Assembly (NCBI GenBank): GCA_910575815.1
Contig: CAJTFN010000008.1
Location: 124,001 to 188,000 of the forward strand
Direction: 5' to 3'
Source: Oscillospiraceae bacterium
GTDB taxonomy: Bacteria; Bacillota; Clostridia; Oscillospirales; Oscillospiraceae
Length of the DNA: 64,000 nt
Translations under genes and position numbers: made by a program
Shown here: positions 1 to 64,000 of the stretch, piece by piece
How positions within the stretch are numbered: the first letter of the stretch is position 1
Layout of the letters: each line of letters opens with the position of its first letter
The notes under the pieces: generated by a model
Told to the model about the DNA's origin: nothing
Databases searched by the model: none
What the model saw: only the letters and a program-made list of their open reading frames with translations

Positions 1-300
1 GTCGCCGGGGAGAAGCCAGGTCAGGCAGCACACCGCCGTGCCCGCCGCGGCGGGAACCAGAGCCTCAACCAGGTTGATAACAGCCACCGGCAGCCCGGAG
101 AGCAGCCCGTCCAGCAGAGGGTTCAAGAGGGCGAAGCAGAGGCCGTATACCACCAGAAAGACCCAGCAGAGACAGAAGGAATAGAGCATCAGCGTACTTT
201 TTACCTTGCCGTTCTCCGTCATTTGAAAGGCGGACCAAAATTTGTCGGCGGCTTTGCCGATGCGCTCGTCAATCTCTTTTTGCCGAATGGGATTTGCCAT
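1..300 (-). CDS. Membrane protein, C-terminus cut by window edge
   Basis: The open frame runs off the left edge of the window, leaving the first 100 residues (starts MANPIRQKEIDERIGKAADK). A charged amphipathic N-terminus is followed by two hydrophobic stretches, at about residues 37-57 and 65-97, so this is an integral membrane protein. The ATG has a strong AAGGAGG site 6 nt upstream. It is the last visible gene of the minus-strand importer operon and follows the solute-binding lipoprotein across a strong hairpin. I do not recognise the family. It could be an accessory of the transporter or an independent gene read through the hairpin. Confidence 0.7.
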   Translation of the reverse strand, partial: MANPIRQKEIDERIGKAADKFWSAFQMTENGKVKSTLMLYSFCLCWVFLVVYGLCFALLNPLLDGLLSGLPVAVINLVEALVPAAAGTAVCCLTWLLPGD

Positions 301-389
301 GGAAATCCTCCTTACATAAGCAGAAGCTGCGTTCACAGGCGGGAAGCCTGCGGTTGTTTCTCATCTGTGAACACAGCTTCTTAGGAAAG

Positions 390-415
390 GGCGGGCGGCC
401 CAATGGCCGCCCGCC
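390..415 (-). terminator. Hairpin after the solute-binding protein gene
   Basis: A perfect 11-bp GC-only stem with a 4-nt loop lies between the lipoprotein gene stop and the next minus-strand gene. On the minus strand it is followed only by CTTTCC, a weak U tract. It may be a partial terminator or a 3' mRNA-stabilising structure that raises lipoprotein output over the membrane protein downstream. Confidence 0.55.
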
Positions 416-442
416 CGGCGCAGCTGTGAAACGCGGCGATGA

Positions 443-1786
443 TTACTTGTTGGGGCTCTGGCTCAGCCAGTACATCCACATATCCTGCACGTCGGGATAG
501 ATGTTGTAAATGGAGACCAGATCGTTGGTCCGGGCGCCCAGCTCGTTGAGCTTGGCGGGGTTCTTCTCGTCCACGAAGTCGTCGCGCAGAGGCCAGTTGC
601 CTTCCTTGGTGAAGGGCTTCAGGCCGCCGCTCTGGCAGTCCGCGCCGCCGGTGATGTAGCGGATGAAGAGACGGGCGCCGGCGGGGCTGTCGCAGTTGGA
701 GACCACGAACATGCTCTCGGTGTTCAGCAGGGCGGTGTAGGGAGAGAGGCCAATGCACCAGGCGATGTTGTAGCCGGACTCGTCGCGGTTGCCAATCTTG
801 CCGGCGGAGGCCAGAGCCAGGGCGGGACGGTCCTTCGTGGAGTTGTGGACGGCCAGAACCAGCTCGTCGCCGTCGCCGATGAAGGTCATCTTGGCCTGGG
901 TGAAGCGCCACAGGTACTCTACGCCGGCGTTGTTCTCGGGAACCTCGAAAGCGAAGCTGGAAGCGTCATAGGTGTACTCCAGGTCCTTGCCGTAGGTGTC
1001 CTTGTAGGACTGGGCCATTTCGTCGGCGTTGTTGATGAAGCTGGCGAACAGGGAGAGGTAAGCGGTCTCCTGGCCGATCTCCTTGGCGTAGAGGGCGAAC
1101 CTCTGGTTGCCGCTGTCGTCCTTCTCAATAATCTCCCACCAGCTCTTGATGGGCTGGCCATCGGGGAACGCCTCGGTATTATAATACCAGAAAGCCTGAG
1201 AAGCGTAAAGAGGATAACTGTATTTCAGGTTCTCCTCGGAGATGTGGGCGCAGATGTCCTTGGGATAGAAGGGCTCGATGACGCCGTTGGAATAATACTC
1301 ATGGAAGACCTCGCCATTGACGTCCTTGGTCTGGAGCACATCGGCGGTGATGTTGTTGGTCTCGTTTTCGATCTGGGCCTTGCTCAGGACCTCGTCGGAG
1401 TCCAGGTCGGCAACCACCAGGTCCAAGCCGGGATACATCTCCTCGAAGGGCTCCTCGGCCTTAATCATCTTGGAGGAGGTGGCATAAACCGTGATGGTCT
1501 GATCCTTATCCTCGTTCAAGGCCTTGTCGTAGAGCTCCTCGTCGGTCATGTCGCTCCACTCGTCATAATAGGGGCCGTAGTAGTTTGTATCCGTGGCCCG
1601 GTCATAACCGATGGCCAGAGTGGGGGCATTGCCGCTGGCGTCGTCACCGGCGGGCTGGGAATCGCCGCTCTGCTGGGTGTCATTGCCGGAGGACTGCTGG
1701 GTGTCGCCTCCCTTGTCGCCGCCGCAGGCGGCCAGGCTGAGGACCATAACCAGGGCCATTAGCAGGGCAAAGAGTTTCTTCTTCAT
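443..1786 (-). CDS. ABC importer solute-binding lipoprotein (Fbp/Afu-like)
   Basis: Extracellular substrate-binding protein of 447 residues. It has a lysine-started signal peptide, a lipobox ending LAAC (Cys21), and a low-complexity Gln/Ser/Gly linker to about residue 55, typical of a surface-anchored lipoprotein. The mature part resembles type-2 periplasmic binding proteins of the ferric iron/phosphonate/polyamine group, with 'TITVYATSSKM' as the first beta strand. The cognate fused permease and ATPase lie upstream on the same strand. The substrate is not readable from sequence; iron(III) chelate is the common annotation, but the LacI-type operator at the operon promoter would also suit an organic solute. 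The start is supported by GAAAGGAGAAG upstream of the ATG. Confidence 0.85.
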   Translation of the reverse strand: MKKKLFALLMALVMVLSLAACGGDKGGDTQQSSGNDTQQSGDSQPAGDDASGNAPTLAIGYDRATDTNYYGPYYDEWSDMTDEELYDKALNEDKDQTITVYATSSKMIKAEEPFEEMYPGLDLVVADLDSDEVLSKAQIENETNNITADVLQTKDVNGEVFHEYYSNGVIEPFYPKDICAHISEENLKYSYPLYASQAFWYYNTEAFPDGQPIKSWWEIIEKDDSGNQRFALYAKEIGQETAYLSLFASFINNADEMAQSYKDTYGKDLEYTYDASSFAFEVPENNAGVEYLWRFTQAKMTFIGDGDELVLAVHNSTKDRPALALASAGKIGNRDESGYNIAWCIGLSPYTALLNTESMFVVSNCDSPAGARLFIRYITGGADCQSGGLKPFTKEGNWPLRDDFVDEKNPAKLNELGARTNDLVSIYNIYPDVQDMWMYWLSQSPNK

Positions 1787-1867
1787 CGGATCTTCTCCTT
1801 TCGTTTTGGGGAATTTCTGCGCGGGGAATCTATAGTCAAAGAGGCGCGGAGAAGAGGTTTGCCCGTT

Positions 1868-1893
1868 CCCCGGCGGCGGGCCCGCCGCCGGGG
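1868..1893. repeat. 26-bp perfect GC palindrome between ATPase and lipoprotein genes
   Basis: A perfect palindrome (ccccggcggcggg and its complement, no loop) in the 145-nt spacer between the ATPase stop and the lipoprotein start. It lacks a U tract on the minus strand, so it is unlikely to terminate. A barrier to 3' exonuclease that sets ATPase versus lipoprotein mRNA levels is a reasonable inference. Confidence 0.6.
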
Positions 1894-1931
1894 AGATGCG
1901 CCTTTTTGTCTATCGGAAGAATATCGGAGAC

Positions 1932-3053
1932 TCAGACTGAGCGCTTGATGAGGCGGGTGGTCTCCTTGTTGTAGACGTTGATCTTGTCCGGATCGATGAT
2001 GGCCCAAACCTTTTGGTCAATGTCGTAGTGAGCCTGCCCGATCTCCTTGGTGAGGAACTCGTCCTCACCGGCTTTCAGGGTGACGATGGTCTCGGAACCG
2101 GCGGGCTGGCTGGCGTACACGGTGACGGGGAGGGCGTTCTCCACGGGCTCCCGGGAGATGAGGATCTGCTCGGGACGGACGGCCAGAACGCAGTCGAACT
2201 CGCCGCTGGCGGGCTTCTGCTCTTCGGTGAGGTGCTCGGCGGCGAAGGTGTGGCTGCCCAGCTCGCTCTTGACCACCAGCTGGCCGTTTTTCATCTCGGC
2301 TTTGCCGGGGACCAGGTTGATCCGGGGGTTGCCGATGAAGTCGGCGGCCTCCAGGTCGATGGGGTTGTTGTACAGCTCCATGGGCGTGGCCACCTGGTTC
2401 AGCTCGCCGGCCTTGAAGAGGGCGATCTTGGTGGACATGGTCAGAGCTTCCACCTGGTCGTGGGTAACGTAGATAATGGTGGTGCCCAGCTCCTTGTGGA
2501 GGCGCTGGAGCTCGGAACGCATGTCGATCCGGAGCTTGGCGTCCAGGTTGGACAGGGGCTCGTCAAGGAGGAGGAGCTTGGGACTGGAGGCCACGGCCCG
2601 GGCGATGGCCACGCGCTGCTGTTGGCCGCCGGAGAGCTCGGTGGGATAGCGGTCCTTGTACATGTCGATGCGCATCATCCGCAGAGAATCCATAACCCGG
2701 CGGTCAATCTCGTCGTGGCTCATCTTCTGAATCTTCAAGCCGAAGGAGATGTTGTTGTATACTGTCATGTGGGGCCACAGGGCGTAGGACTGGAACACGA
2801 GGTTCAGTCCGCGCTTGCTGGGCTCGGCATAGTAAGCGTCGTCGGCGTTGATCATCTCCACGCCGTCAATGGTCATGATACCGTTTTGCGGCTTCTCCAG
2901 ACCGGAGACCACGCGGAGGGTGGTGGTCTTACCGCATCCGGAGGGCCCCAACAGGGTCATGAAGTCACCGTCCTCAATGGTGAGGTTGATGTTGCGCAGG
3001 ACGTGGTTATTGCCGTAAAATTTATCAATGTTTTTCAGTTCAATGCGGCTCAT
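1932..3053 (-). CDS. ABC importer ATPase (FbpC/PotA type)
   Basis: 373-residue cytoplasmic nucleotide-binding subunit that powers the importer. Visible motifs in order: Walker A GPSGCGKTT (residues 36-44), a Q-loop in NLVFQSYALWPHM, signature LSGGQQQR, Walker B LLLLDEPLSNLD and the H-loop in IIYVTHDQ. The C-terminal third (from about residue 240) is a TOBE-type domain, as in FbpC, PotA and MalK relatives. It lies 205 nt after the permease gene, across a G-rich repeat-bearing spacer, and 145 nt before the lipoprotein gene. All catalytic motifs are intact. Confidence 0.92.
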   Translation of the reverse strand: MSRIELKNIDKFYGNNHVLRNINLTIEDGDFMTLLGPSGCGKTTTLRVVSGLEKPQNGIMTIDGVEMINADDAYYAEPSKRGLNLVFQSYALWPHMTVYNNISFGLKIQKMSHDEIDRRVMDSLRMMRIDMYKDRYPTELSGGQQQRVAIARAVASSPKLLLLDEPLSNLDAKLRIDMRSELQRLHKELGTTIIYVTHDQVEALTMSTKIALFKAGELNQVATPMELYNNPIDLEAADFIGNPRINLVPGKAEMKNGQLVVKSELGSHTFAAEHLTEEQKPASGEFDCVLAVRPEQILISREPVENALPVTVYASQPAGSETIVTLKAGEDEFLTKEIGQAHYDIDQKVWAIIDPDKINVYNKETTRLIKRSV

Positions 3054-3099
3054 ATGGCACGTTTCCTTTCTGATCTTGTCTTAACATAGAATCCCGCTA

Positions 3100-3258
3100 T
3101 AGCCCGCCAATCCCCCGTCCCCTCGTCCCCCGTCCCCCGCAGGGGGTGGGGGTTGCTCAAGGGGGAGCCGGCTCCCCCTTGAAGGGAGGCGGAGCAAGGG
3201 AGCGTACGCAGTTCTCGCCAAAGGCGGGAACAGAGCGAAGCGGACTTTGCGACGCCGT
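3100..3258 (-). repeat. Intercistronic G-rich/palindromic element
   Basis: The 205-nt spacer between the permease and ATPase genes holds two structures. On the minus strand, positions 3138-3112 carry four G runs of 5, 5, 4 and 5 separated by 2-4 nt, which fits a G-quadruplex pattern. Positions 3157-3182 are a perfect 26-bp palindrome (tcaagggggagcc and complement). The flanks are purine-rich. It looks like a repetitive (REP or MITE-like) insertion rather than coding sequence, but no second copy is present in the window. Confidence 0.5.
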
Positions 3259-5103
3259 TTACCAGCTCTTGCCGATATCCGCGCCGGCGACCTTGTTGGC
3301 GAAGATGTAGCAGAACAGGATGAACAGCAGCACGCAGACGGAAATGGCGTCGGACATCTGGGCGTAGCCCTCCTGGGAGTAAGTGAAAGCCAGATAGGAC
3401 ATGGTCCGGGTGGTGGGCGTCATCATGATGATAATCAGGTCCAGCTCCTTGGCGATGGAGATGAACACCAGCATCAAACCGGAGATGAAGCCGTTCTTCG
3501 CCAAAGGCACGATGATGGACGCCATCCGTTTCCAGAAGCTGGCGCCGGCAATGTCCGCCGCTTCCTCCAGCTCCACGCTGATGGAGAGCATGTTGGCGGT
3601 ACCGGAGCGGCTGGCGAAGGGGAAGTGCTTGACCACGGAGGTTAGAACGATCAGGGTGAAGGTGCCGTACAGAGAGGGAAGCAGCCCGCCGAAGTGGGGC
3701 ACGCTGAACATGGAGAAGTACATCGTGGAGAACGCCACGCCGCTCATCAGATAGGGAACGAAGACCAACTGCTCGGTGAGGTTGCCGTACCACTTGCCCC
3801 GGCCGCGGGAGCTGATGTAGCCCAGGAACTGGCCGCAGAAAGCGGTGATGAGGGACGTGATGATGGTCAGGCGGACGGTGTTGTACAGGGCACTGAAGAA
3901 TTCCTTATTGCGGAAGATGCCCTCGTAGTTCGTGTATTTTTCCGCCTCGCCGGCCTGGCCGATCCAGTTGTAGAGGGTCAGGTTCTCCGGCCCGTAGCCC
4001 GCGCCGGTGGTGACCTGGAAGGTCTCCATAATCAGCACGAAGAAGGGCATGACCATGGCCAGGAAGAGGAAGATGCCCAAGAAGCCCATCATGGGCTTCT
4101 TGGCCGCGCCCAGAGGCATCAGGGTGCTGCGGCCGCCCTTGCCGCCCACGGTGGCATAGGACTTACGCACGCCGATAGCCCGCTGGTTGCTCATCAGGAT
4201 GAGAGCGGCCAGGCCTACCAGCACGATGGACATGGCGTAACCTACGCCACGGGGACCCTGGTCAATGTACACGCGCATGCGGGTGGCCAGGGTGTAATAG
4301 CCGATGCGGTTGCCCAGGTTGGCCGCCACGCCGTAAGTTCCGATGGACTTGGAGACGGTCATGACCAGGGCGGAGAGCACAGAGGGGAGAATCAGAGGCA
4401 GGGTGATGTAGCGAAGAATCTGGGCCTTGTTGGCGCCCTGAATCTCGCCCATCTCCTCCAGCTCCGAGTTGATGGAGCGAAGAGCGCCGGAAACCTGGAT
4501 GTACGAGAACGCGTAGTAGTGCATGGACATGCACAGCACGATGGCCGTGGGCCCATAGGCCAGCCAGTCGGGGATCGGTATGCCCATACCCGTCAGGAAA
4601 CCGTTGGCGCCGCTGGTAGGCGTACGGAACACCGCCAGCCAAGCAATGGCCTTGGTCCAGGAGGGAATCATATAGGGAACCGTAATCAGAATACCCAGCA
4701 CCTTCTTGCCGGGGAGGTCGGTGCGAATCATCAGCCAGGCCAGCACGGAACCCAAAGGCACGGAAATCAGGGTGGTAAAGAACCCGCAGACAAAGGAGTG
4801 GGACAGGGGCTCCCACAGCACAGCCTTGGACATGTTGCTGAACATCATGTACTGCCAATAGTAGAGGGTGAAATCTCCCACCTCGCCCTTCACGCGGCGA
4901 AGCTCGCCTTCGGCCAGGGTGAAGGTGGACTTAATCATGGTCAGCAGGGGAATGACAATCAGACAGAACAACACGACCAGACTGACCAGCACGACCATGT
5001 TGAAGGGGTTTCTGAGCACGTTCAGGATCAGGTTCTTCAACCGCCGTGCCGTCATTTTCTTTTTGGGGGGTCTTTCTTTGGTTACAGTTACTGCATTTGA
5101 CAC
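3259..5103 (-). CDS. ABC importer permease, fused double membrane domain (FbpB type)
   Basis: A single polypeptide of about 614 residues with two homologous binding-protein-dependent permease halves, about 12 membrane segments in all. Each half has an EAA-like loop (SELEEMGEIQGA in the first, VELEEAADIAGA in the second) that docks the ATPase. This tandem fusion is typical of FbpB/AfuB iron-type and related importers. I chose GTG at 5103 because AAGAGGTG lies 5 nt upstream; the frame extends 22 codons further to a GTG at 5169 without a convincing ribosome site. It is the first gene of the operon, about 130 nt downstream of a consensus promoter. Confidence 0.88.
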   Translation of the reverse strand: MSNAVTVTKERPPKKKMTARRLKNLILNVLRNPFNMVVLVSLVVLFCLIVIPLLTMIKSTFTLAEGELRRVKGEVGDFTLYYWQYMMFSNMSKAVLWEPLSHSFVCGFFTTLISVPLGSVLAWLMIRTDLPGKKVLGILITVPYMIPSWTKAIAWLAVFRTPTSGANGFLTGMGIPIPDWLAYGPTAIVLCMSMHYYAFSYIQVSGALRSINSELEEMGEIQGANKAQILRYITLPLILPSVLSALVMTVSKSIGTYGVAANLGNRIGYYTLATRMRVYIDQGPRGVGYAMSIVLVGLAALILMSNQRAIGVRKSYATVGGKGGRSTLMPLGAAKKPMMGFLGIFLFLAMVMPFFVLIMETFQVTTGAGYGPENLTLYNWIGQAGEAEKYTNYEGIFRNKEFFSALYNTVRLTIITSLITAFCGQFLGYISSRGRGKWYGNLTEQLVFVPYLMSGVAFSTMYFSMFSVPHFGGLLPSLYGTFTLIVLTSVVKHFPFASRSGTANMLSISVELEEAADIAGASFWKRMASIIVPLAKNGFISGLMLVFISIAKELDLIIIMMTPTTRTMSYLAFTYSQEGYAQMSDAISVCVLLFILFCYIFANKVAGADIGKSW

Positions 5104-5210
5104 GTTAACACCTCTTTCTGATAACTGCCGGGAACTTCTCGGGCGATTAAAGCCTCCCATCTGAATCACACCCGAGGCCGCTTGCGGAGGCCCTCGGTGG
5201 ACCTTATTTG

Positions 5211-5224
5211 CGCAAACGTTTGCG
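5211..5224. promoter_or_regulatory. LacI/GalR-family operator-like palindrome
   Basis: A perfect 14-bp palindrome CGCAAACGTTTGCG with the central CG typical of LacI/GalR-family operators (E. coli PurR uses nearly the same core). It lies 14-27 nt downstream of the -10 box at 5238-5243, covering about +7 to +20 of the importer transcript, a position suited to repression. A related core occurs at 9227-9239. No LacI-family gene is in the window. Confidence 0.7.
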
Positions 5225-5237
5225 ATTTCCTGAGTTC

Positions 5238-5267
5238 ATTATAAAGAATTTTTAAGGGGTTTGTCAA
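5238..5267 (-). promoter_or_regulatory. SigA promoter of the Fbp-type importer operon
   Basis: Minus-strand TTGACA (5267-5262), 18-nt spacer, TATAAT (5243-5238). Both hexamers match the housekeeping consensus exactly. Transcription would begin near 5231 and run straight into the palindrome. Confidence 0.85.
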
Positions 5268-5440
5268 TTGTCAGGCTCCCGATTTTGAGGGAGTATTTTT
5301 ATTCAATTTCACGGTTTGTTTACAATTTAGACAAAGGAGAACCGTTTATTTTTGCTATTTTGACCGTCAGATTTTGGGAACTCCTTTGGGTGAGTGGATA
5401 CGTTTTCATAAGTTTACGCACACTTCCCAAGGGATATGAA

Positions 5441-5778
5441 TGGGCCCAGTTTTCAAGACGAGAACTGGGCCTCAGCTTGTCCAAAAAGGAGAATCTGAAA
5501 GAGGACGGAAAGGAAAAGAGCTACGAGAGAAACCCATCAGGGGTTTCTCTCGTTTTCAATCAGAAGTTTTCCCGGGCTTCAGAGAAGACCGGAAAAACTT
5601 GCCCAGGCTGGCGAAAATTTTCGCCAGCCTGAGAGCTACGAGAGAAACCCATCAGGGGTTTCTCTCGTTTTCAATCAGAAGTTTTTTCGGGCTTCAGAGA
5701 AGACCGGAAAAACTTGCCCAGGCTGGCGAAAATTTTCGCCAGCCTGGGGGCCCGGTTCTCAAGACGAGAACTGGGCCT
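5441..5778. repeat. Tandem 115-bp repeats with nested hairpins
   Basis: Two near-identical units (5518-5632 and 5633-5745; I see two mismatches). Each holds a 12-bp-stem hairpin with 5-nt loop (5524-5552 and 5639-5667) followed by TTTTC, and a perfect 26-bp palindrome built on aggctggcgaaaa (5605-5630, 5720-5745). A further hairpin with a ggcccagtt-type stem flanks the array on both sides (5443-5472, 5750-5778), sharing a 22-bp direct repeat. The right-hand copy overlaps the stop codon of the exporter gene at 5759. About 78 bp starting at 5495 recurs at 46355-46432. It probably acts as a terminator on both strands. The rest of 5268-5758 holds no convincing gene. Confidence 0.8.
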
Positions 5779-7489
5779 CATAAATGGCGGCGTAGACGCC
5801 GCCGGCCGCTAAAAGCTCCCGATGGGTTCCCTCCTCCGCCACGCCGCCTTGGTCCAGAACCAGGATGCGGTCCGCGCCCCGGATGGTGGCCAGACGATGG
5901 GCGATGACGAAGCAGGTCCGGCCTTGGCGCAGACGTTCCATAGCCAGACTGATTTCCCCCTCGGTTTCCGTGTCTACGTTGCTGGTCGCCTCGTCCAGAA
6001 TGACGATGTCCGCGTCGGTGAGGAGGCACCGGGCGATGGCCAGAAGCTGTTTTTGCCCCTTGGAGATGCCGCCGTCGGTGAGGACGGTGTCATAGCCCTG
6101 GGGAAGGGAGGAGATGAAGCGGTGTATATGGGCGGCTTTGGCGGCCTCCACAATCTGAGCCCGGCTGGCTTTTGGCGCGCCGTAGGCCAGGTTCTCCGCA
6201 ATGGTGCCTCCGAAAAGCCAGGTGTCCTGAAGCACCAGGGCCAGGCGGCGGCGGAGGCCGTCCCGGCTGTAGGCGTCCAGGGGCACGCCGTCTAGGGTGA
6301 TGGTTCCCCTCTGGGGCCGGTAAAAGCGGAGAAGGAGGGAGACCAAGGTGGTCTTTCCCGCCCCGGTGGGTCCCACGATGGCGGCCAGACTTCCCGCCGG
6401 GATATGGGCGGTGAAATTCCGGAGCACCGGGTGCCCCGGGTCGTAGCCGAAGGTGACGCGGTCAAAGCGAATATCTCCCCGGAGACGCCGGGGGAGAAGG
6501 GCTTCCGGAGAATCCGCCGCCTCCGGCTCCTCGTCCAGCAGATCCAGTACACGCTCCGCAGCGGCGGCGCTGGCCTGAAGCTCGGCCAGGAGGTTGGCTG
6601 CCTCCCGGATGGGGCCGGAGAACTTCCGGGAGTAGAGGACAAAGGAGGAGAGACTGCCCAGAGACAGGCCGCCTCCCAGGTATAGCAGCGCGCCGAACAT
6701 ACTGATTGCCGCCAGGGAGACGTTGTTGATGAGATTCACCGAAGGGCCCAGGGCGGCGCTGGCCCGGTCGGCGTCGTAGTAGGCCTGGGAGGCCGCGTCG
6801 TTTCGCCTGTCGAAGAGGGTCAGATCCGCGTCCTCTACCCCGTAGGTTCGAATGGACCGGCGGCAGCCCATCCGCTCCTCGGCAAAGCCGTTGAGGGCCC
6901 CCAGCTCCTTGGAGCGAAGACGGAAGAGGGGATGGATGCGCTTCATTTGAAAGCGGGTCAGGAGAGCCGACGCGGGAACGGTGACCAGGAACACCAGTGT
7001 CAGCCGGGGGGAGAGCAGCAGGAGCATCAGGAAGGACCCCGCCACGGTAAACACGCTGGTTCCAAGCTGCAAAAGATCTGTGGAGAGGGTGGCATTGACG
7101 GTGTCCACGTCGTAGCAGACCCGGCTGATGAGGTCCCCGGCGGGGTGGGTGTCGAAGTAGTCCACCGGCAGCTCGCTCATGCGGTCAAAGGCGGCTTTGC
7201 GGAGATCGTGGGACACGGCTTGGGAGACCCGGATGAGCCGGGAGGACACCGTGTAGCTGAGGAGGGAGGACAGGGCGTAGCAGCCCAGCATCCCGGCACA
7301 GTTCTGAAAGACCAAAGGGAAATTCACGCCTCCGGCCCGGATGCCAATGGCGTCGACGGCTTTGCCAGAGAGAAGGGGCGCCGCCAGGGACAGGAGGTTT
7401 CCTGTCAGGAGCAGCAGCATCAGAAGAACAAATTGAAACCCGTAGGGCCGGATAAAACGGCCCAGACGGAGGAACGTGCGTTTTTTCAT
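5759..7489 (-). CDS. ABC exporter half-transporter, catalytic-site subunit
   Basis: 576 residues: an N-terminal six-helix type I exporter membrane domain (about 1-310) and a C-terminal nucleotide-binding domain. Walker A is GPTGAGKTT, Walker B plus catalytic glutamate is VILDEATSNVD (Glu500), and the switch His is present in FVIAHRLATI. The signature motif reads ISKGQ instead of LSGGQ. It overlaps the upstream exporter gene by 4 nt, so the two are translationally coupled and surely form a heterodimer. The substrate is unknown; drugs, peptides and lipids are all possible for this BmrCD/LmrCD/YheHI-like group. Its 3' end runs into a hairpin array. Confidence 0.9.
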   Translation of the reverse strand: MKKRTFLRLGRFIRPYGFQFVLLMLLLLTGNLLSLAAPLLSGKAVDAIGIRAGGVNFPLVFQNCAGMLGCYALSSLLSYTVSSRLIRVSQAVSHDLRKAAFDRMSELPVDYFDTHPAGDLISRVCYDVDTVNATLSTDLLQLGTSVFTVAGSFLMLLLLSPRLTLVFLVTVPASALLTRFQMKRIHPLFRLRSKELGALNGFAEERMGCRRSIRTYGVEDADLTLFDRRNDAASQAYYDADRASAALGPSVNLINNVSLAAISMFGALLYLGGGLSLGSLSSFVLYSRKFSGPIREAANLLAELQASAAAAERVLDLLDEEPEAADSPEALLPRRLRGDIRFDRVTFGYDPGHPVLRNFTAHIPAGSLAAIVGPTGAGKTTLVSLLLRFYRPQRGTITLDGVPLDAYSRDGLRRRLALVLQDTWLFGGTIAENLAYGAPKASRAQIVEAAKAAHIHRFISSLPQGYDTVLTDGGISKGQKQLLAIARCLLTDADIVILDEATSNVDTETEGEISLAMERLRQGRTCFVIAHRLATIRGADRILVLDQGGVAEEGTHRELLAAGGVYAAIYEAQFSS

Positions 7490-9198
7490 TCCAACTCTCC
7501 CATTTGCAGCTTTGCCATGCGGCGGTAACGCCGGCAGGTTTGTAGAAGCTCTCTGTGGGTTCCCTGAGCGGTGATGACGCCGTCCTCCAGCACCAGAATC
7601 CGATTCGCCTCCCGCAGAGAGGCCACCCGCTCGGAAATAATCACCAGAGTGACGCCGGGACAGTCCCGCCGGATGGCGGCGTGGAGGGCGGCGGCGGTGC
7701 GGTAGTCCAGGGCGCTGTCGGCGCTGTCCAGCACCAGGGTTCCGGGACGGGCGGCCAGGGCTCGGGCGATGAGGAGCCGCTGGCGCTGTCCGCCGGAGAG
7801 GTTGGCGCCCCGGATGTCCAGACGGGTGTCCAATCCGTCCGGCAGGGCCTCGATGAATTCCCAGGCCTGGGCGGTTTTCGCGGCGGCGATCACGTTTTCC
7901 CGGGGGAGGTCCCGCAGGAAGGAGATGTTTTCGTAGACGCTGTCGTTCAGCAGGGCCTCGCTTTGAAAGACCACGCCGAAGCGGTCCCGCAGATCCTCCC
8001 GGCGAAGGGTCGAGATGTCCTGCCCGCCAGCCCAGACCAGGCCCTCGTCTGCGTCGTAAAGCCGGAGAAGAAGGGAGATCAGGGTGGTCTTTCCCGCGCC
8101 GGTGGGGCCCAGGATGCCCAGAGTCTCCCCTTTATTTAAATAGAAGGACGCGCCGGACAAGTCCGGTTCAACACCCAGGTAGGAGAAGGAGGCGTTCTCC
8201 ATCCCCAGCTCCGGCCCCTGGGGTTCGGGACCGCTCGGAAGACGGGCCGTCTGATCTTCCGGAGCCAATAACACCGCCTGGATTCGCCGGGCGGAGGCCA
8301 CGCCCTTGCTGTACTTGACAAAGAGCTTGGCCAGACCCAGGGTAGCGGTTTGAATAATCGTGAAATAGGAGAGGAACGCCACAATCTGCCCGGAGGCCAG
8401 CTGCCTCTGATTCACCAGCAAAGCGCCCGCCAGCACCACCAGCACCAATCCCAGGTTCAGCAAAAAGTCCGACAGGGGATTGGCGGCGGCCATGATGCGC
8501 CCAGCGTTTTCCTCCGCCTCCCTGGAGGCGCGGCTGGCGGCGGCGAAGCGCTCCCGCTCCCGCCCCTGACAGGCCAGGGCCTTGATGACCCGGACGCCGG
8601 AGGCGTTCTCCCGGATAATGCGTACCACGGTGTCCATGGCTTCCTGGGCCCGGGTATAGCGGGGGATACCCTGACGGGTTACCAGCCAGATGGCGAAGAA
8701 GGTGGCGGAACAGACGGCCAGCTGCACCAGGGCCAGAGGAGGAGCCTGAAAGAAGGTTAGAGTCAATCCGCCCAGCACCAGCATGGGCGCCCGGATACCG
8801 CCGCGTTGGATTTTGTCGAACATCTGATGGACGTGGTAGGTGTCGTTGGTCAGCCGGGAGACCAGGGAGGAAACGGAAAAGCGGTCCAGCTGGGCCTGGG
8901 AGAGGGTCAGGGTCCGGTGGTAGAGATCCCGGCGGAGCTGCCGGGTCACGTCCATGGAGACCCAGGCGGCCATACGGTTGGCGGTGATGTTGCAGAGGGC
9001 CGCGCCGAAGGCCATCAGCAGCATCAGCCCTCCCGCCCGGCGGATGGCGGCCAGATCCTGGGCCGGAACACAGTCGTCGATGATATGGGCCAGAAGCAGG
9101 GGGAGGAGCAGTTCTAAAACGGCGGCGGTGAACTTCACCGTGACGCCGGCGGCTACCCGGAGGGCGTGGGGGCGCAGATAGCTGAGAATGGTTTTCAA
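7486..9198 (-). CDS. ABC exporter half-transporter, degenerate-site subunit
   Basis: 570 residues, same architecture as its partner. Walker A GPTGAGKTT (Lys370) and a canonical LSGGQRQR signature are intact, but the catalytic glutamate after Walker B is Ser (LVLDSADSALD, Ser492) and the switch His is Glu (IISERVASL, Glu523). In a head-to-tail dimer this degenerate Walker side faces the partner's odd ISKGQ signature, so one composite ATP site is dead and the other complete, as known for asymmetric exporters. The start is TTG at 9198, chosen because GGAGG lies 7 nt upstream. A LacI-like palindrome core lies just upstream of the ribosome site. Confidence 0.9.
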   Translation of the reverse strand: MKTILSYLRPHALRVAAGVTVKFTAAVLELLLPLLLAHIIDDCVPAQDLAAIRRAGGLMLLMAFGAALCNITANRMAAWVSMDVTRQLRRDLYHRTLTLSQAQLDRFSVSSLVSRLTNDTYHVHQMFDKIQRGGIRAPMLVLGGLTLTFFQAPPLALVQLAVCSATFFAIWLVTRQGIPRYTRAQEAMDTVVRIIRENASGVRVIKALACQGRERERFAAASRASREAEENAGRIMAAANPLSDFLLNLGLVLVVLAGALLVNQRQLASGQIVAFLSYFTIIQTATLGLAKLFVKYSKGVASARRIQAVLLAPEDQTARLPSGPEPQGPELGMENASFSYLGVEPDLSGASFYLNKGETLGILGPTGAGKTTLISLLLRLYDADEGLVWAGGQDISTLRREDLRDRFGVVFQSEALLNDSVYENISFLRDLPRENVIAAAKTAQAWEFIEALPDGLDTRLDIRGANLSGGQRQRLLIARALAARPGTLVLDSADSALDYRTAAALHAAIRRDCPGVTLVIISERVASLREANRILVLEDGVITAQGTHRELLQTCRRYRRMAKLQMGELE

Positions 9199-9226
9199 GG
9201 CGAGGCCTCCTTTCCGGCAAACTTTC

Positions 9227-9239
9227 TCAAACGTTTGCG
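9227..9239. promoter_or_regulatory. Second LacI-like operator core, upstream of the exporter genes
   Basis: TCAAACGTTTGCG, containing the 10-bp palindrome CAAACGTTTG, shares 11 of its 13 bases with the operator at 5211-5224. It lies 29 nt upstream of the exporter TTG start. On the minus strand an AT-rich -10-like region (TATATT/TATAAA around 9255-9263) lies upstream of it, again placing the palindrome just downstream of a promoter. Confidence 0.5.
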
Positions 9240-9771
9240 GAAAAACATTTTTTTATAATATAAGCCATTGGGCTTCCCATGAAAGTGCTTCAACTATACT
9301 ACGATGTTCAAAGCCCTGTCAATTCGCATTTTGGCGGAAGCCGGCGAAACAGCGTTGGAGCTCTGCCCAAGGGGAGGGAGATGGATTTTGACACTTGTTA
9401 TAAATATGTCAAAAACAGAGTCGGCAGGGGGGGTGGATGGTTGACGGCATTAGGTTACACATATATAATAAAAGATAATCCTATATCAATGAGGCTTTGC
9501 CGGGAAATACGGCAGATACTATTGAAATACTTCCGAATAATAGGGATTTATCATGAGAATAGCCGGATTGGAAGGGCGAGGATGCAATGTTACTGTTATG
9601 TTACAAGTATGTATAACATATTGATTTTAGAAAATCGCTGTGTTATATTCATCATGCGGCACGGATGAGGCGGTGCTCCCGGTGTAGATACGGGAACGGC
9701 TAGCCACTGTATGTGCGCCGGAAAGATCCGACGTGTCCCTGACCGCAAATATTTGAAGGAGGAATATTCGC
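9240..9771 (+). promoter_or_regulatory. AT-rich S-layer gene leader with tandem promoters
   Basis: No gene is supported here; the short frames present have implausible composition. Two plus-strand SigA promoters are visible: TTGACG (9441-9446), 17 nt, TATAAT (9464-9469), and TTGATT (9621-9626), 17 nt, TATATT (9644-9649). An 8-bp inverted repeat ttttgaca/tgtcaaaa (9386-9393, 9407-9414) lies upstream. The leader would be about 115 or 295 nt long. The ribosome site GAAGGAGG sits in the loop of a possible short hairpin formed by two AATATT arms just before the ATG. Confidence 0.65.
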
Positions 9772-12700
9772 ATGAAGAAATTCCTGTCCCTGGTTCTTGC
9801 GATGATTATGACCATGTCTCTGGTCACGATCAGCGCGGGAGCCACCGAGTACAAGGATCTCACCGACAAAGATGAGATCAAGTACGAGGAAGCAGTTGCC
9901 GTTCTGAACCGGATCGGTGTCATCACCGGTTACCCGGACGGCAGCTTCCAGCCCGAGACGGAGCTGACCCGTGGCGCGGCTGCCAAGATCATCGTTTCCC
10001 TGATGATCGGCCCCGACGCTGCTGCGGCTCTGCCCAACACCAGCAGCCCCTATCCCGACGTTCCCGCCGGCCACACCTTCGCGGGCGTCATCAGCTTCTG
10101 CAAGACCAAGGGCTACATCAGCGGCTACGGTGATGGCAACTTCAAGCCCACCGGCACCCTGACCGGCTATGCATTCGCGAAGATGCTGCTGGGCGCCCTG
10201 GGTTACAGCAGCGACATCGAGCGCTTCACCGGCGCTGGCTGGACCATGAACGTTGCCAACATCGGTAACGTGACCGGCCTGTTCGACCGGATCAGCTTCG
10301 ATGGCGCGGCCGCCGTCACTCGTGACGAGGCCTGCCAGCTGGCTCTGAACACCCTGAAGGCCACCATGGTGACTTACGGCGGTACCTCCCTGGTGAATGG
10401 TTCCACTGGTTCCTACACCATCCAGGGCACTCAGGCCACCCCCAAGACCAGCAACAACCGCGACATCAACGCCAACATCGGCCGTAAGGACTGGTACGGC
10501 GGCAACAACAAGGGTTCCGATTACCTGACTCTCGAGTTCGGTGAGGAGCACTTCAAGGACCTGCGTCTGGAGCACGATCGTTATGATCCCGCTCACGACG
10601 AGTTCGGCCGTCCCTCCAACGAGTGGAGCTACAAGAAGGTTACCATCGGCACCTTCCCCCTGGAGGCTGACTACACCTTCACCACCCAGGTTGCCCACAT
10701 TGAGGACACCGACGGGACCAAGGAGAAGAACCTCGGCCTGCGTAACTTCGATCTGTACTCCGACGGCGGTTACTCCACCTGGAACGGCTGGGGCAACGAT
10801 GGCCGCGGCGGCAGCACCTATGGCGGTACTACCACTCTGTGGCAGAACGGCGAGGAGATCGAGGACTACTTCAACAACAAGAAGGTTGCCAACATCGCTG
10901 ATTTCACCGATAACGGCACCCTCGTTGAGGTCTATGTCTCCTACGTGGACGCTGACTGGATCACCGACGTCGTCGTTATCCAGACTCAGATGATGGAAGT
11001 CGACAAGATCGGCTCCGACTATGTTTCTCTGTCTCGCGTTGAGCCCGACGCGCAGGGCTATCCCAGCGAGACCGTTGCGGATGGCAAGACTGCCAACATC
11101 GGTTTCAACCTGTCCCCCATTCACGTTTCCGTCGCTCAGGTGAAGGATACCAACGAGGATTGCTACAACATCCTCAAGGACCTGAAGTCCGGCGATAAGG
11201 TCGCCGTGGTTCCCGTGACCACCGACGACGGCAAGACCTGGGATGCCGCTGAGGTCTATGTTCCCGAGACCGTTTCCGGCGCTCTGACCCGCGTGGATAC
11301 TTACGGTATCGGCAAGGACGACGACGATAAGCGTGGTGCTGTCGAGATCACCGTTGGCGGTACTTCCTACAAGATCGCCGACTGGAACAAGGACATGTGG
11401 GGCATCAACGCTGCCGAGATCAAGTCCACCCGCAAGGATGTCACCCTGCTCATGGACAAGTATGGCAACGCCATGCTGATCAAGGACAAGGGCGCCACCA
11501 GCAACTTCATGGTTATCGGCAATTACTACCAGGCTCTCGTTGGCAACAAGGTCTGCACCTTCGTTCACGGCTGGGATATCGGCGGTGAGGAAGTTGACCT
11601 GAACCTGGGCAGCAATGTCAAGATTGAGAACCACGGCAACAGCAAGTCTGTTTACGGCCATGTCATCGGCGAGCTGGTGTACTACACCTCCGACGGCACC
11701 ACCGGTGATGCGGACTATAAGCTGGAGCACAAGGAGAACAACCAGTACAAGAAGGCCGTCTTCGACGTTTACACCAACGTTAAGAAGGACATGAAGACGA
11801 AGGTTGCCGACGGTGTTACCGACTCTTATGAGATCAAGGCTTCCAACGTCACCATTCCTCTGGCTGACAAGAAGGGTACCGCCTGGCAGGACGGCACCTA
11901 TGGCAATAAGTATATTGAGGCCGGCAAGCTTGCCGAGCACCTCGACTACAACGACTATAACTTCAACACCTACTACTATGACAAGGGCGTCGTCTTCATC
12001 TATGTGAGCTACGGCGAAGATGAAGAGATCGAGAGCATCGAGTTCAAGAAGGGCGTCCAGAACGTCTCCAACAACGAGCTCCGTGAGCAGATCATGGGCT
12101 GGGCCTCTCAGGCCGCGGTCAAGGACGATCTGGTTCAGGCCGTCGTCATCAAGACCGACAGCTCCGATGCTACTGTCAACAACATGCTCTATGTCACCGA
12201 CACCAAGGGCTTCAAGGAAGTTGACAAGGAGACCAACGAGTCCTTCTTCGAGGTTGAGGTTGCCATGTTCACCGCTGACGGCAAGTTCCTTACCGAGCAG
12301 CACATCATGGTCAACAAGGACCTCCAGATTGGTGACTTCGCCACCTACACCAAGGTTGCCGGCACCAAGTACGAGGACAACTACTATCGCGTGAAGCAGT
12401 TCACCCGCCACAACTCTCAGCCCGCCGTTCTCACCACCATTGGTGTGGGGAAGGTGTTCAGCGTTGCGAATGATACCACCAAGGTTGTGAAGCACCTGAT
12501 CCGCGTCAACGGCGCTGAGACTGTTCTGGGCGACGCTCTGACGGCTCCCACTACCGGCCACGAGGGTTCCGGCGCTACTGGCAGCGAGACCTACATCCTG
12601 GGCGCGTACCGCGGCGCTGGCACGGACGTGTTCAACGATCCCACCCTGGCTAAGGGTGTCATCAACACCGCTAAGGCCGAGTGGCTGAACGCTACCGGCA

Positions 12701-14634
12701 ACAAGGAGTTCGACGACGTTGACTCTGCCGAGGATCTCCTCGACCTCGAGAACGTCAACTTCTCCAAGGTTGAGCTGGACATCCTCCTCAACGAGAAGCC
12801 CGACTCTGACGGCTTCCGTACCGCTTACCTGATCGTTCTCAAGAGCGTGAACGCTGGCGGCAGTGTCGTTAGCGGCCCCTGGTACTACGATGTTCAGACC
12901 AACGGCGCTATGAAGGGTGCCACCATGAAGGTTAAGTTCAAGGTTGCGGATTGGGCTGCCCCCAATGCTGGCGCTACCGTTCTCGTGACTCCCGTCATCG
13001 ACGGTGTTGCGGAGAGCACGGATGCCCAGACCCTGACCCTGACCCGCGAGGGCGACTATCTGGTTGGTTCCGCCCGCTTCTGCTCTGGCGTTGACCTGAC
13101 CAAGGCTAAGGTCGAGTTCACCAAGGGTGTTGAGACCTACAGCGCTGTTAAGGTTCGTTACTTCAACGGCAGCGTTGCCGATGCGAACGAGCTTACCATC
13201 GCGGGTGCTACCGCGACTCTGACCTCTGCGTCTGCTGGCGGTCCTGTGACCTTCACCTGGAAGACCACTGATAACACTGGCGCTAAGCTCGCCGTGAATA
13301 TCAGCAACTTGGTCACTAACGTCGCTGGCGTTCAGACCAATGATGGTACTGCTGTTGGCGGTCCTACTGACAGAACCTACAGCGGTTCTGGCCTCCAGGC
13401 CCTCGGCACCAACTATGTTAATGTTGTGATCACTGGTATCGCGGCTCTGAACGAGAACTACACCATCACCATTCCCAACACTGGCACGCCTGACCTGACG
13501 AACTCTATGGTTATCGGCACCTTCTTCGCCACTGGCGAGGCTGGCAAGGCCGAGACCGCGACCCTGGATGTTGATATTGTGGATGCTACCTCTGGCTCTT
13601 CCGTGACCACCACCAGCGTGGGCTCCAACGCTCGTGTCAACTTCAAACTGACCCTGGGCGGTACCATGGCGGATCCCAGAGTCAAGTCCTACAACGTCAC
13701 TCTGGTTCTGGACGTGGATGGCAAGGAAGTCAAGCTTGATACCGTTGAACTGGATAGCACCAGCAACACCACCAAGACCGTGGGTTGGAATGCTACCGCT
13801 AGCGCCAACGTGAAGCGCGTGATCGTTACTGCGAACGAGAATCCCTCTGCCACGGCTGCTGTGTCTGACGTGGGTGGCAACACCATCACCGTCAACTTCG
13901 GCGGCAAGGTGACCGCCGTCAACAAGACGGGTGTTGAGGTCTGGAAGACTGACGGCACTAAGGCCACCGTGATTGACGCGTCTCCGAACGGAAACAGCGT
14001 GATCATCACCCTTGCCAAGACCGATAAGGTTCAGGCTGGCTGGGTTGCCATCATCAAGGCTACTGACGTGACTGTGGAGGCCACCGCTGCTGCGAGCTTC
14101 TCTCTCTCTCGGACCATTGGTAACACCGACCTCGTGTACGTAGTTGTGCTTGAAGCCGCTACCGGCAACAAGCTGACCGGCGAGGTTGAGGTCAAGGCCT
14201 ACTCTGAGGCGAAGCCCGAGGAGCAGCCCGGCGGCCCCAGCACCCCCGACGGCCCCGGCGAGCCCGAGGGCCCCGATCAGGGTGGCCAGGATCCCGATCC
14301 CACCCCCGCTAACGTCACCGTGACCGCTACCCTGGCTGGTAGTGTGAGTGGTTGGACTCTCAAGAATGCTACTGCCACTGCCAAGGCTGGCGAGGACGTG
14401 ACCTTCGTTCTGGAGCAGGCGTCTGCATCTGACCTTGGAGAGGATGCTACCGTTGAAGTTACCCTGAGCACCGGCAGTGTGAAGGACGCGGCTGTGACTA
14501 CGGCTGGTGTGGCGGGTCCCGCCACCAAAGCCCAGATCACCGTGACCTACACCATTCCCTCTAATACTGAGGAAGAGACCGCTACTATCGAGATTGCTGG
14601 TGTTACCGCTACTCCTGCGGACAATGCTGGCTGA
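9772..14634 (+). CDS. SLH-domain S-layer/cell-surface protein
   Basis: 1620 residues, secreted: Lys-Lys start, hydrophobic core and a signal peptidase site near SAGA-TE (about residue 24). Three S-layer homology domains follow (about 27-85 with GVITGYPDGSFQPETELTR, 98-150 with GYISGYGDGNFKPTGTLTG, and a weaker third at 160-205), which anchor the protein to pyruvylated wall polymers. The remaining 1400 residues are low-complexity, Thr/Gly/Val-rich and beta-strand-like, with a Pro/Gly/Asp/Glu linker at about 1483-1516. There is no LPXTG motif. Codon use is strongly biased to C-ending codons, suggesting a very highly expressed gene. Tandem promoters precede it and a strong terminator follows, so it is monocistronic. 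It is probably the main S-layer subunit. Confidence 0.9.
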   Translation: MKKFLSLVLAMIMTMSLVTISAGATEYKDLTDKDEIKYEEAVAVLNRIGVITGYPDGSFQPETELTRGAAAKIIVSLMIGPDAAAALPNTSSPYPDVPAGHTFAGVISFCKTKGYISGYGDGNFKPTGTLTGYAFAKMLLGALGYSSDIERFTGAGWTMNVANIGNVTGLFDRISFDGAAAVTRDEACQLALNTLKATMVTYGGTSLVNGSTGSYTIQGTQATPKTSNNRDINANIGRKDWYGGNNKGSDYLTLEFGEEHFKDLRLEHDRYDPAHDEFGRPSNEWSYKKVTIGTFPLEADYTFTTQVAHIEDTDGTKEKNLGLRNFDLYSDGGYSTWNGWGNDGRGGSTYGGTTTLWQNGEEIEDYFNNKKVANIADFTDNGTLVEVYVSYVDADWITDVVVIQTQMMEVDKIGSDYVSLSRVEPDAQGYPSETVADGKTANIGFNLSPIHVSVAQVKDTNEDCYNILKDLKSGDKVAVVPVTTDDGKTWDAAEVYVPETVSGALTRVDTYGIGKDDDDKRGAVEITVGGTSYKIADWNKDMWGINAAEIKSTRKDVTLLMDKYGNAMLIKDKGATSNFMVIGNYYQALVGNKVCTFVHGWDIGGEEVDLNLGSNVKIENHGNSKSVYGHVIGELVYYTSDGTTGDADYKLEHKENNQYKKAVFDVYTNVKKDMKTKVADGVTDSYEIKASNVTIPLADKKGTAWQDGTYGNKYIEAGKLAEHLDYNDYNFNTYYYDKGVVFIYVSYGEDEEIESIEFKKGVQNVSNNELREQIMGWASQAAVKDDLVQAVVIKTDSSDATVNNMLYVTDTKGFKEVDKETNESFFEVEVAMFTADGKFLTEQHIMVNKDLQIGDFATYTKVAGTKYEDNYYRVKQFTRHNSQPAVLTTIGVGKVFSVANDTTKVVKHLIRVNGAETVLGDALTAPTTGHEGSGATGSETYILGAYRGAGTDVFNDPTLAKGVINTAKAEWLNATGNKEFDDVDSAEDLLDLENVNFSKVELDILLNEKPDSDGFRTAYLIVLKSVNAGGSVVSGPWYYDVQTNGAMKGATMKVKFKVADWAAPNAGATVLVTPVIDGVAESTDAQTLTLTREGDYLVGSARFCSGVDLTKAKVEFTKGVETYSAVKVRYFNGSVADANELTIAGATATLTSASAGGPVTFTWKTTDNTGAKLAVNISNLVTNVAGVQTNDGTAVGGPTDRTYSGSGLQALGTNYVNVVITGIAALNENYTITIPNTGTPDLTNSMVIGTFFATGEAGKAETATLDVDIVDATSGSSVTTTSVGSNARVNFKLTLGGTMADPRVKSYNVTLVLDVDGKEVKLDTVELDSTSNTTKTVGWNATASANVKRVIVTANENPSATAAVSDVGGNTITVNFGGKVTAVNKTGVEVWKTDGTKATVIDASPNGNSVIITLAKTDKVQAGWVAIIKATDVTVEATAAASFSLSRTIGNTDLVYVVVLEAATGNKLTGEVEVKAYSEAKPEEQPGGPSTPDGPGEPEGPDQGGQDPDPTPANVTVTATLAGSVSGWTLKNATATAKAGEDVTFVLEQASASDLGEDATVEVTLSTGSVKDAAVTTAGVAGPATKAQITVTYTIPSNTEEETATIEIAGVTATPADNAG

Positions 14635-14648
14635 TCACCCCCTGAAAA

Positions 14649-14712
14649 CTTATTTCAACGAAATAAGCAATTAGGGAAGAAGACCCCCGGGCGTGAGCCC
14701 GGGGGTCTTTCC
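14649..14712 (+). terminator. Rho-independent terminator of the SLH gene
   Basis: A small hairpin (cttattt/aaataag, 14649-14667) is followed by a 12-bp stem agacccccgggc with loop GTGA (14681-14708) and TTT. It lies 47 nt past the stop codon. Confidence 0.85.
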
Positions 14713-14792
14713 CATTCCCCAGAAATCAATGGTGACAAACGGGAAGGAGTGTGGTATAATACCCAGAGAATGACAGAAGGGAGGACTCCGGC

Positions 14793-16928
14793 GTGATTGA
14801 AAACCCCGGCTTGATCGAATACCTTCTCTCCACCGGCGGGGCTCTCCAGGGCCGGGAGCTTCAAACCGCCCAGCAGATTAAACGCTTCACCGACGAGATG
14901 CCCAGCGGCTTCTTCATCTACCGGGACGACACCGGAGAGGTGCTTTACGTCAACCACGCCCTGCTGCGCTCCTACGGCTGCGAAACGGAGGAGGAGTTCC
15001 TGGCCCTCACCGGCGGCCGGTTCCAGGGCATGGTCCACCCCGAGGACCTGGAAGCCGTGGAGCAGAGCATCCGGGAGCAGCTGGAGGGCAACCAGTTCGA
15101 CCTGGACTATGTGGAGTACCGCATCATCCGGAAGGACGGCTCCGTCTGCTGGGTGGAGGACTTCGGGCATTACATCAAGACGGAGAAGCTGGGAGGCGTG
15201 TTCTACGTCTTCCTGGCCGACATCACCGAGCGCCATCACCGCCGCCTGGCCGAGCGGGAGGCGATTCTGGAGGAGAAGCTCCAGAAGGAGCGGGAGCTCC
15301 AGGAGCAGGCCGAGCAGAACGCCGGCTTCCTGGAGCAGATGAACGACGAGCTGGTTCGCCGCCTGGAGCTCATCGAGGGCCTCAGCGCGGATTACGAAAT
15401 GGTGTTTCACGCGGACCTGAAAGCGGATGTGATTCAGCCCTACCGGGTGAGCAGCCGGGAGTGCTTTCAGTTTGGCCGGGACTTGCAGGTCCGGCCCTTC
15501 CGGGGCTTTGCCGAGGAATATGCCCGGCGCTGGGTCTATCCGGAGGACCGGGAGACCTTTCAGAAGAGCATGGAGCCGGAGGACATCCGCCGCGCCCTGG
15601 AGCAGGAAAAGGTGGTCCACGTCGACTACCGGATTCTCCGGGACGGGGAGCCGGAGTATGTCCAGGCCCTCATCGTCAACGTCAGTCCCGACGAGAGCGT
15701 GACCCAGATCATGTTCGGCTGCCGGACGGTGGACGCGGAGGTCCGCCGGGAGCGGGCCCGGACGGCCATGCTGGAGGATGCCCTCCGCCAGGCGAAGCTG
15801 GCGGGAGAGGCCCGGAACACCTTCCTCTCCAACATGTCCCACGACATGCGCACGCCCATGAACGCCATTGTGGGCTTCACGGCCCTGGCCCAGCGCCATA
15901 TCAACGACCAGGAGCGGCTGAAACGGGACCTGGAGAAGATCAGCGTCTCCACCAACCGTCTGCTCCATCTGGTGAACGACGTGCTGGAGCTCAGCTGGCT
16001 GGAGTCCGGCCGGGTTCATATTGAGGAGGCGGTCTGCGCCCTGCCGGAGCTGGCCCGGGAGGTTTTTGAGGAGATCTGTCCCCACAGCGAGGAGAAGGGG
16101 GTTGCCCTGGACCTCTCCGCCGTGGAGACGGAGCACCCCTGCGTCTGGTGCGACCGGCCCAAGCTGCGGCAGGCCTTGGTGCGGCTGGCCTTGGGGGCGG
16201 TGAAGTGCGTCAGCGCCGGGGGGCGGGTAGTGCTGTCCCTCCGGGAGCGGAGCGCCACCCGGTTTCACGGGGCCTATTATTTCATCGCGGATTGCTTCGG
16301 CGTAGAGGCCTCCATGGCCTCGGCGATTTTCATGCCCTTCGACCGCCAGGAGATCACCGCCGCCGCCGACGCGGAGGGCGGGGACCTGGGTCTGCCCATC
16401 GTGCGGCACATCATCGAACTGATGGGCGGCAGCGTGGAGGCGGAGGCTCTGCCGGAGGGAGGCGGCCGCCTGACGGCGTCGCTGAATCTGCGCCTCCAGG
16501 AGGAGGCGGCCATCCAGGCCGCCGCCATCCCGGCGGGAGAGCGGCGGGTGCTGGTGGTGGAGGACAACGAGCTGAACCGGGAGATTGCCCAGGACCTGCT
16601 GGAGGATGCGGGCTTCCTGGTGGAGACCGCCGCCGACGGCGCGGAGGCCGTGGAAAAGGTGAAAGCCTCCCGGCCGGGATATTATGCCTTGATTCTGATG
16701 GATTTGCGGATGCCGGTGATGGACGGCCACACGGCGGCCCGGATCATCCGGGCCCTGCCGGACCCGGGGCTGGCCAACGTTCCCATTGTGGCCCTCTCGG
16801 CGAACACCTTCGACGAGGACCGCAAGCGCTCCGCCGAAAGCGGCATGAACGCCCATCTGGCCAAGCCCCTGGACGTGGACCGCCTTCTGGAGCTGGTCTC
16901 CGGCATTACCGGCGCACCCTTTTCGTAA
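14793..16928 (+). CDS. PAS-containing hybrid sensor histidine kinase/response regulator
   Basis: 711 residues, no membrane segments, so a cytoplasmic sensor. Order: PAS domain (about 35-150), coiled coil (150-200), a second PAS-like segment (about 200-315), HisKA dimerisation helix with SNMSHDMRTPMNAI (phospho-acceptor His350), an ATPase-like domain, and a C-terminal receiver with VLVVEDNELNRE, Asp637 and Lys691. The ATPase domain looks degenerate: the N-box Asn is absent (RLALGAVKCVS) and no DxGxG G1 box is visible, although GDLGLPIV resembles a G2 box. The start is GTG with GGGAGGA upstream. It is monocistronic. It may be a weak or dead kinase that acts as a phosphatase or scaffold. Confidence 0.85.
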   Translation: MIENPGLIEYLLSTGGALQGRELQTAQQIKRFTDEMPSGFFIYRDDTGEVLYVNHALLRSYGCETEEEFLALTGGRFQGMVHPEDLEAVEQSIREQLEGNQFDLDYVEYRIIRKDGSVCWVEDFGHYIKTEKLGGVFYVFLADITERHHRRLAEREAILEEKLQKERELQEQAEQNAGFLEQMNDELVRRLELIEGLSADYEMVFHADLKADVIQPYRVSSRECFQFGRDLQVRPFRGFAEEYARRWVYPEDRETFQKSMEPEDIRRALEQEKVVHVDYRILRDGEPEYVQALIVNVSPDESVTQIMFGCRTVDAEVRRERARTAMLEDALRQAKLAGEARNTFLSNMSHDMRTPMNAIVGFTALAQRHINDQERLKRDLEKISVSTNRLLHLVNDVLELSWLESGRVHIEEAVCALPELAREVFEEICPHSEEKGVALDLSAVETEHPCVWCDRPKLRQALVRLALGAVKCVSAGGRVVLSLRERSATRFHGAYYFIADCFGVEASMASAIFMPFDRQEITAAADAEGGDLGLPIVRHIIELMGGSVEAEALPEGGGRLTASLNLRLQEEAAIQAAAIPAGERRVLVVEDNELNREIAQDLLEDAGFLVETAADGAEAVEKVKASRPGYYALILMDLRMPVMDGHTAARIIRALPDPGLANVPIVALSANTFDEDRKRSAESGMNAHLAKPLDVDRLLELVSGITGAPFS

Positions 16929-16952
16929 GCGCGAGGCTTTCGAAGACGAAAG

Positions 16953-16990
16953 CAGACCACCGTGAGGAATCACGGTGGTCTGTTTGTTCT
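16953..16990 (+). terminator. Terminator after the hybrid kinase gene
   Basis: A perfect 13-bp stem cagaccaccgtga with loop GGAA, followed by TTTGTTC. It lies 24 nt after the stop and may also serve the convergent gene that ends at 16990. Confidence 0.85.
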
Positions 16991-17775
16991 CAGCGCCGGC
17001 CGCCCTTCCAGGGGGCGAAAAGCCGGGAGGCCACGTCCCGGATCTCCGGCCACATGAAAAAGGCGGCGTGAAAGCCCATGGCGGCCCCGAGACGGAGCTT
17101 TTGGTTTAAGGTGTCCGCGTCGTCAAAGAGGACGAAGTGGGCGTCCCCCTCCCGGCTGTAGGTGAAGTACCGGGCGCACAGATCCTGGGAGAAGAAGACG
17201 GCGGGTTTTTCCCGCTCCATCAGCTCCGCCAGGGCCTCGCCGGAGAGGGGGTCCCCCTCTCCCGACCGGGCGGGGAGCCGGAAGTCCATCCGCAGCCGCT
17301 GGACGTCCAGGGCCAGATGCCCCGCGCCGCCGGCCTGCTGGACGGCCTCCTGGAGATACTGAGAGAAGCTCCCGCCGGACACGGCGGTGCAGAGCAGCTC
17401 CACCGCGCTGGGAGCGGAGGCGGCGTAGGTCCTGGGGAGGTACAAGCTCCGCCGGGAGGCGGACAGGGCGGGGGCCAGGGCGGCGACAAAGGCGGTCCGG
17501 TCCCGCCGGGAGGCCTCCTCGAAGTCCAGCAGCACGCCGCCGTAGTTCCGCCGCCCGCACTCCCGGAGCACCGCGTCCCGCAGGGTCTCCGGGCTGTCGA
17601 TGAAGGGCGCGCCGTGGTCGCTGACGGAAAGAAGGCCCCCCTTGGTTTGCAGCAGGAGGCTTTGCCGCAGCAAGGCGGAGCCAGGTCCGATGCGATAGGC
17701 CACGTGGGCCAGATTCCGGCAGTAGTTCTGTGCCTCCTGGGACGCCTCCGGCGTCACGGCCAGATAGATTTGCAA
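16990..17775 (-). CDS. GH18/YaaH-like glycosidase-fold protein
   Basis: About 261 residues. The segment YGGVLLDFEEA (Asp84, Glu86) resembles the catalytic DxE strand of GH18 enzymes such as the spore cortex/germination proteins YaaH and YdhD, and the C-terminus (AFFMWPEIRD) fits the last strand of such a barrel. No signal peptide is seen from the chosen start. I place the start at TTG 17775 because GGGGGAGAGGG lies directly upstream; the frame continues to 17871, but the extra 32 codons overlap the divergent gene's promoter region and look non-coding. The role is uncertain: a cytoplasmic or forespore peptidoglycan hydrolase, or a catalytically inactive relative. Confidence 0.6.
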   Translation of the reverse strand: MQIYLAVTPEASQEAQNYCRNLAHVAYRIGPGSALLRQSLLLQTKGGLLSVSDHGAPFIDSPETLRDAVLRECGRRNYGGVLLDFEEASRRDRTAFVAALAPALSASRRSLYLPRTYAASAPSAVELLCTAVSGGSFSQYLQEAVQQAGGAGHLALDVQRLRMDFRLPARSGEGDPLSGEALAELMEREKPAVFFSQDLCARYFTYSREGDAHFVLFDDADTLNQKLRLGAAMGFHAAFFMWPEIRDVASRLFAPWKGGRR

Positions 17776-17899
17776 ATCCCTCTCCCCCTTGCGCCCGGTT
17801 TGAAAATCTGATATACTGTCACGGTCAGAAACGGGAAGCGGTCCGGTGATAAAGCTGCCTCCTGAGTCCAAATCATACTATGCCGGGAGGATGCCGCTT

Positions 17900-18412
17900 A
17901 TGCCCTTATCTCTGATTCCGAGCCGCTTGTTTGAAAGCTACCAAGAGGTGACGCCGGAGTTTCTCCGGCAGGCGGGAGTGTCGCTGCTGCTTTGTGATTT
18001 GGATTTCACCCTGGCGCCCAAGTCGGTCCGGAGGCCGGACCCGGCTCTTCGGGAGTGGATCGGGGGAATGGCGGCGGCGGGGATTCAGGTAATGATTGTC
18101 TCCAACAACCGGTCCGGCAGCCGGGTGACGGAGTTTTGCGCAGACCTGGGAATTCCCTATCAGGGCCACGCGGGGAAGCCCTCCACGAGAGGACTCCGGG
18201 CCGCCATGGCCCGGGCGGGGGCGGACCGTGTCCATACGGCCATGCTGGGGGATAAGCTGCTGACGGACATGCTGGCGGCCAACCGGGCGGGGGTGCTGGC
18301 GCTGATGGTGGAGCCCCTCGGCGGGGCGGTGACGCCCTGGCAGAGGGTGCTGCATGTCTTACAGGCGCCCTTTAAGGCAGTCTGTTACCACAGGGGGGGA
18401 AATCAGCCATGA
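17900..18412 (+). CDS. yqeG: YqeG-family HAD-superfamily phosphatase
   Basis: 170 residues, the usual size of YqeG (TIGR01668-type HAD IIIA phosphatases). Motif I is LLLCDLDFTL (the family norm is DLDNTL), motif II is VMIVSNNRS, the Lys is in GKPST and motif III is MLGDKLLTDM. The start is ATG at 17900 with GGGAGG 9 nt upstream; the frame is open to 17846 but lacks a better site. It is divergent from the GH18-like gene with a short shared upstream region. The family is usually linked to shikimate or 30S-assembly neighbours in Bacillus, but no such genes are nearby. Confidence 0.85.
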   Translation: MPLSLIPSRLFESYQEVTPEFLRQAGVSLLLCDLDFTLAPKSVRRPDPALREWIGGMAAAGIQVMIVSNNRSGSRVTEFCADLGIPYQGHAGKPSTRGLRAAMARAGADRVHTAMLGDKLLTDMLAANRAGVLALMVEPLGGAVTPWQRVLHVLQAPFKAVCYHRGGNQP

Positions 18413-18767
18413 AGATGGCTGGTGCTTTGCACCCCCCATTTTCTCGTTTTCTTGCCAGAAGAAAAAGAGAAAACGGGCCGTGCACGGTCCAAAAGAGAAA
18501 AAGAAGTACGGGGGTTACGATACGGGGGCGCGCCTGAATGACTGGCCGAAGCCAGGAATGACTTCTCACGCGGCGTAGTTAAACGGGGGCTGGTGGTTCT
18601 CGACTTGGCGTATTTCTGTTTTCGCTGTCGCTGGCCTGGCAGGAGAATTGGCCTGGATTTCGTTCTCCGCATCTGCTCTTCTTCTATCGGTAACCCCTGC
18701 CGGCAAACGTCTTCCACATCCAAAACAATGCCCTGGCAAGGATATTCCTCGCCGGGGCGCTGTTTAT
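18413..18767. other. Intergenic stretch without a supported gene
   Basis: 355 nt between yqeG and the small lipoprotein ORF. It holds a cgttttct/agaaaacg inverted repeat (about 18444-18476) enclosing a purine-rich tract, then a gccgtgcacggtcc palindrome-like segment near 18478. The short frames across it are rich in Lys/Arg and look like spurious translations of a repeat. It may be a remnant of a mobile or repetitive element; no function can be assigned. Confidence 0.4.
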
Positions 18768-18968
18768 TTATTGGACTTGACCGTGGTTTCGCTCCATGGA
18801 GATGGCGTGCTCCTGCTCCGGAAAACCGGACGGGACCGGGGCTGCTTCTTCCGGCGTTACATCCTCCGGCGGCGCTTCGGACGGCGAAGCCTCCTGCCCG
18901 CCGCAAGCGGCAAGCAGGAGGCACAGTGCCAACGCCAGAGCGGCTATGCCCGTGACGTTCATTTTCAT
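18768..18968 (-). CDS. Very small putative lipoprotein
   Basis: 66 residues: signal peptide MKMNVTGIAALALALC followed by the lipobox LLAAC (Cys22) and a short Pro/Glu/Ser-rich tail. Its ATG lies 1 nt after the nfnB stop, so it would be translated by reinitiation. The lipobox is convincing, but the mature chain of about 45 residues is unusually short. It may be a genuine surface micro-lipoprotein or the remnant of a longer lipoprotein gene. I see no recognisable domain. Confidence 0.45.
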   Translation of the reverse strand: MKMNVTGIAALALALCLLLAACGGQEASPSEAPPEDVTPEEAAPVPSGFPEQEHAISMERNHGQVQ

Positions 18969-18969
18969 A

Positions 18970-20352
18970 TTATTTGCTCAAAGCCTCGTCAATGGCCTTG
19001 GCGGCGGTTTTTCCCGCGCCCATAGCCAGGATAACCGTGGCCGCTCCGGTGACCGCGTCGCCGCCGGCATAGACCTTCTCCCGGGAGGTCAGGCCGTCCT
19101 CGTTGACCACGATGCCGCCCTTGCGGTTGATTTCCAGGCCCTTGGTGGTGGACTTGATCAGGGGGTTGGGGCTGGTGCCCAGGGACATAATCACGCAGTC
19201 CACGTCCAGGTCGAACTCGCTGTCCGGCACCTCAATGGGACGGCGGCGCCCGGAGGCGTCGGGCTCGCCCAGCTCCATGCGGATGCAGCGGATCTTGTTC
19301 ACGTCGTCGTTTTCGTCGGCAAAGATTTCCACCGGATTGCAGAGGGTCTTGAAGATGATGCCCTCCTCCTCGGCGTGCTCCACCTCCTCCTTACGGGCGG
19401 GGAGTTCTTCCATGCCCCGGCGGTAGACAATGTAGACCTCGGCTCCCAGACGCTTGGCGCAGCGGGCCGCGTCCATGGCCACGTTGCCGCCGCCCACCAC
19501 GGCCACCTTCTTGGGCCGCTGGATGGGGGTGTCGGAATCGGGGAGATAAGCCTTCATCAGGTTGATACGAGTCAGGAACTCGTTGGCGGAGTAAACGCCC
19601 CGGTAGTTCACGCCGGGGATGTCCATGAACATGGGAAGTCCCGCGCCGGAGCCGATGAACACGGCCTCGAAGCCCTGCTCCTCCATCAGCTCGTCGATGG
19701 AGATGGTCCGGCCGATAACCGTATCCGTGGCGATGGTCACACCCATAGCCTTCAATCCGTCCACTTCCTTCTGGACGATGGCCTTGGGCAGACGGAACTC
19801 GGGGATGCCGTACACCAGCACACCGCCCGCCAGATGGAGGGCCTCGAACACGGTGACGTCATAGCCCTTCCGGGCCAGGTCGCCCGCGCAGGTGAGGCCC
19901 GCCGGGCCGGAGCCCACCACGGCGACACGGTGGCCGTTGGAGGCGGGCTTTTCCGGAGCCTCGGTGCAGTGGGCGTTGTGCCAGTCGGCGACAAACCGCT
20001 CCAGGCGGCCGATGCCCACGGGATCCCCCTTCTTGCCCCGGACGCAGTACATCTCGCACTGGGTCTCCTGGGGGCACACCCGGCCGCAGACGGCGGGCAG
20101 GGCGGAGGTGTTGGAAATGATCTGGTACGCCGCCTCAAAGTCGCCCTTGGCGACCTCTGCGATGAACTCAGGGATATGTACCATGACGGGGCAGCCCTGC
20201 ATGCAGGCGCGGTTCTTGCAGTTCAAGCAGCGCTGGGCCTCGTCCAAAGCCTGCTCCTCGGTGTAGCCCAGGGCCACCTCCTGGAAGTTCTTATTCCGGA
20301 CGTTGGGGTCCTGAGAGGGCATGGGGTTTTTCTGTAAAGACATATTGGCCAT
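18970..20352 (-). CDS. nfnB: NfnB / GltD-like NADPH-oxidising flavoprotein subunit
   Basis: 460 residues. The N-terminal region carries two Cys-rich [4Fe-4S] clusters (CLNCKNRACMQGCP and CGRVCPQETQCEMYC), followed by an FAD domain (VAVVGSGPAGLTCAGDLA), an NADPH-binding Rossmann fold (VAVVGGGNVAMDAAR) and a C-terminal FAD site (VYAGGDAVTGAATV). GltD and NfnB are homologous; the immediately upstream NfnA-type gene and the absence of a large glutamate synthase subunit point to NfnB. With NfnA it forms the NADH-dependent reduced ferredoxin:NADP+ oxidoreductase, a cytoplasmic electron-bifurcating complex balancing NADH, NADPH and ferredoxin. The start has AAGGAGG 9-10 nt upstream, overlapping the end of nfnA. 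Confidence 0.9.
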   Translation of the reverse strand: MANMSLQKNPMPSQDPNVRNKNFQEVALGYTEEQALDEAQRCLNCKNRACMQGCPVMVHIPEFIAEVAKGDFEAAYQIISNTSALPAVCGRVCPQETQCEMYCVRGKKGDPVGIGRLERFVADWHNAHCTEAPEKPASNGHRVAVVGSGPAGLTCAGDLARKGYDVTVFEALHLAGGVLVYGIPEFRLPKAIVQKEVDGLKAMGVTIATDTVIGRTISIDELMEEQGFEAVFIGSGAGLPMFMDIPGVNYRGVYSANEFLTRINLMKAYLPDSDTPIQRPKKVAVVGGGNVAMDAARCAKRLGAEVYIVYRRGMEELPARKEEVEHAEEEGIIFKTLCNPVEIFADENDDVNKIRCIRMELGEPDASGRRRPIEVPDSEFDLDVDCVIMSLGTSPNPLIKSTTKGLEINRKGGIVVNEDGLTSREKVYAGGDAVTGAATVILAMGAGKTAAKAIDEALSK

Positions 20353-20354
20353 GA

Positions 20355-21197
20355 TTATTCGGCCTCCTTCTTAAAGAGGTTGCAGGTCTCCTCGTGCTTG
20401 TGCTTCTCGAATTCCATATACATCTGGTTCCGCTTCACGGCCAGATCCCAATCCACCTTGTGGCCGTCGAAGTCCGGGCCGTCCACGCAGGCGAACTTCA
20501 TCTCGCCGCCCACGCTCAGGCGGCAGCCGCCGCACATGCCGGTTCCGTCGATCATGATGGGGCTCATGGAGACGGTGGTGGGGATGCCGTAGGGCTCCGT
20601 GGTCTTGGAGACGAACTTCATCATGACCATGGGGCCGATGGCGAAGACCTCGTCGTACTGGTTCCCTTCTTCAATGAGCTCCTTCAAAGCCTCGGTGACC
20701 AGGCCCTTGCGGCCATAGCTTCCGTCGTCCGTGCAGACGATGAGCTTGTCGGAGGCCTTCTTGAACTCGTCCTCGAGAATCACCAGGTCCTCGGTGCGGA
20801 AGCCCACCACGGCGTGGACCTCGGCCCCGTCGTCGTGGAATTTCTTCAGGACCGGGTAGGCGATGGCGCAGCCCACGCCGCCGCCGACCACGCAGACCTT
20901 TTTCTTGCCCTCGGTCTCGGTGGCCTTGCCCAGGGGACCCACAAAGTCTTGGAGGCAGTCCCCCTCGTTCAGATGGCTGAGCTTCTCCGTGGTGGCGCCC
21001 ACCGTCTGGACGATGATGGTGACGGTACCCTTCTCGGGGTCGTAGGCATTGATGGTGATGGGGATGCGCTCGCCCTTCTCGTCCACCCGCAGGATGATGA
21101 ACTGTCCCGGCTGGGCCTTCTTGGCGATCAGCGGAGCCTCAATCTCATACAGGGTGACGGTGGGGCGCAGAGCCTCTTTTCTGACGATCTTGTACAT
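20355..21197 (-). CDS. nfnA: NfnA / ferredoxin-NADP+ reductase alpha subunit
   Basis: 280 residues: an FAD/NAD-binding reductase module of the dihydroorotate dehydrogenase electron-transfer (PyrK) type with VCVVGGGVGCAIAYPVL as the NAD site, then a C-terminal [2Fe-2S] site with CGGCRLSVGGEMKFACVDGP. This subunit binds NADH and FAD and carries the bifurcation half opposite NfnB. It is 2 nt from nfnB and first in the operon, behind its own SigA promoter. An alternative label, sulfide dehydrogenase alpha subunit, refers to the same family. Confidence 0.9.
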   Translation of the reverse strand: MYKIVRKEALRPTVTLYEIEAPLIAKKAQPGQFIILRVDEKGERIPITINAYDPEKGTVTIIVQTVGATTEKLSHLNEGDCLQDFVGPLGKATETEGKKKVCVVGGGVGCAIAYPVLKKFHDDGAEVHAVVGFRTEDLVILEDEFKKASDKLIVCTDDGSYGRKGLVTEALKELIEEGNQYDEVFAIGPMVMMKFVSKTTEPYGIPTTVSMSPIMIDGTGMCGGCRLSVGGEMKFACVDGPDFDGHKVDWDLAVKRNQMYMEFEKHKHEETCNLFKKEAE

Positions 21198-21270
21198 ATG
21201 CTTCCTTCTTTCCCAATCATGTCATGGTTGAAATTTTGGAGCGGTGTCCTGCGATAGACACATTGTCTTT

Positions 21271-21299
21271 AGTTTAACATATGGAATGGGAACCGTCAA
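21271..21299 (-). promoter_or_regulatory. SigA promoter of nfnAB
   Basis: Minus-strand TTGACG (21299-21294), 17-nt spacer, TAAACT (21276-21271). Transcription would start about 65 nt before the nfnA ATG. Confidence 0.75.
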
Positions 21300-21486
21300 T
21301 TGGTTTCCCCTGGATTTTTGCAAAATGTGGGGAAAGTACCCGCCGCCGGTTGCGCCGCAGTTAAAACCCGCCGTTTCCGCCGGCGGTGCGCGGAAGCCTC
21401 CGCCCGGGGAGAGACCCTTGGAGCGGGAACCTTCCGGATATCGGTTTTCCCCAAACGCGGCATTTTATAAATCCCCGGCCTTACCC

Positions 21487-21515
21487 TTGCAAAAAAGGCG
21501 AAACTATGTTAAATT
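21487..21515 (+). promoter_or_regulatory. Probable promoter of prfC
   Basis: TTGCAA (21487-21492), 17 nt, TAAATT (21510-21515), directly followed by an overlapping TATAAT (21515-21520). The AT-rich stretch stands out from the GC-rich surroundings. Confidence 0.5.
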
Positions 21516-21563
21516 ATAATATTTGTGGAAACCATCCCATTATCAAATACCAGGAGGCTCAAC

Positions 21564-23147
21564 ATGGCCGCTTTCCAAGACGAGATCGCCCGGAGGCGAA
21601 CCTTCGCCATCATTTCCCACCCTGACGCGGGCAAAACCACACTCACGGAAAAACTCCTTCTCTACGGCGGAGCCATCGCCCAGGCGGGCGAGGTTAAGGG
21701 CAAACGGGCCCGGGCCGCCACCTCCGACTGGATGGAGATCGAAAAGCAAAGAGGTATTTCCGTCACCTCCTCCGTTATGCAGTTCCAGCACGACGGCTAT
21801 TGCGTGAACATTTTGGATACCCCGGGGCATCAGGACTTCTCCGAGGATACCTACCGTACCCTCATGGCGGCGGACTCCGCCGTCATGGTCATCGACGCCG
21901 CCAAGGGCGTGGAGCCCCAGACGAGAAAGCTCTTCCGGGTTTGCGCCCTGCGGCACATCCCTATTTTCACCTTCATCAACAAGATGGACCGGGAGAGCCG
22001 GGATCCTCTGGAGCTCTGCGGCGAGGTGGAGGCGGAGCTGGGCATCGACACCTATCCCATGAACTGGCCCATCGGCTCTGGAAAGGAGTTCCAGGGGGTC
22101 TACGACCGGGAGGAGGGCCGTATTCTCTTCTTCTCCGGCGAGGGCCACGCCAAAAAGGCCGAGGCCACCGCCGTGGACCTGGACGATCCCAACCTGGGGA
22201 GCATGATTGGAGAGAGCCGCTGGCGGCAGCTCCAGGAGGAGGTGGAACTTCTGGGAGCGGGCCGGGACTTTGATCTGGAGGCCGTCCGGGCGGGGACCCT
22301 CTCCCCGGTCTTCTTTGGCTCCGCCCTGACGAATTTCGGCGTGGAGCCCTTTCTGAAGGCCTTCCTCCGCATGACCTCCGCTCCCCTGAGCCGTATGGCG
22401 GGAGAGGAGGAGATCGACGCGTTTTCCCCGGACTTTTCCGCCTTCGTCTTCAAGATTCAGGCGAATATGAACAAGGCCCATCGAGACCGTTTGGCCTTCA
22501 TGCGCATCTGTTCCGGCCGCTTCCAGCGGGACACGGAATACTTCCACGTCCAGTCCGGCAAGAAGATGCGCCTCTCCCAGCCCCAGCAGATGATGGCGGC
22601 GGAGCGGGAAATCGTGGACGAGGCCTATGCCGGGGACATCATCGGCGTTTTCGATCCGGGCATTTTCTCCATTGGGGACACGGTGACCGTGCCGGGGAAG
22701 AAGTTCCGCTACGCGGGCATCCCTACCTTTGAGCCGGAGCACTTTATGCGGGTCAGCCCCAAGGACACCATGAAGCGCAAGCAGTTCATCAAGGGCACGG
22801 AGCAGATCGCCCAGGAAGGCGCCATCCAGATCTTCAAGCGCCCCGGCGGCGGCATGGAAGAGGTGGTGGTGGGCGTTGTCGGCACCTTGCAGTTTGACGT
22901 CTTCCAGTATCGCATGAGGGCGGAGTATGGCGTGGAGCTCTATATGGAGGGCCTGCCCTATGACCATTTGCGGCTGATTACCAAGTGCCCCTGCAAGCCT
23001 GACGAGTTGGTTCTCTGCACCGGCGCGGCGGTGCTGGAGGACTTTAAGGACCGGCTGCTGGTTGCCTTTGGCGGCGAGTGGTCCGTAGGATTTTTGACGA
23101 AGCACAACCCCGGTTTGACACTGGAGGACGCTTTGAGCGTGTCCTGA
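21564..23147 (+). CDS. prfC: Peptide chain release factor 3
   Basis: 527 residues. This translational GTPase removes RF1/RF2 from the ribosome after peptide release. G-domain motifs: G1 SHPDAGKTTLTEKL near the N-terminus, G2/switch at KQRGISVTSS, G3 DTPGHQDFSEDTYR, G4 NKMDRE. Domain II and the RF3-specific C-terminal region (RPGGGMEEVVVGVVG) follow, and the length matches the family. I start at ATG 21564 because CAGGAGG lies 8 nt upstream; the frame extends 13 codons further without support. It is a lone gene behind its own promoter. Confidence 0.93.
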   Translation: MAAFQDEIARRRTFAIISHPDAGKTTLTEKLLLYGGAIAQAGEVKGKRARAATSDWMEIEKQRGISVTSSVMQFQHDGYCVNILDTPGHQDFSEDTYRTLMAADSAVMVIDAAKGVEPQTRKLFRVCALRHIPIFTFINKMDRESRDPLELCGEVEAELGIDTYPMNWPIGSGKEFQGVYDREEGRILFFSGEGHAKKAEATAVDLDDPNLGSMIGESRWRQLQEEVELLGAGRDFDLEAVRAGTLSPVFFGSALTNFGVEPFLKAFLRMTSAPLSRMAGEEEIDAFSPDFSAFVFKIQANMNKAHRDRLAFMRICSGRFQRDTEYFHVQSGKKMRLSQPQQMMAAEREIVDEAYAGDIIGVFDPGIFSIGDTVTVPGKKFRYAGIPTFEPEHFMRVSPKDTMKRKQFIKGTEQIAQEGAIQIFKRPGGGMEEVVVGVVGTLQFDVFQYRMRAEYGVELYMEGLPYDHLRLITKCPCKPDELVLCTGAAVLEDFKDRLLVAFGGEWSVGFLTKHNPGLTLEDALSVS

Positions 23148-23393
23148 GCCGCCGGTTCCTCCGTGTTGTGAATCCGTTTCCGCTCCGGGGAAGCGGGCCG
23201 CGTCCTTGAGACGGCGCCGCCGGGAGTTGATTGTGCGGAGAACCAACGGATCCGTCTTGACTCCGGCCATGACCTCCCCCGGGGAAAGGCGGACGCGGAA
23301 CCGCCCTTACAGGGGAAGGCCTCCCAATCCAGATGGGGCAGAACACGCCCGCAAGACCGCCAGGGCCTGCGGCGGGAGGGCAAGAGGTGCGAT

Positions 23394-24083
23394 ATGAAGT
23401 CGATTTTAATTGTGGAAGACGACCGGGCCTTGGGGGATGGATTGTGTCTGGCCCTGCGGAGCCCGGAGCTTGAGCCGGTGCTGTGCCGAAGCCTTTCCGC
23501 CGCCCGGAACGCCCTGGCGGAGCGGGACTTTGACCTGCTGCTTCTGGACGTGAACCTCCCCGACGGAAACGGGCTGGAATTCCTTCGCCGGTTCCGGAGC
23601 GCCGCCGGTTCGGTTCCCGTCATTTTGCTGACGGCCAACGATATGGAGATGGACATCGTGGCGGGCTTGGAGTCCGGGGCGGACGACTACGTGACCAAGC
23701 CCTTCTCTCTGGCGGTGCTCCGGGCCCGGGTGAACGCCCAGCTCCGCCGGGGGGAGGGGACCGGCGGCCCCCTGGTGCTGGAGAATTTCTCCTTTGACTT
23801 TGAGCGCATGGAATTCCGGCGGGACGGGCGGCCCGTGGAGCTGAGCAAGACCGAGCAGAAGCTCCTCCGTATTCTGGTGGAGAACCGGGGGCGGACCCTG
23901 CCCCGGGGACAGCTGGTGGACTGGGTCTGGACCGACGGGGCGGAGTACGTGGACGAGAACGCCCTGTCCGTGACGGTGAAACGTCTCCGGGGCAAGCTGG
24001 AGGAGAATCCCTCCAGGCCCCGCTTCCTGAAAACCGTTTATGGCATCGGCTATACCTGGACCGCCGGCGAGAAAGAGGGCTGA
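23394..24083 (+). CDS. OmpR-family response regulator
   Basis: 229 residues. The receiver domain has acidic pocket EDD, phospho-acceptor Asp in LLLLDVNLPDG, Thr in LLTAND and Lys in VTKPFS. The C-terminal winged helix ends with VKRLRGKLEENPSRPRFLKTV-like recognition elements and YGIGY. A ribosome site AGAGGTG precedes the ATG. The cognate kinase gene begins 3 nt after the stop. Such pairs usually sit next to an ABC transporter for antimicrobial peptides; none is adjacent here. The upstream 246 nt (23148-23393) shows no gene and no clear promoter. Confidence 0.88.
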   Translation: MKSILIVEDDRALGDGLCLALRSPELEPVLCRSLSAARNALAERDFDLLLLDVNLPDGNGLEFLRRFRSAAGSVPVILLTANDMEMDIVAGLESGADDYVTKPFSLAVLRARVNAQLRRGEGTGGPLVLENFSFDFERMEFRRDGRPVELSKTEQKLLRILVENRGRTLPRGQLVDWVWTDGAEYVDENALSVTVKRLRGKLEENPSRPRFLKTVYGIGYTWTAGEKEG

Positions 24084-24086
24084 GGC

Positions 24087-24974
24087 ATGACGAAAGCCCT
24101 TTGCCTTGCCGCCCTGGCACTTTTGCTGTTGTACCTCTGGCACCGCTGGCAAATGGGCCGTCTGCTCCGCCGGCTGGACCAGATGCTGGACGAGGCCATC
24201 CGGGGGGAGTTTCGGGAGGAGTCCTTCAACGAGACCCTGCTGTCCGCCGTGGAGACGAGGCTGGCCCATTACCTCAGCGCCTCCGCCGTCTCCGCCCGGA
24301 ATCTCCAGGAGGAGCGAGATAAAATCAAGTCCCTCATCGCCGACATCTCCCACCAGACGAAAACCCCCATCGCCAACGTGCTTTTGTACACCCAGCTTTT
24401 GGAGGAGCAGACCCCGGAGAACTGCCGGGCCTATACCGCCGCTTTGGGGGGACAGGCCCGGAAGCTTCAGTCCCTCATTGACGCGCTGGTGAAGACCTCC
24501 CGTCTGGAGGCGGGTGTGCTGGTCATGCGTCCCCGGCCCGGGTCCCTGGGACCGGTGCTGGAGGAGGCGGTTCTCCAGCTGGCACCCAAGGCGGCGGAGA
24601 AGGGGCTGGAGCTGAAATTGGAACCCGCTGAGGCTGAGGCGGTCTTCGACCCCAAGTGGACGGCGGAGGCCCTGTGCAACCTCATTGACAACGCCGTCAA
24701 ATATACCCCTTCCGGCAGCGTCACCGTCAGTGCCCGGGCCTATGAGCTCTTTGCCCGGGTGGACGTGGAGGACACGGGACCGGGTATCCCGGAGGCGGAG
24801 CTGGAAAAGCTCTTTCAGCGGTTTTATCGGGGGCCGGAAACCGGAGACACCGAGGGCGTGGGCGTGGGGCTCTATCTGGTCCGGCAGATCGCCCAGAGTC
24901 AGGGCGGCTATGTGAAGGTTTTTTCCAGGGAGGGAAGAGGGGCGAGGTTCTCCCTCTTCCTGCCCCGAACCTGA
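24087..24974 (+). CDS. Membrane-tethered sensor histidine kinase
   Basis: 295 residues: one N-terminal membrane helix (about 3-20), no external sensor domain, HisKA with IADISHQTKTPIANV (His phospho-acceptor), N-box LIDNAVKYT, G1 DTGPGIP, F-box LFQRFYRG and G2 GVGVGLYLV. All kinase motifs are intact. The lack of an input domain suggests it senses through the membrane or a partner protein, as in small BceS/VncS-like kinases. It is in an operon with the response regulator before it and converges on vanT; the 187 nt between (24975-25161) holds nothing recognisable. Confidence 0.85.
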   Translation: MTKALCLAALALLLLYLWHRWQMGRLLRRLDQMLDEAIRGEFREESFNETLLSAVETRLAHYLSASAVSARNLQEERDKIKSLIADISHQTKTPIANVLLYTQLLEEQTPENCRAYTAALGGQARKLQSLIDALVKTSRLEAGVLVMRPRPGSLGPVLEEAVLQLAPKAAEKGLELKLEPAEAEAVFDPKWTAEALCNLIDNAVKYTPSGSVTVSARAYELFARVDVEDTGPGIPEAELEKLFQRFYRGPETGDTEGVGVGLYLVRQIAQSQGGYVKVFSREGRGARFSLFLPRT

Positions 24975-25161
24975 GAGCGCTGCCCCGGCGCGTCCCATTG
25001 CGCCTTTTAATACGACTCTGTTTCCCAAACGCCATTCCCAGACAAAACGCAGACAGACGCGCCCGATGGACGCCCTGCCTGCGTTTTTCATGGCCGGAAA
25101 GCCGGATATCGTCAAAGCCTGTAAACATCGGGCCCCCGGGGTTTGCCTGGGAAGTCCGCCG

Positions 25162-27294
25162 TCAGGCCATCTTGCGGCCTCTGGGGAGTATGCGCGCATC
25201 AGGGCCGAAAAGAAGCTCCGGCTTCTTTTCGACTATGCGGTAGCTGCAAGCCCGTTTTCCCAGACGGGACAAGAGCTCGTTGGTGATGGTGCCGCAGCGC
25301 TCCGCCACCTCCTCCGCCGGAATTTCCTGGTCCCCGTCCCGGCCGATGAGGGTGGCGACGTCCCCCGCCCGGACCTCCGGCACGCCAGTCACGTCCACCA
25401 GCAGCTGATCCATGCACATGCGCCCCGCCATGGGACAGGAGACCCCGCGGAGCAGCACCCGTCCCCCCTGCTGGGACAGGGCACGGGGCAGACCGTCGGC
25501 ATAGCCGATGGTGAGCACGGCCAGCCGGGTTTCCCGCTCCGCCTGAAAGGCGAGGCCGTAGCCCGCCCGGTCCCCGGGGCGGAGGGTCCGCACACAGGCC
25601 ACCCGGGCCCGAAGGGACAGCACCGGATGCAGCTCCGGCCACCGCCGGGGGAGGCCGCCGCCGCTGGAAACGCCGTAAAGAACGATGCCCGCCCGGACAT
25701 AGGCGCAGGGCTGGGGCGGCAGATTCAAAAGGCCGTAGCTGGACTGAATGTGGAGCTTCCCGGGGTCAAGACCCTGCCGGCGCAGGCGGTCCACCGCCGC
25801 GGAAAAGCGGTCCAGCTGCCCGGTTGTGTAGCGCTCCAGCTCCGGATTGTCCGAGACGCAGAGGTGGGAGAAGACGCCCTCTATCCGCAGCTCCCGCCTG
25901 GCATAGAGCCGGGTCAGGGCGGCGATGTCCTCCGCGGGGATGCCCAGACGGTGCATGCCCGTGTCCAGGGCCAGATGGACCCGGAGGGGGAGACCCTGGT
26001 CTGCCAGGGCGTGGCCGTGGTCCTCGTCCGCCACCGCCTGGGTCAGATGCCAGCGGCGGAGCTGGGGAACCAGCTCCGGCGGCGTGTAGCCCAGAATCAG
26101 GATGGTGCCCCGGACGCCCGCCTTCCGCAGGGCGATTCCCTCCGAAAGGCAGGCCACGGCAAAGTCCCGGACGCCCGCCCGCCAAAGACATCGGGCGGAG
26201 GAAGGCGCCCCGTGGCCATAGGCGTCCGCTTTTAAAACTGCCATCAGGGCGCAGCGCTCGGGCAGCAAAGCCTGGAGAGCCTGAGCGTTGTGCCGGAGGG
26301 CGGAGAGGTCAATCTCCCGCCAGGCCCGGCTGCGGGAAGGGACGGGGAGAGGCCGGAGGGCGTCCAGTACCCAGGCGGAGGCCAGGGAGGCGGCCAGCAC
26401 GGCGGCAAAGCGGAGAAGGCTGTTCTTCTCCAGGGGACCGGCCAGCCAGGGCAGCCGCTGTCCGGCTCCCGCCAGGGCGATGAACCAGGGGTGAAGAAGA
26501 TAGACCAGCATGGACAACCTCCGGGCCCGCCGGTCGGTTCCCTGATTGCGGTCCAGCAGCAGGGAGAAGAGAAAAACCATGCACAGGGGCAGAGTGAGGT
26601 ACATGCTGTCGTGCCTCTGCCAGCCCAGGGAGCGGAGGATGAAGCCCTCGGCGGTCATGGCTCCCAGGGAGAGAAGAAAGCCCGCCAAGGCCCTCCGGCC
26701 CCGCCAACGCATCCCGGCGGCTCCCAAAAGAAGGAACAGCGGGATGTAAAACAGCCCGTTCCGGGTGTGTTGGAAGAGGAGAAATGTCGCGTCGTAGAAA
26801 GCTCTGGGGCCGGAGAACTGGGAAACCAGCCCATAGTAGCTGTCCCCGCCCAGGCCAAGGAGGTACAGCCCGGCGGCGGCGGTCAGGGCGGCCCGACGCC
26901 CCAGCCGGGAGAGGCTCCGGGCGATTAGGACCCCCAGCAGGACGGCGGGAAAATACCAGAGGTGGTACAGCGTCCCATCCAGGAACAGCCGTTTTCCCCA
27001 TTCGGGGAGGTGGTACCCGCCGCCGTAGAGATTCAGGGGCAGGTAGAGGAGAACGGCGGCAGCGTAGATTGCCAGGGTTTTTTTCAGGAACCTCTCGGCG
27101 CCGCGCCACTGGTCCTTTTCCAGGAAATACCCACTGACCATGAGGAAGAAGGGCACGGCGATTCGGGCGAAGACCCGGCAGAGCCAGAAATCCGCTGCCG
27201 CGTTGCAGCCCGCCAGTGGACCGGTGTGGATGCACACCACCAGTACCGCCGCCAGAAGGCGGAAGCGGTCCAGGACAGGGCCCCGGGCGCTCAT
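25162..27294 (-). CDS. vanT: VanT-type membrane-bound serine/alanine racemase
   Basis: 710 residues. The N-terminal half (about 1-335) is a ten-or-so-helix acyltransferase-3-like membrane domain thought to bring in L-Ser; the C-terminal half (about 340-710) is a fold type III PLP alanine racemase with the PLP lysine in AVLKADAYGHGA (Lys355). This fusion is diagnostic of VanT, which supplies D-Ser for D-Ala-D-Ser synthesis. The ATG at 27294 overlaps the vanXY stop by 4 nt; the frame is open further upstream, but only as a shadow of vanXY. It is the last gene of the van cluster. Confidence 0.93.
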   Translation of the reverse strand: MSARGPVLDRFRLLAAVLVVCIHTGPLAGCNAAADFWLCRVFARIAVPFFLMVSGYFLEKDQWRGAERFLKKTLAIYAAAVLLYLPLNLYGGGYHLPEWGKRLFLDGTLYHLWYFPAVLLGVLIARSLSRLGRRAALTAAAGLYLLGLGGDSYYGLVSQFSGPRAFYDATFLLFQHTRNGLFYIPLFLLLGAAGMRWRGRRALAGFLLSLGAMTAEGFILRSLGWQRHDSMYLTLPLCMVFLFSLLLDRNQGTDRRARRLSMLVYLLHPWFIALAGAGQRLPWLAGPLEKNSLLRFAAVLAASLASAWVLDALRPLPVPSRSRAWREIDLSALRHNAQALQALLPERCALMAVLKADAYGHGAPSSARCLWRAGVRDFAVACLSEGIALRKAGVRGTILILGYTPPELVPQLRRWHLTQAVADEDHGHALADQGLPLRVHLALDTGMHRLGIPAEDIAALTRLYARRELRIEGVFSHLCVSDNPELERYTTGQLDRFSAAVDRLRRQGLDPGKLHIQSSYGLLNLPPQPCAYVRAGIVLYGVSSGGGLPRRWPELHPVLSLRARVACVRTLRPGDRAGYGLAFQAERETRLAVLTIGYADGLPRALSQQGGRVLLRGVSCPMAGRMCMDQLLVDVTGVPEVRAGDVATLIGRDGDQEIPAEEVAERCGTITNELLSRLGKRACSYRIVEKKPELLFGPDARILPRGRKMA

Positions 27295-28034
27295 GCCGGG
27301 GCCTCCCAGACGGTGAGGATGAAGCCGCCGTCGTTGTCCCCGGAGATTTGGCAGCAGCCCTCCGGCAGCTCCACCTCCACCGACTCTCCAGGGCAGGCCA
27401 GCCAAAAGACCTCCACCCGCCGCCCGTTGGAGAGGACGCGGCGCTTGGGCCCGGTGCGGAGAAAGCCCCCGTACTCCTCCAGGCACAGGCCCCGCTCTTC
27501 CATCAGCGCCGCGTGGGGCACGCCTACGTAACGGAAGTGCCAGGGCTCCGCCCCGATGCCGGTGACGGCCTCCTTTTCTTTCCGGTAGCGCAGGATGAAG
27601 CCGTACCGGGCGGCCAGGCGGCGGAAGGCCCCGCAGCCCCCCTGGTCCGGGAAGTCCGGGCAGAGGAAGTCGACACGCTCCGCCCGCTTTCCCAGGTCGA
27701 TGGCCAGGCCCGTCTGGTGCTCGCTGCACCCGGGGAGAGCCACGTAGCGGCAGGTAAAGTCCTCGCCCCGGTTGGCCCAGGCACTGTCCCAGATGGATTG
27801 CTGTTCCCCCCGGCTCCGCCATCCGGAGACGGGGACGATGTCCTCCGTCCCTCCCGCCGCCCGGATGCAGGCCGTCAGCAGCCCGGCGGTCCGCCGCTCC
27901 AGGAGGATGTCCGGGAAGCGGCTGTCCGGGGCCGTCAGCTCCGGAGGGGGAGCGGGACGAAGGGGATGAGAGGGGTTCACCAGAATGAGGGGGCCCTGGG
28001 CGGTCTGGTCCCGCCGGAGCGTTAAGGTCCTCAT
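27291..28034 (-). CDS. vanXY: VanXY-type D,D-peptidase/D,D-carboxypeptidase
   Basis: 247 residues, no signal peptide or membrane helix, so cytoplasmic. The zinc and catalytic residues of the VanX/VanY metallopeptidase fold are in place: SEHQTGLAID (His106, Asp113) and EPWHFRYVG (Glu163, His166), plus GWRSRGEQQ. A soluble enzyme of this size between the ligase and vanT is typical of VanXY, which cleaves D-Ala-D-Ala and pentapeptide ends so that only D-Ala-D-Ser is used. The C-terminal 50 residues form a small extra beta-like domain. Overlaps of 4 nt with vanG and with vanT imply coupled translation. Confidence 0.9.
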   Translation of the reverse strand: MRTLTLRRDQTAQGPLILVNPSHPLRPAPPPELTAPDSRFPDILLERRTAGLLTACIRAAGGTEDIVPVSGWRSRGEQQSIWDSAWANRGEDFTCRYVALPGCSEHQTGLAIDLGKRAERVDFLCPDFPDQGGCGAFRRLAARYGFILRYRKEKEAVTGIGAEPWHFRYVGVPHAALMEERGLCLEEYGGFLRTGPKRRVLSNGRRVEVFWLACPGESVEVELPEGCCQISGDNDGGFILTVWEAPA

Positions 28035-29083
28035 GGCTTCATCCCCAGTTCCACCAAACGGTCCAGCAGGGCGGGGAACTCCAGGCCTGCGGCTTTCATC
28101 ATGCTGGGGTAGCGGCTGTGGGCGGTGAAGCCGGGGATGGTATTCACCTCGTTGAAGACGATTTCCCCCTCCGGGGTGAGGAAAAAATCTGCCCGGGCGA
28201 AGCAGCGGCAGTCCAGGGCGGTGTAGACGGTCCGGGCCGCGGCCTGGATTTCCGCCGCTTTTTCCTGGGAGATTCGGGCGGGGCAGTGGATGGCGGAGGT
28301 CTTAAGGGTGTATTTCTCGTGGAAGTCGAAAAAGCCCCCGGAAAGCTCGATCTCGTCCACGGCTCCCACGGTGAGCTCCGTTTTCCCAGGGTTCCCCAAA
28401 ACGGCGCAGCCCACCTCAAAGCCGGGAATGGCCTCCTCCAGGAGAATCCGGCTGTCCTCCCGGAAGGCGGCCTCCGCGGCGGCGGCCAGCTCCTCCGGGC
28501 GGCTGACCCGGCTGACGCCAAAGGAGGACCCCGCCCGCAGGGGCTTCGCGAACAGGGGATAGCCCAGGCTCTCCGCCGCCTCCGCCAGCTCTTTCCGAGG
28601 GGCTCCGGCGAAAAAGACCGCGCTTTTGGGCGTCCGGAGACCCGCCAGGGCCGCCAGCTTGTGGGCGCGGTCCTTGTCCATGCACAGGGCGCTGGATAGA
28701 GCGCCGCAGCCGATGAGAGGGACCCCCACCAGCTCCAGAAGCCCCTGAACGGTGCCGTCCTCGCCGTTTTTCCCGTGGAGAACGGGGAAGGCGGCGTCAA
28801 AGGCCAGCGCCTCCCGGGAGCCCTCGGGGAAGAGCAGGGAGAACTGTCCCCGGTCCAGCCGGAGGGCGCAGGGGATGCAGCCGGGGTCCTCCTGCCAATC
28901 CCCGGCGGGGAGCCGGTCCAGGGGGCCGGGATAATAAAGCCAGCGGCCCTCCCGGGTGACGCCCACGGGAAGGGCTTGGTATTTCTTTGCGTCCAGATGG
29001 GTCAGGACCGCGTGAGCGGATTGAAGAGAGACGCTGTGCTCGCTGGAGCAGCCGCCGAAGAGGACCAAAATTGTTTTCATCAT
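28031..29083 (-). CDS. vanG: VanG-type D-Ala:D-Ser ligase
   Basis: 350-residue ATP-grasp ligase. N-terminal LVLFGGCSSEHSVSL, ATP/metal site near LNEVNTIPGF in the form IVFNEVNTIPGF, and LHGKNGEDGTVQGLLEL match the Ddl/Van superfamily. The omega-loop segment FDFHEKYTLKTSAIH fits the D-Ala-D-Ser subgroup (VanC, VanE, VanG) rather than the D-Lac ligases. A D-Ala:D-Ala ligase is the alternative, but vanXY and vanT are coupled to it. The start ATG at 29083 has AGGAAAGG upstream. The gene lies directly behind a terminator-like hairpin and VanR-box-like repeats. Confidence 0.92.
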   Translation of the reverse strand: MMKTILVLFGGCSSEHSVSLQSAHAVLTHLDAKKYQALPVGVTREGRWLYYPGPLDRLPAGDWQEDPGCIPCALRLDRGQFSLLFPEGSREALAFDAAFPVLHGKNGEDGTVQGLLELVGVPLIGCGALSSALCMDKDRAHKLAALAGLRTPKSAVFFAGAPRKELAEAAESLGYPLFAKPLRAGSSFGVSRVSRPEELAAAAEAAFREDSRILLEEAIPGFEVGCAVLGNPGKTELTVGAVDEIELSGGFFDFHEKYTLKTSAIHCPARISQEKAAEIQAAARTVYTALDCRCFARADFFLTPEGEIVFNEVNTIPGFTAHSRYPSMMKAAGLEFPALLDRLVELGMKP

Positions 29084-29110
29084 CCATCAAACCTTTCCTG
29101 GGACGGAAAA

Positions 29111-29153
29111 CCCGCCCCGATCTGTTGCCTACATGGTAACAGACCGGGGCGGG
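29111..29153 (-). terminator. Terminator-like hairpin between vanS and vanG
   Basis: A 16-bp stem (cccgccccg... paired arms, one G-U) with an 11-nt loop, followed on the minus strand by TTTTCC. It starts 62 nt after the vanS stop and ends 28 nt before the vanG start. It may end vanRS transcripts, or act as a leader attenuator if the vanG promoter lies upstream of it. Confidence 0.75.
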
Positions 29154-29202
29154 AAAGGTTTGGAGGCTTTTTTGAAAAGTTCTTGGAAAGTCCTGTTGAA
29201 AA

Positions 29203-29221
29203 TCTTACGATTTTCTTACGA
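29203..29221 (-). promoter_or_regulatory. VanR-box-like direct repeats at the end of vanS
   Basis: On the minus strand TCGTAAGA occurs twice, 11 bp apart (29221-29214 and 29210-29203), overlapping the vanS stop. The first reads TCGTAAGAAAATC, 12 of 13 matches to the VanR-box consensus TCGTANGAAANTT as I recall it from VanA-type promoters. One helical turn of spacing fits a dimeric OmpR-family regulator. A clear -10 box is not visible downstream. Confidence 0.6.
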
Positions 29222-30307
29222 CGCCGGGAGGCGGACGGTGAAGGTGGTCACGCCGTCCTGGCTCTGGGCGGCGATGGTTCCCCCATGGAGCTCCACAATC
29301 TCCCGGGCGATGGCCAGCCCCAGTCCCGCGCCGCCGGTGCGGGAGGCCCGGGAGGAGTCCAGACGGAAGAACTGCTCGAAGATGCGTCCCAGCTTGTCCG
29401 GGGGAATGGTGACGCCGGTGTTGGTGAAGGTGAGAACCGTCTCCCCCTCCTCCACCTGGGCGGCAATGGCCACGGCGGTGCCTGCCTCGCTGTAGTGGCA
29501 GGCGTTCCGCAGCAGATTGTCAAACACCCGGGCCAGCTTGTCCGGGTCGCAGGAATAGGGGAGGGTCTCCGGCAGGTCCAGACGGCAGGTCAGTTCCCGT
29601 TCCTCCAGCATGGGGGCGAACTCGCTGGCTACCTGCTGGAGCATCCGGCTGAGGTCGCAGGGACGTTTCTCCAGCTCCATGTGGGTGAGGTTAAAGCGGG
29701 TGACGTCGAAAAACTCGTTGATCAGGTCCTCAAGCCGCTCCGCCTTGTCCAGGGCGACGCTGGTGTACCGGGCCCGGAGCTCCGGGGACAGCCCCGGCTC
29801 GTCCCGGAGTAGGGTCAGGTAGCCGATGACGCTGGTGAGGGGTGTTTTCAAATCGTGGGCCAGGTAGATTACCAGATCGTTTTTCCGCTGCTCCGCCTCC
29901 TTGGCGGCCCGCTGGTCCCGGAGGGCCTTGCTCTGGGCCCAGTTCAGGTGCTCCTCCAAAATGGACAGCTCCGGGGAGAGGAGAATAGGCTCGTCGCCGG
30001 GCTGGGTCAGCTGTTCCGCTGCGTCCACCATTTCGTCCAGAAAATCCAGGGGCTTGCGGATGAAGTGCACGGTGCACCCCAGCCAGCAGACGCCCAGGCT
30101 GAGGAGAAAGAGGAGGAGAACGTAGTCCCGGCAGAAATAGAGAATGTAGGTCAGGATGACGTTGCTTCGCCAGAAGGAGAAGGTTCCGAAAAAGAAGATA
30201 CAGGCCCCCGCCAGAAAGACGACGACCCCCAGGGAGCCGAAAAGGCTCAGTGCATATTGGCCCAGGAGCTTCCGGGAGACGCGGCCGGTGTAGTTGAAGT
30301 CATTCAA
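29216..30307 (-). CDS. vanS: VanS-type sensor histidine kinase
   Basis: About 363 residues. Two membrane helices (about 20-40 and 55-80) enclose a very short external loop, followed by a HAMP-like linker, HisKA with YLAHDLKTPLTSVIGYL (the VanS-style H-box), N-box LLRNACHYS, G1-like TNTGVTIP and G2 GAGLGLAI. I place the start at TTG 30307, which overlaps the vanR stop by 8 nt and follows a G-rich ribosome site; the frame extends 27 codons into vanR only as a shadow. It is predicted to respond to glycopeptides or the resulting envelope stress and to phosphorylate VanR. Confidence 0.85.
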   Translation of the reverse strand: MNDFNYTGRVSRKLLGQYALSLFGSLGVVVFLAGACIFFFGTFSFWRSNVILTYILYFCRDYVLLLFLLSLGVCWLGCTVHFIRKPLDFLDEMVDAAEQLTQPGDEPILLSPELSILEEHLNWAQSKALRDQRAAKEAEQRKNDLVIYLAHDLKTPLTSVIGYLTLLRDEPGLSPELRARYTSVALDKAERLEDLINEFFDVTRFNLTHMELEKRPCDLSRMLQQVASEFAPMLEERELTCRLDLPETLPYSCDPDKLARVFDNLLRNACHYSEAGTAVAIAAQVEEGETVLTFTNTGVTIPPDKLGRIFEQFFRLDSSRASRTGGAGLGLAIAREIVELHGGTIAAQSQDGVTTFTVRLPAS

Positions 30308-30989
30308 TGGTATACCCCACCCCCCAGACGGTTTTGATAAACTTGGGCCGCCGGCTGGGCTCGTGGAGCTTTTCCCGCAGCCGGGCAATGTGGCTCATGA
30401 CGGTGTTGTTGCTGTCCATATACTTCTCCCCCCAGACGGCCTCAAAGAGCTCCTCGCTGGAGACCACCCGGCCCTGCCGCCGGCAGAGGTACCAGAGGAT
30501 GGAGAACTCCAGGGGCGTGAGGGACAGTTCCTCGCCGTAGAGGAGGCACTTGTGGGTTTGCCGGGAGATTTGCAGTCCCCGGATGTCGAACTCCTGAGCC
30601 TCCTCCTGCGGGGGGCGGTTGTAGCGGGTGTAGCGCCGGAGCTGGGTCTTGACCCGGGCGGTGAGCTCCAGGGGATTGAAGGGCTTGGTAATATAGTCGT
30701 CGGCCCCCAGGGTGAGGCCGGTGATTTTGTCCATGTCCTCCACCCGGGCGGTGAGCATGAGAATGGGGAAGAGGTGCCTTTCCCGGATGCGCTGGCAGAG
30801 GGTGAAGCCGTCCATATCGGGCAGCATCACATCCAGAATGGCCAGGTCCGGAGGTGTCTTCTCCACGTGGGCCAGGGCCGGGGCGGCGCTGTCGAATTTG
30901 TGAACGGTAAACCCCTCGTTTTTCAGGTACAGCTCCACCAGATCGGCGATGGCGGCCTCGTCGTCTACCACTAGGATGTCTGCGGCCAT
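30300..30989 (-). CDS. vanR: VanR-type OmpR-family response regulator
   Basis: 229 residues, closely VanR-like: ILVVDDEAAIADLVELYLKN at the start, phospho-acceptor in AILDVMLPDMDGF, DKITGLTLGADDYITKPF, and a C-terminal winged helix (TVMSHIARLREKL). It would activate vanG-XY-T through the boxes at the end of vanS. First gene of the cluster, behind its own promoter, and overlapping vanS. Confidence 0.9.
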   Translation of the reverse strand: MAADILVVDDEAAIADLVELYLKNEGFTVHKFDSAAPALAHVEKTPPDLAILDVMLPDMDGFTLCQRIRERHLFPILMLTARVEDMDKITGLTLGADDYITKPFNPLELTARVKTQLRRYTRYNRPPQEEAQEFDIRGLQISRQTHKCLLYGEELSLTPLEFSILWYLCRRQGRVVSSEELFEAVWGEKYMDSNNTVMSHIARLREKLHEPSRRPKFIKTVWGVGYTIE

Positions 30990-31023
30990 GTTGCGAAACC
31001 TGCTTTCTCAAAAGTCTGCCTGT

Positions 31024-31052
31024 ATGATAGCACAAAGCCGCCCTCAGAGCAA
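31024..31052 (-). promoter_or_regulatory. Promoter of vanRS
   Basis: Minus-strand TTGCTC (31052-31047), 17-nt spacer, TATCAT (31029-31024), about 35 nt before the vanR ATG. No VanR-box-like repeat is seen here, so vanRS expression may be constitutive. Confidence 0.6.
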
Positions 31053-31109
31053 CCGCCTGGGGGAAAAAGAGGGCGTTTTGCCGCGTATTTTATAGATGCC
31101 GCAGGTTCT

Positions 31110-31269
31110 TAGAGCGGTTCCCCAAAATACTGAGAAAAGCTCGGCGGGCCAGAGGCTGCATAGCTGCGTTGCCGTCCTTGACGGGTGTCAGCCCGTCTGC
31201 GTCCTTCGCTTTGCTCTGCGATCTCTGTCCCCGCCTCCTTTTTTCTCATTGTTTCTGGAAACTGCTCTA
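31110..31269. mobile_element. MITE-like element with imperfect terminal inverted repeats
   Basis: 160 bp bounded by TAGAGC...GCTCTA. The outer ends align as inverted repeats with interruptions (TAGAGCgGTTcCC..AAA..GAGAAAA on one side, TAGAGCaGTTtCC..AAA..GAGAAAA on the other), while the interior is unrelated to its neighbours and non-coding. It supplies the TAG stop of the small gene ending at 31267. Too short for a transposase; a non-autonomous element is the best reading. No second copy is in the window. Confidence 0.55.
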
Positions 31270-31512
31270 GTTCCGCGCTCGGGCGGAGCCAATCATGTAG
31301 TCCAAAAAAGCGGGCATGTCTCTGGCGTCGGAAAGGCTGATGCACAACCCCTCCTGCCGGGGACGCATGACCCGGAGCATCTGGCGGGCGGTGTGGTCCC
31401 GCTTCAGGTCGCAGCGGCTGTCGTCCGGCAGATGGAGCAGCACCTGTCCCCGGCTGTGTTCCACCACCCGCAAAAAGTTCTCCGTGTCCGGGAGCATCAT
31501 AATTTTAAACAT
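31267..31512 (-). CDS. Small HPr-like protein of unknown role
   Basis: 81 residues starting MFKIMMLPDTENFLRVVEH. The pattern (a short beta strand, 'F-R-V-V', then a glycine turn and 'DLKRD') resembles short clostridial HPr-fold proteins often mislabelled polyA polymerase; the HPr phospho-His is not evident. The start is supported by CAGGAGG 6 nt upstream. Its stop codon lies inside the inverted repeat of the neighbouring MITE-like element, so the original C-terminus may have been altered. Confidence 0.55.
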   Translation of the reverse strand: MFKIMMLPDTENFLRVVEHSRGQVLLHLPDDSRCDLKRDHTARQMLRVMRPRQEGLCISLSDARDMPAFLDYMIGSARARN

Positions 31513-31654
31513 AAGCGCCTCCTGCTGTATGGTTTTATCCATGTGGTCTTGAAGGTTTTGCTGGTTTCTGATAGGATGATACCATCCAATACAGCGGAAC
31601 GGTAGAAAGAAAACGCCGGTTTACTAGGATAAAACCGTCAGAATGGAGGGAGCT

Positions 31655-32599
31655 ATGGCTTTGAGCCTCTGCGAAAGCGCAATCGACCGGCAGAGCCGGG
31701 AATTGGCTCGCCACGGCACGGCGCCTTTTCCCCTGGCCTGCTACTGGCACGACGGGCAGTCGGTGAATATGGTGCCCTGGCACTGGCATGACGAGCTGGA
31801 GGTTGTGCTGGTCTGGGAGGGAAAGGTCTTTGTCTCCGTGGAGGGGGAGAGCCGGCAGCTGGGGGTCGGCGAGGGCTGCTTCATCACCGCCGGAGCCCTT
31901 CACCGGATCTGGCAGGAGGGAGAGGCGGACGTGGAGGTCCACTCCCTGGTCTTCCATCCCCGGCTGGTGGGCGGGAGCGTGGAGAGCGTCTTCTGGCAGG
32001 GGTATTTGCAGCCTCTGCTGGACAGCGCCGCCAACCGCTGCGTCTGGCTGGAGGCGGGCGTCCCTTGGCAGGGGGAGGCCATGGAGGCCGTGGAGTCGGC
32101 GTGGCGGTCCTGCGGCGAGGAGCCGCCGGGGTTTGAGTTCCTGGCCCGGGAGGGCTTGTCCCGCTTGATCTTCCTTCTCTCCGCCCACCGTCCGGCGGCC
32201 CGGGAGGGCCCCTCGGAGAAGGCCCTGCGGGACGGGGAGCGGACGAAGCGGATGCTCCGCCATATTCAAGAGCACTACGGTGAGGAACTCTCCGTGGCGA
32301 AAATCGCCGGGAGCGCCGCTGTCAGCGAGAGCGAGTGCCTGCGGTGCTTCCGGAGCGTGATCGGCGTCACGCCCATGCAGTACGTCAAGCAGTTCCGGGT
32401 GGAGCGGGCGGCGGAACTGCTGGCGTCCGGGGAGGGAAGGATTTCCGACGTGGGGGCCCGGTGCGGCTTTCAGGAGATGAGCTATTTCGCCAGGACCTTC
32501 CGGGAGCTGAAGGGCCGGACGCCCAGCCGTTACCAGGCGGAGGCCCGGGCCTTTCGGAAGAACCTCAGCGATGACGCCTCCGATACTCCAGAGGGCTGA
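31655..32599 (+). CDS. AraC-family regulator with cupin sensor
   Basis: 314 residues. The N-terminal cupin domain has HWHDELEVVLVWEGKV and SLVFHPRLVGG; the C-terminal pair of HTH motifs has VAKIAGSAAVSESECLRCFR and ISDVGARCGFQEMSYFARTF. The cupin probably binds a sugar or small metabolite. I start at ATG 31655, 6 nt after GGAGGG; an ATG 12 nt upstream overlaps that site. Its 3' end overlaps the convergent AraC gene by 35 nt. The target is unknown. Confidence 0.85.
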   Translation: MALSLCESAIDRQSRELARHGTAPFPLACYWHDGQSVNMVPWHWHDELEVVLVWEGKVFVSVEGESRQLGVGEGCFITAGALHRIWQEGEADVEVHSLVFHPRLVGGSVESVFWQGYLQPLLDSAANRCVWLEAGVPWQGEAMEAVESAWRSCGEEPPGFEFLAREGLSRLIFLLSAHRPAAREGPSEKALRDGERTKRMLRHIQEHYGEELSVAKIAGSAAVSESECLRCFRSVIGVTPMQYVKQFRVERAAELLASGEGRISDVGARCGFQEMSYFARTFRELKGRTPSRYQAEARAFRKNLSDDASDTPEG

Positions 32600-33383
32600 C
32601 GCCCTCCATCCGGCGAAAGCACTGGGAAAAGTAGCTCAGGGAGGAAAAGCCCAGAATCTGGGCGATGAGGGACAGGGGGTGGTCCGTCTCCCGGAGAAGG
32701 AAGCGGCTCTCCTCAATCCGCCGGGACATCAGGTAGTTGATGGGGGAGACGCCGAACTCCCGGCGGAAGCTGTGGGCCAGATAATACTTGTTCAGGTGGG
32801 CCAGTTGGGCCAGCTGGTCCAAGCTCAGGTTTTCCTTAAAGTGGTTGTCGATGTACCGCCGGACCAAACCGCACTCCCGGCTGGACCGGGCACCGGAGGA
32901 CTCGCCGGAGAGGGCGGCGTCCTGCTGGCGGTTCAGACGGACCAGCACGACGTCCAACAGGCTCCGGCAGACCCGCTCATAGCCCGGCAGAGCCTCCCGG
33001 GCCTCCTGGAGCATGAGCTGGAGGCAGCCCATCAGCTCGTCCCAGCCGGTGTGGAGGTGGAGCATGGCGTATCCCTCCGCGCCGGCCAGGGTCTCCAGAC
33101 CCTCCACCCCCAGAACCGTGTATTCCAGAGGGCTGTCTAGGCGGCTGGTCTCCGTGTGCGGGACGTTGGCGTTGATGATGACGGTGTCGTGAATGGCCAC
33201 AGGAAACGCCTCCCGCCGGGTGCGGAAATGGCCGTGGCCCCCGGTGATAAAGAAGAGCTCGGCGCAGCCGTGGGTGTGGAGACTGGAGTTCCAGTCGCTG
33301 CTGTATTGCGCCTGGGAGACGTAAAGCAGCCGGGGCGCGGCGCCCCCCTGCTCCCGGGGAAGGGCATATTGCTGCTGGCTCAT
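32565..33383 (-). CDS. AraC-family regulator divergent from the sugar importer
   Basis: 272 residues. N-terminal cupin-like domain (LHTHGCAELFFITGGHG) and C-terminal tandem HTH (LDQLAQLAHLNKYYLAHSFR and LSLIAQILGFSSLSYFSQCF). AAAGGAGG precedes the ATG. It is transcribed away from the sugar ABC importer and GH112 genes and is their most likely regulator, sensing the imported glycan. Confidence 0.87.
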   Translation of the reverse strand: MSQQQYALPREQGGAAPRLLYVSQAQYSSDWNSSLHTHGCAELFFITGGHGHFRTRREAFPVAIHDTVIINANVPHTETSRLDSPLEYTVLGVEGLETLAGAEGYAMLHLHTGWDELMGCLQLMLQEAREALPGYERVCRSLLDVVLVRLNRQQDAALSGESSGARSSRECGLVRRYIDNHFKENLSLDQLAQLAHLNKYYLAHSFRREFGVSPINYLMSRRIEESRFLLRETDHPLSLIAQILGFSSLSYFSQCFRRMEGVSPLEYRRRHR

Positions 33384-33780
33384 GGTTCAAACCTCCTTTT
33401 CTGAAACGGGGAGTGCTGAAAGGCAAAGCGCCGTTCCGGGGGGCTGCGCAATTTTGTGAAAATTGCCAGCGGCGGTACTTGTCCATGATTATAGCGCCTT
33501 TGTGGGGTTCGCGCAACTTTCCGGCGGATATTTTCCGGTCTTTGACAGGAGAACCAACACCTTATACAAGAGAAAAACAGAAAATTATCCAACATGCCCA
33601 AAGAGCTCAAAAAATAATCGCAGAAAATGGGCGAAAACGCAAAAAGAGCAAAATTTATAAAAAGTTCCGCAAGATACAGACTGTTTTGCCAGGGGAAAAC
33701 CCGCTATACTAAAGACTCGAAAGGGCCGGATTTCGGCCAATGGAAGCGGATATTCCCCTACATTATAAGGAGGTAAACCC
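33384..33780 (+). promoter_or_regulatory. AraC/importer intergenic control region
   Basis: 397 nt without a gene. TATACT at 33705-33710 is a good -10 box, but the hexamer 17 nt upstream (TGTTTT) is a poor -35, which fits AraC-type activation. The region from 33590 to 33700 is unusually A-rich. The binding-protein gene has TAAGGAGG upstream of its ATG. Confidence 0.5.
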
Positions 33781-35178
33781 ATGAAGAAGTTTCTCAGTCT
33801 CTTGTTGGCGCTGACCTTGGCGCTGTCTCTGGCCGCCTGCGGCGGCGGAAACGGCGGCTCCGACGCCGGGAGCACTCCTCCCCCCGCTGATTCCGGCAGC
33901 TCCGGCGATACCCAGACGCCCCCTCCCGCCGAGGACGTGACCATCACGGTGGCCGCCCTGGCCTCCGGCTATGAGGAAGCGTATCCCGGTATGTGGCAGG
34001 AGGTCTGCGACGCCTTCACCGCCGAGACCGGCATCAAGGTCAACCTGATCTGCGACAAGAATCTGGAGGACGTCATCGGCCCGTCCATGCAGGGCGGCGA
34101 CTTCCCCGACGTGATTCACCTGGCCACCGGCCGTGAGAAGGGCCTCACCGAGCAGTTCATCAAGGACCGCAACATTGCCGAGCTCACCGACGTGCTGTCC
34201 ATGATCGTCCCCGGCGAGAGCGTCAAGGTCTCCGACAAGATCGTCGGCGGCTTTACCGACACCTCCGTCACCAACCCCTACGGCGACGGCGTGACCTACC
34301 TGGCCCCCATGTTCTACTCCCCCTGCGGCCTGTTCTATAACGCGGGCCTCTTCGAGGAGAAGGGCTGGAGCGTTCCCACCACCTGGGACGAGATGTGGGA
34401 GCTGGGGGACAAGGCCCACGCCGAGGACCCCAACATGTACCTCTTCACCTATCCCACCACCGGCTATTTCGATGCCTTCCTGTACGCGCTGATGTACTCC
34501 GTGGGCGGCGCAGACTTCTTTAACAATGCCACCACCTACGCTGAGGGCATCTGGGATACCCCCGAGGCGCAGCAGTGCTTTGACATCATTGCCAAGCTGG
34601 CCAGCTACACCAATCCCGTCACCCCCGCCCAGGCCAACGATCAGGACTTCACCCAGAACCAGCAGCTGGTCCTGGACAATAAGGCCCTGTTCATGCCCAA
34701 CGGCACCTGGATCGTCGGCGAGATGGCCGAGGCTCCCAGGGCCGACGGCTTCCGGTGGGGCATGACCGCCCTGCCCGCCGCCGAGGCCGGTGGAAACGGC
34801 GCCAGCTACTGCTGGCTGGAGCAGGCCTGGATTCCCGCCGCGGCTCCCAACCTGGACGCCGCCAAGCAGTTCGTGGCCTTCCTGTACTCCGACGCGGCCT
34901 GCGCCATCTTTGCCAAGGGCGGCGCGGTGCAGCCCGTTCCCGGCCTGACCGACAATCTCGAGGGCGATAACAAGATGTTCTATTCCATCTATGACAACGG
35001 CGCCGACGCGGCCATGGGCAACTTCGCGGCCTACAACGCCGTGGCGGGCCTGGGCACTGTCCGCGAGGTCTTCCTGGATCCTGTCAACGGTCTGGTGAAC
35101 GGCAGCATCTCTGTGGATCAGTGGATCGGCGATGTGAAGTCCGCCAGCGACGAGATGCGGGCCAACATCATGGGCTAA
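33781..35178 (+). CDS. Sugar ABC importer solute-binding lipoprotein
   Basis: 465 residues. Lys-Lys signal peptide with lipobox LAAC (Cys20), a Gly/Ser/Pro linker to about residue 50, then a type-2 carbohydrate-binding protein (family 1): DVIHLATGREKGLTEQFIKD, a mid-domain FYNAGLFEEKGWSVPTTWDE hinge and a C-terminal FLYSDAACAIFAKGG segment. Two permease genes and a GH112 phosphorylase follow, so the ligand is probably a beta-galactosyl disaccharide such as lacto-N-biose or galacto-N-biose. No ATPase gene is in the operon, so a shared MsmX/MalK-type ATPase must serve it. Confidence 0.9.
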   Translation: MKKFLSLLLALTLALSLAACGGGNGGSDAGSTPPPADSGSSGDTQTPPPAEDVTITVAALASGYEEAYPGMWQEVCDAFTAETGIKVNLICDKNLEDVIGPSMQGGDFPDVIHLATGREKGLTEQFIKDRNIAELTDVLSMIVPGESVKVSDKIVGGFTDTSVTNPYGDGVTYLAPMFYSPCGLFYNAGLFEEKGWSVPTTWDEMWELGDKAHAEDPNMYLFTYPTTGYFDAFLYALMYSVGGADFFNNATTYAEGIWDTPEAQQCFDIIAKLASYTNPVTPAQANDQDFTQNQQLVLDNKALFMPNGTWIVGEMAEAPRADGFRWGMTALPAAEAGGNGASYCWLEQAWIPAAAPNLDAAKQFVAFLYSDAACAIFAKGGAVQPVPGLTDNLEGDNKMFYSIYDNGADAAMGNFAAYNAVAGLGTVREVFLDPVNGLVNGSISVDQWIGDVKSASDEMRANIMG

Positions 35179-35211
35179 GCGCCCCGGAAAACCGCATAGT
35201 CCCGAATCCGT

Positions 35212-35245
35212 GGGCGGCGGCGAGTGGTTCTGCTCGCCGCCGCCC
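35212..35245 (+). other. Hairpin between binding-protein and permease genes
   Basis: A 13-bp GC stem (gggcggcggcgag and complement) with an 8-nt loop, followed by GTTTC. Such a structure after a binding-protein gene commonly stabilises its mRNA and reduces readthrough into the permease genes, giving binding protein in excess. Confidence 0.65.
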
Positions 35246-35283
35246 GTTTCATTCCCTCCACATGACCCGAAAGGAGTGGTTTC

Positions 35284-36159
35284 ATGCGCAGCAGCAAAAG
35301 CCGTGGACGCTTTCTGGCCCTGTGCCTCGCCCCGGCGGTGATTTTGTACTTCATTTTCATGATCCTGCCCACCTTCAACGTGTTTCGCATGTCCCTTTTC
35401 GAGCGGGGGGCCTATTCCCCCACGGAGACCTTCGTCGGCATGGCCAACTTCCAGGCGCTGATGAAAGACGTGAAGTTCATCACCGCCATGCAGAACACCA
35501 TTTTGCTGATCGTCACCGTCACAATCATTACCTTTTTCTTCGCCATCGTCTTCGCGGCGATTCTGACCCGGGAGAAAATCCGGGGACAGAACTTCTTCCG
35601 GATTATCTTCTACATTCCGAATATTCTCTCTGTGGTGGTCATCGCCGGCATCTTCTCCGCCATCTACAAGCCGGAGAACGGCATGCTCAACAGCATCCTC
35701 TCCTTCTTCAAGGGAGAAACGGTCATGGTTCTCTGGAAGGACCAGCCCATGGTCATCGTCAGCGTCATCATCGCCATGGTCTGGCAGGCCATCGGCTATT
35801 ACATGGTGATGTACATGGCTTCCATGTCCGCCGTGCCCGAGAGTCTCTATGAGAGCGCTGGGCTGGACGGCGCGGGACGGCTGACCCAGTTCTTCCAGCT
35901 GACCCTGCCCCTGATCTGGACGAATATTCGCACCACACTGACCTTCTTCATCATCTCCACCATCAACATGGCCTTCCTCTTCGTGAAAGCCATGGTGGCC
36001 AAGGGTATGGCCGACGTGGGCCTGAGCTTCATGTACGCCCAGAAGGACGCGGGACTCTATGGGTACTCCATGGCGGCGGGCGTGGTGATCTTCCTGTTCT
36101 CCTTCCTGCTGTCCGCCCTGGTGAACTGGGTGACGAAGCGGGAAGTCTTAGAGATGTAA
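35284..36159 (+). CDS. Sugar ABC importer permease 1 (UgpA/MalF type)
   Basis: 291 residues with six membrane helices and a cytoplasmic EAA loop (LYESAGLDGAGRLTQFFQLTLPL) that contacts the ATPase. AAAGGAGTG precedes the ATG. It lies 13 nt before the second permease gene. Confidence 0.92.
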   Translation: MRSSKSRGRFLALCLAPAVILYFIFMILPTFNVFRMSLFERGAYSPTETFVGMANFQALMKDVKFITAMQNTILLIVTVTIITFFFAIVFAAILTREKIRGQNFFRIIFYIPNILSVVVIAGIFSAIYKPENGMLNSILSFFKGETVMVLWKDQPMVIVSVIIAMVWQAIGYYMVMYMASMSAVPESLYESAGLDGAGRLTQFFQLTLPLIWTNIRTTLTFFIISTINMAFLFVKAMVAKGMADVGLSFMYAQKDAGLYGYSMAAGVVIFLFSFLLSALVNWVTKREVLEM

Positions 36160-36172
36160 AGGGGGCGAGGAT

Positions 36173-37063
36173 ATGACAAACGAAAAGAAAGGTATGTCCG
36201 GCGAGACGCTGTACAAGATTTTCATCTATGTGGTCCTGATTACCCTGGCGGTGGTGATCATCGTCCCGGTGGCCTGGGTCTTCCTGGCCTCCATCAAGCA
36301 GAACAGCGAGTTTTACGGAAACCCCTGGGCGCTCCCCGCCGGGTTCTATTGGCAGAACTTCGTGGACGCCTGGAACTCGGCCAGCATGGGAAGCTATATG
36401 CTGAACTCGGTCCTGGTGACGGCCCTGTCTCTGGCGCTGCTGCTGGTGATCGCCCTGCCCGCGGCCTACTGCCTGGCCCGGTTCCACTTCCGCGGCGGCC
36501 GTTTTTTGAACACCTGCTTTATGGCCGGGCTGTTTATCAACGTGAACTACATCGTGGTGCCAATTTTCCTGATGCTCCGGGACGGGGACGCGTGGCTGAA
36601 AAACCTTTTGGGAAGCGGGTTTTTGCTGAATAATCTGGTGGTGCTGGCGGTGGTGTATGCCTCCACGGCTCTGCCCTTCACCATTTACCTGCTCTCCGGC
36701 TACTTCGCCACCCTTCCCCACGACTTTGAGGAGGCTGCCTACATTGACGGTGCGGGCTATGGACAGGCCATGATCCGGATCATTTTCCCCATGGCCCAGC
36801 CCTCCATCATCACGATCATTCTCTTTAACTTCCTCTCCTTCTGGAACGAGTACATCATCTCCATGACGTTGATGAGCAGCGCTACCGGGCAGAAGACCCT
36901 GCCGGTGGGCCTTTTGAATCTGATGCAGGCCCAGCAGTCCTCCGCCCAATACGGTATTTTGTACGCCGGATTGGTGCTGGTGATGCTGCCCACGCTGATT
37001 CTCTACATGTGCGTACAGAAGAAGCTGACCCAAGGCATGACCGTAGGCGGCCTGAAAGGATGA
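36173..37063 (+). CDS. Sugar ABC importer permease 2 (UgpE/MalG type)
   Basis: 296 residues, six membrane helices, EAA loop with FEEAAYIDGAGYGQAMIRI and the family's C-terminal LTQGMTVGGLKG. It pairs with permease 1 to form the channel for the disaccharide. A 112-nt spacer with a small GC hairpin separates it from the next gene. Confidence 0.92.
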   Translation: MTNEKKGMSGETLYKIFIYVVLITLAVVIIVPVAWVFLASIKQNSEFYGNPWALPAGFYWQNFVDAWNSASMGSYMLNSVLVTALSLALLLVIALPAAYCLARFHFRGGRFLNTCFMAGLFINVNYIVVPIFLMLRDGDAWLKNLLGSGFLLNNLVVLAVVYASTALPFTIYLLSGYFATLPHDFEEAAYIDGAGYGQAMIRIIFPMAQPSIITIILFNFLSFWNEYIISMTLMSSATGQKTLPVGLLNLMQAQQSSAQYGILYAGLVLVMLPTLILYMCVQKKLTQGMTVGGLKG

Positions 37064-37175
37064 TCTGCTTTTCTGGAAAGGAACGCAGGCGGGCGAACCC
37101 GCCGCGGGGACCGGGTATGGCTTGGACCGGAGCGGCGGCGCCATCGTGGCATGGTTTTATGAGAGAGGATTTATT

Positions 37176-37382
37176 ATGAAATTTTGGAAAGAGCATATGG
37201 GCCTTCGGGCGCTGTTAATCGGGGGATTCTTCTTCGCGGGGCTGGCCTTGGTGATTTACGGCTGGACCCTGACCGGGAAGATGTCCGGCCTGGGACTGAT
37301 GGTTCTGGGCGTGGTGTTCCTGCTGACGGCGCTGATGGTCTACAACAAGCCCTTTGAGGGCAACAAGGGACCTGGACTTTGA
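37176..37382 (+). CDS. Small two-helix membrane protein in the sugar importer operon
   Basis: 68 residues starting MKFWKEHMGL. Two hydrophobic segments (about 11-29 and 34-53) form a helical hairpin and the tail is charged. GAGAGGAT precedes the ATG, and the gene ends 11 nt before the GH112 start, so it is part of the operon. The family is not recognised; an accessory of the importer is possible. Confidence 0.65.
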   Translation: MKFWKEHMGLRALLIGGFFFAGLALVIYGWTLTGKMSGLGLMVLGVVFLLTALMVYNKPFEGNKGPGL

Positions 37383-37393
37383 GGGAGAAACGT

Positions 37394-39562
37394 ATGAGCG
37401 ATTTGCATAACAAAGGCCGGGTGACCATTCCCACCGACGTGGATGTGGTCCCCGAGACCCTGGCCCTGCTGGAGCGCTGGGGGGCCGACGCTATCCGGGA
37501 CTGCGACGGCACGGATTACCCGGAGGAATTGAAGTCCGCTGACGCCAAGGTGTACGCCACCTATTACACCACCCGGAAGGACAACGCCTGGGCCAAGGCC
37601 AACCCCGACGAGGTTCAGCAGTGCTATATTATGACCGCCTTCCACACAGCGGCGGGGGGGGCGCTGTCCATTCCGCTTTTGAAGGGAATCTCCGGCGAGC
37701 TGATGAAGGTCAATGACCGGGACGACGTGAAGCGCTGGTGGGAGGTCATGGACCGTACCACGGGAGAACCTCTGGGCCCGAAAGCCTGGGACTATGACGC
37801 CGGGTGCGGTGCGGTGGTGATCCCCCGGCCGGAGGCGTTCCACGATTATACCGTCAGCTTTCTGGCCTATCTGATTTGGGACCCGGTCCACATGTACAAC
37901 GCCGTCACCAACGACTGGCGGGACTTTGAGCACCAGATCACCTTCGATGTCCGCCAGCCCAAGACCCGGAAGTTCACCATGGAGCGGCTGCGGCGGTTCA
38001 TTCAGGAGCACCCTTATGTAGACGTGATTCGCTACACCACCTTCTTCCATCAGTTCACCCTGGTGTTCGATGAGCTGAAACGGGAGAAGTACGTGGATTG
38101 GTACGGCTATTCCGCCTCGGTGTCGCCCTATATTCTGGAGCGCTTCGAACGGGAGGTGGGGTATCGGTTCCGCCCTGAGTTCATCATCGACCAGGGGTAT
38201 TACAACAACCAGTATCGAGTGCCCTCCAAGGAGTTCCAGGACTTCTGCGCCTTCCAGCGCCGGGAGGTAGCCGCTTTGGCGAAGGAAATGGTGGACCTTA
38301 CCCACGAGCTGGGCAAGGAGGCCATGATGTTCCTGGGGGACCACTGGATTGGCACGGAGCCCTATTTGGAGGAGTTCAAGTCCATCGGACTGGACGCCGT
38401 AGTGGGCAGCGTGGGCAACGGGTCCACCCTCCGACTCATTTCCGACATCCCCGGGGTGACGTACACCGAGGGACGTTTCCTGCCCTATTTCTTCCCGGAT
38501 ACCTTCCACGAGGGGGGAGATCCGGTGAAGGAGGCCCGGGAGAACTGGGTCACCGCCCGGCGGGCCATTCTGCGCAAGCCCATTGACCGGATCGGCTACG
38601 GCGGGTATTTGAAGCTGGCTTGTGAATTCCCGGAGTTCATCGACTACGTGGAATCCGTCTGCAACGAGTTCCGGGAGCTATACCGGCACATCAACGGGGC
38701 CAAGCCCTACTGCGCCAAGACGGTGGCCGTGCTGAACGCCTGGGGCCGGTCCCGGTCCTGGGGCTGCCACATGGTCCATCACGCCCTGTATCAAAAGCAG
38801 AATTACTCCTACGCCGGAGTCATCGAGGCCCTGTCCGGCGCGCCCTTTGGCGTGCGTTTCCTGAGCTTTGACGAGCTGCGGGAGGCCCCCAAGTCCCTGG
38901 AGGGGGTGGATGTTCTTCTGAACATCGGCGACGGGGACACCGCCCACACCGGCGGTTTCCTCTGGGAGGACCCGGCGATCTCCTCCGCGGTGAAGCGCTT
39001 TGTCTGGAACGGCGGCGGATTCATCGGCGTGGGAGAGCCCAGCGGCCACCAGTATCAGGGGCGCTACCTCCAGCTGGCGTCCATTCTGGGCGTGGAGAAG
39101 GAGACGGGCTTCACCCTGGGGTACGACAAGTACAACTGGGAGGAGCACCGGTCCCACTTCATTCTGGCGGACTGCGCCGGGGATGTGGACTTCGGCGAGG
39201 CCAAAGGAGGCGTCTACGCCCTAGAGGGCGCGGAGGTTCTGGTTCAGCGGGACCGGGAGGTCCAGCTGGCGGTGAACGCCTTTGGCTCCGGGCGGGGAGT
39301 GTATATCTCCGGACTGCCCTACTCCTTTGAAAACAGCCGCCTTCTCCACCGGGCCATCCTCTGGGCGGCTCATGGCGAAAAATGCCTTGACCAATGGTTT
39401 GCCTCCAATTATAATGTAGAGGTACACGCCTATCTGGAGAGCGGGCGCTTCTGCGTGGTGAACAACACCTACGTTCCTCAGAGCACCACCGTGTGGCGGG
39501 GAGACGGGTCCAGCTTCCAGCTGGATTTGAATGCCAACGAGATTCGGTGGTATTCTATATAG
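37394..39562 (+). CDS. GH112 beta-galactosyl-HexNAc (or L-rhamnose) phosphorylase
   Basis: 722 residues, the usual size of GH112. N-terminal GRVTIPTDVDVVPETLALL and RWGADAIRDCDGTDYPEE match the family; the predicted catalytic acid is Asp316 in GDHWIGTEPY. A TIM barrel (about 1-440) is followed by a glutaminase-like domain and a beta domain. The enzyme is cytoplasmic and phosphorolyses beta-1,3-galactosyl-GlcNAc/GalNAc to galactose-1-phosphate and the free amino sugar; some GH112 members instead act on galactosyl-1,4-L-rhamnose, which cannot be excluded. The start ATG at 37394 has GGGAG upstream. The sugar importer upstream and AraC gene fit a mucin/milk-glycan pathway. Confidence 0.9.
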   Translation: MSDLHNKGRVTIPTDVDVVPETLALLERWGADAIRDCDGTDYPEELKSADAKVYATYYTTRKDNAWAKANPDEVQQCYIMTAFHTAAGGALSIPLLKGISGELMKVNDRDDVKRWWEVMDRTTGEPLGPKAWDYDAGCGAVVIPRPEAFHDYTVSFLAYLIWDPVHMYNAVTNDWRDFEHQITFDVRQPKTRKFTMERLRRFIQEHPYVDVIRYTTFFHQFTLVFDELKREKYVDWYGYSASVSPYILERFEREVGYRFRPEFIIDQGYYNNQYRVPSKEFQDFCAFQRREVAALAKEMVDLTHELGKEAMMFLGDHWIGTEPYLEEFKSIGLDAVVGSVGNGSTLRLISDIPGVTYTEGRFLPYFFPDTFHEGGDPVKEARENWVTARRAILRKPIDRIGYGGYLKLACEFPEFIDYVESVCNEFRELYRHINGAKPYCAKTVAVLNAWGRSRSWGCHMVHHALYQKQNYSYAGVIEALSGAPFGVRFLSFDELREAPKSLEGVDVLLNIGDGDTAHTGGFLWEDPAISSAVKRFVWNGGGFIGVGEPSGHQYQGRYLQLASILGVEKETGFTLGYDKYNWEEHRSHFILADCAGDVDFGEAKGGVYALEGAEVLVQRDREVQLAVNAFGSGRGVYISGLPYSFENSRLLHRAILWAAHGEKCLDQWFASNYNVEVHAYLESGRFCVVNNTYVPQSTTVWRGDGSSFQLDLNANEIRWYSI

Positions 39563-39581
39563 GCGGAAGATACGTTATTCT

Positions 39582-39617
39582 GTCCGGCGCTTCCTGTTCG
39601 GAGCGCCGGACCATTTT
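39582..39617 (+). terminator. Weak terminator/attenuator after the GH112 gene
   Basis: A 10-bp stem gtccggcgct with a 10-nt loop, followed by CATTTT. It lies between the phosphorylase and pepD, 14 nt before the pepD ribosome site's ATG region, so it may separate the two functions only partly. Confidence 0.5.
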
Positions 39618-39630
39618 AAGGAGGTAACCC

Positions 39631-41079
39631 ATGGGCGTTTTATCGGGTCTGGAGCCGAAAGAGGTATTTGCGTATTTTGAAAAACTTTGCGCCGTGCCCC
39701 ACGGCAGCGGGAACACGAAGCAGATCAGCGACCTTTGCGCGGGCTTGGCCAGGGAACTGGGCCTGCCCTACCGCCAGGACGAGCACAACAATCTGGTCAT
39801 CTGGAAGAAGGGCAGCCCCGGCTATGAGGACGCGCCGGCCATCATTTTGCAGGGCCATCTGGACATGGTCTGCGCCAAAACCGGGGACTGCGCCAAGGAC
39901 ATGGCCCGGGAGGGCCTGGATTTGGCCACCGACGGAGAATGGGTCCGGGCGGAGAAGACCTCGCTGGGCGGGGACAACTGCATCGCCGTGGCCATGATCT
40001 TGGCGATTCTGGCGGACGAAGACTGCCCCCATCCCCCGCTGGAGGCGGTGTTCACCTCTGACGAGGAAATCGGCCTGGTAGGGGCCTTTGCCATGGATTG
40101 TTCCGATTTGAAGGGCCGCCAGCTCCTAAACCTGGACTCGGAGGAGGAGGGCGTGTTTACCGTCTCTTGCTCCGGCGGCGTGCGGCTGGAGTGCGCGGTT
40201 CCCGTTCTTCGGGTCCCGGCGGAAGAGGGAGCAGGGTACGCCGTCACGGTCTCCGGCCTGAAAGGCGGCCACTCCGGTGTGGACATCGACAAGGGCCGGG
40301 CCTCCGCCAACCAGCTGCTGGTCCGGGTGTTCTATGCCGCCCTGGAGGAGATCGAGGGCCTGCGGGTATCGGATCTCCGGGGCGGACGGTTTGAAAACGT
40401 GATTTGCCCCCAGAGCCAGGGGGTTGTAATCATCCCGGCGGACCGGAAGACGGACTTCGAGGCGTTGATTCGGAAACTGGACGGGGATCTGAAAGTGGAG
40501 TACGCGGGCTGTGATGAGGGGGTGACCCTGACCTACGCTCCGGCGGAGGTTCCGGCGGCTTTGAGCCGGGAGGACAGCCGCCGTCTGCTCCGGACCCTGG
40601 TGGCCCTGCCGCAGGGCGTGCAGGCCATGAGCATGGATTTCCCAGGCCTGGTGCAGACCTCTTTGAACCTGGGCTCCATGGGCCTGGAGGAGGACGGGTT
40701 CCGCGCCGTCATCTCCATTCGCTCCTGTGTGGCGTCCCAGGTGAATATGCTCCGCCAGCGGGTGGGGGCCATTCTGGAGAGCGGTGGCGGCACGGTGGTG
40801 CCCCGGAATCCTTACCCCGGCTGGCAGTACCAGCGGGAGTCTGCCATGCGGGATCGCCTGCTGGCGGCCCACCGGGACCTCAGCGGCCAGGAGGGCTGTC
40901 TGAAAGCCACCCACGGCGGGCTGGAGTGTGGCATTTTCATCGAAAAACTCCCCGGTCTGGACGCCGTCTCCCTGGGACCGGAGCTCCGGGACGTCCATTC
41001 TCCGCGGGAGCGGCTGAGCGCCGCCTCTACCCAGAGAGTGTACCGGCTGGTGCGGGAGTTCCTGCGCCGGAGCCGCTGA
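39631..41079 (+). CDS. pepD: Aminoacyl-histidine dipeptidase (PepD, M20)
   Basis: 482 residues. Cytoplasmic zinc dipeptidase with the M20 motif set: QGHLDMVCAK (metal His and Asp), LGGDNCIA (bridging Asp), FTSDEEIGLVGA (general base Glu-Glu) and NLDSEEEG, then the GHSGVDID dimerisation-domain signature. It cleaves Xaa-His dipeptides such as carnosine and related beta-alanyl or aminoacyl dipeptides. TAAGGAGG precedes the ATG. It probably reads with the metallo-beta-lactamase-fold gene 17 nt downstream; a direct link to glycan use is not evident. Confidence 0.92.
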   Translation: MGVLSGLEPKEVFAYFEKLCAVPHGSGNTKQISDLCAGLARELGLPYRQDEHNNLVIWKKGSPGYEDAPAIILQGHLDMVCAKTGDCAKDMAREGLDLATDGEWVRAEKTSLGGDNCIAVAMILAILADEDCPHPPLEAVFTSDEEIGLVGAFAMDCSDLKGRQLLNLDSEEEGVFTVSCSGGVRLECAVPVLRVPAEEGAGYAVTVSGLKGGHSGVDIDKGRASANQLLVRVFYAALEEIEGLRVSDLRGGRFENVICPQSQGVVIIPADRKTDFEALIRKLDGDLKVEYAGCDEGVTLTYAPAEVPAALSREDSRRLLRTLVALPQGVQAMSMDFPGLVQTSLNLGSMGLEEDGFRAVISIRSCVASQVNMLRQRVGAILESGGGTVVPRNPYPGWQYQRESAMRDRLLAAHRDLSGQEGCLKATHGGLECGIFIEKLPGLDAVSLGPELRDVHSPRERLSAASTQRVYRLVREFLRRSR

Positions 41080-41096
41080 GACCGGGGAAAGAGGCA

Positions 41097-41792
41097 GTGG
41101 AGAGGCGCTGTTTGCCGCTGGATTTGTGCGTCCCCTGCGCCGGAGGAACGCAGCATCTGTACCCGGCGGTGCTGTTTGGGGAGCAAGAGCTTGTGCTGGT
41201 GGACTGCGGCTATCCCGGCGGTCTGCCGCTTCTGGAGGAGGCGCTGGAGGCCCGGAATCTCCGGATGGAGGAGGTCACCACCTTGGTCCTGACCCATCAG
41301 GACGACGACCACATCGGAGGAGCGGCGGAACTGAAGGCGAAATATCCCCGCGTTCAGGTGCTGGCGTCCCTGGTGGAAGCGCCCTATCTCTCAGGGGAGC
41401 GGAAGAATCTCCGCCTCCGGCAGGCGGAGGACCTTCAGAAGTGCCTGCCGGAGGGCCAGAAGGAGTTTGGCCGGCAGTTCTGCCGGCGGCTCCGGATGGT
41501 AAAGCCGGTTTTCCCGGATGGGCTGCTCTGTCCCGGAGAGACCTTCGACTGGGGCGGCGGCTGCGAGATCCTCAGCACGCCGGGACATACGCCGGGGCAT
41601 ATTTCCATCCGGGCTCTGGACAACACGTTCATGATTACCGGAGACGCGGCGGTGGTGGAGAACGGCGAACTGGCTCTCGCGAATCCCGGCTTTTGCCTGG
41701 ACCTTGCGGAGGCGGAGCGGTCTTTGGAGCACTTGAAGAAGTATCACTGCGGCCGGTATATTTGTTACCACGGCGGTACGCTGTGTCTCTGA
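41097..41792 (+). CDS. Metallo-beta-lactamase-fold hydrolase
   Basis: 231 residues. Metal-binding motif TLVLTHQDDDHIGG (a HxDxDH variant in which the usual second His is Asp), then STPGHTPGHIS and MITGDAAVV, which supply further ligands. The C-terminal His is in YICYHGGTL. It belongs to the diverse MBL superfamily (thioesterase, lactonase or glyoxalase II-like); the substrate is unknown. The GTG start at 41097 follows GGGAAAGAGG; upstream in-frame sequence overlaps pepD and is not needed. Confidence 0.8.
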   Translation: MERRCLPLDLCVPCAGGTQHLYPAVLFGEQELVLVDCGYPGGLPLLEEALEARNLRMEEVTTLVLTHQDDDHIGGAAELKAKYPRVQVLASLVEAPYLSGERKNLRLRQAEDLQKCLPEGQKEFGRQFCRRLRMVKPVFPDGLLCPGETFDWGGGCEILSTPGHTPGHISIRALDNTFMITGDAAVVENGELALANPGFCLDLAEAERSLEHLKKYHCGRYICYHGGTLCL

Positions 41793-41845
41793 AAGCGGGT
41801 TTTGACTTAAAAATACAGGACCCGGAACGGGGACCCTTGGAGGAG

Positions 41846-41871
41846 AGGCGGACCGAGAGGTCCGCCTTTTC
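41846..41871 (+). terminator. Terminator after the metallo-beta-lactamase-fold gene
   Basis: A 9-bp stem aggcggacc with loop GAGA, followed by TTTT. It closes the sugar/peptidase operon. Between it and the promoter at 42076 I see no gene. Confidence 0.8.
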
Positions 41872-42075
41872 TCACGCTGTTTTCGAAGGGGATGGGCAAC
41901 GCTTGGAGTCTCCATGTATCTTCCCAACGTCCCAGACTGGCGTTCCGCCGCGGGAAAAGACCCTGGTAGACCGGCCCGCGTTTCCGCGAGTACGGACGGA
42001 GGGAGACGAAAGCTCGCTCCCCCAGGAGGTTTGCCACACAAAACGCGGCGGGACCTTTCTCTTCGAATCGGAGAC

Positions 42076-42104
42076 TTGTAAAACGCGTCGGTCTGTGATA
42101 AAAT
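42076..42104 (+). promoter_or_regulatory. SigA promoter of the DivIVA-like gene
   Basis: TTGTAA (42076-42081), 17 nt, TAAAAT (42099-42104), 34 nt before the ATG. Confidence 0.7.
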
Positions 42105-42137
42105 TAAAAAGAATCTATAAGAGAAAGCGGTGGCCGT

Positions 42138-42929
42138 ATGGAAAATTACTCCTTTAAAACCGTGGCCTTCGGCGGCTTTGACAAGCAGGATGTGGTGCGG
42201 TATCTGGAACAGGCCGCGGAGAAGAACGCCGCCCTCCAGCGGGCCCATGAGGAGGAGAGCGAGAAGCTCCGGGGCGAGCTGGAGGAGCTGCGGGAGCAGG
42301 TGGAACAGCTTCAAAACCAGATTGGCAAGCTGAATGTCCAACGGGATTGGCTCCAGAACCAGCTGGAGACGGAAACCACCGCCCGGGAGGGCCTGGAGTC
42401 CCTCCGGTCTTTGGAACAGGACGTGGCCCGCCTGACCGCCGAGGCCAACGCCCTGCGGCCCGACGCGGAGGCCTACGCCCGCTTCCGGGAGCGGTTGGGG
42501 GCCATTGAGTGCGAGGCCCGGAACCGGGCCGACGATTTGGAGGAGGCGGCCGCCGGGCAGACCCGCCGGACGGCGGAGGCTTTTCAGAGGGAATATCAGA
42601 ACCTGATGGACCTCTTCCGGTCTGCCGCCGGTCACGTGACCCAGGAGCTGCAAGGGATCCAGGATGCCCTGGCTCAGCTGCCCCAGAGCATGGAGCCCAC
42701 AGAGACTGGGCTGAATACCCTGATTTCCAAGCTGCAAAAGGGCACGGAGCTCCAGGCGGCTTGCCAGGCGGAGCCCTGTGGAGAGGCTGAGCCGGAGGAG
42801 GCGGAGCCGTGCCGGGAGGAACTGCATCAGGAGGAGGCGGCGCCGGAGGAGAAGACGCCCGAGGAGCCCGACGTTCTTCCGGAGGAGGGCGAGGCGGCCC
42901 CCGCCGCGGAAACCCCGTCCTTTTTTTGA
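42138..42929 (+). CDS. DivIVA-like coiled-coil protein
   Basis: 263 residues. The N-terminus (FKTVAFGGFDKQDVVRYLEQ) resembles the membrane-curvature-binding DivIVA/GpsB segment. Long coiled coils follow (about 30-100 and 115-165), and the last 60 residues are a disordered Glu/Pro/Ala tail. It probably sits at division septa or poles and scaffolds division or wall-synthesis proteins. GAGAAAGCGGTG upstream is only a modest ribosome site. It is monocistronic with its own promoter. An exact subfamily cannot be assigned. Confidence 0.7.
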   Translation: MENYSFKTVAFGGFDKQDVVRYLEQAAEKNAALQRAHEEESEKLRGELEELREQVEQLQNQIGKLNVQRDWLQNQLETETTAREGLESLRSLEQDVARLTAEANALRPDAEAYARFRERLGAIECEARNRADDLEEAAAGQTRRTAEAFQREYQNLMDLFRSAAGHVTQELQGIQDALAQLPQSMEPTETGLNTLISKLQKGTELQAACQAEPCGEAEPEEAEPCREELHQEEAAPEEKTPEEPDVLPEEGEAAPAAETPSFF

Positions 42930-43163
42930 GCCCCGCCGGAAGTCCGGCCGGTCCCCGGAACGAGGCGGATGGGCTCGACAGGCGAAGCGGTTTGCCGGGG
43001 ATCTGCTGTCGGATTTCCGCCGAATCTATGGCCGCGCCGATGAAAAACGCGCCGGCGGAAATGGGTTCAAGGGTCCGGAAGGGAAACGAGAATGAAAATC
43101 CGCCGGAGGGGCAAGCTACTCCAGAAGATTTGACCTTGGTCAAAGAAAAAGGAGTGGTTTCCC

Positions 43164-43382
43164 ATGGCCCATTTGAGCACCTATTTTTCCCTGGAGAACG
43201 CCGCCGGCAAGCACGACGAAAAGCTGCTGAAGCAGGGGTTGGACACCCTGCCCGGCATCACCTCTGTTAGCCTCAGCGACCGGGGCTGCATCGCGGTGGA
43301 CTACGACTCCACCGGCGTCCGGCAGGAGCAGATCCGGCAGAAGGTCCAGGAGCTGGGCTACCAGCTGCGCTGCGAGGACTGA
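43164..43382 (+). CDS. HMA-fold protein lacking the CxxC metal site
   Basis: 72 residues with the beta-alpha-beta spacing of heavy-metal-associated domains (ITSVSLSDRGCIAVDYDS, then QKVQELGYQL). The usual CxxC loop is absent; only isolated Cys residues remain. It may bind a different ligand or be a degenerate copper-chaperone-like protein. AAAGGAGTGG precedes the ATG, and a TTTGACC/GGTCAAA inverted repeat (43129-43144) just upstream could be an operator. The 234 nt before it (42930-43163) contains no other gene. Confidence 0.65.
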   Translation: MAHLSTYFSLENAAGKHDEKLLKQGLDTLPGITSVSLSDRGCIAVDYDSTGVRQEQIRQKVQELGYQLRCED

Positions 43383-43397
43383 GGACGGCAAAAATCC

Positions 43398-43426
43398 TTG
43401 ACACGCCGGACAAAGCTTGCTAATAT
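43398..43426 (+). promoter_or_regulatory. SigA promoter of the cysteine T-box operon
   Basis: TTGACA (43398-43403), 17 nt, TAATAT (43421-43426). Transcription would begin near 43433, at the base of the T-box stem I. Confidence 0.85.
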
Positions 43427-43432
43427 ACTGAG

Positions 43433-43660
43433 AGAGTCAAGTGAATACCGCGATGATCGGGAAGAGTAACAGAGAACTCCAACGGACAGAGAGGGCGCGT
43501 CACCGGCTGTAAGCGCGCCTGCGGCGGGAGCTGTGAAGTGCGCCTGGGAGCGGGAGGGCAAATCCCTCCGTCCGGCCCGCGTCAAGGGCCTCTTGAGTGA
43601 TAAAAGAGAGTGGAACCGCGATTCGTCGCCTCTCGTACTTCGGTGCGGGAGGCGTTTTCT
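43433..43660 (+). ncRNA. T-box leader, cysteine specifier
   Basis: The conserved T-box AGTGGAACCGCG is at 43609-43620. Stem I carries the AAGAGTAACAG loop-E side and, opposite it, CTGTGAAG followed by TGC (43539-43541), which I read as the Cys specifier codon. A terminator hairpin (gcctctcgtac, loop TTCG, 43628-43653, then GTTTT) overlaps the antiterminator region. Uncharged tRNA-Cys should stabilise the antiterminator and allow transcription of cysE and, further on, cysS. The layout matches known Firmicutes T-boxes; the specifier is assigned by eye. Confidence 0.88.
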
Positions 43661-43688
43661 TGTCTTCGTACCGGCAAGGAGTGAACCG

Positions 43689-44327
43689 ATGTATTTGACT
43701 CGTCTCGGCGGCCTTCTGGCCGCTTACCAGCGCCGGGACCCGGCGGCCCGAAGCAAGCTGGAGATTTTCCTTCTGTATCCCGGCGTCCACGCGCTGCTGT
43801 GGCACCGGGCGGCCCATTGGCTGTATTTGCGCCGCCGGTATTTTTTGGCCCGCTGGATTTCCCAGCACGCCCGGAGCCGTACCGGCATCGAGATTCACCC
43901 CGGCGCGTCCATTGGCCGCCGCTTGGTCATTGACCACGGCTGCGGCATCGTCATCGGCGAGACCGCCGAGATCGGGGACGATTGCCTCCTCTACCAGGGG
44001 GTGACCTTAGGAGGCACCGGGAAGGACCAGGGCAAGCGCCATCCCACGCTTGGGAACCACGTGATGGTGGGCTCCGGGGCCCGGATACTGGGGCCCTTCA
44101 AGGTGGGGGACAACGCCCGCATTGCCGCCGGGGCCGTGGTGCTGCGGGAGGTGCCGCCGGGGGCCACCGCCGTGGGCGTGCCCGCCCGGATTGTCCGGAT
44201 GAACGGGCGGCCTGTGCGCTATGCCGACGACGTGGACCAGATCAGCGTCCGGGACCCTGTGCGGGAGGAGCTGGAACGGCTGGAACGCCGACTGGAGGCG
44301 CTGGAGGGCCAAAAGGAACCCGCCTGA
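43689..44327 (+). CDS. cysE: Serine O-acetyltransferase
   Basis: 212 residues. Left-handed beta-helix acyltransferase with hexapeptide repeats ([56 protein letters not shown]). It makes O-acetylserine from serine and acetyl-CoA, the first committed step of cysteine synthesis. The short N-terminal domain is of the Bacillus/plant-plastid-like compact type. ATG at 43689 follows AAGGAGTG. It sits directly behind the Cys T-box, so it is induced by cysteine starvation. Confidence 0.93.
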
Positions 44328-44404
44328 CGGAGAGAGGCCGTTCCCCCTTGGCGGGATGTGGAGAGAATCGGCCTCCAAAACGGGAAGAGGACGGAGGAGC
44401 GCGC

Positions 44405-44785
44405 ATGCGGTTGGAACGAATGCACCATATCGCCATCATCGTGTCGGATTACCGGAAAGCCCGGGAATTCTACGTGGAAAAGCTGGGGTTCCCCATTCTT
44501 CGGGAGAACTTCCGGGAGGAGAGGGGAGACTGGAAGCTGGATTTGAAATTTGGGGAGGGGGAACTGGAGATTTTCGCCGTCCCCGGCGCGCCGGAGCGCC
44601 CCAGCTACCCGGAGGCCCAGGGCCTGCGTCATCTGGCCTTCCAGGTGGAGGACGTCGAAGCGGCGGTCCGGGAGCTGGAAGCCCTGGGCATCCCGTGCGA
44701 GGAGATCCGCTGGGACCCATTCAGCCGGAAGCGGATGACCTTTTTCCATGACCCGGACGGTCTGCCTCTGGAGCTCCACGAGTGA
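44405..44785 (+). CDS. VOC/glyoxalase-like family protein
   Basis: 126 residues, one vicinal-oxygen-chelate fold: MHHIAIIVSDYRKAREFYVE at the start and FFHDPDGLPLELHE at the end (metal Glu in the last motif, His in the first). It resembles YwbC/SMU1112-type glyoxalase/bleomycin-resistance proteins. GGAGGAGCGC precedes the ATG. It lies between cysE and cysS on the T-box transcript; a link to sulphur metabolism or methylglyoxal removal is conceivable but not shown. Confidence 0.85.
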   Translation: MRLERMHHIAIIVSDYRKAREFYVEKLGFPILRENFREERGDWKLDLKFGEGELEIFAVPGAPERPSYPEAQGLRHLAFQVEDVEAAVRELEALGIPCEEIRWDPFSRKRMTFFHDPDGLPLELHE

Positions 44786-44883
44786 GCCCGGAAATTGGGG
44801 ACGCCGGAGTGCCTGTCCGCTGAAAGAAATTACCGGGAAAACACGGATTCTATATGGGATTAAACAATAAGGAGAAGAAAATC

Positions 44884-46326
44884 ATGTATCTTTACAATTC
44901 CGCTACCCACAAGAAAGAGGAGTTCAAAACCCACACCCCCGGCCGGGTGGAGATGTACACCTGCGGGCCTACCGTGTACCACTTCGCCCACATCGGCAAC
45001 CTCCGGAGCTATATCATGGAGGACGTGCTGGAGAAATATTTCCGCTTCGCCGGCTATGATGTGAATCGGGTTATGAACATCACCGACGTAGGCCACCTCT
45101 CCAGCGACGCCGACACCGGCGAGGACAAAATGCTCAAGGGCGCCAAGCGGGAGAACAAAACCGTCATGGACATCGCCCAATACTACACCGACGCCTTTTT
45201 TGATGACTGCCGGAAGCTGAACATCAAGACCCCCGACGTGGTCCAGCCCGCCACCGGCTGTGTGGACGAGTATATCAAGATCATCTCCAAACTGGTGGAC
45301 ACCGGTTACGCCTATCTGGCGGGGGGGAATGTGTACTTTGACAGCTCCAAGCTGGCCCGGTATTACATCTTCAACGACCACGACGAGGAAGACCTGGCCA
45401 TAGGCGTCCGGGAGGGCGTGGAGGAGGACTCCAACAAGCGCAACAAGAACGACTTCGTCCTCTGGTTCACCAAATCCAAGTTTGAGGACCAGGCCCTCAA
45501 GTGGGACTCCCCCTGGGGTGTGGGCTACCCTGGTTGGCACATTGAGTGCTCCGGCATTTCCATGAAGTACAACGGGGAGTACCTGGACCTCCACTGCGGC
45601 GGCGTGGACAACGCCTTCCCGCACCACACCAACGAAATCGCCCAGTCCGAGAGCTACCTGGGCCACCCCTGGTGCCCCCACTGGTTCCATGTCCACCACC
45701 TGAACGACCCGGCGGGGAAGATGTCCAAGTCCAAGGGAGAGTTCCTGACAGTCTCCCTGCTGGAGGAGAAGGGCTATGACCCCCTGGCCTACCGCTGGTT
45801 CTGCCTCCAGAGCCATTACCGGAAGACCCTGGTGTTCAGCTGGGAGAATCTGGACAACGCCGCCGCCGCATACACGAAGCTGCTGAACCGCCTTGCGGCC
45901 TTGAAGCCCGAGGGAGACGTGGACGAGGCGGTGCGGAAGGAGTACCGGGAGAAGTTCCTCCAGCAGGTGGGCAATGACCTGAATACCTCCATGGCGGTGA
46001 CGGCGGTGTTCGACGCACTGAAAGCGAAGACCAACGACGCCACAAAGCTGGCCATCATTGGGGAGTTCGACCAGGTGCTGTCCATGAGCCTCTTGGAGAA
46101 GGCGGCGGCTCTTCGGGAGAAGGCCGCCCAGGCCGTCCAGTCCGGCGGCGGGGACTACGTCATCACCGGCGAGGGAGACCCGGAGATCGATGCCAAGGTC
46201 CTGGCCCGGTACGAGGCCAAGAAGGCGAAAAACTTCGCCGAGGCGGACCGTATCCGGGATGAATTGAAGGCCCAGGGCATTGAGGTCACCGACGTCAAGG
46301 GCGGAGCCTCCTGGAAGCGAGTATAA
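44884..46326 (+). CDS. cysS: Cysteinyl-tRNA synthetase
   Basis: 480 residues. Class I synthetase with HIGH variant HIGN (FAHIGNLR), zinc-binding Cys/His set (TCGPTVY, HIECSG, HHTNE) and KMSKSKG, followed by the DALR-like anticodon domain. It charges tRNA-Cys and so closes the feedback loop on the upstream T-box. TAAGGAGAAG precedes the ATG; the frame extends upstream only by a few codons. Two hairpin terminators follow. Confidence 0.95.
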   Translation: MYLYNSATHKKEEFKTHTPGRVEMYTCGPTVYHFAHIGNLRSYIMEDVLEKYFRFAGYDVNRVMNITDVGHLSSDADTGEDKMLKGAKRENKTVMDIAQYYTDAFFDDCRKLNIKTPDVVQPATGCVDEYIKIISKLVDTGYAYLAGGNVYFDSSKLARYYIFNDHDEEDLAIGVREGVEEDSNKRNKNDFVLWFTKSKFEDQALKWDSPWGVGYPGWHIECSGISMKYNGEYLDLHCGGVDNAFPHHTNEIAQSESYLGHPWCPHWFHVHHLNDPAGKMSKSKGEFLTVSLLEEKGYDPLAYRWFCLQSHYRKTLVFSWENLDNAAAAYTKLLNRLAALKPEGDVDEAVRKEYREKFLQQVGNDLNTSMAVTAVFDALKAKTNDATKLAIIGEFDQVLSMSLLEKAAALREKAAQAVQSGGGDYVITGEGDPEIDAKVLARYEAKKAKNFAEADRIRDELKAQGIEVTDVKGGASWKRV

Positions 46327-46354
46327 GCGCTCGGTTTATCAAAAATAGCGCCGG

Positions 46355-46432
46355 CTGAAAGGGAACGGAAAGGAAAAGGCGAGAGAAACCCTCCAGGGGT
46401 TTCTCTCGTTTTTAATCCGAAGTTATTCAGAA
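46355..46432 (+). repeat. Dispersed terminator-bearing repeat, copy downstream of cysS
   Basis: About 78 bp closely similar to 5495-5572: CTGAAAG, then ACGGAAAGGAAAAG, then a 12-bp-stem hairpin (46380-46408) followed by TTTTT. It forms the cysS terminator. The same sequence is tandemly embedded in the 5.4-5.8 kb array, so it behaves as a mobile or repeatedly duplicated terminator unit. Confidence 0.75.
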
Positions 46433-46448
46433 TTTTTTAAAGGCCTGA

Positions 46449-46478
46449 GCGCCCATGTCAAAAGGCATGGGCGCTTTT
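46449..46478 (+). terminator. Second terminator after cysS
   Basis: A 9-bp stem gcgcccatg with an 8-nt loop, followed by TTTT. Confidence 0.8.
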
Positions 46479-46516
46479 CTATCAGACAGAAGTGAAGGGA
46501 GCTTCATGTTTTTCTC

Positions 46517-46573
46517 TTGACAACCGGTGGGCGGAGTGGTAATATGAAGCTTGCTTCACAAGAAGCGAGCTTC
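46517..46573 (+). promoter_or_regulatory. Promoter and operator of the HTH/membrane-protein pair
   Basis: TTGACA (46517-46522), 17 nt, TAATAT (46540-46545). Starting on the last base of the -10 box is an inverted repeat, TGAAGCT...AGCTTCA with inner GCTTC/GAAGC arms (46545-46573), covering the expected transcription start. It is a likely autoregulatory site for the HTH protein encoded 18 nt downstream. Confidence 0.7.
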
Positions 46574-46590
46574 ACATAAGGGGGAGGAAT

Positions 46591-46827
46591 GTGGTGAAGA
46601 CCAGAGTGAAAGATCTGCGGACCGCCGCGGGGATGACCCAGCAGCAGCTGGCGGAGCGGGTCCATGTTTCGGCGCGGACGATCATCTCCATTGAGAAGGA
46701 GCAGTACAGCCCGTCGCTGATGTTGGCATACCGGATGGCGGAGGTCTTCGGCGTGACCGTGGAGGAGCTTTGCTGTCTTAGAGAAAATCGGGAATTGGAG
46801 GACCGGAGGTATGAAGATCTACCATAA
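46591..46827 (+). CDS. Small Xre-type HTH regulator
   Basis: 78 residues, essentially one Cro/CI helix-turn-helix (MTQQQLAERVHVSARTIISIE) with a short acidic tail. The start is GTG 46591 or the adjacent GTG 46594, after GGGGAGG. Its 3' end overlaps the membrane protein gene by 17 nt, so the two are coupled. YvaO/YozG-like pairs of this kind are common in Firmicutes, with the regulator repressing its own operon. Confidence 0.85.
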   Translation: MVKTRVKDLRTAAGMTQQQLAERVHVSARTIISIEKEQYSPSLMLAYRMAEVFGVTVEELCCLRENRELEDRRYEDLP

Positions 46828-47227
46828 AAAGAATTTTACTTTTGGCCTGTTCGCGCTGCTCCTGGGAGCGCTGAACCTGGCGCGGAGCGCCTTACAGGGC
46901 TTTGACCGGAACGATGGCGTACTGGTGGGACTGCTGCTGCTTCTGGGGGGAGCCAGTGTCGTTCGGAGCCTGTCCCCCCGGTGGTCCCGGGAGGACAAGG
47001 TGGAGGAGCGGGACGAGCGGAATCAGCTGGTGAAGCTGAAATCCAGAAGCCAGGCATATTATATCAGCCAAATCGTTTTCCTGGCGGCGGAGACGGTGTT
47101 GATTTCTTGGGGAAAGATATCCGGGCAGGAGACCCTAATTTACATGGGCCTGGGGCTGATGGCGGCGTTTTTCATCTCCCTGATTGCGGATTTCTTCACA
47201 TGGGTGTACTACGACGAGCATATCTGA
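46811..47227 (+). CDS. Four-helix membrane protein (DUF2178-like)
   Basis: 138 residues with membrane helices at about 9-28, 36-50, 85-104 and 110-131 and a charged central loop (EDKVEERDERNQLVKLKSRSQ). The 'DERN' loop between helix pairs resembles DUF2178-type proteins encoded next to small HTH regulators. The function is unknown; it may modulate the regulator or sense envelope state. A GC hairpin (47238-47262) follows the stop codon. Confidence 0.75.
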   Translation: MKIYHKKNFTFGLFALLLGALNLARSALQGFDRNDGVLVGLLLLLGGASVVRSLSPRWSREDKVEERDERNQLVKLKSRSQAYYISQIVFLAAETVLISWGKISGQETLIYMGLGLMAAFFISLIADFFTWVYYDEHI

Positions 47228-47237
47228 GCAGAGAGAA

Positions 47238-47262
47238 GGGCCCCGCCACTATAGCGGGGCCC
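47238..47262. terminator. GC hairpin between convergent genes
   Basis: A 9-bp stem gggccccgc with a 7-nt loop and poor U tracts on both strands. It may serve as a weak bidirectional terminator between the membrane protein and the aldo/keto reductase genes. Confidence 0.45.
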
Positions 47263-47315
47263 GCAGCTCTTTGCCGGTGACAGGATGTAGGAGAATCTGC
47301 TTGAGAGAACGGGAA

Positions 47316-48503
47316 TCAGCGCAGCCGGGCCTGGCGGGCCTCCTCCTCCCGCTGGCGGCTGATGTCCGCCCAGCTGGGAAGTTTTGCGCACTCTTCCACC
47401 AGCCCCTTCATCGCCCCGGGGATGTCGATGTTCTGGGGGCAGACCTTGGCGCACTTGCCGCAGGCGATGCAGGCGGCGGGGCGCTTGTCCTCCGGAAGGG
47501 CGTCCAACAGCATGGGGACGTTGAGAGAGGGGGAGAAGCGAATCTCGTTATAAGCGGAGATTAGTACGGGAATGTCCAGGCCCTGGGGACAGCCGTCGCA
47601 GCAGTAGCGGCAGGCTGTGCAGGGGACGGAGTTTTTCATGCCCTCCGCGATCTCCAGAAGGGTGGCGCGTTCCGCCTCCGTCAGCGGCTTTTCCTGCTGG
47701 AAGGTCTCCACGTTCTCCACCATTTGCGCCATGTTGGACATGCCGCTGAGAATCATCTTCACATTGGGAAGGTCCTGTAGGAAACGGAACGCCCAGGCCG
47801 GATTTGTCTCATCGGGGCGCAGGGCCTGGAGCCGGGCGACCTCCGTCTCGGAGAGCTGGGTCAGCCGGCCGCCCCGGACGGGCTCCATGACCCAAACGGG
47901 AATGCCCCGCTCCGTCAGAAGCTCGTACTTCTCCTTGGCCTCCTGCAAGGTCCAGTCCAGATAGTTCAGCTGGATTTGGCAAAATTCCATCTGGTCGCCG
48001 CAGTAGTCCAGGAAACTCTGGATGGTGTCCGGCCGACCGTGGGTGGAAAAGCCCAGATGCTTGATGCGGCCCAACCGCTTCTGCTCCAGGAAGTAGTCCA
48101 GGATGCCCCATTGGGGGTCCTGATAGACCTGGATGGAATTCTCATACACATTGTGGAGCAGGTAGAAATCAAAGTAGTCCACACCGCATTTTTGGAGCTG
48201 CTCTTCAAAGATTTCAGCGGGGTTGTAGCTGCCGCGGATAATGTGGCCGGGGTATTTGCTGGCGAGGTAATAGCTCTCCCGGGGATAGCGGGACAGGGAT
48301 TTTCCGATGACTTTTTCAGACATTCCGCCGTGATAGGGATGGGCGGTGTCAAAGTAATTGATTCCGTGGGAAATCGCGTAGTCGATCATGTCATCCACTT
48401 GCTTTTCGTCAATATCCGTTGCGACGCCGTTGACCACAGGCAGGCGCATGGTGCCGAAGCCCAGGCGTGATAAGGGAATCCCCTGAAACTCGTTTGTAAG
48501 CAT
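47316..48503 (-). CDS. Aldo/keto reductase with C-terminal 4Fe-4S domain
   Basis: 395 residues. An aldo/keto reductase barrel with catalytic residues visible in NYFDTAHPYHGGMSEKVIG (Asp and Tyr), LASKYPG (Lys) and YLLHNV (His). A ferredoxin-like tail adds CTACRYCCDGCP and CIACGKCAKVCP, two [4Fe-4S] motifs. This fusion is common in anaerobic Firmicutes and suggests ferredoxin-linked rather than simple NADPH chemistry; the substrate is unknown. It lies 38 nt after guaB and may be cotranscribed with it. Confidence 0.9.
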   Translation of the reverse strand: MLTNEFQGIPLSRLGFGTMRLPVVNGVATDIDEKQVDDMIDYAISHGINYFDTAHPYHGGMSEKVIGKSLSRYPRESYYLASKYPGHIIRGSYNPAEIFEEQLQKCGVDYFDFYLLHNVYENSIQVYQDPQWGILDYFLEQKRLGRIKHLGFSTHGRPDTIQSFLDYCGDQMEFCQIQLNYLDWTLQEAKEKYELLTERGIPVWVMEPVRGGRLTQLSETEVARLQALRPDETNPAWAFRFLQDLPNVKMILSGMSNMAQMVENVETFQQEKPLTEAERATLLEIAEGMKNSVPCTACRYCCDGCPQGLDIPVLISAYNEIRFSPSLNVPMLLDALPEDKRPAACIACGKCAKVCPQNIDIPGAMKGLVEECAKLPSWADISRQREEEARQARLR

Positions 48504-48541
48504 GGCTGCAAACCTCCCAATGTTGTCAGATTCGTTGTGGC

Positions 48542-50053
48542 TTAGTTCCGGCCCACTCCTCCGGCGGAGTCCTTCAGGAGCACATCATGGGCCCCGCCCT
48601 CCACGATGGAGACGGAGCTCACCAGGGTCAGCTTGGCCTTGTCCCGGAGCTCCGGAATGGTCAGCGCGCCGCAGTTGCACATGGTGGAGCGGATTTTCGC
48701 CAGGGTGGTGGCCATGCCGTCCGCCAGGGCGCCGGCATAGGGTACATAGGAGTCCACGCCCTCTTCGAAGGAGAGCTTTGCCGAGCCGCCCAAGTCATAG
48801 CGCTGCCAGTTCCGGGCCCGGGCACTGCCCTCGCCCCAGTATTCCTTCATATAGCTGCCGCCAATGAGAATCTTGCTGGTGGGAGACTCGTCGAACCGGG
48901 AGAAGTACCGGCCCAGCATGCAGAAATCCGCGCCCATGGCCAGAGCCAGTGTAATGTGATAATCCTGTACAATGCCGCCGTCAGCGCAGATGGGGACGTA
49001 GACCCCGGTTTCCGCAAAGTAGCGGTCTCGCTCCGCCGCCACGTCGATCACCGCCGTGGCCTGGCCCCGGCCGATGCCCTTGGTCTCCCGGGTGATGCAG
49101 ATGGAGCCGCCGCCGATGCCGATCTTCACGAAGTCCGCACCCGCGTCCGCCAGGAAGCGGAAGCCCTCGCCGTCCACCACGTTGCCCGCGCCCACCTTCA
49201 CCGTGTCGCCGTAGCGGTCGCGAATCCATTTCAGCGTCCGGGCCTGCCACTCGGAATAGCCTTCGGAGGAGTCGATGACCAGCACGTCCACCCCGGCGTC
49301 CACCAGGGCGGGAACACGGGTCTCATAGTCCCGGGTGTTGATGCCCGCGCCGACGACGTAGCGCTTCTGGCTGTCCAGCAGCTCCAGGGGGTTGCCCTTG
49401 TGGGAGTCGTAGTCCTTCCGGAAGACGAAGCTCACCAGATGGCCGTCCTTGGAGACGATGGGCAGGGCGTTGAGCTTCCGGTCCCAGATGATGTCGTTGG
49501 CCTCTTTTAAGCTGGTGCCCTCCGGGGCGTAAATCAGCTTGTCAAAGGGGGTCATGAAATCCGTGACAGGGGTAGCGGGGTCCAAACGGCTGACCCGGTA
49601 GTCCCGGCTGGTGACAAGGCCCAGCAGCTGGCCCGTGCCGGTTCCGTCGTCGGTGACGGCCATGGTGGAATGGCCGCTGCGCTCTTTCAGGGCCAGCACA
49701 TCCGCCAGGGTGTCCCCAATCCGGAGGTTGGAATCGCTGGTGACAAAGCCCGCCTTGTGGTTTTTGACCTTGCGGACCATCTCCGCCTGCTGCTCCACAG
49801 GCTGGGAGACAAAGATGAAGGCAATTCCGCCCTCCTTGGCAAGACCGATGCCCATCTGCTCGCCGGAAACGGCTTGCATGACGGCGGAGACCATGGGAAC
49901 ATTCATGGTCAAGGGACATTCCTCACCCTTTTTGTACTTTACCACCGGGGTCTTGAGGGATACGTTGGCGGGGATACACTCGGCGGAGGAGTAGCCGGGA
50001 ACCAGAAGGTATTCACTGAAGGTGCGGGAGGGCTCAGAGAAAAAGTAGGCCAT
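48542..50053 (-). CDS. guaB: IMP dehydrogenase
   Basis: 503 residues. Oxidises IMP to XMP with NAD+, the first step from the purine operon's product towards GMP. The catalytic Cys loop [12 protein letters not shown] and flap region ([10 protein letters not shown]) are present, as are two CBS repeats in the insert (about 95-210). GAGGTG precedes the ATG. It has its own strong promoter, just downstream of purL. Confidence 0.93.
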
Positions 50054-50086
50054 GGAGGCGACACCTCGTTTCTATAAATTTTAGGC

Positions 50087-50115
50087 AGTATACATGATAC
50101 AGAGGAGCTTGTCAA
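50087..50115 (-). promoter_or_regulatory. SigA promoter of guaB
   Basis: Minus-strand TTGACA (50115-50110), 17-nt spacer, TATACT (50092-50087), about 35 nt before the guaB ATG and just past the purL stop. Confidence 0.8.
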
Positions 50116-50158
50116 GTCTCTGCTTCAAGGATTCTCATTATTTTCGCCAGGCGCTTTA

Positions 50159-53100
50159 TCAGAGGCTGAAATAGTTTCCGGCGGCCTGGAAGAGATGGAG
50201 GTCATAGTCTCCGGGGACGTTCCGATACAGTCCGGGACCGATGCGCTCGGCATGGCCCATCTTGCCGAAGACGCGCCCGTCGGGGGAGGTGATGCCTTCC
50301 ACAGCCCAGACGGAGCCGTTGGGGTTGAAGTCCGGGTCCATGGTGGGGCGGCCCTCCAGGTCCGCGTACTGGGTGGCGATCTGGCCCTTGGCCGCCAGGG
50401 CTTTCAGGAGCTCCGGGGGGCAGAGGAAGCGTCCCTCGCCGTGGGAGATGGGGACGGCGTAGACCTCGCCGGGGTTCACCCGGGCCAGCCAGGGGGATTG
50501 GTTGGAGACCACGCGGGTGTGTACGATTTTGGACTGGTGCCGCCCGATGGTATTGAAGCTCAGGGTGGGACAGGTCTCGTCGCAATCCAGGATCTCGCCA
50601 TAGGGGACCAGACCCAGCTTGATGAGGGCTTGGAAGCCGTTGCAGATGCCAAGGACCAGGCCGTCCCGGTTTTTGAGGAGGTCCATCACCGCATCGGAGG
50701 TCTCCGGGCCCCGGAGAAAGGCCGTGATGAACTTGCCGGAGCCGTCGGGCTCGTCGCCGCCGGAGAAGCCGCCGGGGAGAAAGAGAATGTGGCTCTCCCG
50801 GAGCTTCCGGGCAAAGGCGGCGGCGGATTCGGATACGTCTTTAGCGGACTGGTTGTTAATGACGAAGATTTCCGTCTCCAGGCCCGCCCGCTGGGCGGCC
50901 CGGGCGCTGTCGTATTCGCAGTTGGTGCCGGGGAAGACGGGAATCAGGACCTTGGGCTTCGCCACGCCCGCCTTGGGGGCGGGCCGGGTGAAGGCGGGAC
51001 AGGGGAGCTCGGGAGCCTCGCCCTCCGCGGGGACGCGGTTCGGATAAACGTCCTCCAGAATAGCTTCGCTCAGGGAGAGAAGCTCGTCAATGGAAGCGGA
51101 ATCATCACCGATTGTAACGGCTGGTTCGGCTGTAGTTACGCCGACACGGTAGGCACTGAGGCCGCCGGCCGGTTCTTCGGTCAGCTCGGCGAGGATTGTG
51201 CCTTGATAACTGGAGTCGAACCACTGGAGATTTACGCGAGGCTCAAAAACAAAGCCGATATGGTTACCGAAAGTCATCTTCACGATTCCCTCGGCAATGC
51301 TGTGTTCCACAGCCCAGGCGGCTTTTACTTTTCCGGTTTGGCAGAGGGCGTGAAAGGCGTCCCAAGTGTTTCTCCGCTCCTCTGCGGAACCGTCCATGGA
51401 ACTGTCAAAGAGATAGACCGGATGCCCCGCCTCCTTGAACTCCGGGGTAATCACCTCTCCCGCCTGAATGGGGGCGATGGCAAAGGAAATCAGGGTTGGG
51501 GGCACGTCCAGGTCCAGGAAGGAGCCGGACATGGAGTCCTTGCCGCCGATGGCCGCCGCGCCGAAGTCCATCTGGGCCTCCATGGCCCCCAGGAGGGCGG
51601 CAAAGGGCTTGCCCCAGCGGTCCGGGTCCGTCCGCAGCTTCTCAAAATACTCCTGCAAGGTCAGGTAAGCGGCCTTGTAGTCCGCGCCGGAGGCCACCAG
51701 CTTGGCAAGGGAGACGGTGACCGCGTCGTAGGCTCCCTGGTAAGGACTCCGCTCCATAGCCTCCGGGTCGCAGCCGTAGGCCATGACGCTGGCCTGCTCG
51801 GTCTCCTGCCCCGGCAGCACCGGGAGAAGGGCCGCCATGGCCTGGGCAGGGGTCCGCTGGGTTTTGCCCCCGAAGGGCATGGTGACGCTGCCCGCGCCGA
51901 TGGTGGAGTCGAACCGCTCCACCAGCCCCCGGCGGGAGGCGCATTGCAGGCTGGAGGCCGTTTCCCGGAGAGAGTAAGAGGAAGGCTGGCTCTGGGAGAA
52001 ACGCTCTTTCGCCGGGACATGGACCTGAGCGTGCTTCACCGCGCCGTTGGAGTTCAAAAATTCCCGGCTCAGGCTGACAATGGTTTCCCCTTGCCAGTGC
52101 ATGACCATGCGGGGCTCCGCCGTCACCACGGCCACCTGGTAAGCCTCCAGGTTTTCCGCCCTGGCGGCGGCGATGAAGGCTTCCGCGTCCTCCGGGGCCA
52201 CCACCACCGCCATGCGCTCCTGGCTCTCGGAGATGGCAAGCTCCGTGCCGTCCAGGCCGTCGTATTTCTTCCGCACCGCGTCCAGGTCGATGGTCAGCCC
52301 GTCCGCCAGCTCGCCAATGGCGACGGAGACGCCGCCGGCGCCGAAGTCGTTGCAGCGCTTGATGAGCCGGGTGACGTTTCCGTCTCGAAAGAGGCGCTGA
52401 ATCTTCCGCTCCTCCGGGGCGTTGCCCTTCTGGACCTCGCTGGCCATGGTCCGGAGGGAAGTCTGGTTATGGCTCTTGGAGGAGCCGGTGGCCCCGCCGA
52501 TGCCGTCCCGGCCCGTCCGGCCGCCCAGAAGGATCACCACGTCCCCGGGGGCGGGGCACTCCCGCCGGACGTTCTCCGCCGGCGCCGCGCCCACCACGGC
52601 GCCCACCTCCAGGTGCTTGGCCACGTAGCCGGGGTGATAGAGCTCCGCCACATGGCCCGTGGCCAGGCCGATCTGGTTGCCGTAGGAGGAATAGCCCGCC
52701 GCTGCCGTCTGGCAGAGCTTCCGCTGGGGGAGCTTGCCGGGGAGGGTATCCGCCAGGGGCGTCCGGGGGTCGCCGCAACCGGTGAGGCGCATGGCCTGAT
52801 GGACGTAGGCCCGGCCGGAGAGGGGGTCCCGGATGCAGCCGCCGATGCAGGTGGCCGCGCCGCCGAAGGGCTCGATCTCCGTGGGGTGGTTGTGGGTCTC
52901 GTTCTTGAACATCAGCAGCCAGTCCTGGGTTTCCCCGTCTACCACCGCCGGGACGTGGATGGAACAGGCGTTGATTTCCTCGCTCTCGTCCAGCTCCGGG
53001 AGAAGCCCCCGCTTTTTCAGGGCCTTGGCGGCGATGGTGGCGATGTCCATCAGGGTCTCGGGGCGGTCCGTGGCCCTCCCGCCGTAGACCTCGCTGCGCA

Positions 53101-53884
53101 GCTTCAGATAGTGGTAATACGCGTGCTTGACGTCGGGGTCCTGGATCTCACCGCCGTCGATGTGGGTGGAGAAGGTGGTGTGGCGGCAGTGGTCGGACCA
53201 GTAGGTGTCCACCACCCGGACCTCCGTGATGGTGGGGTCCCGGTGTTCCGTGTCCCGGAAATAGGCCTGTAAAAATTCCAGGTCGTCCAGGTCCATGGCA
53301 AGGCCCAGACGCTCCAGCAGGGCGGACAGGGCGTCCCCGTCCATGGCGGTGAAGCCGGAGACGGTCTCCACCTGCTCCGGGACCGGGTGCTCCTGAACCA
53401 GCGTGGCGGGCTTGTCCAAAGAGGCCTCCCGGCTCTCCACGGGGTTGATGAGGTGGCGGCGGATTTTCTCCTGGTTTTCCTCGGTAAAGGGGAAAGGACC
53501 CTCCCCGGCGCTCTCGAAGAGGTACTCTGTGGCGGTCCGCACTAGGGGACGCTCGCCGCCGGTCATCAGCTGAACGCATTGGGCGGCGGAGTCCGCCCGC
53601 TGGTCGAACTGCCCCGGCAGAGCCTCCACGGCCAGGGACCAATGGGGATGATCCCCGGCGACGGGGACCGCCTCATCCCAGACCACGTCCACCTGGGGCT
53701 CGGAGAACACCGTCCGGCGGGCCTTCTCGAAGGCTTCCGGGTCCAGGTTTTCCACATCGTAGCGGTGTAGGACCCGAACGCCGGTGACGCCCCGGATGCC
53801 CAGAAAGTCCCGCAGATCCGCCAGCAGGCCTCCTGCCTCGGGACTGAGGCCGGGACGCTTTTCCACATATACGCGACGTACCAT
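50159..53884 (-). CDS. purL: Phosphoribosylformylglycinamidine synthase, single-chain
   Basis: 1241 residues. A fused large form: an N-terminal PurS-like domain, two AIRS-like ATPase halves (MFKNETHNHPTEIEPFGG; GGRTGRDGIGGATGSSKSHN) and a C-terminal glutaminase with nucleophile Cys in LVLGICNGFQA and FLPGGFSGGDEPDGSGKF. It converts FGAR, Gln and ATP to FGAM, so separate purS/purQ are not needed. The real start is ATG 53884 with GGAGGG upstream, 1 nt after the purD stop; the frame extends 84 codons back into purD as a shadow. Last gene of the operon. Confidence 0.95.
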   Translation of the reverse strand: MVRRVYVEKRPGLSPEAGGLLADLRDFLGIRGVTGVRVLHRYDVENLDPEAFEKARRTVFSEPQVDVVWDEAVPVAGDHPHWSLAVEALPGQFDQRADSAAQCVQLMTGGERPLVRTATEYLFESAGEGPFPFTEENQEKIRRHLINPVESREASLDKPATLVQEHPVPEQVETVSGFTAMDGDALSALLERLGLAMDLDDLEFLQAYFRDTEHRDPTITEVRVVDTYWSDHCRHTTFSTHIDGGEIQDPDVKHAYYHYLKLRSEVYGGRATDRPETLMDIATIAAKALKKRGLLPELDESEEINACSIHVPAVVDGETQDWLLMFKNETHNHPTEIEPFGGAATCIGGCIRDPLSGRAYVHQAMRLTGCGDPRTPLADTLPGKLPQRKLCQTAAAGYSSYGNQIGLATGHVAELYHPGYVAKHLEVGAVVGAAPAENVRRECPAPGDVVILLGGRTGRDGIGGATGSSKSHNQTSLRTMASEVQKGNAPEERKIQRLFRDGNVTRLIKRCNDFGAGGVSVAIGELADGLTIDLDAVRKKYDGLDGTELAISESQERMAVVVAPEDAEAFIAAARAENLEAYQVAVVTAEPRMVMHWQGETIVSLSREFLNSNGAVKHAQVHVPAKERFSQSQPSSYSLRETASSLQCASRRGLVERFDSTIGAGSVTMPFGGKTQRTPAQAMAALLPVLPGQETEQASVMAYGCDPEAMERSPYQGAYDAVTVSLAKLVASGADYKAAYLTLQEYFEKLRTDPDRWGKPFAALLGAMEAQMDFGAAAIGGKDSMSGSFLDLDVPPTLISFAIAPIQAGEVITPEFKEAGHPVYLFDSSMDGSAEERRNTWDAFHALCQTGKVKAAWAVEHSIAEGIVKMTFGNHIGFVFEPRVNLQWFDSSYQGTILAELTEEPAGGLSAYRVGVTTAEPAVTIGDDSASIDELLSLSEAILEDVYPNRVPAEGEAPELPCPAFTRPAPKAGVAKPKVLIPVFPGTNCEYDSARAAQRAGLETEIFVINNQSAKDVSESAAAFARKLRESHILFLPGGFSGGDEPDGSGKFITAFLRGPETSDAVMDLLKNRDGLVLGICNGFQALIKLGLVPYGEILDCDETCPTLSFNTIGRHQSKIVHTRVVSNQSPWLARVNPGEVYAVPISHGEGRFLCPPELLKALAAKGQIATQYADLEGRPTMDPDFNPNGSVWAVEGITSPDGRVFGKMGHAERIGPGLYRNVPGDYDLHLFQAAGNYFSL

Positions 53885-53885
53885 A

Positions 53886-55166
53886 TTATCCCTCCAGGGC
53901 CCGGAGGGCCCGCTGTCCAATGTCGTGGCGCAGATATTTGCCGTCAAAACGGATGCGCTCTGCGGAGGCGTAGGCGCTGTCCAGCGCGGCTTGCAGCGTT
54001 TCGCCGGCGGCGGTGACCCCCAGGACCCGCCCGCCGCTGGTGACCAGCTTCCCGTTCTCCAGCTTGTCCCCGGCGTGGTAGACGGTGACATTTTCAGGGA
54101 GGTCCTCGGGAATGACGATGGCTTTACCCTTCTCATAGCCGCCGGGATACCCGCCGGAGGCCAGAATCACGCAGGCGGCGAACCCGCCGCGCCACTCCAC
54201 GGCCAGGTCTCCTAGGGTCTCGTTCTCCACAGCGCGCATGACGGTGAGAAGATCGGTTTTCAAAAGGGGCAGGACGACCTGGGTCTCCGGGTCGCCGAAG
54301 CGGCAGTTGTACTCAATGACCTTGGGCCCCTCCGAGGTAATCATCAGGCCAAAGTAGAGACAGCCCTTGAAAGGGAAGCCCTCCGCCCGCATGGCGGCCA
54401 GGGTGGGAAGGAAAATCCGCTCCATGCACTCCGCCGCGATCTCCGGCGTGTAGCAGGGATTGGGCGCTATGGTGCCCATGCCGCCGGTGTTGAGTCCGGT
54501 GTCTCCGTCTCCGGCCCGCTTGTGGTCCATGGAGGAGACCATGGGGGCAATGGCCTTGCCGTCGGTAAAGGCTAGAACACTGACCTCCGGACCCGTCAGG
54601 AACTCTTCGATCACAATCTCGTTGCCGGAGTCGCCAAAGGCCTTGTCCTCCATAATGGACTTCACGGCGGCCTCCGCCTCGCTCAGGTTCTGGGGAATCA
54701 GCACGCCCTTGCCCAGGGCCAGCCCGTCGGCCTTGATCACGATGGGGAAGGAGGCCGTTTCCCGCAGATAGGCGAGGGCCCTGGCGGGATCGTCGAAGAC
54801 CTCGTAGCGGGCGGTGGGGATGCCGTACTGTTTCATCAGATTCTTGGCGAAAACCTTGCTGGCCTCAATGCGGGCGGCCCTGGCGCCGGGCCCAAAGCAG
54901 GGGATGCCGGCGTCGTGGAGCCGGTCCACGCAGCCCAGGGCCAGAGGGTCGTCCGGGGCGACGACGGCGAAGCCGATGGCGTGGGACTTGGCGAAGTCCA
55001 CGATTTTTTCGATGTCTTTCGCGCCGATTTCAGGGACGCAGACGGCGTCCTGAGCAATGCCGCCGTTGCCGGGAAGGGCATAGATGGTCTCAACCGTGGG
55101 ATTTTCCTTCAGTTTCTTAATGATGGCGTGTTCGCGGCCGCCGCCGCCGACGACAAGCAGATTCAT
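53886..55166 (-). CDS. purD: Phosphoribosylamine-glycine ligase
   Basis: 426 residues. ATP-grasp enzyme making GAR from phosphoribosylamine, glycine and ATP: MNLLVVGGGGREHAI at the start, GTRITT-like ATP loop region in IVIKADGLALGKGV and NCRFGDPETQ near the C-terminus. ATG at 55166 follows GAAAGGATG; upstream frame extension is unsupported. It lies 29 nt after the Imm1-like gene. Confidence 0.95.
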   Translation of the reverse strand: MNLLVVGGGGREHAIIKKLKENPTVETIYALPGNGGIAQDAVCVPEIGAKDIEKIVDFAKSHAIGFAVVAPDDPLALGCVDRLHDAGIPCFGPGARAARIEASKVFAKNLMKQYGIPTARYEVFDDPARALAYLRETASFPIVIKADGLALGKGVLIPQNLSEAEAAVKSIMEDKAFGDSGNEIVIEEFLTGPEVSVLAFTDGKAIAPMVSSMDHKRAGDGDTGLNTGGMGTIAPNPCYTPEIAAECMERIFLPTLAAMRAEGFPFKGCLYFGLMITSEGPKVIEYNCRFGDPETQVVLPLLKTDLLTVMRAVENETLGDLAVEWRGGFAACVILASGGYPGGYEKGKAIVIPEDLPENVTVYHAGDKLENGKLVTSGGRVLGVTAAGETLQAALDSAYASAERIRFDGKYLRHDIGQRALRALEG

Positions 55167-55195
55167 AAATCCATCCTTTCTATCTCTGCACCGTG

Positions 55196-55564
55196 TTACA
55201 GCTCTTCCCACTCGATACAGTCCGGGATTTCCGGAGACTGGAAGAATGCCAGCGCGCACTTCATGGCGTCGGCGGCGGGAATCACCTGATAAGCGGCGAT
55301 TTCGTACTGTCCGCCGCAAAAATCAATGGAGCCTTCCGCGTCCTCGTCCCCGAAGGAGGCGGCCATATCCCCGCCCTCTTGGGCAAAGTAATTCACGACG
55401 GCCCGGCTGCCTTTGACCAGAATGGAGAGGCAGGGATATGCGCCCTCGTTCCGGGCACACCAGATTTCATTGTCCGCCTGGGAGGTGAAGCAGCGTTTCA
55501 GATGGGCTTCGTATTCCTCGGGAGTGGGACAGAAACGGGAGCCGGACCGACTGCTGACATGCAT
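55196..55564 (-). CDS. Imm1-like protein inside the purine operon
   Basis: 122 residues starting MHVSSRSGSRF. The central strands (ILVKGSRAVVNYFAQEGGD), the FCGGQYEIAAYQVIP segment and the end ALAFFQSPEIPDCIEWEEL follow the pattern of Imm1-type immunity proteins (contact-dependent/polymorphic toxin systems), an assignment made by eye. AAAGGAGAAT precedes the ATG. It sits between purH and purD with short spacers, so it is cotranscribed. No toxin gene is in the window. Alternative: an unrelated small beta-rich protein. Confidence 0.55.
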   Translation of the reverse strand: MHVSSRSGSRFCPTPEEYEAHLKRCFTSQADNEIWCARNEGAYPCLSILVKGSRAVVNYFAQEGGDMAASFGDEDAEGSIDFCGGQYEIAAYQVIPAADAMKCALAFFQSPEIPDCIEWEEL

Positions 55565-55581
55565 GGAAATTCTCCTTTCTA

Positions 55582-56760
55582 TCAGTGGTGGAACAACCGC
55601 ATTCCGGTGAAGCACATGGTCATGCCGTACTTGTCGGCGGTTTCAATCACGTGGTCGTCCCGGATGCTTCCGCCGGGCTGGACAATGTACTGGACCCCGC
55701 TTTTCCGGGCCCGCTCCACATTGTCCCCAAAGGGGAAGAAGGCGTCGGAGCCGCAGGTTACGCCGCGTTGCTTGGAAATCCAGGCTTTTTTCTCCTCCGC
55801 CGTCAAGGGCTGGGGCCGTTCCGTGAAGACCGCCTGCCACGCGCCGTCCGCCAGAAGGTCCTCCCACTCGTCAGAGAGGTAGACGTCAATGGCGTTGTCC
55901 CGATCCGGGCGGCGAATTCCCGTCACAAAAGGCAGGGCCAGGACCTGAGGATGTTGGCGGAGCCACCAGTTGTCCGCTTTGGTTCCCGCCAGACGGGTGC
56001 AATGGATGCGGCTCTGCTGGCCCGCGCCCACGCCGATGGCCTGGCCGTCCTTCACATAGCAGACGGAGTTGGACTGGGTGTATTTCAGAGTGATGAGGGC
56101 GACGATCATGTCGATTTTTGCCTGGGGGGGAAGGTCGTGACTTTTCGTGGCGAAGTTGGCCAGCATCGCTTCGCGGATCGCATACTCGTTCCGGCCCTGC
56201 TGGAAGGTGACGCCGAAGACGTCCTTGTACTCCTGAGGGGCGGGACGGTAGTCCGGGTTGATTTGAACCACGTTATAGCCGCCCTTTTTCTTGGTTTTCA
56301 GGATTTCCAGGGCCTCCTCCGTGTAGCCGGGGGCGATGATTCCGTCGGAGACCTCGGCTTTGAGATAGCTGGCCGTGGCGGCGTCGCACACATCGGAGAG
56401 CGCCGCCCAGTCGCCGTAGGAGCAAAGGCGGTCCGCTCCCCGGGCCCGGATGTAGGCGCAGGCGATGGGGCTCAGCTCCCCGCCGGATTCCACGAAATAG
56501 AGCTTCCGGTCCGTGTCGCTGAGGGGCAGGCCCACGGCGGCCCCGGCGGGGGAGACGTGCTTGAAGCTGGCGGCGGCGGGGAGGCCGGTGGCCTCCTTCA
56601 GCTCCCGGGCCAGCTGCCAGGAGTTCAGGGCGTCCAGGAAGTTGATATAGCCGGGCTTGCCATTGAGAACGGTCAGGGGCAGCTCCCCGCCGTCCTTCAT
56701 GAAGATGCGGGAGGGCTTTTGGTTGGGGTTGCATCCGTATTTCAGTTCCAGCTCGTTCAT
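55582..56760 (-). CDS. purH: AICAR transformylase, stand-alone (PurH C-terminal half)
   Basis: 392 residues. Only the formyltransferase domain of PurH is present: LKYGCNPNQKPSRI at the start, FKHVSPAGAAVG and QSRIHCTRLAG as substrate/folate sites, and GSDAFFPFGDN near the end. The N-terminal IMP cyclohydrolase (MGS-like) domain of normal 510-530-residue PurH is absent, so IMP cyclohydrolase must be encoded elsewhere. This separate form is known in several Clostridia. AAAGGAG precedes the ATG. It lies 17 nt before the Imm1-like gene. Confidence 0.9.
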   Translation of the reverse strand: MNELELKYGCNPNQKPSRIFMKDGGELPLTVLNGKPGYINFLDALNSWQLARELKEATGLPAAASFKHVSPAGAAVGLPLSDTDRKLYFVESGGELSPIACAYIRARGADRLCSYGDWAALSDVCDAATASYLKAEVSDGIIAPGYTEEALEILKTKKKGGYNVVQINPDYRPAPQEYKDVFGVTFQQGRNEYAIREAMLANFATKSHDLPPQAKIDMIVALITLKYTQSNSVCYVKDGQAIGVGAGQQSRIHCTRLAGTKADNWWLRQHPQVLALPFVTGIRRPDRDNAIDVYLSDEWEDLLADGAWQAVFTERPQPLTAEEKKAWISKQRGVTCGSDAFFPFGDNVERARKSGVQYIVQPGGSIRDDHVIETADKYGMTMCFTGMRLFHH

Positions 56761-56823
56761 GTTCCGTGCTCCTTTGTCGTGTATCGGTCGTTTTGTAGGT
56801 TGCTCCGTTTGCCCTCCGGGGGA

Positions 56824-57936
56824 TTACTCCGCCGGCTCGAAAGGCTCCGGGCGGAATGTCCCATCCTCTCCCCGGGCAAAGGCGCTGCCGTAGGGCGCGG
56901 CGAGCAGGGGCAGGATGTCCGGGTCGAAATTGCAGGCGCTGTTGATGTCGGCCACGCTGGTGTTTTTGGGGTCGTTGATATATTCGTCGCTCTCCTCGCC
57001 GGAGAAGAAACGCCAGCCGCTATCCGGGAAGTCCCCCTCGGGCTCCTCCCGATAGCACCAGCCGATTTTCTTTCCCTCCACCGTGACCTGATCCGTGATG
57101 AAGCAGCCTCTGGGGCCCTCCCAGTCCGTCACGTAGCGCCGGAACTCCGAGGGCCAGAGGCGGAATGGCTTCTCCCGCTTGGGAGTGAACCAAAAGCCGC
57201 TGTCCCACGCGGCGTCGTTGGCCAGGAGATTTCGCACCAGGTCCATCCACATCCGCAGGGCGTTCTGAAGGTCCGGCAGCTGGCTGCCCTGGCGGAAGTC
57301 CCAGTACAGCGCACCGCAGACCAGGCTGACGGCGTACTCCTCCCAGCTGCCGAAAATCTGGGCTTGCAGAACCCAGCTGTCCGCCAGGGGGTCAAACTCC
57401 TCCCGGGTCAGCAGCCCGCAGGCCAGACCCGCCCGCAGGAGTCCCATGGACTCGCTGATGTCCCAGGCCAGATAGCCCTGGTGCCCCAGCAGGGGGTAGA
57501 ATTGGGCGGAGAAATCCCGGGCGGCGATGAAAAAGTCGGCGGATTCCCGCTTCAGCGCGGTGGGGTCGAAGGGCGGGCGGCCCTCCCAGAAGCCCTCGAA
57601 ATCCAGATAGTTGTTGTTGCAGCAGAGCTGATCCTCGCAGAAGGAGAGCAGGCTCTCTTTGTCCGTGACGCCGAAGACGCTCTTCAAATGGTTCCGGCAG
57701 AGGACCTGGTCGGCCTCGGTGGGGCAAAGGGGCAGGGAGGTGAAGCCGCCAGCTTGCCGGGGATCGGGAATACCGGGGGTCTTCCGCAGGGCGGGCACCC
57801 CGGCCAGGAGAGCCAGAAAGGCCTCCCGCTCACAGGGCCAGCGCTTCCGGCGGGAGCGGGCCAGCAGGGGCCGGATGTCCTCGGCCAGGCCGGTGTTCTC
57901 CGGGTGGAAATGATGAAGGGTTGATTGATCGATCAT
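56824..57936 (-). CDS. DUF1266-DUF2185 fusion protein
   Basis: 370 residues, soluble. The middle (about 115-250) resembles DUF1266: LLRAGLACGLLTREEF, WVLQAQIFGSWEEYA and ALRMWMDLVRNLL. The C-terminus (about 285-365) resembles DUF2185/Imm33-type: GCFITDQVTVEGKKIGWCYRE, GWRFFSGEESDEYINDP, and NFDPDILPLLAAPYGSAF. DUF2185 occurs widely in polyimmunity loci. GAAAGGATAATCCC precedes the ATG, and the gene lies 7 nt after purN, so it is part of the purine transcript. No enzymatic function is known to me. Confidence 0.65.
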   Translation of the reverse strand: MIDQSTLHHFHPENTGLAEDIRPLLARSRRKRWPCEREAFLALLAGVPALRKTPGIPDPRQAGGFTSLPLCPTEADQVLCRNHLKSVFGVTDKESLLSFCEDQLCCNNNYLDFEGFWEGRPPFDPTALKRESADFFIAARDFSAQFYPLLGHQGYLAWDISESMGLLRAGLACGLLTREEFDPLADSWVLQAQIFGSWEEYAVSLVCGALYWDFRQGSQLPDLQNALRMWMDLVRNLLANDAAWDSGFWFTPKREKPFRLWPSEFRRYVTDWEGPRGCFITDQVTVEGKKIGWCYREEPEGDFPDSGWRFFSGEESDEYINDPKNTSVADINSACNFDPDILPLLAAPYGSAFARGEDGTFRPEPFEPAE

Positions 57937-57943
57937 ATTGGGA

Positions 57944-58555
57944 TTATCCTTTCTTTTCTCGCGTTATTCGTAAGGCGGTGAGCTCCGCCGCCTGAGGCAG
58001 CAGAACCCATTCCGCCTGTTCCATCACCCGGCGCTGGAGGATCTCCGGTGTGTCGCCGGGGAGGATCTCCACCGCCTTTTGGAGGAGGATTTCTCCTCCG
58101 TCGGGAATCTCGTTTACGTAATGCACCGTGGCCCCGGTGACCTTCACCCCCCGGCGCAGGGCCTCCTCGTGGACCTTGAGGCCATAGAAGCCCCTGCCGC
58201 AGAAGGCGGGGATGAGGGAGGGGTGGACGTTCAAAATGCGCTTCGGCCAGCGCCTCACAAAGTCCTCGGAGAGAATGGAGAGGAAGCCCGCCAGAACGAT
58301 CATGTCTGCCCGGTACTTGGTGAGCTTTTCCGTCAGGCCGGCTTCAAATTCCTCTTGGGAAAGCCCCTTCCGGGGGACGGCAAAGCCGGGAACGCCGTGG
58401 TTTCTCGCCCGCTCCAGGGCATAGGCCCCGGGATTGCTGGCGAGGACCGCCACGATTTCACCGTGAGGAATGTTCCCCGCCTCCTGGGCGTTTAACAGGG
58501 CCTCCAGATTGGTTCCGCCGCCGGAGACCAGGACGGCGATTCTCGTCTTGCTCAT
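57944..58555 (-). CDS. purN: Phosphoribosylglycinamide formyltransferase
   Basis: 203 residues. Transfers the formyl group of 10-formyl-tetrahydrofolate to GAR. RIAVLVSGGGTNLEALL is the phosphate site; catalytic Asn and His are in RILNVHPSLIPAF and the later GATVHYVNEIPDGGEIL carries the catalytic Asp. A 4-nt overlap with purM couples the two. Confidence 0.94.
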   Translation of the reverse strand: MSKTRIAVLVSGGGTNLEALLNAQEAGNIPHGEIVAVLASNPGAYALERARNHGVPGFAVPRKGLSQEEFEAGLTEKLTKYRADMIVLAGFLSILSEDFVRRWPKRILNVHPSLIPAFCGRGFYGLKVHEEALRRGVKVTGATVHYVNEIPDGGEILLQKAVEILPGDTPEILQRRVMEQAEWVLLPQAAELTALRITREKKG

Positions 58556-59604
58556 GCGTAGTCAAGCGCCACGCCGCCGGGGTCCTTCGACACACAGCCC
58601 ACGCAGACGGCGTCCGGCTCTCCCGCCGCGGCCAAAAGCTCCCAAGCCTTCTCCGTTTGCTCCAGGGGCACCGCCAGCACCATGCCGAGGCCCATGTTGA
58701 AGGTGTTGTACATGTCGTGGTCCGAGACCTCTCCCCGCTTTTGAATCAGGTCAAAGATGGGCTGCTTGGGAATGGCGTTCGGCACAATCCGCGCACCCAG
58801 CCCCTTGGGCAGCATCCGGGGCACATTTTCAAAGAAGCCGCCGCCGGTGATGTGGCTGGCGCCGTGGAGGTCAATCCCCCCCTCCAGCAGGGCCTGGAGG
58901 GCCTTGACGTAAATCTTTGTGGGAGCCAGCAGGACCTGGCCCAAGGATTTGCCCTCCAGCTCCTCCATGGGGGCGTTCAGATCGGCGTGCTCGATGTCGA
59001 AGACCTTCCGCACCAGGGAGAAGCCGTTAGAGTGGATGCCGGAGGAGGTCAGGCCGATGAGGGCGTCCCCCTCCCGGACCCGGCTTCCGTCGATGATCTT
59101 GGCCTTATCCACCACGCCCACGGCGAAGCCCGCAATGTCATAGTCCTCCGGGGCCATGACACCGGGGTGCTCGGCGGTTTCGCCGCCAATCAGGGCACAT
59201 CCGGACTGAACGCAGCCCTCCGCCACGCCGGAGACGATGGAAGCCACCTTCTCCGCCCGGTTTTTTCCGATGGCGATGTAGTCTAGGAAGAACAGCGGCT
59301 TGGCTCCGCAGCAGATGATATCATTGACGCACATGGCCACGCAGTCGATTCCGATGGTATCGTGCTTGCCCAGCAGCTGAGCCAGGCGGAGCTTGGTGCC
59401 CACGCCGTCGGTGCCGGAGACGAAAACCGGCTCCGTCATGCCCGAGAGGTCCGGGGCGAAGAGGCCGCCGAAGCCGCCGAGTCTGGAGACGACCCCCGGG
59501 ATTTTGGTGCGCTCCACAAAGGGCTTCATCAGCCGCACGCCCTCGTACCCGGCGGTGATGTCCACGCCGGCGGCGGCGTAGGCGTCGGAATGGGAGTTGT
59601 TCAT
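58552..59604 (-). CDS. purM: Phosphoribosylformylglycinamidine cyclo-ligase
   Basis: 350 residues. AIR synthetase: VSRLGGFGGLF, FVSGTDGVGTKL (ATP/metal loop), IGGETAEHPGVM and GLTSSGIHSNGFSLVR. It closes the imidazole ring of AIR. It overlaps purN by 4 nt at its end and the DUF3795 gene by 4 nt at its start, so all three are coupled. Confidence 0.95.
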   Translation of the reverse strand: MNNSHSDAYAAAGVDITAGYEGVRLMKPFVERTKIPGVVSRLGGFGGLFAPDLSGMTEPVFVSGTDGVGTKLRLAQLLGKHDTIGIDCVAMCVNDIICCGAKPLFFLDYIAIGKNRAEKVASIVSGVAEGCVQSGCALIGGETAEHPGVMAPEDYDIAGFAVGVVDKAKIIDGSRVREGDALIGLTSSGIHSNGFSLVRKVFDIEHADLNAPMEELEGKSLGQVLLAPTKIYVKALQALLEGGIDLHGASHITGGGFFENVPRMLPKGLGARIVPNAIPKQPIFDLIQKRGEVSDHDMYNTFNMGLGMVLAVPLEQTEKAWELLAAAGEPDAVCVGCVSKDPGGVALDYA

Positions 59605-59870
59605 GTCTCATTCTCCTTCCAGCATTGGCACTGTTCGATACGCTTTCCGCCGTCGCCCTGGTGTTCGTCATAGGCGAACTGTTCCAGCAGGGCGCAGGGG
59701 AACTCCCCGCATTGGCCGCAGTGGGCGAGGCCTTTTCCCTCGCAGCACGCCTTCACCGGGCAGCTGTTGCCCCAGAAGGGTTTTTGAATCTGCGTGCAGC
59801 CGGTGCAGCCCATCTGCTCCCGATAGGCACATTCTCCGCATAAGATTCCGCATCTTGACTCGATCATCAT
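59601..59870 (-). CDS. DUF3795 cysteine-rich protein
   Basis: 89 residues with about twelve Cys, in the order CGILCGECAYREQMGCTGC, SCPVKACCEG, HCGQCGEFPCALL and CQCW. The pattern matches DUF3795 and suggests a zinc or iron-sulphur centre. GGAG precedes ATG 59870. The 4-nt overlap with purM and 19-nt gap after purF put it firmly in the operon. The role is unknown; redox sensing or metal delivery to PurF-like enzymes is speculation. Confidence 0.8.
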   Translation of the reverse strand: MMIESRCGILCGECAYREQMGCTGCTQIQKPFWGNSCPVKACCEGKGLAHCGQCGEFPCALLEQFAYDEHQGDGGKRIEQCQCWKENET

Positions 59871-59889
59871 GACGGTCTCCTTTTCTCTG

Positions 59890-61311
59890 TTATTCGTTTC
59901 CGGTCCAGCAGTAAGTACAGATCTTATCCCGGTCAATGCCGATGGCCTCCAGAAGGCCGTCCAGGGACTGATAGCCCAGGGAATCGAAGCCCATCTCCTG
60001 GCAGATGGCTTTCAGCATGCATTGACCCCGCTCCGTGGAGGCGTCGGCGTATTCCGCTAGGTGCTCCTGGCCCTCGTCCCCCTCCAGGGCCTGGATGGTC
60101 TTCCGGCTGAGAAGCTCCATGTCGGAGTTGCTCCGGGAGAAGTTCAGGTACTTGCAGCCATACATGATAGGGGGACAGGCGGAGCGCATGTGGACCTCCT
60201 CCGCGCCGGACTCATAGAGAAATTCCACCGTCTCCCGGAGCTGGGTGCCCCGGACGATGGAGTCGTCCACGAAGAGGAGCTTCTTGCCGTGAATCAACTC
60301 GTGGACGGGGATCTGCTTCATCTTGGCCACCTGGTTCCGCACGTCCTGGGTCTCCGGCATGAAGGACCGGGGCCAGGTGGGCGTGTATTTCACGAAGGGC
60401 CGGGCAAAGGGCTTGCCGCTGCGGTTGGCGAAGCCGATGGCGTGGGGAACGCCGGAGTCCGGAACCCCGGCCACGTAGTCCACCTTCGGAAGCTGGCCCC
60501 GCTGGACCTCGTCCCGGGCCATGATCTCTCCGTTGCGATAGCGCATGACCTCCACGTTCATTCCCTCGTAGCAGGAGTTGGGATAGCCGTAGTAAGTCCA
60601 GAGGAAGGCGCAGATACGCATGTCCTTTCCGGCGGGAGACAGGGTCTCCCAGCCTTCGGCGGTGATCCGCACAATCTCCTGGGGTCCCAGCTCATAGGCA
60701 TCCTGATAGCCCAATTTGTGGTAGGCGAAGGACTCGAAGGAGACGCAGCAGCCCTCCTCGCTCTGGCCGATGAGCACCGGCAGGCGGCCCAGGCGGTCCC
60801 GGGCGGCGTAGATGCCCTTGGCTGTGAGAATGAGGATGGTCATGGAGCCTTCAATCTGCTCCTGGGCATAGCGGATGCCGGAGACCAGGTCGTCCTTTTG
60901 GTTGATGAGGGAGGCCACCAGCTCTGTGGCGTTGACCTTGCCAGAGCTCATGGCCATAAACTGGTGGCCGTGGTCGGAAAAATAGCGCTCCACCAGCTCC
61001 TCGGCGTTCTGGATGATGCCCACGGTGGAGATAGCGTACAGCCCCAGATGAGAGCGCATCAGCAGGGGCTGGGGGTCCGTGTCGCTGATGCAGCCGATGC
61101 CCGCCTGTCCGTGGAAGGAGCTGAGGTCCTTTTCGAACTTTGTGCGGAAGGGGGTGTTCTCAATGTTGTGAATCTGCCGGTGAAAGCCCTGGGCGGCGTC
61201 ATAGGCGGCCAGGCCGCCTCGACGAGTGCCCAGATGGGAGTGGTAATCCGTGCCGAAGAATACGTCCAATACGATGTCCCGTTTTGATATCGCGCCAAAA
61301 AAACCGCCCAT
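59890..61311 (-). CDS. purF: Amidophosphoribosyltransferase homologue lacking the nucleophile Cys
   Basis: 473 residues, PurF by its two domains. The C-terminal phosphoribosyltransferase is intact: PRPP loop LLFVDDSIVRGTQL and KYTPTWPRSFMPETQ. The N-terminal class II glutaminase domain begins MGGFFGAISKRD, where normal PurF has Met-Cys-Gly; the catalytic Cys is Gly, and the HRGQE loop is TRRGGLAAY. The enzyme probably uses free ammonia or a partner glutaminase. This 'MGGFFG' subtype recurs in Clostridia and Bacteroides, as far as I recall. AAAGGAGG precedes the ATG. It lies directly after the 46-residue ORF. Confidence 0.9.
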   Translation of the reverse strand: MGGFFGAISKRDIVLDVFFGTDYHSHLGTRRGGLAAYDAAQGFHRQIHNIENTPFRTKFEKDLSSFHGQAGIGCISDTDPQPLLMRSHLGLYAISTVGIIQNAEELVERYFSDHGHQFMAMSSGKVNATELVASLINQKDDLVSGIRYAQEQIEGSMTILILTAKGIYAARDRLGRLPVLIGQSEEGCCVSFESFAYHKLGYQDAYELGPQEIVRITAEGWETLSPAGKDMRICAFLWTYYGYPNSCYEGMNVEVMRYRNGEIMARDEVQRGQLPKVDYVAGVPDSGVPHAIGFANRSGKPFARPFVKYTPTWPRSFMPETQDVRNQVAKMKQIPVHELIHGKKLLFVDDSIVRGTQLRETVEFLYESGAEEVHMRSACPPIMYGCKYLNFSRSNSDMELLSRKTIQALEGDEGQEHLAEYADASTERGQCMLKAICQEMGFDSLGYQSLDGLLEAIGIDRDKICTYCWTGNE

Positions 61312-61323
61312 TCGCAGCCTCCT

Positions 61324-61464
61324 TTATTTTTTGCGCCTGCGCAGATAGAACCAGATCCCGGCCCCAATCACCGCCGAGGCCAGAAGGGCCAGGACGGCGG
61401 TGCCGCCGGGGGTCGTGGTGACATAAATCGCGGTGGGGCCGTCCGGCCCCCCGATGACGCCCAT
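61324..61464 (-). CDS. 46-residue membrane peptide with an IGGPDGPTAIYV motif
   Basis: A short gene reading [18 protein letters not shown], a Gly-Gly turn, one membrane helix (about 22-41) and a LRRRKK tail. Its ATG overlaps the purC stop (TAATG), and its TAA is 12 nt before the purF ATG with purF's ribosome site between them. The GGxDGPTAI motif matches a conserved segment of the beta subunit of sodium-pumping decarboxylases (OadB/GcdB), and short stand-alone proteins with this motif occur in Clostridia. The tight coupling argues that it is translated. Its function is unknown. Confidence 0.7.
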   Translation of the reverse strand: MGVIGGPDGPTAIYVTTTPGGTAVLALLASAVIGAGIWFYLRRRKK

Positions 61465-62177
61465 TATAGCGCCTCGTTCATCCGGCGCATGACCTCGGCA
61501 TAGGCGTCCTCCACGCCGCCCAGATCCCGGCGGAAGCGGTCCTTGTCCAGCTTTTCGTGGGTCTTGGAGTCCCAGAGACGGCAGGTGTCGGGGCTGATCT
61601 CGTCCGCCAGGACGATGGTCCCGTCGCTGAGCCGCCCGAACTCCAGCTTGAAGTCCACCAGGGTCACGCCGCAGGAGGCCCAGAAGGCCTTGAGGAAGTC
61701 GTTGACCTGGAAGGCGTATTTCCTGATGGTCTCGATCTCCTCCTTTGTGGCCAGCTTCAGGGCCAGAGCGTGGTACTCATTCAGCAGGGGGTCTCCCAGT
61801 TCGTCGTTTTTATAGGAAAACTCGATGGTGGGCGCGTCGAAGACGATGCCCTCCTCCACGCCGTAGCGCTTGGCGAAGGACCCGGCGGAGATGTTGCGGA
61901 TGATGACCTCCAGGGGGACGATGGAGACCTTCTTTACCACGGTTTCCCGCTCGCTCAGCTCCTCCACGAAGTGGGTGGGGACCCCGGCCTTTTCAAGTCT
62001 TGCCATGAAGCGGTTGGTCATCTGGTTGTTGATGACTCCTTTTCCCACGATGGTGCCTTTTTTCAGGCCGTTGAAGGCGGTGGCGTCGTCCTTATAGTCC
62101 ACAATGTACAGATTGGGGTCGTCGGTTTTGAAAACCTTCTTGGCCTTTCCCTCGTAGAGCTGCTCCAGCTTTTGCAT
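61464..62177 (-). CDS. purC: SAICAR synthetase
   Basis: 237 residues. Condenses CAIR with aspartate: YEGKAKKVF at the start, [24 protein letters not shown] and [23 protein letters not shown] precedes the ATG. Its stop codon overlaps the start of the 46-residue peptide gene. Confidence 0.95.
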
Positions 62178-62219
62178 ATTGAATTCCTCCGTCCTGTATA
62201 TTTAAATTCAAGGTTTTTC

Positions 62220-62651
62220 TCAGACCGGCGTCAGGACCGCTTCCCAGGAGGAAAGCCGCCTGCCGCCCCAAAACGCGGCTCCCGCGTTGTAATAACTCCC
62301 GTCCTCCCGCAGGGTCAGGACCTCCGTGCCGCTGTACGCGCCGTCTTGGGAGCGGTAGGCGGAGAGAATGCTGCGCCCCACAAACTCGAAGGAGCCCTCC
62401 AGCGGGCCCAGGGCCGGGTTGAAGGAGGTCCACTCCAAGGTGAGCGGGGAAGCCGCCTGGCGGATGCGGTAGTCGTTGGTAAAGCGAACCGGCGGGTCCG
62501 ACCGGACCTCCAGGAGGCCGTTCAGCGTCCATTCCGGCTCCCGGAGAATACGGACGCTTCCACGGAGTGGGAAGGTGTTGTGCGACTCGTCGTAGTAGGT
62601 CCCGGCGGCGGCCCAGTCCATGGCTTTCAGGAAATAGGTGTGTTCCTCCAT
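62220..62651 (-). CDS. Unknown beta-rich protein between purE and purC
   Basis: 143 residues. Regular beta-strand alternation (SVRILREPEWTLNGLLEV, GSFEFVGRSILSAYRS, TEVLTLREDGSYYNAGAAF) suggests a small lipocalin-like or beta-barrel fold binding a hydrophobic ligand. No signal peptide, so cytoplasmic. It starts 4 nt after the purE stop, with a weak ribosome site inside purE, so it is probably translated by coupling. I do not recognise the family. Confidence 0.65.
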   Translation of the reverse strand: MEEHTYFLKAMDWAAAGTYYDESHNTFPLRGSVRILREPEWTLNGLLEVRSDPPVRFTNDYRIRQAASPLTLEWTSFNPALGPLEGSFEFVGRSILSAYRSQDGAYSGTEVLTLREDGSYYNAGAAFWGGRRLSSWEAVLTPV

Positions 62652-62655
62652 GCGC

Positions 62656-63144
62656 TCAGATTTCCGCCTGAAGGGCGGCGTCCTTTTCCTCGATTTGAGC
62701 GGCCATGTCCCGGCGGGCGGCGTCCAGCCAGGCGGCGAGGTTTTTGTCCTCCACCGCCAGAATCTGGGCAGCCAGGACGGCGGCGTTCTTGGCCCCGTTC
62801 AGGGCCACGGTGGCCACGGGAACGCCGCTGGGCATCTGCACGGTGGCCAATAAAGCGTCCAGCCCGTCCATAGCGCCCCCCTTCATGGGGATGCCGATGA
62901 CGGGCAGGGTGGTATTGGCGGCCACGGCCCCCGCCAGATGGGCGGCCATGCCGGCGGCGCAGATGATGACTCCGAAGCCGTTCTTCCGGGCGTAGGAGGC
63001 GAACTCCGCCACCTGGGCGGGACTGCGGTGGGCGCTCATGATGTGGGCCTCATAAGGAATACCAAAGGCGTCCAGCTGGGCGCATGTGGCCCGGACCACC
63101 GGCCAGTCGGAATCGGACCCCATGAGTACGGCAACTTTTTTCAT
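62656..63144 (-). CDS. purE: N5-CAIR mutase (PurE)
   Basis: 162 residues. Class I Pur[20 protein letters not shown] (catalytic His) and [11 protein letters not shown]. It carboxylates or rearranges to CAIR. No purK is in the operon, so N5-CAIR synthesis must be elsewhere or direct CO2 use applies. GAAGGGAG precedes the ATG. First gene of the purine operon; a clear promoter in the 92 nt upstream is not visible, though AT-rich TAAGAT segments are. Confidence 0.93.
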
Positions 63145-63236
63145 AATTCGTGTCTCCCTTCAAAAATGATGTCATGTCTTTTCTCAGGACAGGAACAGAT
63201 CTTAAAAATCATCGAAACAATCAGGCCGGTCATTGC

Positions 63237-63962
63237 TCACAGCTTTTTCCGCATTACCGTGTTGCGGAAGATGCCGTCGGCGAAATACTCGGTGGAGCTG
63301 AACACGGGCTTGCCGTCGATGTCGTAGTCCACCTCTTCCATGTACAGCAGGGGGAAGCCCACGGGGACCTGCAAAATTTCCGCCAGCTTTTCGTCCGCCG
63401 GGATGGCCCGGAGATCGGTTAGATCCAAGTAGGGATAGACGCCGCAGTTTTGCTGGAGGAAGTGGAAGATGGGGCGCTTGAGATCCTCGTCCGTGTAGGG
63501 ACCCTGGATCAGGGCCTTTTCCAGCAGATCCTCGCAGTAAATGGCGGGGCGGCCGTCGGCGGTGCAGAGCCGGGAGACCCGGAGCATGGGCGTCCCTGGG
63601 GGAAGGCGGAGCTGGGCGGCGGTCTTCTCGTCCGCTGTCTCCTCAGAGGTGCGGATGAAAGCCACCGCCGGGGCGTAGCCGTTTTGCCGGATCATATCCA
63701 GGAATTCGATCTCAATGTCCATGCGGGTCTGGACGTTCAGCACGTGGCGGTTGATGATGGTGCCCACGCCGTGGCGGCGGGTGATGAAGCCCTCCCGCTC
63801 CAGGGAGGCCAGAATGTCCCGCAGCTGGGTGCGGCTGATGCCCAGCTTCACGCAGAGCACGCTCTCCCGGGGCAGACGTTCGCATTGGGCGTACTCGCCG
63901 TTTCGCATGGAGGCCAGCAGCTGGGCGCGGATGGCCTTTGTGTGGGAGATTTGACTGTTCAT
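63237..63962 (-). CDS. GntR/HutC-family (UTRA) regulator
   Basis: 241 residues. N-terminal winged HTH (LPRESVLCVKLGISRTQLRDIL, EREGFITRRHGVGT) and a C-terminal UTRA effector domain (LRVSRLCTADGRPAIYCEDLL, LLYMEEVDYDIDGKPVFSSTEYF). Such proteins sense amino sugars, nucleosides or other small metabolites. It is on the same strand as the purine operon, 92 nt upstream of purE, and is a candidate regulator of it or of its own upstream genes beyond the window edge. Confidence 0.85.
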   Translation of the reverse strand: MNSQISHTKAIRAQLLASMRNGEYAQCERLPRESVLCVKLGISRTQLRDILASLEREGFITRRHGVGTIINRHVLNVQTRMDIEIEFLDMIRQNGYAPAVAFIRTSEETADEKTAAQLRLPPGTPMLRVSRLCTADGRPAIYCEDLLEKALIQGPYTDEDLKRPIFHFLQQNCGVYPYLDLTDLRAIPADEKLAEILQVPVGFPLLYMEEVDYDIDGKPVFSSTEYFADGIFRNTVMRKKL

Positions 63963-64000
63963 TCTAAAAATACCTCGCTTGCTTAAATTCTGGGGGCAAG

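What the first reader, a model, noticed from the sequence alone, without database searches (positions are those of the whole stretch)
25162..30989. Complete vanG-type operon (vanR-vanS-vanG-vanXY-vanT)
Five genes in the gene order I recall for C. difficile vanG-like loci, each with its diagnostic motifs: VanR/VanS boxes, a D-Ala-D-Ser-type ligase omega loop (EKYTLKTSAIH), VanXY zinc residues His106/Asp113/Glu163/His166 and the VanT acyltransferase-racemase fusion with PLP Lys355. VanG, VanXY and VanT overlap by 4 nt each. The genes are GC-matched to the genome, so this looks resident in a commensal rather than recently acquired. It may be cryptic, inducible, or used for wall variation.
Basis: partly seen in the sequence, partly recalled or inferred. 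Interest (0 to 1): 0.85.

Follow-up and report, generated by a model that had tools for sequence, protein, structure and literature searches.

The report
vanG resistance operon with hairpin promoter
A bacterium related to Oscillibacter carries an intact set of genes for cell-wall building blocks that vancomycin binds poorly, and the switch in front of the enzyme genes lies inside a hairpin that may stop leaky reading from the genes upstream.

Summary
In detail: window 25162-30989 (minus strand) is an intact vanR-vanS-vanG-vanXY-vanT operon. The ligase groups with VanG, apart from the genome's own Ddl, and carries D243/F252/R324, recalled D-Ser determinants. VanT has Asn where the own Alr has Tyr. 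D-Ala-D-Ser synthesis is the best reading. As an operon it is ordinary; it is found in 23 of 86 genomes of the genus, and known carriers elsewhere can be vancomycin-susceptible.

The new part is the vanS-vanG gap. An exact VanR box overlaps the vanS stop codon; 83 bp after its start lies an extended -10, inside a terminator-like hairpin. Of 68 loci with a box (at most 2 mismatches), 40 have TANNAT at exactly 83 bp. The hairpin covaries: 94.3% of cells paired, 11 of 15 pairs with double changes, 0 of 500 shuffles. The layout also follows VanRS before vanW, VanY and ABC-type genes, and occurs in vanA, but not in vanB or one other vanG locus. Proposed: VanR-driven transcripts start past the 5' arm and escape; read-through from vanRS stops. 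No RNA data were available.

The parts
30300..30989 (-). vanR, OmpR-family response regulator (229 aa), Asp53 by motif
   Evidence: NCBIfam NF033117 382.5 bits, over cut-off; motif
29216..30307 (-). vanS, sensor histidine kinase (363 aa, TTG start inferred), two hydrophobic segments with a short loop, His151 by motif
   Evidence: NF033091 382.8 bits, just under the cut-off of 400; hydropathy and H-box
29210..29221 (-). VanR box 1, TCGTAAGAAAAT, exact match to (T/C)CGTANGAAA(T/A)T; contains the vanS stop codon TAA (29216-29218)
   Evidence: consensus from PMC4405338 passages
29177..29210 (-). Box 2 (29199-29210, 2 mismatches) and two weaker repeats in the same 11-bp phase
   Evidence: for box 2 (by mismatch count alone it is at chance level in the window); the weaker repeats are read by eye from the sequence and relatives
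29133..29141 (-). Extended -10, TGT-TACCAT (hexamer 29133-29138), 83 bp after the start of box 1
   Evidence: inferred, no transcript data; the simple sigma-70 scan lists no promoter here
29111..29153 (-). Terminator-like hairpin (18 pairs; 5' arm 29135-29153, 3' arm 29111-29129) followed by TTTT (29107-29110); its 5' arm and loop hold the -10
   Evidence: not listed by the simple terminator scan
29092..29099 (-). Possible ribosome binding site AGGAAAGG of vanG
   Evidence: read by eye from the sequence
28031..29083 (-). vanG, D-Ala:D-Ser-type ligase (350 aa); D243, F252, R324
27291..28034 (-). vanXY, D,D-dipeptidase/carboxypeptidase-like (247 aa); H106, D113, E163, H166
   Evidence: PDB 4f78 E 1.2e-66; residues; NCBIfam cut-offs not reached
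25162..27294 (-). vanT, membrane half fused to a serine racemase half (710 aa); K355, Y579, N672
   Evidence: NF033131 499.6 bits, over cut-off; PDB 4ecl

Best explanation
It is a chromosomal, inducible vanG-type operon. VanS senses a cell-wall stress and phosphorylates VanR. VanR binds phased boxes that begin at the vanS stop codon and activates a promoter whose -10 lies 83 bp further on. The operon then makes D-Ser (VanT), joins D-Ala to D-Ser (VanG) and removes D-Ala-D-Ala ends (VanXY). The -10 lies inside a terminator hairpin. A transcript starting there lacks the hairpin's 5' arm and runs on into vanG, while a transcript coming through from vanRS folds the whole hairpin and stops. The enzymes are thus kept off unless VanR acts. 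Shown by computation: genes, residues, boxes, spacing, covarying hairpin. Inferred: start site, termination, induction, D-Ser end products.
For: Genes and residues. Tree. Separate Ddl and Alr. The 25 VanG matches listed in the genus have no internal stop. VanR box with at most 1 mismatch within 250 nt upstream of the ligase in 49 of 79 relatives (0.8% of shuffles), but upstream of vanR in 1 of 44. TANNAT at exactly 83 bp from the box start in 40 of 68 loci, against 9 at the 40 other distances. Hairpin of 12 or more pairs in 62 of 80 loci, 43 of these with TGNTANNAT starting in the 5' arm or loop. Covariation against shuffles and slid partners. With G-T and A-C mismatches penalised alike, 45 G-T against 11 A-C on the sense strand in 51 loci, which fits RNA better than a DNA palindrome. 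Model R1: in 870 kb, 62 plus-strand matches at E<=0.01, 61 within 500 nt upstream of the ligase, 22 of these 61 not used to build it; found in 45 of 49 loci with vanS adjacent and 15 of 25 without. The ligase of L223 scores 721 bits to 4fu0 (E. faecalis VanG, name recalled) and its hairpin holds TACAAT, the -10 published for E. faecalis PYG.
Against: No RNA ends, footprints or precursor analyses. The element is also present in 15 of 25 loci without vanS nearby, so it is not only a guard against vanRS read-through. 18 of 80 loci lack a hairpin of 12 or more pairs; of the 62 that have one, 19 lack the extended -10 and 18 a clear T-run. The simple promoter and terminator scans list nothing in the gap. 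The vanB gap and a Subdoligranulum vanG locus lack the layout. Similar hairpins score well in front of unrelated genes. Carriers of vanG clusters can be fully susceptible (PMC5814915, passages), so the operon may be cryptic. VanXY and VanS miss NCBIfam cut-offs.
Confidence: 0.7

Rival explanations
1. A vanG operon that is cryptic: open genes but never expressed enough to matter, as reported for other gut Clostridia.
For: R. bromii strains with a VanG cluster were inhibited by 1 ug/ml vancomycin (PMC5814915 passages); vanGCd was not associated with resistance in C. difficile (PMC10269549 passages).
Against: The 25 VanG matches listed in the genus have no internal stop; boxes, -10 spacing and hairpin are conserved, which argues for use, though not necessarily against clinical vancomycin.
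Confidence: 0.2
2. The palindrome around the -10 is a DNA operator for a second, repressing regulator (as VanU in E. faecalis), not a terminator.
For: It is nearly palindromic (R1 also matches the other strand at many of these sites) and overlaps the -10; VanUG and VanRG bind overlapping sites at PYG (PMC4405338 passages).
Against: 45 G-T against 11 A-C mismatches on the sense strand; stem letters vary while 94.3% of cells stay paired; a T-run follows 44 of 62 hairpins; the layout fronts several kinds of effector gene. No search for a vanU gene was made.
Confidence: 0.15
3. The hairpin is an attenuator inside the vanG leader RNA, transcribed from a promoter farther upstream.
For: Strong RNA fold, z -6.35.
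Against: The -10 at a fixed 83 bp from the boxes lies in the 5' arm or loop, so its transcript would lack the 5' arm; the published PYG -10 hexamer equals the one in L223's hairpin.
Confidence: 0.08
4. The ligase is a housekeeping or broad D-Ala-D-Ala ligase.
For: It also exceeds the cut-offs of general D-Ala-D-Ala ligase subfamily models (for example 357.5 bits, cut-off 262).
Against: Tree, D243/R324 and a separate Ddl in the same genome.
Confidence: 0.04

Closest known systems
Enterococcus faecalis vanG operon (BM4518)
   Same: VanG, VanXY, VanT and VanRS types; VanR boxes with the same consensus in the resistance promoter (PMC4405338 passages); the relative L223, nearly identical to 4fu0, carries the published -10 hexamer inside the hairpin
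   Different: No vanY or vanW gene between vanS and vanG here; ligase 53% identical to that of L223. vanU was not searched for
Clostridioides difficile vanGCd
   Same: The five genes vanR, vanS, vanG, vanXY, vanT (PMC11326576 and PMC10269549, passages)
   Different: Its sequence and control region were not read here
vanG clusters of Ruminococcus bromii and other gut Clostridia
   Same: vanG cluster in a gut anaerobe
   Different: R. bromii has an 8-gene cluster flanked by recombinase and conjugation genes (PMC5814915 passages); none of the 14 window neighbours given to Pfam matched such genes
vanA cluster, vanS-vanH gap (L229)
   Same: Box-like sites at 3626 (2 mismatches) and 3659 (1), hairpin 3687-3739, TAGACT at +83 from 3626; R1 21.5 bits
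   Different: D-Ala-D-Lac genes; -10 not TG-extended; the published start site was not available to check

Membership tests
vanG-type resistance operon | VanG-type ligase, apart from Ddl and VanA/B | tested here: met
   495.6 bits against cut-off 495; tree branch 95/97
vanG-type resistance operon | D-Ser determinants Asp243, Phe252, Arg324 (recalled; paper not held) | tested here: met
   81 of 81 VanG-like rows; VanA and VanB also have all three; 18 Ddl rows have V/A/I, F/Y, F/L, so only D243 and R324 set it apart from these Ddl
vanG-type resistance operon | Serine racemase VanT (Asn in place of the Alr Tyr; recalled) | tested here: met
   N672, Asn in 69 of 70 relatives with 1 gap; own Alr has Tyr; NF033131 over cut-off
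vanG-type resistance operon | VanXY D,D-peptidase | tested here: inconclusive
   Residues in 61 of 61 relatives and near full-length match to 4f78, but NCBIfam vanXY_G 215.5 of 500 and vanXY 190.9 of 250
vanG-type resistance operon | VanRS two-component system | tested here: met
   VanR over cut-off; VanS 382.8 against 400, the next family scoring 185.1
vanG-type resistance operon | VanR boxes in the resistance promoter | tested here: met
   One exact box and a tandem copy with 2 mismatches; a box with at most 1 mismatch in 49 of 79 relatives
vanG-type resistance operon | D-Ala-D-Ser precursors and raised vancomycin MIC | not testable with these tools
   Needs biochemistry and culture
E. faecalis vanG in particular | vanY and vanW between vanS and vanG (gene order recalled) | tested here: not met
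   The vanS-vanG gap is 132 nt
E. faecalis vanG in particular | vanU regulator | not tested
   No VanU model or search was run; the small ORF 31267-31542 upstream of vanR has no Pfam match
Intrinsic terminator | GC-rich stem followed by a T-run | tested here: inconclusive
   18 pairs then TTTT, z -6.35, but the simple terminator scan, which wants five T in eight, did not list it
Rfam families | Match to a known RNA family | tested here: not met
   In window 24000-32000 only a chance-level ylbH match at 26729-26813, E 0.39

The most novel reading that the evidence does not exclude
VanR-controlled promoters in Clostridia, and probably that of vanA in enterococci, are built inside the terminator of the upstream vanRS unit. 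The -10 forms part of the 5' arm and loop of the hairpin, at a fixed 83 bp from VanR boxes that often contain the vanS stop codon, so one stretch of about 135 bp serves as coding end, operator, terminator and promoter. The module has been kept while the genes it controls changed (vanG, vanW, VanY, ABC-type genes).
Probability: 0.62. Interest if true: 0.6.

Novelty: new member of a known kind. Interest (0 to 1): 0.45.

Why it matters
The operon adds to the vanG reservoir in gut-type anaerobes and gives a clean case (separate Ddl and Alr, open genes) for asking what these operons do outside pathogens. The control region offers a testable answer to how vanRS can sit directly upstream of costly resistance genes without leaking into them. 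If right, it is shared by clinically important van types and gives a sequence signature for many VanRS-controlled promoters.

Tried and rejected
Housekeeping ligase: rejected by tree and residues. Recent arrival on a mobile element: none of 14 window neighbours given to Pfam is an integrase or transposase (other window ORFs were not tested), and two close relatives share the vanR side, but the patchy spread leaves older gain and loss open. A wider VanR regulon: 26 tandem-box sites in 18 of 86 genomes, control pattern 0; 12 lie within 500 nt upstream of a VanG match, two in the own genome's second VanRS locus, but one in L205 precedes another response regulator, so the motif is not specific to VanR. 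VanR autoregulation: 1 of 44 relatives has a box with at most 1 mismatch upstream of vanR; R1 has one site upstream of a vanR (L231). A hand-written structure was one column off and gave 42.4% paired; the RNAalifold structure replaced it. The hairpin is not confined to vanRS: of 28 distinct R1 sites with at least 37.1 bits listed (394 genomes, strict filters), 10 lie just upstream of vanG, 5 after a vanS with another gene next, 1 upstream of vanR, 11 elsewhere by a tblastn for VanR and VanS (two of these, L232 and L234, with little contig upstream), and 1 (G232) was not examined. Five of the vanG sites are genomes also in the training set. Two of the 41 minus-strand R1 matches (L040, L033) are not mirrors of the vanG hairpin. 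Limits: A1 rows were chosen for a hairpin and TGNTANNAT, so those letters are invariant by selection; my script shuffles permuted two-letter blocks, not true dinucleotide shuffles; rows are related by descent. No paper describing a promoter inside a terminator at a van operon was found by searches (listings of open papers only; one search found no 'hairpin' or 'read-through' in PMC4405338); the classic vanA and vanB promoter papers are not held or were not looked for. PMC11702846 (abstract and passages) concerns an rRNA terminator.
Full report
Observation. The window holds, on the minus strand, five open genes vanR, vanS, vanG, vanXY and vanT from 30989 down to 25162. VanR, VanG and the VanT racemase half exceed NCBIfam cut-offs (VanG by half a bit); VanS falls just short and VanXY well short. 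The best solved relatives are 4fu0, 4f78 and 4ecl, which I recall as E. faecalis VanG, VanXYG and VanTG.

Ligase and racemase. The window ligase aligns to 4fu0 so that the residues I recall as D-Ser determinants (Asp243, Phe252, Arg324; JBC 2012, not held) have the same numbers. All three are present in the window and in the 80 relatives aligned. The own Ddl and 17 relatives' Ddl have V/A/I, F/Y and F/L there, so Phe252 does not discriminate, and VanA and VanB share all three. In a 103-row tree the 82 VanG rows form one side of a branch (95/97), 19 Ddl rows another (96/89) and VanA with VanB a third (long-branch warnings apply, above all to ddlA). The genome has its own Ddl on C1 and Alr on C24. 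VanT carries Lys355, Tyr579 and Asn672; the own Alr has Tyr at the last position.

Spread and place. A scan of named genomes gave 450 confirmed stretches, of which the best 80 were kept; by title they are mainly Oscillospiraceae, with Lachnospiraceae among the more distant. In the genus, 23 of 86 genomes, own included, have a close VanG. In a sample of 394 genomes of the order, 27, own included, have a match over the VanG cut-off. Two of the closest relatives share the neighbourhood: G069 has AraC1-o91-vanR as here, and G033 has the same lacto-N-biose phosphorylase cluster next to vanR but turned round. The prfC-RR2-HK2 trio on the vanT side is a genus feature: HK2 matches occur in 41 of 86 genomes, and in 12 of the 15 stretches fetched around HK2 the trio stands without van genes in view. 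GC3 matches other window genes.

Control region. Published work gives the VanRG box as (T/C)CGTANGAAA(T/A)T in three copies at PYG, -10 TACAAT, and no VanRG binding at PUG (PMC4405338, passages). The window has one exact box at 29210-29221 and a tandem copy 11 bp on; the 4.56-Mb genome has five exact boxes, against one match of the reversed control pattern. In relatives a box with at most one mismatch lies within 250 nt upstream of the ligase in 49 of 79, and upstream of vanR in 1 of 44. The TAA of the box is the vanS stop codon here. In 33 of 39 relatives with such a box and vanS just upstream, the stop lies at offset 3, 14 or 36 from the box start, one phase of an 11-bp repeat.

Promoter in a hairpin. 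The gap folds into an 18-pair stem followed by TTTT. TGTTACCAT, an extended -10, lies in its 5' arm and loop. Without selection on distance, TANNAT occurs at exactly 83 bp from the box start in 40 of 68 loci, against 9 at the 40 other distances tested. A start seven bases after the -10 would fall -2 to +5 bases from the first base of the 3' arm in the 43 loci with the extended -10. On alignment A1 (40 rows), 94.3% of cells pair and 11 of 15 pairs have double changes, with 0 of 500 shuffles reaching either value; slid partners reach at most 50.7% paired. The mismatch bias (45 G-T, 11 A-C) favours an RNA of the sense strand. Rfam gave no match. Simple promoter and terminator scans list nothing in the gap.

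Beyond the window. Model R1 matched 62 of the 80 loci on the plus strand at E<=0.01, 61 of them within 500 nt upstream of the ligase and 22 of these outside the training set; it was found in 45 of 49 loci with vanS adjacent, 15 of 25 with enough contig but no vanS, and 1 of 6 with too little contig to tell. In 394 genomes of the order, further sites follow VanRS-like pairs in front of vanW-vanG (L223, L224), a membrane protein distantly like bacteriocin-associated ones with an ABC ATPase (L225), VanY-family proteins (L226, L235), a C39-like peptidase (L230) and an unidentified ORF (L244). Counted by eye on the printed sequences, the -10-like hexamer lies 83 bp from the first box of the run in L223, L224, L225, L230, L235 and L244 (TACACT in L235, no TG extension in L230), and nearer in L226 and L231. 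L223's ligase scores 721 bits to 4fu0 and its -10 is TACAAT. In vanA the hairpin surrounds TAGACT at +83 from the first box-like site. The vanB gap shows no such box or -10, and R1's weak match there lies inside vanS; the Subdoligranulum vanG locus has a 13-pair hairpin but no TGNTANNAT and no R1 match.

Mechanism. The simplest reading is a promoter nested in the upstream unit's terminator. Read-through RNA contains both arms and stops; RNA started at the nested promoter lacks the 5' arm and continues. This would keep D-Ser wall enzymes off until VanR acts. That the element persists in 15 loci without vanS nearby, and that similar hairpins with a -10-like site occur before unrelated genes, suggests a general insulating device that VanRS modules have kept in a fixed register. 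Termination and start site remain inferred.

Known and new. vanG operons in gut Clostridia are known, among them susceptible carriers (PMC5814915, PMC5073890, PMC10269549, PMC11326576; passages only). As an operon this is a new member of a known kind. The nested promoter was not found described in the searches of open papers named above.

Noticed in passing
L104 (G000:C10:1-14000), 1406-6222, minus strand: The same genome has a second VanR/VanS-like pair (VanR 69% identical) with a VanZ-family gene and an ABC transporter beside a large serine recombinase. Tandem VanR-type boxes precede vanR and the ABC genes, so cross-talk with the vanG promoter is possible; R1 also has a weak match between its vanS and vanZ.
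   Followed up: partly
window 21525-24974: prfC-RR2-HK2 is a common genus cluster (HK2 match in 41 of 86 genomes); the kinase has one hydrophobic segment and its role is unknown.
   Followed up: partly
window 31643-41079: Cluster with two AraC-type regulators, a sugar-binding protein, a lacto-N-biose phosphorylase and an M20-type peptidase next to the van operon; turned round next to vanR in G033.
   Followed up: partly
L170 (OY725857.1, Subdoligranulum variabile, 334,647-bp circular record called a plasmid): vanG-vanXY-vanT (predicted by rgi) on a large record called a plasmid in an Oscillospiraceae species.
   Followed up: no
L202-L205, L207-L209, L211: Tandem boxes like VanR's, often with a further TGTAAGAATT-like repeat, away from vanG; in L205 an OmpR-type response regulator gene follows.
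   Followed up: partly
L232, L233, L236, L240, L243: Terminator-like hairpins with TGNTANNAT inside, not next to VanRS by tblastn; in L243 the stretch just upstream looks like a tRNA end by eye. Nested promoters may be common in these genomes.
   Followed up: no
G011:C19, C43, C41: One genus member carries three VanG-like ligases.
   Followed up: no
window 31267-31542, minus strand: Small ORF (91 aa) upstream of vanR, without Pfam match but conserved beside AraC1 in G069 and G033.
   Followed up: partly
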